DNA from: Neoarius graeffei | Taxonomy: Eukaryota; Chordata; Actinopteri; Siluriformes; Ariidae | Length of the DNA: 64,000 nt | NCBI RefSeq assembly: GCF_027579695.1 | Contig: NC_083577.1 | Location: forward strand, 57,735,783 to 57,799,782 | Reading direction: 5' to 3' | Shown here: positions 1 through 64,000 of the stretch, in pieces | How positions within the stretch are numbered: the first letter of the stretch is position 1 | How the letters are laid out: each line of letters opens with the position of its first letter | Notes under the pieces: model-generated | Databases searched by the model: none | Told to the model about the DNA's origin: nothing | Seen by the model: the letters and a program-made list of their open reading frames with translations, nothing else | Translations under genes and position numbers: made by a program

Positions 1-611
1 TGGAACAATGAATTCTGAATTATACCAGCGAATTCTAAAGGAAAATGTCAGGACATCTGTCCATGAACTGAATCTCAAAAGAAGGTGGGTCATGCAGCAA
101 GACAACGACCCTAAGCACACAAGTCATTCTACCAAAGAATGGTTAAAGAAGAACAAAGTTAATGTTTTGGAATGGCCAAGTCAAAGTCCTGACCTTAATC
201 CAATGGAAATGTTGTGGAAGGACCTGAAGCGAGCAGTTCATGTGAGGAAACCCACCAACATTCCAGAGTTGAAGCTGTTCTCTCTGGAGGAATGGGCTAA
301 CATTCCCCCAAGCTGGTGTGCAGGACTGAACAACAGTTACCGGAAACGTTTAGTTGCGGTTATTGCTGCACAAGGGGGTCACACCAGATACTGAAAGCAA
401 AGGTTCACATACTTTTGCCACTCATAGATATGTAATATTGGATCATTTTCCTCAATAAATAAATGACCAAGTATAATATTTTTGTCTCATTTGTGTAACT
501 AGGTTCTCTTTATCTACTTTTAGGACTTGTGTGAAAATCTGATGTTTTAGGCCATATTTATGCAGAAATATAGAAAATTCTAAAGGGTTCACAAACTTTC
601 AAGCACCACTG
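1..611 (+). mobile_element. Tc1-like transposon, family A, copy 1 (5' end outside the window)
   Basis: The right end carries the terminal repeat of this family (reverse complement of CAGTGGTGCTTGAAAGTTTG) followed by TA, the Tc1/mariner target dinucleotide. The window opens inside the transposase gene. Three other copies are at 6223-7829, 9378-11799 and, inverted, 31838-33440. Confidence 0.9.
2..394 (+). CDS. Tc1-like transposase, C-terminal part
   Basis: The reading frame is open from the window edge to the stop and covers the last third of a roughly 340-residue Tc1 transposase. The second catalytic Asp is visible in QQDNDPKHTS, and the third acidic region in SPDLNPMEMLWKDLK, typical of the DDE/D family that cuts and pastes at TA sites. 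At the codon where copies at 7244 and on the minus strand near 32420 carry TGA, this copy has CGA (Arg), so this part is intact. Whether the whole gene is intact cannot be judged because its N-terminal part lies outside the window. Confidence 0.85.
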   Translation, partial: GTMNSELYQRILKENVRTSVHELNLKRRWVMQQDNDPKHTSHSTKEWLKKNKVNVLEWPSQSPDLNPMEMLWKDLKRAVHVRKPTNIPELKLFSLEEWANIPPSWCAGLNNSYRKRLVAVIAAQGGHTRY

Positions 612-703
612 TAAGCTTCAATAGTAAGTACTTAAAATGCCTACCTAACATTTGATTTGTGGCAATATATAGCCTAATAAACACTGAAAATAAAATCTAA
701 TTT

Positions 704-1055
704 CCTTCCATCCATTATCTGTAGCCGCTTATCCTGTGCAGGGTTGCGGGCAAGCTGGAGCCTATCCCAGCTGACTACAGGCAAGAGGCGGGGTACACCC
801 TGGACAAGTCGACAGGTCATCGCAGGGCTGACACAGAGACTATTCACACTCGCGGTCAATTTAGTGCCACCAATTAACCTAACTTGCATGTCTTTGGACT
901 GTGGGGGAAACCGGAGCACCCGGAGGAAACCCACACAGGCATGGGGAGAACATACAAACTCCGCACAGAAAGGCCCCCCGTTGGCCACTGGGCTTGAACC
1001 CAGAACCTTTTTGCTGTGAGGCGGCAGTGCTAACCACTACACCACCGTGCCACCC
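704..1055 (-). repeat. tRNA-like SINE, older diverged copy (1)
   Basis: The minus strand reads from a tRNA-like head (GGTGGCACGGTGGTGTAGTGG) to the tail TAATGGATGG. It is bounded by an imperfect 12-bp direct repeat, AAAATCTAATTT at 692-703 and AAAATCTTATTT at 1056-1067. The tail differs from the GAGAT tail of the younger copies. Confidence 0.85.
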
Positions 1056-2360
1056 AAAATCTTATTTGCGGTTGTTTATTAGCCTATTGCTAAAGAAAAG
1101 TTAACTTGCTAGATAATGTGAGATTTTTGTGTCTTGTGTGGTAACAGTTGTGATCCCAAGTAACCTCTCATTTGAAGCTGCAAATCCTGAGTTTCCTTGG
1201 TTATTTGACGGATATACAAAAATTCTTCAGCATCAGCAGCTCTGTGTAAGCCCGGTCTGGTGAGAAAACATTTCCAGTTCAATCTCGTATACAGAATTTA
1301 ATGATTCGTGCTTGTTTCAGATTATCAGAGTTTTAATTGTTTTAATGCTTAATGCCAGCAAGTGCTGAGAGAGAGAGAGAGAGAGAGAGGAAAGGGAGAC
1401 CAGCAGCAGGCTAAAAGGAGCAGGTTTGATGGAGGTTAATAGTTTTTTTTTTTTTTTTTTAAATGGGTTCTACTGTAGCTTTCAGTTGAGACTTTTTTGG
1501 GGTCATTTTATGAAGGGATGTTGCAGATTTATGCTGATAAGTAAATGTCTGTTTTGTTGCCCCTTGTAAGTTACACTTATTCTGATTTGAACCAACTAAA
1601 ACTGAACAAATCTGTTGTCTGTGTAAATGAGTAACATTCTTAGGACAAATGACTTTAATAAAGGAGAGATTCTAAGTCACAAAGCCATTGCTCTGTAACT
1701 GTTGTAAACTGATGGATAACACTTTATATTCGTAGATCTGTGCTAAAAAGAAATTGTGATGACATCTACTACAGGGCCTTATGTGCTTTACTGTAAAAGT
1801 AATGACAGACATTGAGGTTGAGGTTTTTTTTTTTTTTTTTTTTACCCGTAAGGGGGATGCATGCCCTTGTGCCCCCTCACCCAGTCATGCTGATGGCTCA
1901 TCCCCCCTCCCCAACACAAATGTCAAGTGATGTACCTGCTGAGGAATATAATGGCTTTCTATGCAGAGTTCATTGAGGCTCAGTAGATTAAATGTATCAC
2001 TGGTTTGTCAGAACACTATTAATAAAACAACAAAACACAAGTATTGAAGCATAAAAAGTACCTGTCTGAATCACAAGATTGCAAATGTCAAGTTGAATTT
2101 TGAAAAGGGGTTGTATGCCAACACTACATTTGAGGGTACTTGTTTCTGAAAAGAATTATTCGGCACTTCTCTTGCTAATTTTATCCAGTGGCACTACACA
2201 TTCATGGTACAAATAGATGTTGAAAAGGGCTTTTTTTAAAAAACAATATAAAACGTTAAATATATAATGTTTGGGGTTTGTTTATACAAGTCATAATGGA
2301 TTTATTGTATGTTTAACACGCGTTAATGAATAATGATGATTTTTTTTTTCTGCTTCAAAG
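1056..2360. other. gtf2f2 intron or upstream sequence with simple repeats
   Basis: No gene is visible. It holds a GA run at about 1368-1390, T tracts near 1441-1460 and 1827-1843, and AT-rich unique sequence. It precedes the first + strand gtf2f2 exon and is probably intron. Confidence 0.5.
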
Positions 2361-5300
2361 ACCAGATTACACTTGAAGGCATGGTGGTACAACGTGCTGA
2401 ATGCAGGCCTGCAGTCAATGAGAGTTACATGAAGTTAAAGAAGTGAGGATATCCAGTGGTGTTTAGACAACTAGTATTCAGTCTTCAAACCTGCAAAGTT
2501 TAAATTGGTAGTAACTTAAGCATATTGTTTGCAGGCTACAGATTAAGGAATCGATGAAGCCACTCCGGTTGTCCCAGCAGCTGGAGAAAGCAATTACCAC
2601 CAATTACAAACCTGTGTCTAACCACACCTATAATGTAGGTGTGCTTCTGTAGTTTTGTCTTTGTGTTTATCTGTGTTTTGCACGTACTTACATGGGTTCT
2701 CTACTTACAGGTGGAATATGAGAAGAAAAAGAAAGAGGAAGGAAAGAGAGCCAGGGCTGACAAGCAGAAAGTTCTGGAAATGCTCTTCTCTGCTTTCGAG
2801 AAACACCAGTATTACAACATTAAGGACTTGGTGGAGATCACTAAGCAACCTGTGGTGAGTCACAATGTTCTTGAGTCAGCCAGACTCATGTGGCCCAACC
2901 AATATGTTCAAAAATAATGATTATATACTTGGTGTCAGACTCCAGTATTCAGTCAGTCAATGTAATATTCTACTTTTTATGCTGCAACTAAATACAAATT
3001 AAATGTAATGCAGGAGAAATTAAGCTCCCTCCAGGACATAAATTTGACAGTGTAATGGGATTGAATCCTTACATAATTTCCGAAAGACTTCATCACAGAA
3101 GAGATGAAAGAGAAAGAATCATTTGTAATGTAAGCAGTCGATGATGAGCTGTGTACATGCATATTCTGTATCAATAGATTTACACCCCACAGGCTTGTAC
3201 CTCTGTGCCTTGCAAACCCCACAGCTCTGTAAATGGATGTGAGCCAGTGGTTGGTGCAGGGAGTTTAAAAATGTGTCTTAAAATAGTTCTGGGTTTTGTA
3301 ATGCAGAGCAGGGATTTAATTGGTTTCTGAACATGACCTCTGGATAAGATGCTTGTTTTGATTTTATGCATGAGAGGTCCAAATTTCCGAATCCAATTTA
3401 CCCTTCCTGTGCTGGTTTAATGCGCATAATTGGTTTTATTTTGTTTGTAGCTCAGTATTAAAGCACAGTAACTTGCGAGTGCTGTATTTTGAAGGATCAC
3501 AATGATATCTAAAGCTTTAACAGTAGAATCCAATACAATCATTTATTCATCTTCAGTGACTGCTTTATTCTGGTCAGGGCTGAGGTGGATCTGGAGAATG
3601 TTGGGAGTACACCCTGGATGCGATGGCAGTCTATCACAAGGCTCATCTCATTCATCTCATTATCTCTAGCCGCTTTATCCTTCTACAGGGTCGCAGGCAA
3701 GCTGGAGCCTATCCCAGCTGACTATGGGCGAAAGGCGGGGTACACCCTGGACAAGTCGCCAGGTCATCACAGGGCTGACACATAGACACAGACAACCATT
3801 CACATTCACACCTACGGTCAATTTAGAGTCACCAGTTAACCTAACCTGCATGTCTTTGGACTGTGGGGGAAACCGGAGCACCCGGAGGAAACCCACGCGG
3901 ACACGGGGAGAACATGCAAACTCCGCACAGAAAGGCCCTCGCCGGCCATGGGGCTCGAACCCAGGACCTTCTTGCTGTGAGGCGACAGCGCTAACCACTA
4001 CACTACTGTGCCGCCCTATCACAAGGCTGATGCATACATTTCTAAAATACTGAAGCACTAATTTAATTGGAATCCTAATCCACCACTCTAGGCTTTACTG
4101 CTCCTGAGCTACTGAGCACCTTGTAGATGTTCAGAATGTTGTAATATCAATTCATATTAGTATTTGTAACAAATATGGCTTGATATTAAAAGGCACTGAG
4201 AGAGTTGCTCTGGATCCTTGTATTATAATGCAGTGCGCCATGATTAGAGCACAGTTTCTCCTCAGGTTGGCTTTGTACTGCTCTTTGATTGCATTATCAT
4301 TTGTTAAGGGTTCTTGCCGTTCTCAAGTATAACCACCACATGAATACTGTCTAGGTTTCTCCCTACTTGAGATGGAAATGTCATGAACTTGGATGACTCG
4401 TATCAATAATACTGAATTATGAAACTAATCAGGAGCATAGAAACTTTTAAAGCCTATGGTCGTCAAAACCATGCTAACTACTGACCCCCAGTGGACACTG
4501 TTTGTAATTACAGCAAATTGCTGTAAATAAAATTTAAGTGTATAGTAGTATACATAAGAATATTCCTTGATATTGTCTCAAAGCGTGTGTTCACTGCTTC
4601 AGATGGGTTAAATGTAGAGGATGAATTTCACTGTGCTTGAGTGTGCATGTGATAATAAAGGACTCAATACTTCTTCTTAACCAATCCCACCCACTCCCTG
4701 TTATTTTAGATTATTTAACAAATCGGCAATTTAATCTACACTGACCCAAACCAGGATAAAACATTTGCTGAAGATGGACCGAGCAGCCCATTGCATTTGA
4801 CATGCTCCCATGTCAAAGTGGTATTGCTTTGTCTCATGAGGTTCATATCTGACCACCTACTCCTGCAACCTCTTTTCTTGTGTCCTGTGAGATTGCAGTC
4901 TTGACCTACACTTCTAGTTCAAGAAACCGTTAAATAAACAGCATAAGAGCCATACAGAATCACATTCATAAAATATGCTTATGATTTGAAATAATGACAT
5001 TTCTGGAGGATTTTGGGAACATTATGGATGCATAACTGTATCATATACATGTTTTATCAAACAATTGCATGCACAATGGAAAGTTATTCTTTTGCAGGGA
5101 GCGTTGCTGAAACTCCTTTCATTTATTGTTACAGAAGCAATTTTTAACAATAATGGAAAAAAAACCCCACACTGCAGTAGTCACCGGTCATATTAATGGT
5201 GTTCATGTAAAAATTTGTTGCTGTGGTGACCGAATGACATCGAGCTCCAGATATCACCTGTTCTTGGGGGCTTGAATGAACAGTTGTTGCCAGCTGGAAG

Positions 5301-5600
5301 CCAGCTATTTTGAAACCAGTCACTCTATCAGGGAGCAAAGCTTTATAGATCCTGAAGAAGGATCATCGTGAGCATTTTTAAACCAGCTGCTTGATTATAG
5401 CACCATTTTTATGGATAAACACATGACTCCTGATTGCTAACCAGGTCAAACATTCCTAGATTTACCTGAAAGAAATTCTGCGTGAGATTGCAGTTTACAA
5501 TCCTAGAGGGCCTCACAAAAGCACCTGGGAGCTGAAACCAGAATATCGCCACTACCAAGAAGGTGAAAATGAAGAAGAGGAAGAAGAAAAAATGGTTTAA
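2361..5600 (+). CDS. gtf2f2: General transcription factor IIF subunit 2 (TFIIF beta, RAP30), C-terminal exons
   Basis: TFIIF beta binds RNA polymerase II with the alpha subunit, brings it to the preinitiation complex and acts in the nucleus. Four exons are visible: 2361-2442, 2535-2634, 2711-2854 and 5460-5600. Every border has AG acceptors and GT donors, and the phases join correctly (1, 0 after the 100-base exon, 0). The product includes LEGMVVQRAECRP, KPLRLSQQLEKAITTNYKPV, ADKQKVLEMLFSAFEKHQYY and TWELKPEYRHYQ, conserved in the dimerisation region, linker and C-terminal winged helix of vertebrate GTF2F2. The protein ends in an acidic tail at the TAA of 5598-5600. No break is seen in these exons. 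The last intron (2855-5459) holds a SINE. The 5' exons are not on this strand inside the window; matching exons occur inverted at 8947-12235. Confidence 0.93.
3530..3643 (+). repeat. Diverged fish repeat fragment hosting a SINE
   Basis: The stretch around GGTGGATCTGGAGAATG and GTACACCCTGGATG looks like a diverged copy of a widespread fish interspersed repeat. The SINE of 3644-4016 was inserted into it, duplicating TATCACAAGGCT. A similar fragment lies at about 23485-23555. Confidence 0.4.
3644..4016 (-). repeat. tRNA-like SINE, full length (2)
   Basis: The minus strand shows a head with A-box-like and B-box-like (GGTTCGAGCCC) sequences, and a GAGATGAG tail. A perfect 12-bp target duplication TATCACAAGGCT flanks it at 3632-3643 and 4017-4028. 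It sits in the last intron of gtf2f2. Confidence 0.92.
4029..5459. other. gtf2f2 last intron, unique part
   Basis: I see no gene, RNA or recognisable repeat here. The intron ends in the acceptor ATTCCTAG at 5459. A 64-residue minus-strand reading frame at 5144-5338 resembles nothing known to me. Confidence 0.5.
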
Positions 5601-5742
5601 CGTTTACCATGACCATAGCTGCACTTGTACACTAAGGTGACATTTTTGTTTATTTTGTTTGCTTTTTGTCAGTTTTGTTTGGGCAATAGATGCCATTTAG
5701 AATAATTTTGTGTGAAATGGGATAGTTCTGAACAGAAATGGA

Positions 5743-5748
5743 AATAAA
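5743..5748 (+). promoter_or_regulatory. Poly(A) signal of gtf2f2
   Basis: AATAAA lies 143 bases after the gtf2f2 stop codon and is followed by a T-rich stretch, which fits a short 3' UTR. Confidence 0.7.
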
Positions 5749-6222
5749 ATGTACTGCTGGGATTAATAACTTTTTTGTTTTTCGTGCACTACTGTTAAAC
5801 ATACCAGGACATTTACTCAACACATGGATTATGTTTAAATTTAAGTGTAATTAGCGCATTTAAAAAAACAAAACCCACAAGATACTGTTCATTTTCAACT
5901 AAAGGTGCGACACAAACCCAAAGTCTGGTGTAAGATGTGCAAGATTTGGAGGATTATTTTGTATCTCAAGCTTCTAAATATGTTCAGGTACATCACACTG
6001 TAACACTGTAAATGAAGAGAAATATTCTTCAGCTTTTGGATGCATTTCAAGGACACCTATTCTGAGTTTCAGACAACTTGCATGCATGCCTTAAAGGAAA
6101 ACTCCACAATGAAACAGTAAATATGATTACCTTATTATATTACAGATATTTGCGATATGAAATGCGTGTACAGATTCTAGTGCTAATCTGTTGGTGGATG
6201 CAGGACATTGCTAGTGCAGATA

Positions 6223-7829
6223 CAGTGGTGCTTGAAAGTTTGTGAACCCTTTAGAATTTTCTACATTTTAGCATAAATATGACCTAAAACAACATCAGAT
6301 TTTCACACAAGTCCTAAAAGTAGATAAAGAGAACCCAGTTAAACAAAGGAGACAAAAATATTATACTTGGTCATTTATTTATTGAGGAAAATGATGATAC
6401 AATATTACATATCTGTGAGTGGCAAAAGTATGTGAACCTCTAGGATTAGCAGTTAATTTGAAGGTGAAATTAGAGTCAGGTGTTTTCAATCAATGGGATG
6501 ACAATCAGGTGTGAGTGGGCACCCTGTTTTATTTAAAGAACCAAGATCAATCAAAGTCTGATCTTCACAACACATGTTTGTGGAAGCGCATCATGGCACG
6601 AACAAAGGATATTTCTGAGGACCTCAGAAAAAGCGTTGTTGATGCTCATCAGGCTGGAAAAGATTACAAAACCATCTCTAAAGAGTTTGGACTCCACCAA
6701 TCCACAGTCAGACAGATTGTGTACAAATGGAGGAAATTCAAGACCATTGTTACCCTCTCCAGGAGTGGTCGACCAACAAAGATCACTCCAAGAGCAAGGC
6801 GTGTAATAGTCAGCAAGGTCACAAAGGACTCCAGGATAACTTCTAAGCAACTGAAGGCCTCTCTCACATTGGCTAATGTTCATGAGTCCACCATCAGGAG
6901 AACACTGAACAACAATGGTGTGCATGGCAGAGTTGCAAGGAGAAAGCCACTGCTCTCCAAAAAGAACATTGCTGCTCATCTGCAGTTTGCTAAAGATCAC
7001 GTGGACAAGCCAGAAGGCTGTTGGGAAAATGTTTTGTGGACGGATAAGACTAAAATAGGACTTTTTGGTTTAAATGAGAAGTGTTATGTTTGGAGAAAGG
7101 AAAACACTGCATTCCAGTATACAAACCTTATCCTATCTGTGAAACATGGTGGTGGTAGTATCATGGTTTGGGCCTGTTTTGCTGCATCTGGGCCAGGACA
7201 GCTTGCCATCATTGATGGAACAATGAATTCTGAATTATACCAGTGAATTCTAAAGGAAAATGTCAGGACATCTGTCCATGAACTGAATCTCAAGAGAAGG
7301 TGGGTCATGCAGCAAGACAACGACCCTAAGCACACAAGTCGTTCTACCAAAGAATGGTTAAAGAAGAATAAAGTTAATGTTTTGGAATGGCCAAGTCAAA
7401 GTCCTGACCTTAATCCAATCGAAATGTTGTGGAAGGACCTGAAGCGAGCAGTTCATGTGAGGAAACCCACCAACATCCCAGAGTTGAAGGTGTTCTGTAC
7501 GGAGGAATGGGCTAAAATTCCTCGAAGCCGGTGTGCAGGACTGATCACCAGTTACCAGAAACGTTTAGTTGTAGTTATTGCTGCACAAGGGGGTCACACC
7601 AGATACTGAAAGCAAAGGTTCACATACTTTTGCCACTCACAAATATGTAATATTGGATCATTTTCCTCAATAAATAAATGACCAAGTATAATATTTTTGT
7701 CTCATTTGTTTAACTGGGTTCTGTTTATCTACTTTTAGGACTTGTGTGAAAATCTGATGATGTTTTAGGTCATATTTATGCAGAAATATAGAAAATTCTA
7801 AAGGGTTAACAAACTTTCAAGCACCACTG
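6223..7829 (+). mobile_element. Tc1-like transposon, family A, copy 2 (complete ends)
   Basis: The element is 1607 bases long with terminal repeats beginning CAGTGGTGCTTGAAAGTTTG and is flanked by TA on both sides (6221-6222, 7830-7831). It encodes a transposase gene with one nonsense codon. Confidence 0.95.
6593..7609 (+). pseudogene. Tc1-like transposase with one in-frame stop
   Basis: Translation from MARTKDISEDLRK gives the Tc1 layout: N-terminal paired-type helix-turn-helix (about residues 1-110), a DDE catalytic domain starting near NVLWTDKTKI, the second Asp in QQDNDPKH and the last acidic residue in SPDLNPIEMLWKDL. Length without the stop would be 338 residues, normal for the family. 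Codon TGA at 7244-7246 replaces CGA (Arg) seen in copies at 1-611 and 9378-11799, a likely CpG transition. The inverted copy at 31838-33440 shares the same stop. I preferred the start at 6593 over 6515 because it matches the usual transposase N-terminus. The copy cannot make full-length protein. Confidence 0.9.
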
Positions 7830-7907
7830 TATGTTTAACAGGTGAAAAAATTTCAGGGAACTCAAACAGAAGTGATCATTACCTTTCACTGTTGGCTCCT
7901 TTTCTCA

Positions 7908-8276
7908 TTCTCACCTCATTATCTCTAGCCGCTTTATCCTGTTCTACAGGGTCGCAGGCAAGCTGGAGCCTATCCCAGCTGACTACGGGCGAAAGGCGGG
8001 GTACACCCTGGACAAGTCGCCAGGTCATCACAGGGCTGACACATAAACACAGACAACCATTCACACACACACCTACGGTCAATTTAGAGTCACCAGTTAA
8101 CCTAACCTGCATGTCTTTGGACTGTGGGGGAAACCGGAGCACCTGGAGGAAACCCACGCGGACACGGAGAGAACATGCAAACTCCACACAGAAAGGCCCT
8201 CGTCGGCCACGGGGCTCGAACCCGGACCTTCTTGCTGTGAGGCAACAGCGCTAACCACTACACCACCGTGCCGCCC
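7908..8276 (-). repeat. tRNA-like SINE, full length (3)
   Basis: The minus-strand copy ends at its head in GGGCGGCACGG (8276). The flanks carry a near-perfect duplication, TTGGCTCC followed by T tract and CTCA, at 7892-7907 and from 8277. Confidence 0.88.
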
Positions 8277-8946
8277 TTGGCTCCTTTTTCTCACTCACAA
8301 TTTGTTTAGCAATGTTCAGTATCATACTGATGATCGACTGATTCAACACGGAAAAACAACAAAAGCTTGACTCCAGGTTCCAGAGGACAGTGCAGCTCTA
8401 TGATTAATTTGCACAGAGTTTTGGGGGGGATGGTGGGCAACCAAAGCAGTCGACGGGATTGATGGGAATCCAATTGATTGCTTTGGTTGAAAACACAGTG
8501 GCTTTAACTGAGGACAGCAGAAGCATGGAAGTTGAATCTTTGGACCCTGATTGGTGAGCACAGTATACAGACAGAGGTGAGAGAGTTAGATAGACTAAAA
8601 GATTTAAAGTGCTGCTGCACTGATCTCTTTAGGGAACGATGAAATAAGGGCCATTTCCCACTGGCACAACTATCAACAAGTGGCTGAATGGCATTGTAGG
8701 TAATGCAGGAAACTGTTAACCAAAGAGAGAACAGACCAACATGTCCATGAAAGACGTTTAAACAAAAAATGTCAATCTTGGACCCCACTGAATATCACAC
8801 ATTAAGCATAAACATTGATCTGGAAGCCTTCCATGGTGGATCTCTCCTTTAATGGCTACCTTGCTGCACACCACTACTGTAGATTCCATTCAATTTTATT
8901 TAAGACTCCTCCTTTCCATTAGAAGTGTTTTGATGTCAAGCCTCAC
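8277..8946. other. Unannotated stretch between SINE and inverted gtf2f2 exon
   Basis: Several short reading frames occur but none resembles a known protein. If the inverted gtf2f2 exons are a real block, this is where its next exon would be expected on the minus strand, and none is visible. Confidence 0.4.
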
Positions 8947-9091
8947 CTGAGGAGTTCTCGGTAAAGATGGCCAGGGTCTGATCCTCCACAGTCTGCATGG
9001 TGAACGGATGCTCTCTGGGCGCTTGCACTGACACGGTCCTCTCCCCCAAATGTTCAACCAAACTCAGCTCTTCATTCAGATTGAATGATAC
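8947..9091 (-). pseudogene. gtf2f2: gtf2f2 N-terminal-half exon, inverted
   Basis: Read on the minus strand, 48 open codons include VSFNLNEELSLVEHLGERT and SVQAPREHPFTMQTVEDQTL, matching the TFIIF-beta dimerisation domain. The exon ends TCA-G before the donor GTGAGG. Its phase (one leftover base) fits exactly the start of the + strand exon at 2361, which begins with the last two bases of an Asp codon. It is on the opposite strand, so it cannot be spliced to that exon in the arrangement shown. The residues expected just before VSF (about six in vertebrate proteins) are not visible and the preceding acceptor does not fit the phase of the exon at 12002-12072. Confidence 0.85.
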
Positions 9092-9741
9092 CTTGAGACA
9101 CAACAAATCACACAAACTCTGCCATGTTCTGTTACAAAGTCAAATGCATTTTCCAAGACTTCTGGTGTAAATAATGGTTCAATACGCTGCTCTTATATAA
9201 TAAATCACCAGTTACATCAGGTGGCAAACTGAAATCATTCAAGTCACACTTTTTTCCTGAAGCCATATAGTTCACATCATTTAATGCAATTGTAAATATA
9301 GACAAAAAATATAGATACCAATATATCGGACATGATTAAAAATGAAATTTTTAGCTTCTAGCCACTTTATTAATTTACAGTTGTGCTTGAATGTTTGTGA
9401 TCCCTTTAGAATTTTCTATATTTCTGCATAAATCTGACCTAAAACAGCAGATTTTCACACAAGTCCTAAAAGTAGATAAAGAGAACCCAGTTAAACAAAT
9501 GAGACAAAAATATTATACTTGGTCATTTATTTATTGAGGAAAATTATCCAATATTACATATCTGTGAGTGGCAAAAGTATGTGAACCTGTAGGATTAGCA
9601 GTTAATTTGAAGGTGAAATTAGTGTCAGGTGTTTTCAATCAATGGGATGACAATCAGGTGTGAGTGGGCACCCTGTTTTATTTAAAGAACAGGGATCTAT
9701 CAAAGTCTGATCTTCACAACACATGTTTGTGGAAGTGCATC

Positions 9742-10759
9742 ATGGCACGAACAAAGGAGATTTCTGAGGACCTCAGAAAAAGCGTTGTTGATGCTCATCA
9801 GACTGGAAAAGGTTACAAAACCATCTCTAAAGAGTTTGGACTCCACCAATCCACAGTCAGACAGACTGTGTACAAATGGAGGAAATTCAAGACCATTGTT
9901 ACCCTCCCCAGGAGTGGTCGACCAACAAAGATCACTCCAAGAGCAAGGCGTGTAATAGTCGGCGAGGTCACAAAGGACCCCAGGGTAGCTTCTAAGCAAC
10001 TGAAGGCCTCTCTCACATTGGCTAATGTTCATGAGTCTACCATCAGGAGAACACTGAGCAACGACTGTATGCATGGCTGGGTTGCAAGGAGAAAGCCACT
10101 GCTCTCCAAAAAGAACATTGCTGCTCGTCTGCAGTTTGCTAAAGATCACATGGACAAGCCAGAAGGCTATTGGAAAAATGTTTTGTGGATGGATGAGACC
10201 AAAATAGAACTTTTTGGTTTAAATGAGAAGCGTTATGTTTGGAGAAAGGAAAACACTGCATTCCAGCATAAGCACTTTATCCCGTCTGTGAAACATGGTG
10301 GTGGTAGTATCCATAGTTTGGGCCTGTTTTGCTGCATCTGGGCCAGGACTGCTTGCCATCATTGATGGAACAATGAATTCTGAATGATACCAGCGAATTC
10401 TAAAGGAAAATGTCAGGACACCTGTCCATGAACTGAATCTCAAGAGAAGGTGGGTCATGCAGCAAGACAACGACCCTAAGCACACAAGTCGCTCTACCAA
10501 AGAATGGTTAAAGAAGAATAAAGTTAATGTTTTGGAATGGCCAAGTCAAAGTCCTGACCTTAATCCAATGGAAATGTTGTGGAAGGACCTGAAGCGAGCA
10601 GTTCATGTGAGGAAACCCACCAACATCCCAGAGTTGAAGGTGTTCTGTACGGAGGAATGGGCTAAAATTCCTCCAAGCCGGTGTGCAGGACTGATCAACA
10701 GTTACCGGAAAAATTTATTTGCAGTTATTGCTGCACAAGGGGGTCACACCAGATACTGA
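9742..10759 (+). pseudogene. Tc1-like transposase, frameshifted and with a stop
   Basis: This is the same transposase as at 6593-7609. An extra base near 10311 (the copy reads ATCCATAG where others read ATCATGG) shifts the frame after KHGGGSI, and TTA is changed to TGA at 10384-10386. The C-terminal part reopens at 10457-10759 with QQDNDPKHTS and SPDLNPMEMLWKDLK. Confidence 0.88.
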
Positions 10760-10775
10760 AAGCAAAGGTTCACAT

Positions 10776-11587
10776 TAGGGCTGGGAATATTAACGCGTTA
10801 ATCGCGATTAGATTAATGTAAATTGTGATCGCGAATATTTTTTTTAATCGCGATCAGAGTTTACCAGCATTTTCCGCACTTCTACCATCCACATGCAGCT
10901 CCTCTGGTTGTATTAATTAAACTCATTTTCGGTTAAACGCGCTATTTCGAGTTTGCTAGTCTTTTGTTCCTTCTACGCATCCGTAGGCAGCTCGAGCGGA
11001 AGCGTGTGGTTTCCATCGAGTCGTTGGCATTGGCATGGAAGGACACGCTGTTGTCTTCAGTTTAGTCCTCTTTTGTGATGGATAAGCAACGGTTTTCTGG
11101 ACCTCTGAATGGTTTGTTTGAATTTAAGTTATGAAGTGCTTTGTATGGTTATTTATTTTTTTATGGTGACATTTTATTTTTGAAGAAGAGAGTGGCCTGA
11201 CATTACATTGTTCATAGTCAAATCTGAAGTAGAGACAAGTGGGTCTACATGGCACTTTTTCTGATTTTTTTCTTGTGTTCATTTATTTACAATTTCTCCA
11301 AAGTAGCCAGTCATTCATTCTTAATACTTGTTTTCCTTTCTCTACACTCTTTTTGAAATAAAAAAGGCCAAAAGATAAATTCTGCTTTTGTCTCTGTCTT
11401 CATTTTATTCCAATTTAAGACACAATGGTCAGAAATACTTTGCATTGTGGGTTTAACTTTAGATTCGAACGGTCTTACTGCAAAATATCAATTTTACACA
11501 TGCAAAGTAAATCAAGATTAATCGCGATTAACTATGAAATTTCTGAGATTAGTTGCGATCAAGAAAATTAATCTTTTGACAGCCCTA
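10776..11587. mobile_element. Non-autonomous hAT element
   Basis: The 812-base element begins TAGGGCTG and ends CAGCCCTA and is flanked by a perfect 8-bp duplication GTTCACAT (10768-10775 and 11588-11595), the hallmark of hAT transposons. Palindromic TAATCGCGATTA motifs lie close to both ends (10799-10810, 11519-11530). No transposase is visible inside, so it depended on another copy for movement. It landed in an existing Tc1-like transposon and is therefore younger than it. Confidence 0.93.
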
Positions 11588-12001
11588 GTTCACATACTTT
11601 TGCCACTCGCAGATATGTAATATTGGATCATTTTCCTCAATAAATAAATGACCAAGTATAATATTTTTGTCTCATTTGTTTAACTGGGTTCTCTTTATCT
11701 ACTTTTAGGACTTGTGTGAAAATCTGATGATGTTTTAGGTCATATTTATGGAGAAATATAGAAAATTCTAAAGGGTTCACAAACTTTCAAGCTTCACTGT
11801 ATTTTTGTTATATTTATGATTCTGAAGAAAGTGGCTTTAAAACATCACTGAATGTCTGTCTGTTGATGAAATAAATACTCACCATTGTTCTTCCTTGTTG
11901 TCTTGTAGAGGTGGAGGAAAAAGAGGTTGGGATGGAAGTCAGAACTATTCTGACAAAAATACAGGATTGATGAGGCTGTGTATAAGGGGAATGATGCTTA
12001 C

Positions 12002-12235
12002 TTGGCTATTTTCAGTTTGCCAACTCCTCATCCAGATGCTTTTCCCCATTGTTGGGCTAGATACTTAGGAATCTTTTGGGGAAGAAAATGCAGGACTACA
12101 CTATTTTTACGTTAACCAATTTTTTTCAAATAGTCACAAGTACAACAGTAAATAATCTAGCCAATTTAATATTTTGAAAACTACAGAGAGTGAACGAACC
12201 TTCACCAGCCACACACTGATGTTTTGTTTCGCTCG
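12002..12235 (-). pseudogene. gtf2f2: gtf2f2 first exons, inverted and decayed
   Basis: Two exon-like pieces lie on the minus strand. 12200-12235 reads AKQNISVWLVK before a GT donor. 12002-12072 starts after an AG acceptor, reads PKYLAQQWGKASG, then an in-frame TGA, then GVGKLKIA before GTAAGC. They match consecutive segments of the TFIIF-beta N-terminus (the WLVKVPKYL region). The TGA sits where the family has Arg, and one following residue is missing, so this part cannot encode a normal protein as it stands. They are collinear with the exon at 8947-9091 on the same strand, with a Tc1 copy in the intron between. Confidence 0.78.
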
Positions 12236-12257
12236 CTAAATAACTAACACACACAGT

Positions 12258-12480
12258 ACCAGACAAAAGTATGGACACAACTACACATTTCTCATAGAAA
12301 TTACATCCTGGACCCGAATAACATATTTTCCAGAAGCTTCAGTCATGAGGATATCGATAATGTCACTTCCAGTATTTTCCCACTGATTGACATGTGTTGT
12401 CAAAATGGTAAACTGGTTCAAAATTAAAATTCTTTTGATTAATTTGTGTATTTTTTGTGGATGCGTGTCCATATAATATA
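12258..12480. mobile_element. Tc1-like terminal fragment, family C type
   Basis: CAGTACCAGACAAAAGTATGG resembles the end of the element at 42738 (CAGTACCAGTCAAAAGTTTGG). Only this end is recognisable; the right limit is approximate. Confidence 0.45.
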
Positions 12481-12633
12481 AAGAATGTTATACGTTGGCT
12501 TGAAGATATGAAGTTTGTTACGCTCATTCGTGAAATATCTTCACCACCATTTAATATCCTCTCGCTCTCGTATAAATAAAATATACAGTGGCATGCAAAA
12601 GTTTGGGCACCTTTACTGAAAATGTCTGTTACT

Positions 12634-12875
12634 CATCTCATTATCTGTAGCCGCTTTATCCTTCTACAGGGTCACAGGCAAGCTGGAGACTGTCCCAGCT
12701 GACTATGGGTGAAAGGCGGGGTACACCCTGGACAAGTCGCCAGGTCATCACAGGGCTGACACATAGACACAGACAACCATTCACACTCACATTCACACCT
12801 ACGGTCAATTTAGAGTCACCAGTTAACCTAACCTGCATGTCTTTGGACTGTGGGGGGAAACCGGAGCACCCGGAG
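12634..12875 (-). repeat. tRNA-like SINE, 5'-truncated (4)
   Basis: The tail side is intact but the tRNA-like head is missing; the copy stops within CTCCGGGTGCTCCGG. A perfect 12-bp duplication ATGTCTGTTACT flanks it (12622-12633, 12876-12887). Truncation on the head side with an intact duplication is the usual outcome of target-primed reverse transcription. Confidence 0.92.
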
Positions 12876-13104
12876 ATGTCTGTTACTGTGAACAGTTAAG
12901 TGAGCAGAAGATGAACTGATCACCAAAAGGCATAAAGGTAAAGACGATGCATTTCAGCGTTTTCTGCAAGATTTGTGTAGTATTTTTGTTTTGTACAATT
13001 GGAGAGTGAAAAACGAAAAGGAACACCATGCGAAAGTTTGGGCACCCCAATACATTTGAGTTCTCAGGTAACTTTTACCAAGGTTCCAGACCTTAATTAG
13101 TTTA

Positions 13105-14222
13105 TTGAGCTGTGGCTTGTTCAAATTCTTCGTTAGGAAAGGTCAGATGGTGCAGATTTCAAAGCTGTATAAATTCTCTGACTCCTCAAACTTGTCCCTA
13201 AAATCAACAGCCATGGGCTCCTCTAAGCAACTCCCTTGCGTTCTGTATAATAAAATAATTGATGCTCACAAAGCAGGAGAAGGCTACAAGAACGTAGCAG
13301 TGTTTTCAGGTAGCTGTTTCCTCAGATTGTAATGTTATTAAGAAATGGCAGTTAACAGAAACAGTGGAGATCAAGGTGAGGTCTGGAAGATGAAGAAAAC
13401 TTTCTGGAAGAACAGCTCGTTGGATTGCTAGAAAGGCAAATAAAACCCCCTGTTTTACTGCAAAAGACCTTCAGAAAGATTTAGCAGACCCTGGAGTGGT
13501 GGTGCACTGTTCTACTATGCAGCGACACCTGAACAAATATGACCTTCATGGGAGAGTCATCAGAAGAAAACCTTTCCTGTGTCCTAGCCACAAAATTCAG
13601 CGTCTGAAGTTTGCAATGAACATCTAAATAAGCCTGATGCATTTTGGAAACGAGTCCTGTGGACTGATGAAATCAAAATAGAACTTTTTGGCCACAATGT
13701 GCAAAGGTATGTTTGGAGAAAAAAGGGTACCAAATTCCAGGAAAAGAACACGTCTCCAACTCTGAAGCATGGGTGTGGATTGATCATGCTTTGGGGTTGT
13801 GTTGCAGTCAGTGGCACAGGGCACATTTCATTGGTCGACGGAAGCATGGATCCGAATAAATACCAGCAAATTCTGGAAGCAAACATCACACATCTATAAA
13901 AAAGTTGAAGTTAAAAAGAGGATGGGTCCTACAATAAGTTGATGATCCAAAACACACCTCAAAATCTACAGTGGACTACCTCAAGAGACACAAGCTGAAG
14001 GTTTTGCCATGGCCCTCACAGTCCCCTGACCTAAACATCATTGAAAATCTGTGGATAGATTTCAAAAGAGCAGTGCATGCAAGACAGCCCAAGAAACTTG
14101 TAGAACTGGAAGCCTTTTGCAGGGACGAATGTGTGAAAATCCCTCAGGTAAGAACTGAAAGATTATTAGCTGGCTACAAAGTGCTTACAAGCTGTGATAC
14201 TTGCCAAAGGGGGTGTTACTAG
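13105..14222 (+). pseudogene. Family B Tc1-like transposase, degenerate
   Basis: Fragments in several frames resemble a Tc1 transposase: KIIDAHKAGEGYKNVA near 13252, NKPDAFWKRVLWTDEIKIE near 13630, the DDE-core stretch at 13699-13899 (VWRKKGTKFQEKN, SGTGHISLVDGSMDP) and SPDLNIIENLWIDFK at 13971-14222. Frameshifts and stops separate them, and the second catalytic Asp region is damaged (ATGATCCAAAACACACC). Confidence 0.85.
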
Positions 14223-14343
14223 GTACAAACTATGCAGGGTGCCCAAACTTTTTTTGCGTTGGGCCCCTTTCCTTTTTTGTCATTTTGAAAATGTAAAAGA
14301 TGAAAATAAAAAAATTGATTTTGCTTAAAATATAAAGGGAATG

Positions 14344-14720
14344 GGCGGCACGGTGGTGTAGTGGTTAGCGCTGTCGCCTCACAGCAAGAAGGTCCTGGGT
14401 TCGAGCCCCGGGGCCGGCGAGGGCCTTTCTGTGTGGAGTTTGCATGTTCTCCCCGTGTCCGCGTGGGTTTCCTCCGGGTGCTCCGGTTTCCCCCACAGTT
14501 CAAAGACATGCAGGTTAGGTTAACTGGTGACTCTAAATTGAGCGTAGGTGTGAATGTGAGTGTGAATGGTTGTCTGTGTCTATGTGTCAGCCCTGTGATG
14601 ACCTGGCGACTTGTCCAGGGTGTACCCCGCCTTTCGCCCATAGTCAGCTGGGATAGGCTCCAGCTTGCCTGCGACCCTGTAGAAGGATAAAACGGCTATA
14701 GATAATGAGATGAGATGAGA
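14344..14720 (+). repeat. tRNA-like SINE, full length (5)
   Basis: Reads GGCGGCACGGTGGTGTAGTGG at the head, has the B-box-like GGTTCGAGCCC, and ends in a GAGAT array. A 13-bp duplication TATAAAGGGAATG flanks it at 14331-14343 and 14721-14733. It was inserted into the family B transposon. Confidence 0.95.
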
Positions 14721-15155
14721 TATAAAGGGAATGAGTCATCTTTTATGCCTTTTGGAGATCATTTCGTCTTCAACTTACTTAACTGTTCACAGTTACAGCA
14801 ATTTTGACCAGGGGTGCCCAAACCTTTACATACCACTGTGTGTGTGTGTGTGTGTGTATAAAAAATATATGACAGTCTTGTAGGGGGGAGATTGTCTCAG
14901 AGAGAATATTTAAAAAAAAAATAGATAAGTTTTATTGAACCATTTTATGTGTTTTTCTACCACTGGTTTCAAAATGATCTGATTATCTGTACCCTTACAA
15001 TTAATATTTGATTACATGGCTTGGACAAAAAACCCCATTCTTTTGCTACAGTGGATTGTAGACAGATGTAGCAGGATCTTCAAAGAGAACATTGCATCCT
15101 CCCTTGTTATTAGCTCTGTGCATGTGGACCAGTTCAGACCACAGATTTTCTTTAG

Positions 15156-15235
15156 GATTCGATTTTATTTATCAAGTGCTTTTAACAATGGACATTGGCA
15201 CTAAACAGATTTACAAAAAATTGGTTGTTTAAGTC
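15156..15235 (-). repeat. LINE 3' tail fragment, L2-like
   Basis: The minus strand resembles the fish LINE tail seen at 56055-56118 (TAAAGCTGCTTTGCGACAAT, AAAAGCGCTGTACAAATAAA), diverged. Nothing upstream of the tail is present. Confidence 0.5.
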
Positions 15236-15338
15236 TTTGCAAAACATGGTGTTTAAGCATTTCTGTGGTGATTCAGAATGCATCAATGATTTTTCCACCA
15301 TATCTTAGAAGAGGTACCTGGTGATTTTTCTTTGTATA

Positions 15339-17013
15339 CAGTGGTATGCAAAAGTTTGGGCACCCCCTGGTCAAAATTGCTGTTACTGTGAACAGTTAAG
15401 CAAGTTGAAAATGAAATGATTTCCAAAAGGCACAAAGTTAAAGATGACTCATTCCCATGGCCAAAAATTTCTATTTTGATTTCATTAGTCCACAGGACTT
15501 GTTTCCAAAATGCATCAGGCTTATTTAGATGTTCATTTGCAAACTTTAGATGCTGAATTTTGTGGCTAGGACACAGGAAAGGTTTTCTTCTGATGACTCT
15601 CCCATGAAGGTCATATTTGTTCAGATGTCGCTGCACGGTAGAACAGTGCACCACCATGGCAGGGTCTGCTAAATCTTTCTGAAGGTCTTTTGCAGTCAAA
15701 CAGGGGTTTTTATTTGCCTTTCTAGCAATCCAACGAGCCGTTCTTCCAGAAAGTTTTCTTCATCTTCCAGACCTCACCTTGATCTCCACTGTTTCTGTTA
15801 ACTGCCATTTCTTAATAACATTACAATCTGAGGAAACAGCTACCTGAAAACACTTTGCTACGTTCCTGTAGCCTTCTCCTGCTTTGTGAGCATCAATTAT
15901 TTTATTATACAGAATGCAAGGGAGTTGCTTAGCCCATGTTTACATTAGACCGTATCAGCGGATCATCAGATTAACGTTTTTAAAACGATTAGTGCACACA
16001 GCAACACCAATACACGATTTGCGTGCACACAGCAATACCAATACACGGATACGCTCGGCTCCGCAGGCATCCTGCGCTCCAAATCACTCCGCCCTGAACA
16101 GCGAGTGCCCTCTGGAGGGTGCGCACTCCGGCCTTGCGCAGTTCACAGAGCACGCGAGTGAAGTGAACAAGCTGTGATTCGGGACTGAGCCGCTGTGTGT
16201 GTGATCCCAGCGCACATCACTTACCACTTGCAAGTGGAAGGATGGCAAGCCTAAAGACAATCATAACTACACAATGGGCAGTATTTGCATCAGTATTTGC
16301 AGTATTTTCATACTTTTATACTTTTTAATGAAAGGTGATACAAGGCGGAAGTCCGTGCCGTTTTTCAGCAGTCGCGTCACATGACCAATGCCAGCGAATC
16401 AGGAAGGTGGATGTCACAGTGACGTTGTCCAATGAGACGCCAGCTAGAGCTCAGCACAGCGTATCCGCGTATTCTCAATGTTTACACAGCACCGGAGCTG
16501 ACACGATCTGGATTGAATACGTGGACGCTGGCGGATTCCCGTTTCCCGGCGTTTCCAGGCGGTTTAATGTAAACGGACAGTGCATCCGCGAAGAAAACGA
16601 GACAGATACAGTCTAATGTAAACGTAGCCTTAGAGGAGCCCATGGCTGTTGATTTTAGGGACAAGTTTGAGGAGTCAGAGAATTTATACAGCTTTGAAAT
16701 CTGCATCATCTGATCTTTCCTAATGAAGAATTTGAACAAGTCACAGCTCAATAAGCTAATTAAGGTCTGGAACCTTGGTAAAAGTTACCTGAGAACTCAA
16801 ATGTATTGGGGTGCCCAAACTTTTGCATGGTGTTCCTTTTCTTTTTTCACTCTCCAATTGTACAAAAAAATACACAAGTCTTGCAGAAAATACTGAAAAG
16901 AAATGTCATCTTTACCTTTATACCTTTTGGTGATCAGTTCATTTTCTGCTCACTTAACTATTCACAGTAACGGACACATTCAGTAAGGGTGCCCAAACTT
17001 TTGCATGCCAGTG
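15339..17013 (-). mobile_element. Tc1-like transposon, family B, copy 2, with a Harbinger-like insertion
   Basis: It is the inverted relative of 12586-14838, with ends CAGTGGTATGCAAAAGTTTG and, on the right, a diverged CACTGGCATGCAAAAGTTTG, flanked by TA. The transposase is badly broken and part of its middle is missing; NKYDLHGRVIRRKPFLC and NKPDAFWKQVLWTNEIKIE are readable on the minus strand at 15283-15699. Confidence 0.88.
15932..16629. mobile_element. Non-autonomous PIF/Harbinger-like element 1
   Basis: The insertion interrupts sequence that is continuous in the sister Tc1 copy. The repeats GTTTACATTAGAC (15938-15950) and GTCTAATGTAAAC (16611-16623) form the inner part of its terminal inverted repeats, and TTA (within CTTAG) is duplicated on both sides, as for PIF/Harbinger. 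It has no transposase and is richer in CpG than its surroundings. Confidence 0.75.
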
Positions 17014-17439
17014 TACAGTTCCCTTTTGCCACCAAGTATGCTGAAGGTTTGCATAACCAAAATTGATTTTTGTTCCACGCAACAACACACAATGCCAAGT
17101 GTAATTCTAATGATGCCAAGTGAAGTTCAGGTGCTCGCATTTGTGAGACACGCTAAAGAAGGGTTTCTTTCTTGTTACTTTTATAAGAAGCTGTTTGAAA
17201 GAACATTCATATTTTTATTTATTCTTTTAAGTTTCATGGTTGGTCTTGACCGGTCTTTAGGCTCTTTCTCTCCACCATCCTCCTCACTGTGTGGGTGATC
17301 AGTGTGGTCAAGGGTCCAATTCCTGGCAAATTTCCAACTGTTTCATACATGTTATATTCAAAGAGCTTTCAACAAAAGTGTTGCTTTTGTTCTGGGTAGT
17401 AACAGGAGGGGGGAAAAAAAGGATTGATATTTAATCAAA

Positions 17440-17960
17440 CTTATTCCCCAGGGGAAAATCATTAACGGTTATCTCCAGCTGTGGCAGAATGCACACTAAC
17501 ATGACAGTTGCTTCCATAGATCTCGATCTTTGGCAAGAGCATTCAGGGAATTTATATCAAGACCTGTTCATACTGTGACATTATATATCCATCTCTTAGG
17601 TTGCCAGCTCCTGTTTCTCTTTTCATTAATCATGCCTTCCAAACAGATCTTGATGCCACAATCCATTCGTTTTATTTGGCCAAACAGTTTGAGTACTTTA
17701 CTCTTGATGACAGAGATGATTTGTGGCAATTAAGTTATTTAAGATCTTCAATTCTGACATGGTCTGAGAGCTTGATGTTAGTCCTAAGTCTCATTACAGG
17801 ATTTTGAAAGACTTCCAGTTTCTGTAGTGCAGCAGAAGTCCAGTTGACACATTCTAGTCCATATAAAACTACAGGAAGAACATAGGTGTTGTAAATGCTT
17901 GATTTTATGTGGTATGGGATCCAGGGGAAAAAGGATGTGGATAAACAGTTCCTAGCAACT
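17440..17960 (-). mobile_element. LINE 3' fragment, degenerate
   Basis: On the minus strand, fragments such as LPVVLYGLECVNWTSAALQK and SDHVRIEDLK, then ICLEGM, and after it GLDINSLNALAKDRDLWKQL read like the C-terminal region downstream of the reverse transcriptase in fish LINE ORF2 proteins. Stops and frameshifts are present and nothing of the polymerase core is seen. Limits are approximate. Confidence 0.6.
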
Positions 17961-18623
17961 GAACAAAATGTTTTCCAAGAAAAAATGTTTGCATTCCTTA
18001 TGAAGATAGGCTAGTAAATTTGAGAAACCCGTAAGAAGAAACTCAGTATCTAGGGAAGGAGACCACATCACCCCACTTCCTCCCTTCAGTGCTCTACCCA
18101 AAGCTACAGTACTCCTTCAAAAGGCATAAACACACACTGCCTGACTACCGCTGAAGGACAAGGGTCATGCGCGCACTGAGCAGCGTGTACACAGGTAGGT
18201 AGATAGGCCATCAAATTGTTTCAATGCCAGTGCACTTGGTTTATTCAATGCTGGCAGGATGTAAAAAAAGTTTCAGAAGGGAGGGGGGAAAAAGCCTTCT
18301 GAAATGAATAACCTATCATGTCTTTAAGGAAAGAATTTATGGCACATAATTGAGAATAGCACATCATGTAAAGTCCTAACTTTAAAAATAAAAAAGGAAT
18401 TACTTTGAGTGGAAATTAAATTCTTTAATGCTGATTTTATAGAATATTTGTGATTATTCAGCAATGTTTGAGGTGCTCTCTATAGGTCATAGAATTTCTG
18501 CTTGCGTTTTAGTGAATTATTTTAAAAAAAGAACAAGCAACAGACCAGATCCAGTTCAATTTATTAACAAAGAGACTTTAAAAATTAAATATGAACAACT
18601 CATTTACTACCAATGAAATCAAC

Positions 18624-20487
18624 TCACTTGGCACAACAGCAGGGTCCAGAGTGCCATTCCAGGTTTCTTTTTAAAAAATATAAATTAGTATCTCTCCTCC
18701 AACATGCCTCATTTGGCTTTTCATCCATTACATCTAGTTTACACTGGTGTTTAAGTCCATCTGCATAATACTTTGCATTCTCCTTGGAACCAAATTCCAA
18801 ATGAACTGCTGGTCCAGTTCTAAATGTATAAAATTTAGCTTGTAGCCAATATAGCATGCAAAGTTCAGAGATGTAGATCAATCCCAGTCTGCACCTGTAA
18901 CAGAGTACAAAAACAGTAATTACCTTAGTTTTATTTAAAATCAATGCTAGTATGTTGAGTGAAAACAGGGGAGTAGGATACCTCCAGAACCCCTGTGATA
19001 CACATACTTTTCCAGTCTCCACTTACATAAGGTTCTGTATTGGTATCACCACGACCGTAGTTCCACAAAACCCAACACCAAATTCCATCAAAAAGTGGAG
19101 GTTCTCACACACACACAAAAAAAAAATCCCCTACAGTCCTTTACACTCAAGAGAACCAATATATGTGCTCAGGTAATACATGCAGTTTCATTAGTTATAA
19201 CCTCAGCAGTTTGGGGTTCATCCTTGCACATCTCACTCAGGACTGCTTGATTAACTTCTTATCTGACTAAATCATGCCTGAATAATTCCATCTCCATTAC
19301 TTTCAGATGTGATCCAACCATTCATGAAGATTAACAATGTCTGGGCTAACATGCATAATGAATTAATTTACCTCAAAAGGACTTGGTACTGCACCCTTCA
19401 GCCATCGGAGAATCAAATCAATTCACCTATAGGGAAAAACCACACACACACACAAAAAAAAAAAGTTACCTCAAGCCTTCACTTCCTGAAGTCCTTCACA
19501 GGAAGAGGTGGTGTGCTCAGGTAATACATGCTATTAGGATCACTGGTTATAACCTCAGTAGAAGATAGTCATCACTGCACACAGTAAACATCAGTCAAAA
19601 TATTTAAGAGCTTTGCTTTAACATGTAGCCATGAATTAGGACATTTTACTAATCATGGTTATACTTTCGGGCAGCATGGTGGTGTAGTGGTTAGTGCTGT
19701 CACCTCACAGCAAGGTCTGGGTTCGAGCCCCGTGGCTGGTGAGGGCCTTTCTATGCGGAGTTTGCATGTTCGCCCCGTGTCTGCATGGGTTTCCTCCGGG
19801 TGTTCCGGTTTCCCCCACAGTCCAAAGACATGCAGGTTAGGTTAACTGGTGACTCTAAATTGACCGTAGGTGTGAATGGTTGTCTGTGTATGTGTCAGCC
19901 CTGTGATGACCTTGTCCAGGGTGTACACCGCCTTTCACCCGTAGTCAGCTGGGATAAGCTCCAGCTTGCCTGTGACCCTGTAGAATAGGATAAAGCGGTT
20001 ACAGATAATGAAATGAGGTGTTATACTTTCAGAGATCATTTCATTTTCTCACCATTACTCAGACGGCTAGATCTCATATACCTTCCGTCTGCATCCACAG
20101 AAAGGCAGCTTGTTATGGTCCTCTACATACCTACACATGTCCTGGTGTCCATCCTATCCAGGACTGTGATCAGCAGAAATCATGGCGGCTCTGTGGGAAC
20201 AGTCAAAGTGACCAGGAAGCCTTTGGTTTCTGAACTAATTACAGCAGATCACCACCCAACACGCGCTCAGGTAATACATGCTTTAACCTTTCACTAGTTT
20301 TAACCTCAGTAAAGAAGAGTCATCATTGCACGTGATTGATAGCATACACGATTCTGGGTCATGTAGATTTTTAGATGCATCTTTATTTTTAACACCAAGT
20401 CCTGCTAGATAGTTACATCATAATCCAAACCGACAGAGATTAGACATACCTGTTATCCATCTGCTCATCTTTCATGCGTTTTAGCAT
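18624..20487 (-). CDS. Possible small two-exon protein, unidentified
   Basis: On the minus strand an exon at 20487-20450 (ATG, 12 codons plus two bases, donor CAG-GTATGT) and an exon at 18894-18624 (acceptor GTTACAG, stop TGA) join in frame to give 102 residues. The second part contains LCMLYWLQAKFYTFRTGP, HLEFGSKENAKYYADGLKHQ and DEKPNEACW. I do not recognise the family; the central segment has the feel of a compact alpha/beta domain. The open frame extends upstream of the ATG without a visible earlier Met, so the start is uncertain, and extra exons could lie in between. A CRE site and CpG-rich sequence lie just upstream. The alternative is chance reading frames. Confidence 0.4.
19080..20340. 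repeat. Three diverged copies of a roughly 350-390-base unit
   Basis: The string GCTCAGGTAATACATG occurs at 19167-19182, 19515-19530 and 20265-20280, each time followed about 15-20 bases later by TATAACCTCAG or TTTAACCTCAG. Copies 1 and 2 also share an upstream CACACA-polyA tract. Without the SINE between copies 2 and 3 the spacings are 348 and about 388 bases. Confidence 0.7.
19669..20019 (+). repeat. tRNA-like SINE (6)
   Basis: Head GGGCAGCATGGTGGTGTAGTGG and tail ATAATGAAATGAGG, flanked by the 11-bp duplication GTTATACTTTC (19658-19668 and 20020-20030). Slightly more diverged than the youngest copies. Confidence 0.92.
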
Positions 20488-20592
20488 TAGCTTGGTTATA
20501 AATCTTGAGCTAGCACGTGCACCCTTCCTGCACTTAGAACAGAAAAGGAAGAAGGAATTTGTGCGACAAGCCGGAAAAAGGCCGCACGGTGA

Positions 20593-20600
20593 TGACGTCA
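20593..20600. promoter_or_regulatory. CRE site (TGACGTCA)
   Basis: A perfect palindromic CREB/ATF site in a short CpG-containing stretch (about 20560-20700), about 105 bases upstream of the first ATG of the possible minus-strand gene. The promoter role is inferred from position only. Confidence 0.4.
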
Positions 20601-21232
20601 CAACATAGTTAATGGTTGCCAGGTATTTGCTCAGACGTTATAATTTAATTTCCATTCTGTTAACGATATGTTAGAGACGACACGGTAACGACTTTATCAC
20701 GACACTATACGTCTTAAATATGAACTCGAGTTCAGCATGCAGCAGGAAACTATGCAAAGACATGGATTAACATACTTTAGTTTTGAGGGTATTTCACAAT
20801 AGACTGGCAACTCTGTTACCAGTAATTCCTTGGACAAGAGCGCCCCCGTGTGGCATAACTGCTAGCTGGTTTTACGCCCAATAAAAAATGATTTAAAAGT
20901 GTAACATCTCAGACAATCTTTTACATCAGGAAAAGTGCACTTTTGATAGTTTGGAAGCTGGTAGATGTTTAAGTTGACAGTCAGAGATCCAATTCAACAT
21001 TCAAAGATTCAATTATCAAAAGCTACATCCTATTTACAATTTCATCCCAACAACAATGTGCTTTAAAAGGACTTATTTGTCTAGTGAGAAACAGCAGCAC
21101 CCTGCTGGAAAACCCATTTTAGGGATCCTGAACTTGTGAAACTGGCAGAGGTAGACAAAGTACCCAGCTTCATTACTTAAGTCAAAGTACAGATTCCACT
21201 GGTCAAATGTTACTCCAATACAAGTGAAAGTT

Positions 21233-21621
21233 CTCATCTCATCTCATCTCATCTCATTATCTGTAGCCGCTTTATCCTGTTCTACAGGGTCGCAGGCAAG
21301 CTGGAGCCTCTCCCAGCTGACTACGGGCGAAAGGCGGGGTACACCCTGGACAAGTCGCCAGGTCATCACAGGGCTGACACATAGACACAGACAACCATTC
21401 ACACTCACATTCACACCTACGGTCAATTTAGAGTCACCAGTTAACCTAACCTGCATGTCTTTGGACTGTGGGGGAAACTGGAGCGCCCGGAGGAAACCCA
21501 CGCGGACACGGGGAGAACATGCAAACTCCGCACAGAAAGGCCCTCGCCGGCCACGGGGCTCGAACCCGGACCTTCTTGCTGTGAGGTGACAGTGCTAACC
21601 ACTACACCACCGTGCCGCCCC
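21233..21621 (-). repeat. tRNA-like SINE, full length with long GAGAT tail (7)
   Basis: The tail on the + strand reads four CATCT units before TATCTGTAGCCGC. The 12-bp duplication CAAGTGAAAGTT flanks it (21221-21232 and 21622-21633). Confidence 0.94.
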
Positions 21622-22607
21622 CAAGTGAAAGTTGTACAGTCAAATGTTTACTTAAGTTAAAGTACTGAAGTACTTGCTTTTAAAAATATTTAAGTATTAA
21701 AAGTACATTTTCTGTCAGTGCATTGTTGTATTATTGCCACAACGCTTACAAAACCTAATGCCTCTGAAGCAACCGACTGGATTATTCTGTGAATTCACAA
21801 AATGAACGCATGCTGTGCCATCATGGTGGTTTAACGTTAAGCTAGCTAGTCAGTGAAGCTCCACCTGACATGCTAGCAAACTCTTTTCAAACTCAAAATC
21901 ATATTGGGTAGCTAATGCTACTAGAAAAGAAAGATTTCTACATTTTGTTTATTTGGCAAGATTATGCGAAAACATTTCTGAAAGGACTTCACATAAGTTA
22001 ACGTTATTCATGTTAGTGTAACTCCATTTTTACATGCTAACTAACAGTGTCCAAGTTAACTAGCTATGTGTTAACGTTAGCCGTGGACAAGGTGATGGCA
22101 ACTTGGCAGGAAAATCCATAGAAAGTCATTTGATTAACCAGACTGCATAGCTATTGCAACGTTATCACTAGCTCTAAAAGCACAGATAACTTCATTGTAA
22201 GCTTTCTCTTGGAATAAAATGTTTACATCCCTCAATATGCTTCCGCAGGTTGGACAGTGAGTTTTTGTAGGCCATGATATGGTTCGTTTTCGGCAAACAA
22301 AGCAAACATTTAAAATGAAACGACTCTTTATTCCTTTCAGAAAACTGAAAGGGTTCTAGGTATAGCCATGAGTGCATGCATTCCCCAGAAGAACCGCTTC
22401 CTTCCGTTCTGCCATCAACTGATCATGTTCAAATAATGCTGCTGAGAAATCACTGAATCGATTTTATACAGTCTATAGTATGACATGACTGACAGGCTGT
22501 CTCAGTGTCACCTGTGAAAAAAAACAATCACATTTTAGAAAAGAAAAAAAAATCCACTTTCAAAGCTGCTTCATAGTAACGAGTAATGAGGACCTTGATA
22601 GAAATGT

Positions 22608-22963
22608 CATCTCACTATCTCTAGCCGCTTTATCCTTCTACAGGGTCGCAGGCAAGCTGGAGCCTATCTCAGCTGACTACGGGCAAAAGGCGGGGTACAC
22701 CCTGGACAAGTTGCCAGGTCATCACAGGGCTGACACATAGATACAGACAATCATTCACACTCACATTCACACCTACGGTCAATTTAACCTAACCTGCATG
22801 TCTTTGGACTGTGGGGGAAACCGGAGCACCTGGAGGAAACCTACGCGAACACGGGGAGAACATGCAAACTCCGCACAGAAAGGCCCTCGTCGGCCACAGG
22901 GCTCGAACCCGGACCTTCTTGCTGTGAGGCGACAGCGCTAACCACTACACCACCGTGCCGCCC
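22608..22963 (-). repeat. tRNA-like SINE (8)
   Basis: Complete copy with the 12-bp duplication TGATAGAAATGT at 22596-22607 and 22964-22975. Confidence 0.93.
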
Positions 22964-23689
22964 TGATAGAAATGTAGTGGAGTAAAAAGTACAATTTTTG
23001 TCTTTCAAATGTAGTGAAGTTAAAGTCATAAGTTTCCAAAAAAATACTACTCAAGTAAAGTACAGAAACTCAAAACGTGTACTTAAGTACAGTACTCAAG
23101 TAAATGTACTTCGTTACTGTCCATCTCTGGAAACTGGTGTACAAAACTGGCTTAAATGGTTGAACCGGGTTCAGCCTGATGAAGGTTAAGTTGCTAAGAG
23201 CTGAAGCTGGTAAGAACATGGTTAATCTGGTGGCCAGGTTTAAAGTGTGGACTTCCTGGTACTATAATGGTTATTCACCAATCCATCCAGACATCCAATG
23301 CGTCACTAATCCGAAGCAATCATATTTCAGCATTTAAATCATGGAAGTCATTAAATTAAAATATTCCAGACTATTTGTTCCAGCCACGTGCAACCCAAAT
23401 AAAGTCATGATAAAACTGTAGGCTAACCGAGTCATAAAACTTACAATGTATAATTCATTCATAATTCATATACCCCCTTTAGGGGTCAAGATTGCAGTGG
23501 ATCTGGAGCACATCCAAGGAAACACTGGGCCCAAGAAAGGAGAATTCACCCCAGACACATGTTTACACTCTTATGATAACTCAAGGGTATCAGGTGAAGC
23601 AGATTAGTGAAGCTGATAAAAGCATGGTAAAAACTGGCAGACAAGCTCGCTCAAAACTGATACAGAAAGACCCTGTGTGTGTGTGTGTG

Positions 23690-24090
23690 TCTTTGTATTT
23701 ACACTCATGGTGCACTTTATTAGGAATGCCTGTACATTCATGCAGTCCTTTCATCAGCCAATCATGTGGCAGCAGCACAATCCAAAAAATCATGCAGATA
23801 CAGGTCAAGAGCTAAAGTTAATATCCACATCAAACATCAGAATGAAGAAGTGTGATGTCTGTAACTTTGATCATTACATGGATGTTGGTACCAGAGATAG
23901 TGGTTGCTTTAGTTAGGGTTGGTTTTAGGAGATCATAAACTGCTGATATCCTGGGAATTTCATGCACAACAGTCTCTAGTGTTTGCACAAAATGGTGCAA
24001 AAAAACCCCAACAAAAACCATTAAGTTAGTGGCTGGAGATGCCTTGTTGAGGAGAAAGGTCAAAGTGAAATAGCCCATGCAGAATGAGGC
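23690..24090 (+). mobile_element. Tc1-like fragment, family E
   Basis: Contains GGTGCACTTTATTAGGAA and ATCAGCCAATCATGTGGCAG, typical of the start of another fish Tc1-like family, and decayed N-terminal transposase fragments. No terminal repeat pair survives. Confidence 0.65.
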
Positions 24091-24890
24091 CTGGCATTGT
24101 CCTGCTGAAATAAGCATGGACTTCCCAGGAAGAGAAGTCACCTTGATTTCAACATATGTCTCGCTAAAATCCCAATATATGCCTCCGCATCAATGGTACC
24201 TTCATAATCATGCAAATTACCCATGCCGTGGGCACTGATGAACTCCCATACCATCACACTTTTTCACCCTGTATTTGTGGCTGTATTTGTCACATTAGCA
24301 TGACAGTTTCTCAGGCAGTGCTGCCTGAGGGCTTGAAGGTCACAAGCATTCAACGGTTGTTTCTGACTTTGCACTTTACACACTGAGATGTCTCAGAATT
24401 CCCTGAATCTTTTCACAATATTACATACTGTAGATTTAAAAGACCTAAAATATCTTACATTGAGAAATGTTCTTTTTGAACTGACTAACAATTCTCTCAC
24501 AAATTTTGGCAGAAAGGGGTGAGCCATGACCCATCCTTACTTGCAAAGACTAAGCCTTTGGTGCATGCTCCTTTTACACCCAATCATGATACCCTCATCT
24601 GTTACCAGTTAACCTGCTTATTGTGGAATTTTCCAAAATGGTGTTGCTTGAATATCCTATAAACATTTCAGTCTTATTTTGCCCAACTTTTTGTTTTTGA
24701 GTGTGTTGCAGGCATCAAATTCTAACTTAATTCATATTTACAAAATACAATTAAGTTGGTCAGTAAAACTATTGAAAATCTTTTCTTTGTACTTTTGTCA
24801 GTTAAATAAAGGTTCACATGAATTAACAAATCACAGATTTTATTGCATTTTGGAAAATATCCCAACTTTTCTGGAAATGGGGTTTGTATC
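24090..24890 (-). mobile_element. Tc1-like fragment, family F, inverted, 5' half
   Basis: On the minus strand the piece starts at the end sequence CAAACCCCATTTCCAGAAAAG (24890) and runs into a decayed transposase up to the region of the second catalytic Asp. It ends where family E sequence begins. Confidence 0.7.
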
Positions 24891-25686
24891 AAGGATATTA
24901 CTACATGGGCTCAGGAACAATTCGGAAAATCATTATCAGTAAACACAATTCGTCATTGCATTTACTATGCAAAGTGAAAGCCATCAACAACATCTAGGAA
25001 CACCGCTGAATTCTCTGGGCCTGAGCTCATCTGAGATAGACTGAAGCAAAGTGGAAATGTGTGGTGTGGTCTGACAAGTCCACATTTCAAATTGTTTTTG
25101 AATATCATGGATGTCATGTCCTCTGGGTTAAAGAGTAAAAGGACCATCCAGATTTTTACCATCACAAAGCTCAAAAGCCAGCATCTGTGATGGTATGGGA
25201 GTGTGTTACTGCCCATGGCATGTGTAACTTGCACATCTGTGAAGGTGTGTAAGGTACATACAGGTTTTGGAACAACATATGCTGCTATCAGAACAATGTC
25301 TTTTTCAGGGATGTCCCTGCTTATACAATGCCAATCCATATTCTGCACATGTAACAACAGCTTGACTTCATAGTAAAAGAGTGTGTGTGCTAAACTGGCC
25401 TGCCTGCCTCCCATTGAAAACGTATGGCATGTTATGAAGCACAAAATATGACAACAGAGACCCAGAATGAACATGCCCCTGTCCCAACGTTTTTGCAACG
25501 TGTTTCAGACATCAAATTCAGAATGAGGGTCTATTTACAAAAAAAAGTCTCCATTTGAACATGAAATATCTCATCTATGTATTGTATTCCATTGAATATA
25601 GATCAAAAAGGATTTGCAAATCATTGCATTCTGTTTTTATTTAGGTTTTATACAGTGTCCCAACTTTTTTGGAATTGGGGTTGTAT
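24890..25686 (+). mobile_element. Tc1-like fragment, family F, 3' half
   Basis: Carries decayed C-terminal transposase sequence (for example PASVMVWECVTAHGM in one frame, around 25180) and the end CCCAACTTTTTTGGAATTGG at 25659-25679. It abuts the inverted 5' half at 24890. Confidence 0.7.
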
Positions 25687-27655
<1,969 letters not shown>

Positions 27656-28137
27656 AAATATTAAAGGGGTTTTTTTGTGTGTAGATAGACCATTTTATAA
27701 TGGTGTCTGGTGATATTTATGACATTCATTTTCATTTTACAGTGTTTAATTGGAGTATGAATATTTTAATGCACTGCCTCTACAAATAAGGCTTCAGTGA
27801 CATTTAGAAAATGTAATTTTAATCTCCAAGGTAGCCTTTTGGTCAAAATCCTTTGCATTTTAAAACAATTTTGATTTATTTTAACTACAGTTTTAATTAA
27901 ACAGTATTTCACTTGAGACCATTATAGTGACTAACAAGATTAGTCAAATATGCATTATTTCTTTTATGATAAAGCTGCAGTGGAGTTTTTATAAACCTAA
28001 TGTTAACTTTTCAAGTGTTTTATAGCTGCTATTATAAAAATGAGCTGAACATCAGGTATGTGTATTGTGGTGGAAATGGTCAAAAGGTTCTATTTAGTCT
28101 GAGATCGTTGATGCTATTTTCATGTTCCTTGGGTACC

Positions 28138-28497
28138 CATCTATTATCTGTAACCGCTTATCCTGTGCGGAGTCGCGGGCAAGCTGGAGCTTATCCCAGC
28201 TGACTATAGGCATGAGGCAGGGTACACCCTGGACAAGTCACCAGGTCATCTCAGGGCTGACACATAGAGACAAACAACCATTCACACTCATACCTACAGT
28301 CAATTTAGAACCTCCAAGTAGTCCAAAGACATGCAGGTTAGGCTGTGGGGGAAACCGGAGCACCTAGGGGAAACTCACGCAGACACGGGGAGAACATGCA
28401 AACTCCACACAGAAAGGCCCCTGTTGGTCACTGGGCTCAAACCCAGAACCGTCTTGCTGTGAGGCGACAGCACTAACCACTACACCACGATGCCACC
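28138..28497 (-). repeat. tRNA-like SINE, older diverged copy (9)
   Basis: Resembles copy 1 (TATCTGTAACCGCTTATCCTG at the tail). An 11-bp duplication CCTTGGGTACC flanks it (28127-28137, 28498-28508). Part of the middle is rearranged: the AAAGACATGCAGGTTAGG block is in reversed order relative to other copies. Confidence 0.85.
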
Positions 28498-28508
28498 CCT
28501 TGGGTACC

Positions 28509-31360
28509 TAGTATTTACTAATTAAGACAACAGCTATGATATTGGTCTCTTTTTAGTATGTCTTAGACTCAGAATAACTGAACATGATCAAATTTCATTT
28601 TTTTTCTCAATGGTATCTGTGGAAATGAAGAATGAGTGATTTGTTTCAGTGGAGTAAGACCAGTTATATGAAAGTTTAACTTGTTCAAACCATGCTTGGA
28701 TAAATTGAGAATTTTTTCCAGGCTATGCTGAGTTATTGCCATTTGCATTCCTGTAAAAGACACTGTATAGGTTTAAATGCTCTGAAGTAAAAGTGGCAAA
28801 TAGCCATAGTGTGTGGTTCCAGTGTTTTGACACTGTATAGCTAAATGACATCTTATTCAGCTGCTGTGCACAGTTCTCAGTGTTGTTTAAGCTCTAGGCA
28901 TTCCTGTCATCTTCATCCTCTTCACAGGTCCTCTTTTCTGAAGACTTGGATCACCTTTCACCACTGGGTTTGCTATACCTCATATTGTTTTAATTCCTCA
29001 ATGGTTGAGTCATATAGACCAATCAGGGAAGGCTAGGGCCACAGTGCCTTTTTTGGGAATGTCATGTGAGAAAGCCGGTGCCGTTTTTGCCTCAAAATAA
29101 AGTCAGAGCTGTCTGGAAGTTGTGGAATGTGGAGCAGGCTCAGGGCCAGTGCTGTGTTTGGAGAGAACTGGGCCGATTAGCAAAGTTCTCAGGGCCACAC
29201 TAGCAGACAGGAGGGCAGGTACTACTGAGTTCTTTCTGTCTCTCCTCCCAGAAGCTCTTTTCACTCCTGCACATCTGCTTCCTTCTTCATCTCACTCCTA
29301 CTAGTCTCTACCCATCCATAGAAACAAGTCATTTCTGATACGCAATAAAAACCTTTGCAGTTTATGTGCTATAATGACTGTGTAGGAGTAACAACTCATG
29401 GTTTATCTAAACAGACTTTGTGGATGTGTCACAGATGGGCGTTACGCTTTATTGAACAGTTTCAGATTAACCTACTTTTGAGTATAGGGAGTGTTTTTTG
29501 CTGGTTGATGTTGTGCTTTTCATATCCTTTGGCAAAACATCTAAATTGATATCGTGGTAGAAACAACAAGAATAGGCTCTTGTCTTGCATCCCCCACAGT
29601 GATATTTATTATTGGGCAGTAAAGCCGCTCCCCTTGCCTTCAATTCCTTGCTAGTTCATAGCTTTATAACTGCTAAGCTCTCACTATTTATTGCCTTACA
29701 AGCCTTTCTGCAAAGAAAAAGTCACCCATGCAGAAACAGACACTCTCTTTTATAAGCCAATGCCCATGTGGGCTACAATGCTTAATTCCTTTTGTTAAAG
29801 TTCTTCCCATTGCTTCTGCTGATAAATTTCATGAAGCGCCCTTAAAAGTGTTCCAAAACCTCCTAATGATGGCCTAAGGTTTAAAAAGCTTACATTTTGG
29901 TCATGATTTTTGAACCCTCTGAAAAGTGGAGTACTGCAGAATGAGTGACTGAAATGTACTCACTCTTGTTTTAGAAGAAAAGTATTCAAGGTGGGTGCCA
30001 TGAAGATCAGTAAACAGCATGAAATGGGATAAGTAATCAGTGTGCTTGCCTAGCATTCTTTATAGAACCTTCAACTGATTTTTTTTTTTCACCTGTTGGC
30101 CCTTCAAAAATATTATTTTCGGTTGATCTTGTGTGATTTTGAAGACTTTTAGGTCAGAATACAAAACAATGTGTGGTTAAGTTAATGTATTCAAATGCAG
30201 CATTACTTTGAATGTAGTTTAGCTCAGGTTTGAAGAAGTGTCCAGATTGTGAAAGTTGCCTATTTCTGGTTATTTGACATGTTGCAGAAGCAGGTTTTTG
30301 GCACAAAGTAAGGATTGGATTGTGCAGTGCCTTTGATGTAATTCTCTGTCCCATCAATTCTCCATATGTGAATGCATGTGAGGCATAAACAAAGTAAATA
30401 TGTTCAGATTCATGTTACAGCTGCACAAACTAAAAGATCAAACACTGAACTTAATAGCAAGCTGGCATTAGGATGGTAGTGCAACAGCTGGGGGTGTATA
30501 TTTGCCAGCCCAGACGGGTGTGTGTGAACATAGCGTTGTGCATTTTATATCGAATTCATGTTATTTAACTGCACAGAGTTTCTTGCTCTCAAGTAGCCTA
30601 TAAACGTAGAAATACAGTGTTACGGTTGGTTGTGTTTGTCTCTACCATATGTGTATGGTCTATTTGTTGGCAATAATAGTGTTTATTAAGCTTGAGTGTA
30701 TTGTGAGATCTTGAGCATATCCTCTTCTTGCTTTGTAAAGTATGTGTACATGAGACAGATAGAGTTAGCAAGACAGAGAATGATAGAGACAGAGTAAAAG
30801 TGCACATGTGGGTACTATATATGAGCACTGGCCTGGCCAACATTGGGCTATATCACAGCATGGCAGTTGCGTGACAAAGAGAAGGCCCCTAGAGTATGGC
30901 AAGGAATGATGTTTTCTCTTAATAAAATCCCTTGTTTTTCATTGAATAGTGAAAGGACTGGAAGCCGGCTCAATTCCAGCCTCATTACCGTGACCTCTTG
31001 GATAGGCCTCAGCTTGCCATAATGATGGCTCTGTTGGCTGCAGCTCACTGCGTATGGCACTTAGCTTCCCCCCATTTTTTCAAGAATCTCTGCAGCAATT
31101 TTATTGTCATCATGATTCAAATCTAAAAGCATATAAGACACTGATTGTGTTGTAAATTTATCATAAGCTGTATTTACTCCAGGCTGTCTAAACAGACAGA
31201 AATCCTTATTGCAAGGTAGCTGTTTGCTCAAGCCATTCCTGTTAGTTATAGAAGACAGTTAGGCGTTGTAATTATCTGCCCTGTCAGGCAACAGCACCCC
31301 TGTTTGGAATGAGTGAAGATTACACATGCTTTCTTCACAAATTTGATGCTACATACAATA
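28509..31360. other. Unique sequence without recognised genes
   Basis: Short reading frames at 28845-29036, 29122-29304 and elsewhere show no resemblance to known proteins. I see no SINE or Tc1 piece in this stretch, unlike most of the window. Confidence 0.5.
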
Positions 31361-31775
31361 TATAGCCATAAGACTGTGGACACCTAACCATCATGCCCAT
31401 ATGTGCTTGTTGAACATCCCATTCCAGGTTTCCAGATTTAGTCCCCCTTTGTTGTTATAATAACCTTTACTCTTCTGGGAAAGATTTCCGCTAGATTTTC
31501 AAGCATGAGTGTGAGGATTTGCCCATTCAGTCACAAGAGCTGACATCAGGGGTGCAGGTGGCATTCCAGTTCATCCCAAAGGTATTCATTGATGTTGAAG
31601 TCAGGACTTTGTGCAGGACACCCAAGTTCTTCCACACCAACCTTGGCAGACCATGTCCTTATAGAACTTGCTTTGTGCACATTGTGTGCTTTGTGGGCAT
31701 TATCATGTTTGAGCTAGGTCTCATGTTTGGACAAGGCCCAAATGGTCAGGTGTCCACAAACATTTGGCCATATAG
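31361..31775. mobile_element. MITE with about 30-base inverted ends
   Basis: The left end TATAGCCATAAGACTGTGGA and the inverse of the right end TATATGGCCAAATGTTTGTG align over about 30 bases (both contain GTGGACACCT). The interior, about 350 bases, does not encode a transposase. TA at the borders suggests a Tc1/mariner-type parent. Confidence 0.7.
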
Positions 31776-31785
31776 GTTACATAGC

Positions 31786-31786
<1 letters not shown>

Positions 31787-31837
<51 letters not shown>
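31787..31837. repeat. CA microsatellite
   Basis: About 25 CA units, running directly into the left end of the Tc1-like transposon at 31838. Confidence 0.97.
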
Positions 31838-31841
<4 letters not shown>

Positions 31842-33440
31842 GGTGCTTCAAAGTTTGTGAACCCTTTAGAATTTTCTATAGTTCTGCATAAATATGACCT
31901 AAAACATCATCAGATTTTCACACAAGTCCTAAAAGTAGATAAAGAGAACCCAGTTAAACAAATGAGACAAAAATATTATACTTAGTCATTTTTTATTGAG
32001 GAAAATGGTCCAATATTACATATCTGTGAGTGGCAAAAGTAGGTGAACCTTTGCTTTCAGTATCTGGTGTGACCCCCTTGTGCAGCAATAACTGCAACTA
32101 AATGTTTCCGGTAACTGTTGATCAGTCCTGCACACCAGCTTGGAGGAATTTTAGCCCACTCCTCCGTACAGAACAGCTTCAACTCTGGGATGTTGGTGGG
32201 TTTCCTCACATTAAATTCTTGCTTTAGGTCCTTCCACAACATTTTGATTGGATTAAGGTCAGGACTTTGACTTGGCCATTCCAAAACATTAACTTTACTC
32301 TTCTTTAACCATTCTTTGGTAGAACGACTTGTGTGCTTAGGGTCATTGTCTTGCTGCATGACCCACCTTCTCTTGAGATTCAGTTCATGGACAGATGTCC
32401 TGACATTTTCCTTTCGAATTCACTGGTATAATTCAGAATTCATTGTTCCATCAATGATGGCAGGCCGTCCTGGCCCATATGCAGCAAAACAGGCCCAAAA
32501 CAAGATACTACCACCACCATGTTTCACAGATGGGATAAGGTTCTTATGCTGGAATGCAGTGTTTTCCTTTCTCCAAACATTCTCATTTAAACCAAAAGGT
32601 TCTATTTTGGTCTCATCTGTCCACAAAACATTTTTTCAATAGCCTTCTGGCTTGTCCACTTGATCTTTAGCAAACTGCAGACGAGCAGCAATGTTCTTTT
32701 TGGAGAGCAGTGGCTTTCTCCTTGCAACCCTGCCATGCACACCATTGTTGTTCAGTGTTCTCCTGATGGTGGACTCATGAACATTAATATTAGCCAATGT
32801 GAGAGAGGCCTTCAGTTGCTTAGAAGTTACCCTGGGGTCCTTTGTGACCTCGCTGGCTATTACGCACCTTGCTCTTGGAGTGATCTTTGTTGGTCGACCA
32901 CTCCTGGAGAGGGTAGCAATGGTCTTGAATTTCCTCCATTTGTACACAATCTGTCTGACTGTGGATTGGTGGAGTCCAAACTCTTTAGAGATGGTTTTGT
33001 TACCTTTTCCAGCCTGATGAGCATCAGCAACGCTTTTTCTGAGGTCCTCAGAAATCTCCTTTGTTTGTGCCATGATACACTTCCACAAACATGTGTTGTG
33101 AAGATCAGACTTTGATAGATCCCTGTTCTTTAAATAAAACAGGGCACCCACTCACACCTGATTGTCATCCCACTGATTGAAAACACCTGACTCTAATTTC
33201 ACCTTCAAATTAACTGCTAATCCTACAGGTTCACATACTTTTGCCACTCACAGATATGTAATATTGGATCATTTTCCTCAATAAATAAATGACCAAGTAT
33301 AATATTTTTGTCTCATTTGTTTAACTGGGTTGTCTTTATCTACTTTTAGGACTTGTGTGAAAATCTGATGATGTTTTAGGTCATATTTATGCAGAAATAT
33401 AGAAAATTTTAAAGGGTTCACAAACTTTCAAGCACCACTG
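31838..33440 (-). mobile_element. Tc1-like transposon, family A, copy 4, inverted
   Basis: 1603 bases with both family A terminal repeats. A CA tract adjoins the left end and a TG tract the right end, so the TA target cannot be read clearly. Confidence 0.93.
32057..33073 (-). pseudogene. Tc1-like transposase, broken
   Basis: N-terminal part (MAQTKEISEDLRKSVADAHQ to DKPEGY), catalytic part (MWTDETKIEPFGLNENVWRK to MNSELYQ) and C-terminal part (QQDNDPKHTS, SPDLNPIKMLWKDL) are readable but separated by a frame change near 32630 and the TGA after ELYQ that is also found in the copy at 6593-7609. In SPDLNPIKM a Lys replaces the acidic residue following NPI or NPM in other copies. Confidence 0.88.
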
Positions 33441-33460
33441 TGTGTGTGTGTGTGTGTGTG

Positions 33461-33522
<62 letters not shown>
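33441..33522. repeat. TG/CA microsatellite
   Basis: TG run, TATA, then about 28 CA units, lying exactly between two Tc1-like transposons. Confidence 0.97.
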
Positions 33523-33523
<1 letters not shown>

Positions 33524-34911
33524 GTCCATCTCAAACAAATAGAATACTGTCACAAAGATTTTTCCCCACAATTTAATTAAAAAAGGTAAATTTTCATATA
33601 TTCTATATTCATTACACATAAAGTGAAAAATTTCAAGCCTTTTTTCTTTTAATGTTGATGATTATGGCTTATAGATCATGAAAATCAGAAATCCAGTATC
33701 TCAAATTATTAGAATATAGACTCAGCACTTAGTTGGGGCTCCTTTATCACAAATTACTGCATCAATGGAGGGTGGCATGGAGGCGATCAGCCTGTGGCAC
33801 TGCTGAGGTGTTATTAAAATCCAGGCTGCTTTGATAGTGGTCTTCAGCTCATCTGTATTTTTTGGCCGGGCGTTTCTCATCTTCATCTAGACATTACCCC
33901 ATAGATTCTCTATGGGGTTCAGGTCAGGCGAGTTGGCTGGCCAGTCAAGCACAGTAATATTATGGTCAGTAAACTGTTTGGTAGTAGTTTTGACACTGTG
34001 GGCAGGTGCTAAGTCCTGCTGGAAAAGGAAATCAGCATCTCCATAAAGCTTGTTAGCAGATGGAAGCATGAAGTGCTCTAAAATCTCCTGGTAGATGGCT
34101 GTCTTGACTTTGAACTTGATAAAACACAATGGACCAACACCAGCAGATGACATGGCACCCCAACTCATCACAGACTGCGGAAACGTCACACTGGACTTCA
34201 AACACCTTGGATTCTGTGCCTCTCCACTCTTCCTCCAGACTCTAGGACCTTGAATTCAAAAGGAATTGCAAAATTTACTTTCACCTGAAAAGAGGGCTTT
34301 GAACCACTGAGCAACAGTCCAGTTCTTTCTCTTCTTAGCAAAGGTAAGATGCTTCTGACGTTGTCTCTGGTTCAGGAGTGGCTTGATATTAGGAATGTGA
34401 CAGTTGTAGCCCCTTTCCTGAAGATGTCTGTGTGAGGTGGCTCTGGATGGACTGACACTGGCTTCAGTCCACTCCTTGTGAAGCTCTCCCAAGTTCTTCA
34501 ATCGACTTTTCTTGACGATCCTCTCAAAGACAATCCTCTCATCCCTGTTGCTTGTGCACCTTTTCCAGCCAGCCTTTTCTGCAATAACCTTCTGTGGCTT
34601 ACCTTCCTTGTGGAGGGTGTCAATGATAATCAAGTCCGCAGTCTTCCCCATGATTGTGGTTGCATGTACTGAACTAGACTGAGAAATACACAGTATTTAT
34701 ACTGTTTTACTCAAAGTCGAAGTGAAATACTCTAATATTTTGAGATTTTTTTTCGCTGTAGGCCATAATTCTCAAAATTAAAATAAAAAAATGCTTGAAA
34801 CATTTTAGTTTATGTGTAATGAGTCTAGAATATATTAAATTTTCACTTTCTTCAATAACTGATCGAAAATATTGAACTTTTTCATGATATTCTAATTGTT
34901 TGAGATGCACT
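33523..34911 (-). mobile_element. Tc1-like transposon, family D
   Basis: About 1.39 kb with ends CATCTCAAACAAATAGAATA and, inverted, CATCTCAAACAATTAGAATA. It carries a transposase gene on the minus strand. Confidence 0.88.
33740..34651 (-). pseudogene. Family D Tc1-like transposase, frameshifted
   Basis: From MGKTADLIIIDTLHKEGKPQ (34651) the N-terminal helix-turn-helix region runs to LFSGESKFCNSF (34256). The frame changes, and the catalytic part continues at 34201-33887 with FLFQQDLAPAHS and NSPDLNPIENLWGNV, where it meets a stop. Residual C-terminal sequence (NARPKNTDELKTTI) follows. First acidic residue appears as Glu in SGESKF. Confidence 0.85.
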
Positions 34912-35993
34912 AGGATATAACACAACAGTACTCCAGTGTTCTATACTGGTGCATTACAGATTTATCTCTGGGATATTAGTCCTGTGCAAATCTGTCATGC
35001 CAGCATCTATTATGTACAGTTATTCCCACGTCTGAAAAAAAAATCATTGTATTTTACCTACTAAAATTACCTGCAATAACCCCAAATCAAACACAGTATA
35101 TTCCATGTGAAGTGACATGTACTAATACTTTTTCTTCAATATAAAATCCCTCCAGGAAGTGCTCTTTTCTATTGTCTCCTTCTGAAACCAAACCAAAATC
35201 AAGTATTGGCTGAGTTTAAAACAGACAACGACAACAGATAAAATAATACAGACAACATTTAAAAGGACTTGTCCTCAAAGCAATGCTTCTGGGCACTTTG
35301 AGCTCCTAGCATAGGTACAGCCCACACAGATATCGTTATGGACATGTAACCTAATAATGATCAAGCATAATTTGTGCTGACACAAGCCCTCCAACAAGCA
35401 GCTATAATATAAGTAAAAATAATAAATTTTCATTAAAGATATGTGTACATAGAATCTTTGGTGTGACAATTGTGCATACTTCATGAATATACACACATCT
35501 GGGATTTAATCAGAAATTGCTTATCTCACAAACAATCATAATTTCTCCAGACATCCACCAGTAACTTATTAGACATAAGTTCAGAAATCTTATCCTGTCC
35601 AAATAACACTCAGGTGCCCCTCGTGACTTGGTAGGTCTACCCAATAAAAAGTCTGGTGAGTAAATGTTGAAGGTAGGTAAACCTAATAAACTTACAAATG
35701 CTGTGTACGGGTCTGTTTATCTTACCCATCCAAGTCATTGTGAAACAACAAGCTACAGATGGCTGACAAATGAAAAACCAACAGAAAGTATTTTAGTTAG
35801 GTGTTGGGCCACTACAAGCTTCCAGAACAGCTTAAATACACCTTGACCCAAGACTCTAGAGCTGTACATTCTTCTAAAATATAATACTTCAACCAGATTT
35901 TATGATTTTGGTGAGACTGTTTAACACAAAAATCCAGAATGTGCCTTAATTGTTCAATAGGATGTAGATCTGGTGACTGTAAAGGTCATAGTC
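34912..35993. other. Unique AT-rich sequence
   Basis: I see nothing identifiable here apart from short chance reading frames. Confidence 0.5.
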
Positions 35994-37117
35994 TTCTTGG
36001 GTTTCAGTCACGTGACTTTTCTTAGCGATTTCACTTCCAGTAAAACAGCTGGTGGTCAAGCAAACCAAAACGGCTGCCATAGTGTGAACAACTAGCGATA
36101 ACTTATCAGATTATGCTCGTGATCTAGAAGCCACTGCTCGCTTTAGATATATTCAGAAGATTGCTATGTGCAATGGAATCGACCAGTCTGGGACAGAAGG
36201 ATTTGTCATATGATCTCGAAAACTACCCTTCAGTCAAGTTCCCCGACATCTTGAACTATCTGGTGTTGCAGACATCCTTCTACACCGCAAAACAGATGAA
36301 AGTATGTAAGAGTATGGAGGCTTACAACTTTTTTTGTATGTGGCTGGGTAAAGGACCTCGGTATCAAGTTGCTGCCAAATGAATCCTGTATTGTTTTTGC
36401 CCGTGTAAGTATGTTTTTTTTAAAGCTTTTCATTTGTGTCTTTATAATGAAGCGCTGCAAGTTGAAGTATAAACAAACAGCAGTTTGCTTGATTCTCACT
36501 TGTGTTGGCTCTTATCTTTCAGTTAAATCATTCACAAAGATCATCAGAAACCCCTTTAAAGATCTGGATCATAGTTAAACAAGACGGAGAAGTGATCATG
36601 GCGCATTGTAACTGTATGGCTGGGTAAGAATTTTGTCGCGACCTTCATGCATATGGACTTTGTGAGGAGTGAGGAGTAAACAAAGAAACAGCTGGGGACT
36701 TTAGCGTTTCATGACTAGTGAAATAACGACACACAGCAAGAAAAGTACTTGGAAAACACTAACGACATAGCTGAGAGGGATATACAAACCTTTCAGGAAG
36801 TGATCACTGCAAACTCGAGCATGCGTCGACTCAGCTCCTTTTGATTTCAGTTCAAAAGCCACATTTCTCAATGTCTTTTTGTGAAATCCTGTTTTCGTGT
36901 ACCCTTTTTTATTGGTTCACGGGGAACCCTGAAGGAACTATCAGTTTCACAGTTTGATCGATTCAAACAACCTAAAACAATGCAAGCATAAGGCATTTTT
37001 CATGCGAGCAATGCACTTTCTTCGTACAAACGCTTTGTCAACTGAGCTTTGGTAGACCACCAGCTAAAGTTTTGAATAACTAATGAGGCGGATGTGATGT
37101 CACGTGAAACCCAAGAA
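35994..37117 (+). mobile_element. DNA transposon with 13-bp perfect terminal repeats
   Basis: TTCTTGGGTTTCA (35994-36006) and its exact reverse complement (37105-37117) delimit 1124 bases; CACGTGAC-like sequence lies next to both ends. Exon-like pieces of a SWIM zinc-finger protein lie inside. This recalls ISL2EU-type elements, which carry such accessory genes, but I cannot confirm the family and no clear target duplication is seen. Confidence 0.6.
36127..36623 (+). pseudogene. Fragment of a SWIM-type zinc-finger protein of transposon origin
   Basis: Two exon-like blocks are readable. The first, ending at a donor CGT-GTAAGT (36404), has EATARFRYIQKIAMCNGID, then after a frame change YPSVKFPDILNYLVLQTSFY and SMEAYNFF. 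The second (36533-36623) starts after TTTCAG and reads [18 protein letters not shown] then [14 protein letters not shown] before GTAAGA. The AHCNCMAG motif is the CxC half of a SWIM zinc finger, as in fish transposon-associated proteins with a YqaJ-like nuclease domain. A frame shift and stop break the first block, and no downstream exons are visible. Confidence 0.55.
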
Positions 37118-37843
37118 TATGATTTACATCATTTTCGTCCTCATCGCCCTGTGTATGGAGTCGTTGTCATCCTATGTTTCAAAATAGGATAAAGGTGATC
37201 AGTCAGAATAACCTTTTACTGATTTGCAGTGGTTATTCCTTCTAAAGGGACAAATGGAAACAAACTATGCCAGCAAAATGCCCGCTACAGCATAAGAAAA
37301 ACGCCTTTCCCCCCCTTTAATTTCTCACCTGCACTTTGGACTCTAGCCTTTTAAAAAACCAACAACATATATATAAATACTATGTATATTGACCACTATG
37401 CAGTGAATCTTATGATTTGTATCTTTTATGGTGTTTTCTGTAGTGTAATGAGAAGATACTGAACAACTAAGCTAACATAATTTTTTTTCAATGTTCCTTC
37501 CCTGGGCAGTAATACAAAAAAAAAAACATGAGATGGAAACTCAATTAGTGTATCCTTTGTCAGGACATGAGGGCTCCTCTTCAAATAAAAGATATTCTCA
37601 GACATTAAAAGCAAAATGAGAACAAGTATGTTCCTCTAACTGCTGAGGGCTATGTTTTGTATTGTACCTTTGGAAGAATCTGTTCCACTTTGGTTTATTA
37701 CTCATCTATTTTCTCCTGTCCACCATCTGAGGATCGCAAATAAACACATAGAAAGGATAATGAATCAGAAGTTCAGCTAAAATTAAACAAACAAACAAAC
37801 AAACAAACAAAACACAACAATAAAACCAATGTATTGTTGGAAG

Positions 37844-37950
37844 GTCCATCCATCCATCCATCCATCCATCCATCCATCTATTTTCTATCGCTTATCAGGA
37901 TCCGGGTCACCGGGGTAGCAGCCTAAGCAGAGCAGCCCAGACTTGTTGGA
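37844..37950. repeat. CCAT array with fish repeat fragment
   Basis: About eight CCAT units are followed by TCTATCGCTTATCAGGATCC and a GTAGCAGCCTAAGCAGAG segment, a fragment of a widespread fish interspersed repeat. Confidence 0.6.
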
Positions 37951-40127
37951 AGGTTCCCTTCAAAATTGTATTTATGAGTCTTTAAGTTTTTTATTTTGAT
38001 AATATGAATTGCTTTGATGATTATTGTTTCATGATTATTTATAATAGATGGAATAGCTTGACAGAAAGACTATACCAAAATGGCATTAACACCATTTTAA
38101 AAAACCTTTTTATTTTTATCATTCTAAGGATTTGTAAGTTATTTTAATGAAGCAATTCCCAGTGGTTGCTGATATTTAAATAAAACATTCTGCAAGGGTC
38201 CATTGCCCTCAGCAGTAGCTGCTACCACAATGTGCAGCCACACAAAAAGAAGTGCAAGACAGAAAGAAGAAGGAATTTTTGATAAGCCTAGAACACAGAG
38301 GAAGGCACGAGGCAGAATGCCAGCTATGTGGAGCATTCACAACAATGTGTAGTGTCACTGGCAGGCCCACACAAAAGCACCGTTCTCTCAGCTGTCAAAG
38401 ACGCTATTGTGGCATCAGGCGAACAGAACCAACCCGCCACAGCCCATTATCACTCGTACATTCCACTCATGCTGCCCCCTGACGCAAAAGGCAGCACGCT
38501 TTCCTCCATTCAAGCTCTGTCCCTCTTACACTCCCCTCTTTCTGCTGCCTGTTCGGTGCTCCTACCCCCAGCTGGTGCAGAAAAGCTAGGCAGAAGATGC
38601 CAGAAAGAGTCTGGTATGTCACATGCAGTGATTGGCCCTCAGCACCTGATGAGGACACTGAGCTCTTACAGTGATGCGACACTTGATGTGTCCTGAAGGA
38701 ATGACACCTCCTGGGGCTTGGTGTCAGTCAAGCGTGGGAAGCACCAGTCGACATGAGAACACCACCGAAAAAGCCGCACCACAGCAAAGATTGTAATCTC
38801 TTTGAGGGAAAAGTGGGATAACAAGGGCTTTATCTCACTTATCCTGCTTCTTCCACAAAGTAGCGCTGTGTAGCCCCAGCTGAGAGCAGCTCCTTAACAG
38901 GATAAGATGGTTCTGGGACCTGAAGGGAAGTGATACAAATTGGCAGCTAATTCCATTGTCCTGCCACTGCCTGACCATTGTCCTGCCATCCATTTATAGT
39001 CTTCGACAGCAGCAGGCTTGTTCTGTCTGAGACTCAGCAGGCTTGCTTGTTTAGGACTTGGCTTGCCTGCGGTTAGGCTCATACGGGCTGGCCTAGACCT
39101 GCTGGGCATGGGCAGGGTCTAGATCAGCTCTCCCACTGGGTATAGCTCAAGCTCAGCGAAAGGAGCCTTGGCCCTGCTCCTTTACACACTTGCTGCACCT
39201 ACCCAACTTCCTCTGGACTGATTGACAGGTGTTTCAGGGGGCTGCCATCAGAGAGACATTTTACATATGTGAAGTGCCTCCCCTCGTCATGTCTTCCCTC
39301 CTCTGCTAATCAGTGTGATGCAAGTGGCAAATAACTATGCCTCCCAGCAACGTTTAACTGAGGCTATCTAATTTTCATAGCACTTTATTTGCTAAAATGT
39401 AATAAAGCTAGAGTTTGATGAAAATACCAATTGGTCTGTGTCTCTACCTCACTTGGATTACAGATTACTTAGTATAGATGGAGAATATAAAATATATGTA
39501 AAAAAAGTATGACATGTGATTCATTAGTTTACTCAGTGTTTGACGCGGTGCAGGTGGCAGCCCAGGATTGTGTGACTATAGTGGTCCAGACACTATGTTA
39601 CTTACCTAACGCCTAACAGCTGATCGTGGATCAGTACACCAGGGATGGCCTCACATACCTTGTTCAGTTAGAGACAATTGGGCAGGTAGGGGTTAAATCT
39701 CTAGCATGGCTTGAATTCCTAACTGTATAAACCAAAGTACTATTACTGGTCTACTGATATTACATTATTAATTAGTGACTCATCTGGTGGATGGGGTTTG
39801 ATCTGTCCTGTGTTATTAGACTAAAATATGTTGCTGCATATGTGTCTGGCATGATAGTTGGGGTGAATACGTTAAATATCATAATGTACAGTATATTATG
39901 TGTATACTTCCCTTCCATTTTTCTATCAGGAATCTGTCTGTATGTATGTATGTATGTATTTATTTATTTATTTATTAATGCAGTAAAAAAGGTCTAAACA
40001 TTAAAGGTGAAAAGGAAAGCACTGAATTATTTAGGGCAGGTCTAACCGATCCATGTAACTGGGAACGTGACAAGATTTTGACAGATTGCTTCCTGTATGA
40101 AGGTTTGGGTCTGTTCTAACTCAATTA
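37951..40127. other. Unique sequence, no supported gene
   Basis: The open frame at 38328-38696 (122 residues, low similarity to anything known to me) lacks splice or domain support. A GTAT/TTTA tetranucleotide stretch lies at about 39941-39976. Confidence 0.4.
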
Positions 40128-41084
40128 GGCTACATCCACACAACGGCAACGAGATTTTTTTTTTAAAATATCGCGTCCACATGGGCAACGGATCAGTAAA
40201 ATATCAGGTTCATATGGCAACGCAACGCTTGCTGAAAACGATGCAATACACATGCCACACCTCTACGTGCGCTGTAAGACGGTCCCATCGGAGACACCAG
40301 AACAATAGAAGAAGTAGACGCATGCGCATAAACCCCTTCTTCTGTAGCATCAGCCACATAAAGTTTTGATTATTAGTCAGTAGCGTAAAATAGTATCTAT
40401 TGTCTAAGACACTTATTTATATTTCATATTAAAACGTCTATGTAAATTAATACATAGAAAGCCTGGCCAGGCGCTGAACGTTCTTCTGCCTTCACTTTAA
40501 GAGAAATTCAGGGCGAGCATGAGCCTAGGTTCTTCCCTGTCACTGTCACATGCGCACACCTTCTCACTCCCTGTCCTATGGCTATAGTCCCTTTAAATCA
40601 CCTGCTCATTTTTTGAATGGAGACGCGGAAAGAGGAATGAACGGGGGTAGATGGAGAGAGAGAAGAATGAACAGGGGTAGATGGAAGCCGGTACGCCAAC
40701 ATTCTGAGATCCTCCAGAATTCTTTAATGGTCCGGAATAAATTGAATGCTACACGTTGATGGATTACTTTGTTCTTCTACGCCCTTTTTGAGGAATGTAT
40801 TGTCGGACTTAAACCAACATCTGAAGAGGTGAGATCGCTCCTTTTTTTTCCCTATTTTTGCTGGCGGGATTTTCATGTGGTTGTGACGTCATCGTAAACA
40901 AATCTGTTCTACTCATCCAGACGACTTCGCAATGGCGCCGTTGCCAGATTTTTCCACTCTGGAACCTGTTCTCAAAAGATTTCGTTTTGGGGCACCCAAA
41001 ACGCTGGTGCCGTGTGGACGCCAGGCCGAAACGATAAACAATTTTATCAGATTCACCTGAATCCGTTGCCGTGTGGACAGGGCC
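40128..41084. mobile_element. Non-autonomous PIF/Harbinger-like element 2
   Basis: 957 bases flanked by TTA on both sides (40125-40127, 41085-41087). Ends begin GGCTACATCCACACAACGGC and, inverted, GGCCCTGTCCACACGGCAAC. No transposase is present inside; CpG content is raised. Confidence 0.8.
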
Positions 41085-41087
41085 TTA

Positions 41088-42737
41088 GTTGACAATGGCC
41101 ATATTTGAAGGGAGAGGACTTTCAGTAGTGCTATTGTGTTAGACCCTTTACTGTTTGTGTATTTAGGCTGATTCACCACAACAGGGGTCTATCGGAAAAC
41201 AGCAGGTCAATGGCAAGGAAAGAAACAGGCCTCAGAGAATTCAGCTAGTAGAGACATTCACAATCTGAGCATGCCTAAGAACACAGGACTGCAATCCTCA
41301 TAAGTGTCTTTCACTCTCTCTTAAGTCTGTGACAGCTGTAGGACAAACACAGACAGATTAAATCTCACAACTTTCCTTGTCATTACAGGCCCTAGGGTGT
41401 GCTCTTTGAAAGAGAAAACCTAATGTAATATAGAATGCACAAATGTTGTCTATGGAGCAGTTTATTTTTTTTCCCACCTGGACTGAGATAAACCTTCATT
41501 ATTTTTGGTTTATTGCTAACATGGTGCAATATGAGGAGTGTAAAATAGCCTAACAACTCTCACTGCTGTACGACAGCCTAACAACAGGTGCAGCAACTTG
41601 GAGGATAAAGCATTTAATAGATGCCTGAAGAGATTCTAAATCTCATTAGGACTAGTTATCTCTCAGGATTTCCCTTCAGGCTGTCATAATTCTGCAAGGC
41701 CTTTAACCTGGGCAGCATTAATTTACTTTACCTTATTGTTCACAGGGGGAATTCAGAGCAGTAATGAATGATCCATGTACATGCTTTGGCAGAGCTGTGC
41801 TTTGTTTGCTGTGTGTTCAGTTTGGCTGTGCTGAGGAGGTGTGAAGTTTAGGCATGAGAGAAGAAACTGAATCAGGTGTGCAACATTCTTCTGACTGTGG
41901 CATGCTTCAAATCTCCTCAGCCACAGCCCCATTGCAAATACCTGTCTAGTATGAACAGCTCTCAAGGATACACCCTCAGGTAGCACTCTATATTCCAACA
42001 GGATTTAAAATGTGTTGGTGCAAAATATTGACTTGGATAAAATATGTCAGTGGGCTATTGAGTGCAGAAATAACATTTAGTTCCTACAGAGCCAACCCTA
42101 TAGCCCATCAAAAGCGAGGGCGCAGTCTCAGTTTTTCTTCCTCCTTGGCCACTGGACTAATTGGCGGTTTTAGGTGGACTTCAAATACAGCTACAGCTGT
42201 TGACTTTGCTGTGGTGAAAAACAAACGGCCGTGTAGTCGAGGGCCCGACTCATGCAGAACACACTAATTTCATTGTGAGCTCAGGAAGCCTGTGGCAGAG
42301 CTGGGATTGAAATGTGCAACATGCCAAACAGATGTATGGTCTCGCACCAAGGCCCACACGGATCGTTGCCAAGCTCCTGAGCCACAGAAACAGGTGGAGG
42401 GTGCCCACTAATCTCTTATTAAAATGGTGAAGTATTCTAGCTATGCCTACACTGGGCTGTGTTATTCTAGCCTTTGGTTTAGCATTGCCTCTCATTACCT
42501 TGCACTCCTACAACAATCACTCTATTAAGCACTTTTCCTTTTTGGGGAAAAAAAGACCAAACAAATATCAAATTAGTGCCTCATTCATGATGAACTGGCA
42601 CTTTGAAATAACTGTGCAAAAAAATATTTTTTAAATAAAATGTGAAAATTGGTGCAAAGTCATACAGACAAACAAATAATATTTTGTAGTGAGGATAATA
42701 CATTTCATAGATAATGTATTATATAATCTATTATATG
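41088..42737. other. Unique sequence, no supported gene
   Basis: I find no recognisable gene, RNA or repeat in this stretch. Confidence 0.4.
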
Positions 42738-43193
42738 CAGTACCAGTCAAAAGTTTGGATGCACCTTCTAATTCAATTGGTTTTCTTTATTTTTATTAAT
42801 TAAAAGACACTTCATGTCTTAAAGTAATGATGGACTGTCATTTCTCTTTACTTAGTTGAGCAGTTCGTGGCATAATATGGATTACTACAGTTGTAGAAAA
42901 GGGTTATTTACTGTATTTTTATTTATTATTTAATATTTACACTTTGATGATTTCAAATGCATTAAGAAGGCAAGAAATTGCACTAATTAACTTTTGACGA
43001 GGCACACCTGTTAATTTAAAAGTATTCCAGGTGACTACCTCATGAAGCTGGTTAAGATAATGTCAATAGTGTGTAAAGTGTCAAGGTAAGCAGTGGCTAC
43101 TTTGAAGAATCTAAATTATGAAACACATATTTTTACACAACATTTGTTGTTTATCACATAATTCCATATATATTCCACATGCTACTTCATGGG

Positions 43194-43559
43194 GCGGCAC
43201 GGTGGTGTCGTGGTTAGTACTGTTGCTTCACAGCAAGAAGGTTCTGGGTTCGAGCCCAGCGGCTGACGAGGGCCTTTCTGTGTGGAGTTTGCATGTTCTC
43301 TCCGTGTCTGCGTGGGTTTCCTCTGGGTGCTCCGGTTTCCCCCACAGTCCAAAGACATGCAGGTTAGGTTAATTGGTGACTCTAAATTGACCGTAGGTGT
43401 GAATGTGAGTGTGAATGGTTGTCTATGTGTCAGCCCTGTGATGACCTGGCGACTTGTCCAGGGTGTACCCCGCCTTTCGCCCGTAGTCAGCTGGGATAGG
43501 CTCCAGCTTGCCTGCGACCCTGTAGAAGGATAAAGCGGCTAGAGATAATGAGATGAGAT
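43194..43559 (+). repeat. tRNA-like SINE (10), first of a tandem pair
   Basis: Head GGCGGCACGGTGGTGTCGTGG, tail GATAATGAGATGAGATG. A 20-bp duplication TTCCACATGCTACTTCATGG lies on both sides (about 43174-43193 and 43561-43580). Confidence 0.93.
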
Positions 43560-43580
43560 GTTCCACATGCTACTTCATGG

Positions 43581-43943
43581 GGTGGCACGGTGGTGTCGTG
43601 GTTAGTACTGTTGCTTCACAGCAAGAAGGTTCTGGGTTCGAGCCCAGCGGCTGACGAGGGCCTTTCTGTGTGGAGTTTGCATGTTCTCCCCGTGTCTGCG
43701 TGGGTTTCCTCTGGGTGCTCCGGTTTCCCCCACAGTCCAAAAACATGCAGGTTAGGTTAATTGGTGACTCTAAATTGACTGTAGGTATGAATGGTTGTCT
43801 GTGTCTTTGTGCCAGCCCTGTGATGACCTGGTGACTTATCCAGGGTGTACCCTGCCTCTCACCCATAGTCAGCTGGGAATGGCTCCAGCTTGCCTGTGAC
43901 CCTGTAGAACAGGATAAGCGGCAACAGATAATGGATGATGGAT
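43581..43943 (+). repeat. tRNA-like SINE (11), second of a tandem pair
   Basis: Starts GGTGGCACGGTGGTGTCGTGG directly after the duplication that ends the first SINE, and ends ATAATGGATGATGG, the older tail type. Both SINEs share the unusual GTCGTGG in the A-box region, so one may derive from the other. Confidence 0.9.
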
Positions 43944-44053
43944 GTTACTTCATAGTTTTGATGTCTTCAGTATTGTTCTACAATGTAGAAAATAGTCAAA
44001 ATACAGAAAAACCTATGAATGAGTAGGTGTGTCCAAAGTTTTGACTGGCACTG

Positions 44054-47000
44054 TATAATAGAATATGTAATAGATAATGCATTTCATAAGATAGGAAATA
44101 ATTCTGCTTTTGTCATAAATTGTACAATATGCAGTACACCATGGGGTACTGAAAGGAGTAAGTGGCATGAGATATATACTAAAATGAGAACATGGGCTGG
44201 TCAGTGCTACTGGTCTGTGTGAGAGGAATGTCTGCTTGCTCCCACCTGCTCCTTCTGTAGTCCATCCATTAACAGGCCAGACTTTGTTTAGACATGACTA
44301 GTGAAAGTTGAAGCACAGGCCTTCTAATGAATCTCTTCCTCTCATCAGATGATCACGGGGCCCAGCGATTAGCACCACTAATGAAAATATTTGGCATGTT
44401 CAGACTATATCCAGATCACTCTCTTATATTCAGATCTGTAAATCAAAAGCTGAAGACATTATGGGAGTATGCATAGAGAATGCAAAAAAAAAGTATTTTA
44501 TCTTTTCTTAATTATATTTGACATGTGAGTTATATCCAAAATAAATGAGAGATAAGGGTCAGAACAAATAAATGGGAGTTTTGCTTGAAGTGAGTATTGT
44601 TGTTTGTAATGGTTGATTTTAATGAATTGAATTTCCTTTCAGTAATGAAAAACATTGTGTCAGTTGGTGGATTCATTCCACACAAAATGCTTAGGGCAAT
44701 GGCATGGGCATTAATTTCAGTTTATTGGTAAGAAAATTAGTATCATAATACAAAATGCTTAGTAAATTAATTTTCGAAATGTTTGTGCCCTTAGTAGAAC
44801 ATAACATCTTTTTTGCTTTTTACCAGGTAGATGTGATTCAGGAAGAGTTACAGTTTTTAAATATGTGTTCTTGATAGACGATGTTTTCATATTTCTGTGC
44901 CAATGAAGAGTGCTAGACACAAGGTGCATCTTTCAGGAAAAGAAGGTACATAAATATGATAATGGAAAGAGAACTAGTGCAGGAAAAACTCCAATGTTGT
45001 ATAATTACTAATATAAGTAAAACTGAATGAAATAGTAGAAACATTACAAATTTCAGTACACAATTATAAAAAAGACACCGCCACATCCTCCAGATTGTAT
45101 GGAATATTTTTAACAATATTATCTTACATGCCCATTTGTGTCCGTCTGTTTGCAAATATTGACTGCACTGAGGCTATCCTCAATTGTACAATAATAAATA
45201 TTTGATAATATCATTAGACTTTTATTGCTTAACATAAAACAGGAGAAGCTAAAGTGTCAGTAAATGCGAGGAATGCACTTTCATTACTCAGTGGGTGGGC
45301 AAGTGCTCTGCAGGTGGAGGGAGCAGACGTGCTGATGGGATATTCCTAACTCTTAAGATTAGAAACACTTATCAATGTTGACCTAAACATGTATTTTAAG
45401 TCGTTTCACTTTGATTAATTTGTCATCTTTTACACTAGCTGCCTGCTCTTACCATTACTGTAATAGTGCTATGCAATTGTTTTTTTTTAATGCAATAGCC
45501 AAATAAACAAAATGTGTATAGTCTAATACCAAGATATATTTTGTACCTGGCTAAATATATCTTAATCAAATGATGTTGTAAGTGACTGTAAAATCATTGA
45601 ATCACTGCTGAGATTTCTGCCATGAAATCCAAACTGGAGAAAAGTAGAAAGGCATATGAATACTGTGTTAGTACTGAAGCCATGTGACAGCTCCAATCAA
45701 ATGACGTGCTCAGTTTAACACAACTTACAAGGGTATATTGACTGAAGAAAATGGGCAATGCCTTTAATATCCAGACAGAACCAGAGTGCAGTGTTTCATT
45801 CTCTCGTGCCTTGAATGAGGAAAAAAAAATTAGTCCTCCAGATTAGAAGAGTAATTGGCCTGTGAATGTTAGGAAGCAGATCAAGCTATAGGCTGAGTCT
45901 GACTTTATGACTGCCATATGGTCTTTTACATTCCTGAAAATAGAGGTGTGCCAAAGGGGTGTAATGAAATAGGGGTGGCAGTGTTTGTGCTGTTTCACAT
46001 CCAGACAGCTGGTGTTGTGTTGGTGATTGTTACACTAATCATCTGCTCAATTACGCAGGAATGGTGCTGAGAGATGAGGGAAGGCTCCACTCTGCCCTCC
46101 CAGCACTCCATCTCACCCCTTAGGAAAGAAAAGATAAATGACTTTCTCCAGGTTTTAGTCTCATTCTATTCAACTTAAATAACGCTCACCCGTGTACAGT
46201 GATATATACGTATAATGTTCTTTTATTGAGCTGATGATTTTATTTTCATACGGAGATTTTTTTTTCCAGGAGATGTCTGGTGTACTGACACTTAATACCC
46301 TGCAGCACATATGCTCAGTGGTGGAGATTTATATTTGTATATATCCAACAGTGAACCAAATTATTAAAAAAAAAACCATTACATGTAATAAATATTTAGG
46401 TGATGCTGTTGTAGGAGGTAAAAGTGTAAAACAGTGCATTGGTTTCACATGGATGTCTGAATAATTGTTTTCCCTTCTTGGTTATGATCATCGAGAGCTC
46501 CTTATATTGAGAGTATCCATCGTGTGGTGATTAACACTTTTTTATAATACCGTGCAGTTTTTATTTTGTTTTTTTTTCCATGTGACTTATACAAAGAATT
46601 TAAGCATTAGATTCCTATTTTTCTGTATGTGACATTCTTAATATTTCATAAATGAGATGTCAAAACCTTGTAATTCTAAGATTGTCACTTCTGTGATTGC
46701 ATTAGTTAATTTCTGCCACAAATGTCACTTTTGACTGAAAACCTCAAAAATTCAAGATTTGAAATCCTAACAAAATCTTATGTACCTATTATTTCTTTTA
46801 CAATGTGCTTTCCTATTGCTGTAGCATCCCACCTCTCATATTAAATTCATAAATATACAACAAAAGAAATTAAATAAATTTATCAACAAAACTGGCAAAA
46901 ACGTATCTTTTAAAAATTATTTTCTGCTTATGGTTGTTGTTTTTTTCCCCACAGGAAGTAACAGAGCTATTTTAGGCAATATCCTGCCATGGCACTGTCA

Positions 47001-47820
47001 ACTGTCTGGTTTGGAAGTGCCTGCGGTGTATCCAAAGGATAGCAGTAGGAGCCCTGAGTGAATTAGCATATAAGTGCATTACATGTTAATGCAGGGGCTA
47101 CAAGTTGAGTACTTTGATTTCTATGCTCCAAGCAGGAGTTGCATTTTTTCCAATGGCTGGTTTCCTGAGGGAGGGACTGTGCCTGGAGAGCTGGCTGGGG
47201 GAGAAAGCTAGGTTCCTTGTACACTTCTAAGAATACACTGGAGAAAGTGTAGCATTCTCCCCACTGCGCTGGTAGACTTGGAATCATCAGTGATAAACTC
47301 TGTTAATAAAAAGGATAAAGGTCTGGTTTTTGGCTCCCCATATGTGCTTTATTTATTTTATCATATTTATAATACATAGCTTTTATATTAGCTCTATACT
47401 TTTATATTATTCCATGTCTGTTGGTGCCTTTTCTATTTATCTGTGCAGATGTAACATAAGCAGTTTTGTTTGAACAATAACATTTTCTGGTTCTGACTCT
47501 AAAATATTTTGAGAATGCTGCTGTGGCCATCTAATATGTGCCCATTTTCCATGTTCATTACAGTCAAATCAAATACTTCTTAACAATTACAATAAAAAAT
47601 TATTCAAGTTAAAGCCTTGGACTTGGGTTCGGAAAATTATTATAGTCCAGTATTTTGACAGGCTGCGCCAGAGATAAATTAAAATAATAATTTCATCCTT
47701 GATTCAAGCCCTAAAATGAGTCTTGATTTAAATCATCCAACATGCAACAATATCATGCTCATGAACTAATTTAAATGTTCATTATAAATGTTCACCAACA
47801 CACTGGAATGCATAACAGTT
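44054..47820. other. AT-rich gene-free stretch, possible regulatory sequence
   Basis: No gene, SINE or Tc1 piece is recognised. Stretches around 44330-44460 and 45900-46110 are less AT-biased and lack repeat features, which would fit conserved non-coding sequence, but this is only a possibility. Confidence 0.35.
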
Positions 47821-48715
47821 GAAATTTGCAGAGAGAAACATAAAAATTTAATTGTTAGTTGTATATACGTATAGCGCTCCAGATTCTAGTATTGAGGTGT
47901 TCAATAACTGGATAGAGGAAATGTTTTCAAAAGTGAGTCACAAAACAGTCTTCATATGCGGAGACTTCAATATTGACCTGCTCAATCCAAATAAACACAT
48001 AATGACAGACAATTTTATCAACACAATGTACAGTATGGCCTTTTTCCTGAAAATTACTAGACCCAGCAGAATCACCTCACACGGAGCCACCCTCATAGAC
48101 AATATATTCACTAACAATTTTAATGACAATTTAGTAAGTGGACTATTGATAAATGATATCAGTGATCATTGACCAGTTTTCTCAGTTTATGAAACTGAAT
48201 TTGGGAATAATAAACCAGAAAACACAAAACTTTTCAGACGACTTAGATCAAAGGAATCAATTAACACTTTTAGAAATGACTTGCTGGTACAAAATTGGGA
48301 TGAAATATACCGACTAAAAGACATAAATAAAGCATATGAGGAATTCATGAGGATATTTATATCATTACATAATAAAAATTGCCCAGTTGTTCAATACAGT
48401 AAAAAATCAAACATACAGTATGTCCATGGATTATAAGGGGTTTACAAAATGCCTGTAAAAAGAAAAATACTTTGTATAAAGAGTTCATAAAGCAGGAAAC
48501 TAAAGAGGCAGAGGATAGATATAAAAAATATAAAAATAAATTAACTAATATTATAAGGGCTGCTAAGAAAGAATATTATAAGAAATTATTAAACAATAAC
48601 AGAAATAATATCAAAGTAATTTGGAGCACTTTGAACAGTATTATAAAAAATGGGTCAAGATATACAAATTATCCAAGGTACTTTCTTAATAATGACACAG
48701 ATGAATATAATATGG
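47821..48715 (+). pseudogene. LINE ORF2, endonuclease part
   Basis: VSHKTVFICGDFNIDLLNPN holds the Asp-Asn motif of APE-type endonucleases, and NDISDH just before a stop at 48171 is the SDH motif. The frame after the stop continues (PVFSVYETEFGNN) and KKYKNKLTNIIRAAKKEYYK marks the linker before the polymerase. It is interrupted at 48715 by the LTR element. Single stops and a frame change make it inactive. Confidence 0.82.
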
Positions 48716-49028
48716 TGTGGCAGTTCAGTATGCGTGGGTGAAGCACAGAGGACGGCAGGACAGAGATCAGGTTCAAAAATAGGCTTTATTGCCACACTTT
48801 TCAGTGAACAATCTGCACCAAACAGACACACACACACACACAACCGGCGTCTAGTTCGGGGATGATCTCCTCTGCTCTCGCTCTCCCTACCTAAATAGGG
48901 TGCAGTCACTGGGAAGACACACACAAACACAGGTTAATTGCAGTCAGGTGTAGTGATTCTGCCACTTACCTTCCCTGACTCCGCCCTCCTGTCACAGACC
49001 GGCGCTTGACCACGCCCCCGCTGCCACA
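48716..49028 (-). repeat. Gypsy 3' LTR
   Basis: 313 bases, TG...CA borders. On the minus strand it contains AATAAA (complement of 48785-48790) as polyadenylation signal and CTATTTAGG as a TATA-like element. Confidence 0.93.
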
Positions 49029-49045
49029 TACCCCCACTGCCCGAC

Positions 49046-49357
49046 TCAGGCCGGGCGGCTGTCCGGCCTGCAGCCGACCCCCCCCCCCCCCCCCCCCCCC
49101 CCTTGACGGGAGAGGAAGTCCGCCACGACCATCTGCGCCCCCGGCCTGTGGACCACCTTAAAATTGAAGGGTTGGAGTGCCAGATACCAACGGGTGATCC
49201 GCGCGTTGGCATCTTTCATGTGGTGGAGCCACTGGAGGGGTGCGTGGTCCGAACAGAGGGTGAAAGGGCACCCCAGCAGGTAGTAACGGAGGGCGAGGAC
49301 CGCCCACTTGATCACCAGACACTCTTTTTCTATGGTGCTGTAGCGCCCCTCATGCAC
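49046..49357 (-). pseudogene. Gypsy RNase H part
   Basis: EGRYSTIEKECLVIKWAVLA and FTLCSDHAPLQWL followed by VVHRPGAQMVVADFLSRQ are standard Gypsy RNase H sequence. It continues the frame of the reverse transcriptase but is separated from it by one stop codon (TAG at 49394-49396). The C-run at 49079-49102 appears as poly-Gly in this frame, after the end of the domain. Confidence 0.88.
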
Positions 49358-49393
49358 CGACAGCTTCCTACTGATGTACAGGACGGGGCGGTC

Positions 49394-50737
49394 CTACCCC
49401 TCCACCTCCTGGGACAAAACCGCCCCCAGCCCTCTGTCCGACGCATCGGTCTGCAACACAAAGGGGAGAGAAAAGTCAGGGGAGTGTAAAAGTGGCCCCC
49501 CACACAGTGCAGCCTTTACCTCAGAAAAAGCCCGCTGGCATTGCTCCGTCCACTGGACCGGATCTGGTGCCCCCTTTTTAGTGAGATCAGTCAGCGGGCT
49601 GGTGACATCCGAATAACTAGGTATAAACCTACGGTAATAGCCAGCCAGCCCCAGGAACTGTCTCACCCCCTTTTTGGTCTTGGGCCTCGGGCAGGCTGCA
49701 ATTGCTGCGGTCTTGTTAATTTGGGGACGCACCTGCCCGTTGCACAAGTGGAAGCCCAGATACCGTACTTCCACCTGCCCAATCGCACACTTCTTTGGGT
49801 TGGCTGTGAGACCCGCTCGCCTCAGCGACCTAAGGACAGCCCTCAGATGTTCAAGGTGCCTCAGCCAGTCATTGCTATAGACAATGATATCATCTAGATA
49901 AGCGGCCGCATAAGTGGCTTGGGGGCGGAGGACTCTGTCCATCAGCTGCTGAAACGTAGCGGGCGCCCCAAACAGCCCAAACGGAAGTGTGACGAATTGG
50001 TGTAAACCAAACAGTGTGGAAAAGGCCGTTTTTTCTCGGGATAGTGGAGTCAAGGGGATCTGCCAATATCCCTTCGTCAAATCCAGTGTCGAATAAAAGC
50101 GAGCAGTGCCGAGTCGATCGAGCAACTCATCAATACGAGGCATTGGGTACGCGTCAAATTTAGACATCGCGTTGACTTTTCTATAGTCCACACAGAACCG
50201 GACCGACCCGTCGGCCTTGGGTACCAAGACCACCGGGCTGCTCCAGTCACTGTGGGACTCCTCGACGATGCCCATTTTGAGCATGGCCTCGAGTTCTTCC
50301 CGAACCACCTTTTTTTTGTGCTCGGGTAGCCTGTAAGGGCGGCTATGCACTACCACCCCCGGGGGCGTCTCTATGTGGTGCTCTATGAGGTTAGTGCGAC
50401 CAGGCAGGGGCGAGAACACATCCGAAAACTCGGTCTGCAACTGGGCGACCTCTGCGAGTTGGGTTGGGGAGAGGTGGTCTCCACAGGGAACCGGAGGGAT
50501 ACCTGATGCCAATGCCCCTTTTTGAACCTCCGGCCCCAGCTCTGCCTTCTCCGGAACCACCGACACCAATGCCACGGGGACCTCCTCATTCCAGAGTTTA
50601 AGCAGGTTGAGGTGGTAAATCTGTAGTGCCCCACCCCTGTCCGTTCGCCTCACCTCATAGTCGATGTCCCCGACCCGCCGTGTGACCTCAAAGGGTCCTT
50701 GCCACTTGGCAAGCAATTTGGAGCTCGATGTGGGCAA
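49394..50737 (-). CDS. Gypsy reverse transcriptase
   Basis: About 447 residues. The first part is integrase C-terminal sequence (KWQGPFEVTRRVGDIDYEV, a chromo-like GPF/Y module). The polymerase follows: EELEAMLKMGIVEESHSDWS, RFCVDYRKVNAMSKFDAYPM, FYSTLDLTKGYWQIPL and the catalytic YLDDIIVYS. The connection and start of RNase H are seen in GYYRRFIPSYSDVTSPLTDL and LQTDASDRGLGAVLS. FGLFGAPATFQ has Phe where His is usual. The frame is open throughout, then ends in TAG before RNase H. Confidence 0.92.
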   Translation of the reverse strand: MPTSSSKLLAKWQGPFEVTRRVGDIDYEVRRTDRGGALQIYHLNLLKLWNEEVPVALVSVVPEKAELGPEVQKGALASGIPPVPCGDHLSPTQLAEVAQLQTEFSDVFSPLPGRTNLIEHHIETPPGVVVHSRPYRLPEHKKKVVREELEAMLKMGIVEESHSDWSSPVVLVPKADGSVRFCVDYRKVNAMSKFDAYPMPRIDELLDRLGTARFYSTLDLTKGYWQIPLTPLSREKTAFSTLFGLHQFVTLPFGLFGAPATFQQLMDRVLRPQATYAAAYLDDIIVYSNDWLRHLEHLRAVLRSLRRAGLTANPKKCAIGQVEVRYLGFHLCNGQVRPQINKTAAIAACPRPKTKKGVRQFLGLAGYYRRFIPSYSDVTSPLTDLTKKGAPDPVQWTEQCQRAFSEVKAALCGGPLLHSPDFSLPFVLQTDASDRGLGAVLSQEVEG

Positions 50738-50750
50738 TAGTACGAGGACC

Positions 50751-51065
50751 TTATCCCGGTGTGAACTCCCTAAGGCGCGTACCCTTGTTGTACAGGCGGG
50801 CTTGCTGTTCTTGGGCCTGCCGCAAATTCTCCTGGGTTAGGTGGGTGAGCGTGTGGAGTTTTGCGTGCAGGTCCATAACGTATTGAATCTCGTTTTTACT
50901 TTGTGAAGGTCCCTCCTCCCAATTTTCCCGCAGCACATCTAGAATGCCACGCGGCTTACGCCCACATAATAGTTCGAACAGGGAGAACCCCGTGGAGGCT
51001 TGGGGGACCTCTTGCACTGAAAACAACAAGGGCTCGAGCCACTTATCCCATATGTGCATCCTCAC
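50751..51065 (-). pseudogene. Gypsy integrase, C-terminal part
   Basis: DKWLEPLLFSVQEVPQASTG and FSLFELLCGRKPRG are typical of the end of the Gypsy integrase core. It is out of frame with the preceding integrase piece, broken near 51065-51080, and lies directly upstream of the reverse transcriptase frame. Confidence 0.87.
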
Positions 51066-51076
51066 TTATGAATTTT

Positions 51077-51700
51077 TTAATGATATTTGAGGGTGCGATT
51101 GAACCGTTCCACTAAACCGTCCGTTTGTGGGTGATACATGCTGGTGCGGATCGGCTTAATCCCCAATAACCCATACAGTTCGCGCAGTGTCCGTAACATA
51201 AACGTGGTGCCTTGATCAGTCAGAATCTCTTTCGGGATTCCAACTCGGGAGATAATGCGGAAGAGCGCCTCCGCAATACTGTGTGCTGAGATATTGCGCA
51301 GGGGCACTGCTTCCGGGTATCGCGTTGCATAGTCCACCAGAACTAATATAAAGCGGTACCCTCATGCTGACCGATCTAATGGCCCGACGAGATCCATCCC
51401 AATTCTTTCGAACGGGGTCTCGATTAATGGTAGAGGGCGCAAAGGCGCTTTTGGAATGGCCGCTGGATTTACTAACTGGCATTCGCGGCACGCCATACAC
51501 CACCTACGGACATCGCCGTGAATCCCCGGCCAATAGAATCGGGCCATTATTTGGGCTAGTGTCTTATCCTGCCCTAAGTGTCCAGCCATGGGATTAAAGT
51601 GAGCCGCCTGGAATACCAATTCCCGGCGGCTCTTCGGAATTAAAAGTTGCGTGACTCGATCTTTAGTTTGAGTGTCCTGCATCACTCGGTATAACCTATC
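51077..51700 (-). pseudogene. Gypsy integrase, zinc-binding and core domains
   Basis: The zinc-binding region is readable in the frame of 51362-52387 (HFNPMAGHLGQDKTLAQI then CMACRECQLVN, an HHCC arrangement), followed by GMDLVGPLD. The core continues at 51337-51077 with MDYATRYPEAVPLRN, LTDQGTTF and YHPQTDGLVERFNRTLKYH, giving the D,D,E catalytic triad. The frame shifts near 51350 and again at 51077, so no complete integrase can be made. Confidence 0.9.
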
Positions 51701-51899
51701 CTTCATAACCGCGAAGTAGGGGAAGGACGGGATGGCGTTCAGCTGGAGTGTTTGACCATCGATTACTCTCACTTGGTCAAACGCATGCCTCAGAGTCTCG
51801 TCTTGCGACTGCTCTAATGGGAAATCTGCGAGGGATTCCCCAACAGAGAGAGGAGGGGTCGGCGGCTCCTCACTCTGACGCGGAGATGATGTAGATGGC

Positions 51900-52300
51900 T
51901 CTGTGACAGCTGCTCCCGCCAAAGCAACACTGGGACCTCCCCCTGTTAAATGGCAGGACCCACTCTTTACTAAGTGTGTCATTAAGTCCCGAAATCCCGG
52001 CCAATCAGTCCCCAAAATTAAAGAGTGGGTAAGGCGAGGATTAACCGCCGCCTTCAATATAAATTTTTCCCCTTGGAAAATAATGTGGACCAACACCAAA
52101 GGGTAGCTGTGAACGTCCCCATGCACACACAACACCTCCACCCCCTGTGCTCCCCCCAATGCCTTGTTTTGCACAAGGCTTTGGTGAATTGAGGTCTGAT
52201 TGCAGCCTGAATCCAACCAGAATCCACCAACGCCTGATATGTATCCCCTTGGATACTCACCGGTATGCGATACACTCTGGCCCGATTGAGGGCGGCTCCT
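51900..52300 (-). pseudogene. Gypsy protease region
   Basis: LDSGCNQTSIHQSLVQ carries the Asp-Ser-Gly active site of retroelement aspartic proteases, and LTHSLILGTDWPGF the second conserved segment. The upstream frame reads QALVDSG and then runs out of phase: an apparent 11-base duplication near 52213-52234 repeats the GGATTC stretch at the active site. Confidence 0.8.
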
Positions 52301-52339
52301 GGCGCGTCGGGGATCTGAACCATCGCGCCCACCTCCATT

Positions 52340-53321
52340 GCCGTGCACTGCTGTTGGAGGTGGCCCGGTTCCCCGCAGCGCCAGCAAACCGGCCCGGGCT
52401 TCCTCTCTGCACCGGTGTTCTGGGGCTCACTCACCTGAGGGGGGGGAGAGACAGACACAGAAGGGAGAAACGGGAGGGCACCACAGGTGCGGCGGGCCGC
52501 CTGGGGTGGTGCCGGCCCCCGCCTCCGTGGTGGGGGAATGGGGTGAGGACGGGACACAGGAGGAGGGGGAGAGAGAGAGAGAGAGAGAGAGAAGAGGAGA
52601 GAAGAGAAGAGGCTGTCTGCTGTTCTGCCGCCGGAACAGCCACCAAATGGTCCTCCACCAGCTCGATGGCCCGATCCAGCGACGCCGGGCAGTGGCACTG
52701 GACCCACTCTGCGGTTCCTGTTGGCAGGCGCGCGATGAACTGCTCCAGCGCCACCTGGTCGATGATTCCCTCGGCGTCGCAGTTGTCGGCCCTCAGCCAC
52801 CGCCAGCAGGCGTCCCGGAGTTGCTGGCCAAATGCGAACGGCCGGCCGAATTCCTCCAAGCGCAAAGTGCGGACGTGCTGGCGCTGCTGCTCCGGGGTGC
52901 ACCCCACCCGCTGGAGGACGGCCCGGCGGAGGTCCGTGTAGGCCAGCCGGCGGTCGGCGGGGAGCTGTAGCGCGGCCAGCTGCGCCTCTCCCGTTAGCAG
53001 GGGGAGGAGGCGCGCCACGCACTGCTCCATCGGCCACCCCGAGGCCTCTGCTACTTGCTCGAAGAGTGTGATAAATGCCTCGGGGTCGTCCTGCGGACCC
53101 ATCTTGGTTAGCGTGAGGGGGGACGGGCCCGCGGTGGGAGCGCTGGTGGACCCCGCCGACGCGAGGAGGTGCCGGAACGCCTCTCGATCTTCTTGCTGGG
53201 CCAGCACCAGGGCCTCGAAGCGCTGTTCTTGTTCCTTTCGGAGGGTGACTAGCGCCTGGTGCTGGCTTTGCTGGGCCGTGGCGAGGGCGTGGATCAGGTC
53301 GGTGAACGGGGAGGACTCCAT
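52340..53321 (-). pseudogene. Gypsy gag with SCAN-like segment and zinc knuckle
   Basis: Starting from MESSPFTDLIHALATAQQSQ (53321; the longer start would overlap the primer-binding site), gag has a glutamine-rich coiled region, then LRDACWRWLRADN, IIDQVALEQFIARLP and ASLDRAIELVEDHL, which follow the pattern of the SCAN domain. A GA microsatellite at 52567-52612 interrupts it and shifts the frame. The zinc knuckle CWRCGEPGHLQQQC (CX2CX4HX4C) is then read in another frame near 52400. Confidence 0.85.
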
Positions 53322-53351
53322 GGGGCTGATCGGCTGCTGCGCTCCAATTGT

Positions 53352-53369
53352 CCCAGGTTTCAGCACCAC
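53352..53369 (-). promoter_or_regulatory. Gypsy primer-binding site
   Basis: Directly after the 5' LTR the minus strand reads TGGTGCTGAAACCTGGGA. It is complementary, with about two mismatches, to the 3' end expected of tRNA-Phe. Confidence 0.6.
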
Positions 53370-53678
53370 TGTGGCAGTTCAGTATGCGTGGGTGGAGCAC
53401 AGAGGACGGCAGGACAGAGATCAGGTTCAAAAATAGGCTTTATTGCCACACTTTTCAGTGAGCAATCTGCACCAAACAGACACACACACACAACCGGCAT
53501 CTAGTTCGGGGATGATCTCCTCTGCTCTCGCTCTCCCTACCTAAATAGGGCGCGGTCACTGGGAAGACACACACAAACACAGGTTAATTGCCGTCAGGTG
53601 TAGTGATTCTGCCACTTACCTTCCCTGAGTCCGCCCTCCTGTCACAGACCGGCGCTTGACCACGCCCCCGCTGCCACA
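53370..53678 (-). repeat. Gypsy 5' LTR
   Basis: 309 bases, nearly identical to the LTR at 48716-49028 apart from about seven substitutions and a shorter CA run. Confidence 0.93.
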
Positions 53679-53683
53679 TATGG

Positions 53684-54583
53684 ATGTGGTAGTTAATAGT
53701 TTCAACCATTACTTTGTAAACGGAGCGGCACGGTGGTGTAGTGGTTAGCACTGTCGCCTCACAGCAGGAAGGTCCGGGTTCGAGCCCCGTGGCTGGCGAG
53801 GGCCTTTCTGTGCGGAGTTTGCATGTTCTCCCCGTGTCCGTGTGGGTTTCCTCCGGGTGCTCCGGTTTCCCCCACAGTCCAAAGACATGCAGGTTAGGTT
53901 AACTGGTGACTCTAAATTGACCGTAGGTGTGAATGTGAGTGTGAATGGTTGTCTGTGTCTATGTGTCAGCCCTGTGATGACCTGGCGACTTGTCCAGGGT
54001 GTACCCCGCCTTTCGCCCGTAGTCAGCTGGGATAGGCTCCAGCTTGCCTGCGACCCTGTAGAAGGATAAAGCGGCTAGAGATAATGAGATGAGACTTTGT
54101 AAACGTAGGACCAATCTTAGCAGAACAAATCCCGGATCCAGGAACATCTGCTGAAAATCTGGGCAATTTGATAGATAATAATTATTTTTCAATGTTCCTT
54201 ACAGCAGTGGAAGAAAAAGAAATTGTTGATATTGTTGGGAAATGTATGAACAAAAAATCTACCGACTGTGATGACATTGACATGATGATATTGAAAAATG
54301 TTATTGATGGAATATCCAAACCATTCACATATATACTGTATGTAATTTGTCATTTCTAACTGGTACATTTCCAAACAGAATGAAAGCAGCAAAAGTCATT
54401 CCTCTGTACAAAACTGGGAGCAAACACCACTTCACAAACTACAGACCTGTCTCACTACTTCCGCAATTCTCCAAAATTCTCGAAAGACTTTTCAATAACC
54501 GATTGGATAAATTTATTGACAAACATAATCTACTTAGTGACAGTCAATATGGATTTAGAGCACATCAACATCACTGGCTTTAA
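53684..54583 (+). pseudogene. LINE ORF2, start of reverse transcriptase
   Basis: After the LTR element and across the SINE, the LINE frame continues with NSFNHYFVN, then VGPILAEQIPDPGTSAENLG, FLTGTFPNRMKAAKVIPLYK, NYRPVSLLPQFSKILERLF and LLSDSQYGFRAHQHH before TAA at 54581-54583. A short frame change near 54358 separates the first and second pieces. These are the early fingers motifs of LINE reverse transcriptases. Confidence 0.85.
53723..54093 (+). repeat. tRNA-like SINE (12) inside the LINE
   Basis: Full-length copy with a 12-bp duplication ACTTTGTAAACG at 53711-53722 and 54094-54105. Close to the family consensus, so among the youngest copies. Confidence 0.95.
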
Positions 54584-55746
54584 TAGAATTAGTTGAAGAA
54601 CTCACCAATTCCATAGAGCAGAAAAAACATGCAGTTGGAATATTCATTGATTTAAAGAAAGCATTTGATACAATAAATCATGACATATTAATAAAAAAAA
54701 CTGGAATGATATGGCATCAGGGGTAAAGTTTTAAACTGTGTTAAAAGCTATTTAAGTAACAGGAGACAGTTTGTGAAGCTGGGAGATTGCTCTTCCTCAT
54801 GTTTGGACATAACTTGCGGTGTTCCCCAGGGGTCAGTGTTAGGACCAAAGTTTTTTATACTATATATCAACGACATATGTAGTAATGAAGTAATAAAGTA
54901 ATGAAGCTTGTCTTGTTTGCTGACGATACAAATATCCTCTTTTCTGGTGATAATTTAAGGGAACTATTGCAGGAGATCACAACAGAAATAAGTAAATTAA
55001 TAACATGGTTCAACAGTAACAAATTATCATTAAACTTGAACAAATCCAAAGTAATATTATTTGGTAACACCAAAACAAACACACAAATAAATATTCAAAT
55101 AGATGGGGTTATTATAGAAAGAGTTAAGGAAATCAAATTTCTTGGAACAACTATTGATGAAAAACTCAGCTGGAAACCACATATAAAAAACATACAATCC
55201 AAAGTATCAAGAAGTTTTGCAATATTAAACCAAGTTAAACAGTTTCTAGATCACAATTCACTCCAGATTCTTTACTGTTCCCTGGTTTCACCTTATTTAA
55301 GTTACTGTGCAGAGGTATGGGGCAATAATTACAAAAATGCAATACATTCATTATTCATTCTCCAAAAAAGAGCAATAAGGATTATACACAAGGCTGGTTA
55401 TCGGGATCATACAAATACATTATTCTTACAGTCAGAAATACTGAAATTTGCAGATCTGGTGGACTATCAAACAGCACAAATCTTATTCAAAGCAAACAAT
55501 AATCAACTACCACATAATATTCAAAAACTGTTCACTGAAAGAGATGGGAGTTATAATTTAAGGGGTTTATTTAAATTTAAAAATTATAGGGTGCGCACAA
55601 CCAAGAAAAGTTTTTGTATTTCTGTTTGTGGGGTAAAGCGGTGGAACAGTTTAAATGAGGACCTCAAGGGATGTCCAGACATGAAGCGGTTTAAAAAGAT
55701 GTACAAAAATTTGATTTTCATAAGGTATAAGGATGAAGGGGATTAA
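54584..55746 (+). pseudogene. LINE ORF2, catalytic and C-terminal part
   Basis: FIDLKKAFDTINHDIL near 54645 gives the first catalytic Asp. After frame breaks, LVLFADDTNILFSG (54904 onward) contains the FADD catalytic pair. The frame then stays open to the natural stop at 55744-55746, with KLSWKPHIKNIQSKVSRSFA, LPYLSYCAEVWGNNYKN-like sequence at 55280-55340 and WNSLNEDLKGCPDMKRFKKM at the end. Confidence 0.87.
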
Positions 55747-55953
55747 TCATAACTGGCTGTTTATTGTGTAAATTTTCTTTTTTTCTTTTTTGAGTCTTCA
55801 TCTATTTGTTTTGTTTTTATTTTGTTCTCCATTGTGAGTGTGGTATTTGTAGTAAACTTGTGTGTAGACAGATGGATATACACATATAATTAATTATATG
55901 ATATAGTCATAGAGAATTGATATCTGAATAGTTGAAGTAATAAGTAATATACA

Positions 55954-55956
<3 letters not shown>

Positions 55957-56043
<87 letters not shown>

Positions 56044-56113
56044 ATATATACAAATTCTGTAAAGCTGCTTTGCGACAATGTTTATTGTTAAAAGCGCTGT
56101 ACAAATAAACTTG

Positions 56114-56172
<59 letters not shown>
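55957..56172. repeat. AT arrays flanking an L2-like LINE tail
   Basis: AT run (55957-56007), TG run, GTAT units, then AAAGCTGCTTTGCGACAATG and AAAAGCGCTGTACAAATAAA (56061-56113), then a second AT run (56117-56170). The tail is separate from the 3' UTR of the host LINE, which resumes at about 56173. Confidence 0.8.
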
Positions 56173-56173
<1 letters not shown>

Positions 56174-56470
56174 AAGCTCGATAATCAATTTATATTGACT
56201 AAAGTAGAGGGGTGGGATTAAATAAGTTTTTACTTCAGCCCACTCCTTTTCGGACATGTAAACTCAAAACTGCTTAGTGCGTCCTTGTTTGTATTTTTGT
56301 CTTGTTTTCTTTTTTTGATTTTGATATATTATTATTACCTATATTATTTAAGGTTTATTTTCTAATTTAGTGGCTTTTTACGTGTTTTTGTTGCAAATGC
56401 TGTTTTGTTTTTATCTGCTTATTTATTCATTGTTTGTTTACATGTTTGAAATAAACTATCATCATCACCA

Positions 56471-58361
56471 AATCCATTTACTTCCTATATACAGGACACA
56501 GCAATTAGATTGTGTCTTATTAGCCAAGAATTGTGGATGTTTGTGTGGAGAGTGGCTCATTGTAGATGGCAAGTCTCTGTACTCTTCATTTATCTTGAGC
56601 TTCATCTCTGTTGGGGCCACTTGAAGAGCTCTCTTCCTGTACCTGATCACAGGCTTGTTCTGCTCTCAGGACTTGGATTGTCGAGATTGGCAATTAGCAA
56701 AGCAGCAGTGCTTCAGATTACCCTATATTGAGTGGGCATGCTCATCTACTAGAGCTTATTTTCAAAGACGTTTTATTTCATTGATCAGCACAGCAATATT
56801 CTGCCATTCTCAGTACAGATATTTTAAGGATGAAAAACACTGGTAAAACAATACATTCTTCAATTATGGCTATAGCTACGGTCCAAATACAGAACTTATA
56901 TATTCTGACAACACCAAGTTCCTTTAGCATAGTGAATACCCTCATTTGAATGCAATAGTCTTCTTGAACAAATGCATCTAAAGCTTCCGTAACATATTTC
57001 ATATCTCAGTCCTGACATAAATATCTGACCTAAACACAATCTCTCGATTAGTTATGGCTTGGCTAAATCTCAGCATAATCATCCTGAATATTTATTTTAA
57101 TTGAAGAGACAGAATGACAAGTTCAGTCCCCAGAATATAAAATGTCACAGTATAATCGTATACAGTTAGTGATTGGTCCTGACACCTGGTCAGAGATTTC
57201 ACTAACAGATGATGTGTGATGTTCTCATTCCCATCATATCCAGCACTGACCCCAACAGCTGGGTGAAAATAATACAGTTTCTGGCATTAGTCTCCCATCA
57301 AAAATATTTAAAGTTGTAGTTCTCCAAAATCATGTACAATTTCACACCAGAGCACATACTGCACAATCTTTGCATTCTTGGGCTGAATGTAGGGTCATTC
57401 CTCTCCACATTTATCTGGTGTATCTAACTCTGCATTAAATCATGCTGTCTGCAGTGGGTGTGTGGGGTCTGTTAAAACTGACCTTTGCTCATTTGAGTTG
57501 GTGCTAACAGGAAATGCATAACAACTTTGCTATTTCAGGTCAAATATACTGTCATTTCTAAGAATAGAGCAAATTTTAAAAAGCTTCTCAATGTTAGTGG
57601 CTTGGCGAAAGTAGGGTTGTCCTGCTGAATTTGAATGGAATGACACTATGCCTTATGGGATTATCAGTGCTCTCAGTGTTTTCCCAAAATTGGTCAAAAG
57701 CCTATCCTTGGTTTCCTATACACTCAAAGCACTTCTGCCATCCACATGTGTCATTAGTTGTCCTTAAGTTATTCATTCACAACATAGCATCCAGGCAACA
57801 AAGCATATATGCCAATAGAACTTAGCAATTTATTAAGCATTGAAAACACTTACATTCTTATTCAAAAAGTCAATAATGCAAGAAAAAAAAAACAGTGAAC
57901 ACTTTGGTAGAAACAGTTTGCACAAATTTCTTACAGAACTGTAAAATCTGTAGATTACAAGACCATAGACAAAATATATTAAAGTAAAACTTCTATTTGA
58001 ACAAGGCTGCTACTCAAACATTCACATATTTATAGCCACATTAACACAAAACTGGCCTTCATTTGAAATGGGACAGGCAGTTCTTTCAACAAAACCAGTG
58101 GTATGTGCTTATGCTTCTGTTCCTGATCACAAACCACCAAACAGGAAATGTTTGACGTGGTTTACAAAAAGTAGGAAAAATATACCTCTTAGACTTGGAT
58201 ACATTTAAGTGGCTTCCTTCATTGCATTCCCTCCGTGAGAGCTCTTTGAAAGTCCAGGTGGGACAGCACTCTGGCTGAATTCATTAACGCCTCACTCTTT
58301 GCATCACGCACAAACTCGGATAAGATGGTTTGCTTTTGCAGAAAAGTCGTTGTTCTCCAAG
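56471..58361. other. Sequence downstream of vgll2
   Basis: No second gene is recognised. TTTATT at 57828-57833 is a second possible minus-strand poly(A) signal, so part of this stretch may be vgll2 3' UTR. Confidence 0.4.
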
Positions 58362-58367
58362 TTTATT
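58362..58367 (-). promoter_or_regulatory. Candidate poly(A) signal of vgll2
   Basis: AATAAA on the minus strand about 170 bases after the vgll2 stop codon. Confidence 0.4.
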
Positions 58368-58534
58368 GTTATGCTTGTCTAATGGAGGGAGTCAAAGTTT
58401 CCTTTCCTGAGTTGCCTGAAATCTGAAAGCTTTCCAGGGAGAGATTCCACAGTGAGACTCTGGCCCATCTCACATTGCTCATGTCAGCGCTGCTCTACTC
58501 CAAGGTTGTGTGTCACTGGCAGGTTTTCTCTGTT

Positions 58535-60278
58535 TCAGAACCAGACACTGGCTTTTGCTTTGTCCTGTTCCAGTGCTGTGTGGAAGAAAAAAAAATCCAA
58601 TTTAATACAGAAACATATACTCCAGATTATTGCATATTAATGTAGAGTACTATATATGGGACACTTTGTTGTTAACAGATAGAACTGGACCACAGTTACA
58701 GAGCATATAAATTGGATTATTAGCCTAAACTTGTATTATATTTTATTTTTTCCTACCTGTGTCATAGATATCTACAGAGCCATGGAAGGATGCTGGCCAG
58801 CCAGATGCAGCAGGCTCCAGCTCAGTCTTGATTCCCTCTGTATTAGAAGAAGGACTACTTGATGCTCTCATGCCTGGCAACAGAAGGGCACTGAAGCGAT
58901 GGTCCAGAGCACTGCTGTGGCTATGATGGAGCATGGGATGGGCATGAGGGTGGGGATGATGGTGGCGTGGGTGCACATGAGGGTACATGTCATGGACATG
59001 GTGTCCGGCGCTGCTTTGGCCACCCAGGCTATAAGGCCACGAGTCAGTGAGGGCCGAGTGAGGGGGCAGGCCAGGCTGGGTTAGGCTATGGCCACTCCAA
59101 ATGCCAGTGTCTGCTGTGTGGAAGGCAGCAGCTGCAGGGAAATCACTATGAACGGAGGGGATACATGGGTTGGTCTGAGATGGGTAACTACTGTTCCATA
59201 ACGAAGAGGACAAAGAGCCACTCTGGCCCTCGCAGAGAGAACTGCCATCTGAAATCATCAGTATAATTCTGATTTACAAGTCATGTATTAATACAATCTA
59301 TCTATATCTAATGTTAGGATGTCCATGAAATCTGATGACATAACTGTCATCCTGGCTCAACTTACCTTTCCATAGTCCTCCAGTTGGGAGCCTAATGCTC
59401 TTGGTGTCGTTACTGAAGGCACTAGGTTGGCTGAGGGCACGGGAGAAGTGCTCATCCACCACATCACCAATGTCCCCACGGAAATATGTGAAGAGCACAC
59501 ACCTGGAGCTCAGGTACTCAGTCTCAGCTGGCTGCGAATCTTTAGCTCTCACCTCCTCCTCGCTATGCTGCTCGTCATCATCTCTTTGCAACTCAGCCTC
59601 AGGTCTGGGTTTCTCAGCCTGTTTACTCTGAACACAGTGTGCAGGCAAGTCAGCAAAGTCCTGCATCCTGCTGTATGCACTGAACTTTTTCTGTAGATCA
59701 ACACAAAACAGAGATTATCGAAGAAGTTAATAAGTTCAGTTCCTGGTCCTGCACTATCTGAGGATTTTCCTTGAATAACTACGCAATAATTCTTGGGGTG
59801 TTGCAGAACCATGAGCTCAAGGTCTTTGTTTGAATTTTTAAGTTGATATATATAGAGAGACATGATCAGTCTGTAAAACTATTCAATTTGCTTTACAACT
59901 GATAAATAAATGGCAACTATCTTTGATTTACTTCTTCATGAAATGCCACTGATGTGATGTGATGTTATGTTAATCAACAATTTCCATCACAAATATCTAA
60001 AACTTTAAATTTAGCTGTCACTAAAGTGGTATTATGCACCACTACATAATATAATAGTGACAGCTAAAAAGCAGGTTAGAGAAGGGTGTCTCAGTAAAAG
60101 TAGACAGAAAAAAACAAACAAAACCAACTTAATATGCAGTTAGGAACGCAGAAATAAGGAACCCTACCTGATGCTGCTGGTGATGGTGATAGTATGCCGC
60201 TTTATAGGCTGCTGCTGCAGTCGCTGGCAAATAATGATGAGCTCCATAATTCTGATACATAACATCCAAGCAGCTCAT
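58535..60278 (-). CDS. vgll2: Vestigial-like family member 2
   Basis: VGLL2 is a nuclear co-factor that binds TEAD transcription factors through its Tondu motif; in vertebrates it is linked to skeletal muscle and craniofacial development. Four coding exons on the minus strand, 60278-60168, 59690-59366, 59248-58757 and 58575-58535, have GT-AG borders and join in phase to give 322 residues. Exon 1 starts MSCLDVMYQNYGAHHYLP and has Ala and His-Gln runs. Exon 2 carries an acidic stretch and the Tondu motif (YLSSRCVLFTYFRGDIGDVV). Exon 3 is rich in Ser and Pro with a His tract (HVHPRHHHPHPHAHP). The last 13 codons (ALEQDKAKASVWF, then TGA) lie on a short fourth exon. No break is seen. Which of the two fish paralogues, if both exist, cannot be told. 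Confidence 0.95.
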
Positions 60279-60339
60279 GGCAGAAGGCTGTCAGTAGACT
60301 AATCTCGATAGGGTTTCAGAAAGCGGCTCCTCAATAAGG

Positions 60340-60600
60340 AATAAATGCTGGTGTCATGACTGCTCTGTTTATAAACCTGAGCGTCAACAAAAGCGCTGCA
60401 GTGTGTAAAAAGGAAAAATTTGCATACAAAAAGTCTTTCCCAACCGAGGACTCACCACCTACAGCTCTCACATCAAAATAGAGAAAACGGGTACGAGCGC
60501 TCCTACCTAAAGAGTTACCAAAAGTTGCAGCAGCTGCGCTGATTGGATGGAAGTTTAGCGCGCCCTGCTCTGATTGGAGGAAATGGCTCGAGCCGTCACA
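60340..60600 (-). promoter_or_regulatory. vgll2 core promoter
   Basis: On the minus strand two CCAAT boxes (complements of 60542-60546 and 60573-60577) and TTTATAAA at 60368-60375 precede the start codon by about 265-300 and 90 bases. The transcription start would be near 60340. The roles are inferred from spacing. Confidence 0.5.
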
Positions 60601-61909
60601 CCCCCCACTTAAGGTCCAGGGCTCGACAAGCGCCCGAAACCTAACTCTAGGGATCTTCAGAAACGAGTGTAAACAAGTTATAAATAAGTAACTAAAATTA
60701 CTTTTTTTCCATTCTCTAGACATCAAAAGAAGCTATATATATATATATATATCTTCACTAACGATGTAATTTTATTCAAAGGCTCATAAAAATGCTTGAC
60801 AACTATCATTTATGAGTAACTTACGCCTGTCGATTCTATTTACTTTTTAACTGGAGTTCAGTCCAACGCTTATTTGACCTGATATAGGCTACGTTGATTT
60901 AACTACGTAATTATTTCATTCATTTTAAATATTATTTGAACAAGACCACATGTGTTTTTAGGCTTGGAGCAGATTTGTGAAGCTTCATTTTCAGATCAGA
61001 AACCGTTTTGCTGTTTTCCTCTTCCTTTAACATGTAATGTTGTGTGGTAGGTTTGAAGCAGGTATGTGCTGCCCCCTGCTGTAGGCTTACAGACTGCATG
61101 CGTCATGGCATTAACCCTTACATCCCTGTCCTATTATTTGTTTCTTCATGTATGAGATATGCAATTATAAGACTGAGGAATTTAATACTTGACCCACATA
61201 TGAGTCCTGACCCCTGACTATAAAGGGCTTGTAAAGGGCGTTTCAAAATCTGACTGGATTTTGGCCAGAGCATTTTTTAAGGATTTTCCATTAGGAGACC
61301 AACTGGTCTGGGCAATACAATCGCAGGCCCCAGAGTCCATGCGGCTGCACCGCTGCGGCATATTCTGTGATGTAAAATGGTTCACCAATCACCATACAGA
61401 CAAACACACTACAGTGACTACACAGCTATCAAGAGCAATTACCAAGCACAAATGTTATGTCAAAGACACTCAAAGTTGCATAGTAATGACATCGGATTCT
61501 GACATCAGCCATCTCAGTAACCAAATTTTAGTTTTGTTTTTCTTAACCAACATGATCTTGTGTGTATATCTTATAACATAGATCTTCGTTTTCCTTGTTA
61601 AATGTATACTTACATGGTACTTGGTTAATTAATTGCAACTGATTGAACCAAATGATAAGACATAACTTGGTTTAAAATTTGGTCTCCCAGTGAAGCTGGT
61701 TTGGCATTGACTAGGAGACCAAATCTGGCCACTGGGAGACCAAATGGTAGTAACTATGTACCAAATGGTAGTAACTAGTAACTATGTTAAAACATGCTCT
61801 GATTTTGGCTGATAGTTTAGAGTCCTTAAACCCAGAGTCCCTTACACTTAGAATAAATATTGAACTCAGACGAGAAAGCACAGGGCAGACAGACAGACAG
61901 ACAGACAGA

Positions 61910-62005
<96 letters not shown>

Positions 62006-62924
62006 CTTTACTACCCTTGAGAGGACCTTGTATTTGCATAATTATTAATGTAGCTATGATATACCTAATCCTAACCTCAAACTCTGTGACCAAAAGGAAA
62101 TATTTAGGTTCATTTAGTTTTTTTGTATGTTTGTTTGTTTGTTTGCATGTTTTAAATAACAGTAGCAGTTTCTTAAAAACAGTTTTCTTGCAGCCAGATG
62201 TCCTCACAAGGTCAAACCTGCCAGATACCTTCCTATCCTTGGTATCCAATATATAGCCTAAAACATGGGGCATCTTAAACCACATTCACATATCAAGTCC
62301 ATTATTGTATGAGATTAAAAACAACATGGAAAATATAACAAATTTTCATTCCCACTCAGTCTTCCATAACGGAAAAGTAATGGATATCGCGTATTCCCAT
62401 CTGACTGTATTTAATGGAATGCTACAGAGCACCAACAGGAAAAAAAAAACCCCAGATATGATGTATGATTCATGAGGCACCAAGTCCATTGTTGTGAAAA
62501 GCCCAAGCTGAGACATTAGCTAGTTAACAACATGGCACAAGTTGAGCTGCATCACATTTCTGTTGAGCGAGTTCTCTTCCTGTTTCTGAACATTTGTTTT
62601 GATCAAGCAAAAGCTATTTATAACATTTTTGCTTATACAGTGGGACCGCTGGATCTGCAGACTCACTCAGGCATACAAGCATGACCCCTGGAACTAGTTC
62701 CCACATAACCACACAATCCTGTTTTCCCTTTCACTTATTACTTGCCTTATTTAAAACCCTGGCTTCTGTTAGTTTGTCTTGCATTTGTCTTTATTTTACA
62801 TACTGATGCTTGTTGTTTTCCTCACTTTGTGTTTTCATGCCTGGTGTTTTTTGGTGCTTCGAGTATCCTGTGAAAATAAAAGGTTTCCGCACTCACATCC
62901 CACACCTCAACCATGGCAAATATA
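60601..62924. other. Upstream region of vgll2
   Basis: No gene is recognised. It holds a TA run at 60734-60751 and a CT/CA microsatellite at 61911-62000. At 61679-61790 GGAGACCAAAT occurs repeatedly in both orientations. Confidence 0.45.
61911..62000. repeat. CT/CA compound microsatellite
   Basis: GACA units, a short CT run, then about 37 CA units. Confidence 0.97.
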
Positions 62925-63871
62925 CAAACCCAGTTCCAAAAGAGTTGGGACACTGTGTAAAACATAAATAAAAACAGAATGTGAAGATTTGAAAAGCATG
63001 GAAACCTTATATTTGATTGAAAATAGTACAAAGAAAACATATCAAATGTTGAAACTGAGAATTTTTTTTTTGAAAAATATATGCTCATTTTGAATTTGAT
63101 GTCAGCAACAAGTTTCAGAAAAGTTGGAACTGGGCAGCAAAAACCTGAAAAAGTTGTGCAATGTGAAAAAAAACCACCTAATTTGACGATAAAAAATTAC
63201 TTGTCAACAGGTCAGTAACATGATTGGGTATAAAAAGAGCATCCCAGAGAGTCTGAGTCTCTCAGAAGTAAAGATGATGAGGGGTTCACCGCTCTGTGAA
63301 AGACTGTGTGGGCAAACAGTGCAACAATTTAAGAATAACATTCCTCAATGTAAAATTGCAAAGAATTTGGGGATCACATCATCTATGGGACATAATATCA
63401 TGAAAAGATTCAGAGAATCTGGAGAAATCTCTGTATGCAAGAGACAAGGCTGAAAACTGACATTGGATGCCTGTGATCTTCAGGCCCTCAGGCGACACTG
63501 CATCAAAAGCAGGTACGTATCTGTAGTGAAAATCACTGTATGGGCTCAGTAACACTTCAGAAAACCATTGTCTGTGAAAACAGTTCATTACTGCATCCAC
63601 AAATGCAAGTTAAAACCATATATAAACAATATCCAGAAACACTGCCACCTTATCTGGGTCTGAGCTTTTTTATGATGGACTGAGGTGAAGTGGAAAGTTG
63701 TCCTGAGGTCTGATGATCCAAAAGTAGAAATTCTTTTTAGAAATAATGGACACCACGTCCTCCAGGCTAAAGAGGAGAGGGACCATTGGTGTTGCTGACA
63801 TCAAATTCAAAATGTGCATATATTTTTTCAAAAAACAATATTTCTCAGTTTCAACATTTGATATGTTGGAA
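62925..63871 (+). mobile_element. Tc1-like transposon, family F, internally deleted
   Basis: Begins CAAACCCAGTTCCAAAAGAG, the end type of the elements at 24890-25686. It contains a broken transposase: EVKMMRGSPLCERLCGQTVQ and NNIPQCKIAKNLGITSSMGH in the N-terminal helix-turn-helix, then LDACDLQALRRHCIKSRYVS. After the HHVLQAKEERDH stretch the sequence jumps straight to 3' UTR-like sequence near 63800. The right terminal repeat is not visible. Confidence 0.82.
63220..63785 (+). pseudogene. Family F Tc1-like transposase remnant
   Basis: The N-terminal half is readable across several stops and frame changes and contains the paired-type DNA-binding region plus the start of the catalytic domain (WKVVLRSDDPKVEILFRNN; first Asp position kept). 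The second and third catalytic positions are lost with the deletion. Confidence 0.8.
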
Positions 63872-64000
63872 ATGTCAGAATCATGTTCATATGAGAGAGA
63901 GAGAGGGAGAGAGAGCACATTCACATAACTTTTACTACAGTCTATAGTTATAACTCACTCACTTCTTCCAGCTTGTCCCACTGTAGTAGTAGGCACCCGT

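Follow-up and report, generated by a model that had tools for sequence, protein, structure and literature searches.

How can one gene be read from two blocks on opposite strands? In the window analysed here (64,000 nt, G000:C9:57735783-57799782, + strand, from a 2.34-Gb fish assembly of 38 contigs), exons for the C-terminal half of gtf2f2 lie on the + strand and are followed by exons for its N-terminal half on the minus strand. The gene encodes GTF2F2 / RAP30, the beta subunit of TFIIF, which is a general transcription factor. A first-pass annotation of the window described the gene as split. Its preferred reading was that part of the gene had been duplicated in inverted orientation and was decaying, the intact 5' exons lying to the left; an inversion and an assembly error were named as alternatives. 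The flanks, 100 kb to the left and 40 kb to the right of the window, were also examined; the resulting 204-kb stretch contains no Ns. Positions marked c9 are numbered from C9:57635783 (window position = c9 - 100000). For comparison, we used 60 kb of C18, partly N, around the second TFIIF-beta locus. We hold it almost certain that gtf2f2 is intact and that the minus exons are an old, decayed partial inverted duplicate of its DNA, an unprocessed pseudogene fragment.

gtf2f2 is complete on the + strand

The C-terminal exons reported on the + strand at 2361-5600 were recovered as four exons, followed by a candidate polyadenylation signal:

2361-2442, +, gtf2f2 exon 5 of 8 (AG acceptor, GT donor; continues the frame of exon 4, which lies 44.2 kb left of the window)
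2535-2634, +, gtf2f2 exon 6 of 8 (splice borders and frame)
2711-2854, +, gtf2f2 exon 7 of 8 (splice borders and frame)
5460-5600, +, gtf2f2 exon 8 of 8, with the stop codon (PF02270 domain carried jointly with exon 7)
5743-5748, +, AATAAA, candidate gtf2f2 polyadenylation signal (nearest AATAAA 3' of the stop codon)

A search to the left of the window for exons 1-3 had been recommended earlier. When the human protein was compared with the 204-kb C9 stretch by tblastn, + strand matches were obtained at c9 54588-54659, 54772-54846 and 55654-55800, and the exon edges were refined from tblastn matches by eye and by script. It was revealed that exons 1-4 are intact on the + strand at C9:57690370-57691583, which is 45.4-44.2 kb before the window begins. 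The eight exons measure 69, 74, 19, 145, 82, 100, 144 and 141 nt in order, GT-AG borders were found in 7/7 introns, and the joined exons form an open frame of 774 nt (257 codons and a stop). The gene is thus not split as had been proposed; its first four exons simply lie outside the window.

The joined translation exceeded the Pfam cut-offs for PF17683 (TFIIF_beta_N) and PF02270 (TFIIF_beta), and its alignment with human GTF2F2 spans the full length. The human sequence used agrees by eye with PDB chain 29tk_R at residues 54-246. A query consisting of the minus VSF exon and the four + exons matched the same chain, titled 'General transcription factor IIF subunit 2', with E=4.6e-94. The C9 protein resembles GTF2F2/RAP30 in this full-length alignment and in carrying both Pfam domains; it differs in having 257 rather than 249 residues and in the greater length of an acidic stretch close to the C-terminus. 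A complete frame, canonical splice sites and both TFIIF-beta domains are what is expected of a functional gene. Because its frame is open, the C9 gene is likely to function by ordinary cis-splicing, and no trans-splicing or other unusual mechanism is needed.

Exon 3 is a micro-exon of only 19 nt (C9:57690728-57690746, c9 54946-54964, +) flanked by AG and GT. The last codon of exon 2 is interrupted after its second base; the micro-exon, which encodes KQQGKTM with the first codon split across the junction, restores the frame. These are the residues that the first-pass annotation had regarded as missing before VSF in the minus block; the micro-exon is present in both the parent gene and the copy, and the C18 paralogue has a candidate for it. 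Between exons 2 and 4 of that paralogue, two 19-nt AG..GT candidates were found, one encoding KNQGKAE (C18:55542802-55542820, +) and the other containing a stop. The same scan of the C9 parent gave one additional, dissimilar candidate. A 19-nt exon of this kind is easily overlooked by gene finders.

Intron 4 (c9 55802-102360) is 46,559 bp long, and 17,249 bp of it (37%) match elsewhere in the examined C9 and C18 DNA, which is a lower bound on its repeat content. Among the open frames listed for this intron, reverse-transcriptase-like and Tc1-like ones were recognised by eye. The corresponding exons of the C18 paralogue are ~10 kb apart. A cluster of repeat units was also observed inside intron 4 at C9:57704669-57717907, with matches of ~0.8-2.3 kb at 90-97% identity. 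With so long an intron (46.6 kb), so short an exon (19 nt) and an inverted partial copy close by, gene models could go astray; the wrong 5' exons may be joined, or the gene may be called broken.

The minus block is an inverted copy that includes introns

The minus strand downstream of gtf2f2 carries a partial copy of the parent segment C9:57690404-57692654 (c9 54622-56872), ~2.25 kb. The parent segment and the copy are collinear but inverted, introns included, and match in five blastn pieces of 83-95% identity that extend over window 12234-5876. The features of the copy are as follows:

5876-12235, -, partial inverted gtf2f2 copy, exon 1 fragment to intron 4, transposon-interrupted (blastn, alignments, segment divergences)
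12200-12235, -, copy of the 3' part of exon 1 (start codon absent; preceded closely by an in-frame TAG)
12002-12072, -, copy of exon 2 (stop created by CGA>TGA; 3 nt deleted)
11883-11901, -, copy of the micro-exon, exon 3 (alignment and splice flanks; not recognised in the first-pass annotation)
about 9378-11800, +, Tc1-like transposon in intron 3 of the copy, between micro-exon and exon 4 (Pfam HTH_Tnp_Tc3_2, HTH_SB and DDE_3 for the two Tc1-like elements; absent from the parent)
8947-9091, -, copy of exon 4, VSF... (no stop in the frame; 10/145 sites changed)
7909-8277, +, short interspersed repeat in the intron 4 sequence of the copy (blastn; absent from the parent)
6223-7829, +, other Tc1-like transposon, splitting the intron 4 sequence of the copy (blastn, Pfam; absent from the parent)

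The three minus exons recognised earlier were found again at 12235-12200, 12072-12002 and 9091-8947. Their reported phase fit also holds: exon 9091-8947 leaves one codon base and the exon starting at 2361 gives the other two. The orientation needs correction. Exons 1-4 of the parent and exons 5-8 in the window are all on the + strand and the copy is on the minus strand, and the two blocks in the window converge tail-to-tail with their 3' sides facing, not head-to-head.

The copy starts inside exon 1 and ends inside intron 4. Parent and copy can be aligned through introns 1, 2 and 3 and into the first part of intron 4, as expected of an origin at the DNA level. Since intact exons 1-4 are present on the + strand and the inverted homology is collinear through the introns, we read the minus block as a partial duplicate. 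A stretch of ~340 bp in the parent (c9 55154-55496) is missing from the copy. The Tc1-like element at 9378-11800 contains a nested insert at about 10776-11587. The short repeat at 7909-8277 is flanked by a near-identical duplicate of ~19 bp, judged by eye to be a target-site duplication, and more copies of the repeat occur elsewhere in the window on both strands.

The inner end of the copy adjoins the downstream flank of gtf2f2, 276 bp past the stop codon. The outer end adjoins a sequence that resembles the end of a further transposon, and a single weak inverted repeat (18 nt at 78%) was found there. No homology was detected past the outer end, where the alignment of parent c9 53884-54621 with window 12236-14343 reached a score of 17 (maximum of 100 shuffles, 30), nor past the inner end, where that of parent c9 56873-57790 with window 4100-5875 reached 19 (shuffle maximum, 27).

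The copy has diverged and carries disabling lesions

Parent and copy differ at 112/1884 aligned sites (~94% identity at aligned sites), besides indels. The exons differ at 19/267 sites (K2P 0.076) and the introns at 93/1617 (K2P 0.060), which gives no sign of exon constraint in the copy, although the sample is small and the value for exons owes much to the highly diverged exon 1 fragment (7/32 sites, against 12/235 in the remaining exons). The copy has no ATG, an in-frame TAG upstream of the exon 1 fragment, a TGA stop and a 3-nt deletion. Because its exons are no better kept than its introns and it carries these lesions, we regard the copy as decayed. The evidence for decay offered previously was half right: the in-frame TGA in place of a conserved Arg is real (CGA>TGA in exon 2), whereas the supposed lack of residues resulted from the unseen micro-exon.

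Ten codons of exon 4 differ between parent and copy, seven non-synonymously and three synonymously. With C18 as outgroup, four of the seven non-synonymous codons are changed in the copy only, in one the copy agrees with C18, and two are not assignable. Of the CpGs in the parent, 9/21 are replaced by TG or CA in the copy; of those in the copy, 4/16 correspond to TG or CA in the parent.

Some features speak against decay. Exon 4 of the copy keeps an open frame with good splice sites, and just 2/90 aligned sites separate exon 2 and the micro-exon of the copy from those of the parent, the 3-nt deletion not being counted. The divergence is also uneven. Exon 1 and intron 1 (window 12073-12235 against C9:57690404-57690553) differ at 24/144 sites, compared with 88/1740 elsewhere (p=1.3e-6), and are ~3x as diverged as the rest of the copy. 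This does not fit a simple clock and suggests either gene conversion, perhaps of the interior, or a history made up of more than one event.

Proposed origin of the copy

The arrangement could be explained by the following steps. About 2.25 kb, beginning within exon 1 and reaching into the first part of intron 4, would have been duplicated at the DNA level together with its introns and placed in inverted orientation ~49 kb downstream, just past the 3' end of gtf2f2. We infer that this occurred in a single event of repair or of replication template switching; break repair or template switching would be the most likely route, although the breakpoints themselves are not telling. The copy, lacking a start codon and the promoter of its parent, would then have decayed neutrally, gaining a premature stop and losing one codon, and would have received three insertions, two of Tc1-like elements and one of a short repeat. 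The copy is presumably without function.

The copy is nothing exotic but an ordinary partial-duplicate pseudogene. Like other unprocessed (duplicated) partial pseudogenes, it keeps introns (here with the micro-exon), is truncated at both ends, has a premature stop and lacks a start codon. Nothing essential sets it apart from the typical case; its only peculiarities are the inverted orientation and the position immediately downstream of the parent. In Katju 2012 (PMC3449122), partial duplicates likewise derive from part of one ancestral gene, and they are said to occur relatively often in the genomes of worm, fly and yeast. The strict definition given there calls for a comparative genomic check as to which of the copies is the ancestral one, whereas the polarity here is taken only from the C18 paralogue and the lesions. 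A genome-wide PF02270 search, which covers the C-terminal domain only, gave four matches at just two loci, on C9 and C18. A literature search on gtf2f2 in teleosts gave nothing on this arrangement, judging by titles.

Alternative readings

A role for the copy is very improbable. The inverted fragment might tune gtf2f2 dosage through antisense RNA or a hairpin made by read-through, or might serve as a gene-conversion partner of the parent 5' exons; the latter idea is hinted at by the uneven divergence. Retention of the fragment specifically as a source of regulatory RNA, with antisense or read-through hairpin transcripts pairing with gtf2f2 transcripts, seems more improbable still. Since the copy is inverted, ~94% identical at aligned sites and so close to the stop codon, read-through transcripts would be complementary to the gene's own exons and introns, and small RNAs derived from pseudogenes are a known subject, for example in rice (PMC2708354). 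However, the copy lies beyond the candidate poly(A) signal at 5743, its exons are not more conserved than its introns, transposons break it, and an Rfam search of window 1-16000 at gathering score gave 0 matches.

Equally poor are the chances of an assembly artefact, in which the assembly would have included the parent 5' exons a second time in inverted orientation, or put an allele in the wrong place. Repeats abound in this region, which makes misassembly plausible. Nevertheless, the 112 differing sites and the indels, together with transposons that the parent lacks, reject a simple artefact; a placement error would not produce the lesions, and the 204 kb are without Ns. A genuine but distant fragment may have been misplaced here by the assembly.

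Least credible is a simple inversion that split gtf2f2 and left the minus exons as its sole 5' exons. The order of exons in the window, 5-8 on + and then 4 to 1 on minus, equals a minus-strand gene with its 3' half inverted, and the exon phases fit; this reading is rejected by the intact exons 1-4 on the + strand left of the window in this assembly, and the minus set has a stop and no start codon. A retrocopy is rejected by the introns in the copy.

Other features near gtf2f2

About 10 kb upstream of gtf2f2, a minisatellite of 21-bp units occupies C9:57675788-57680034, with 202.6 copies within the scanned stretch; the long open frames over it are probably spurious. Near the right end of the window, 59298-59714 on the minus strand matches Pfam Vg_Tdu (E=5.4e-20) and is an exon of a vestigial-like gene (vgll). 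The adjoining minus frame at 58743-59273, which has no Pfam match, appears by eye to continue it.
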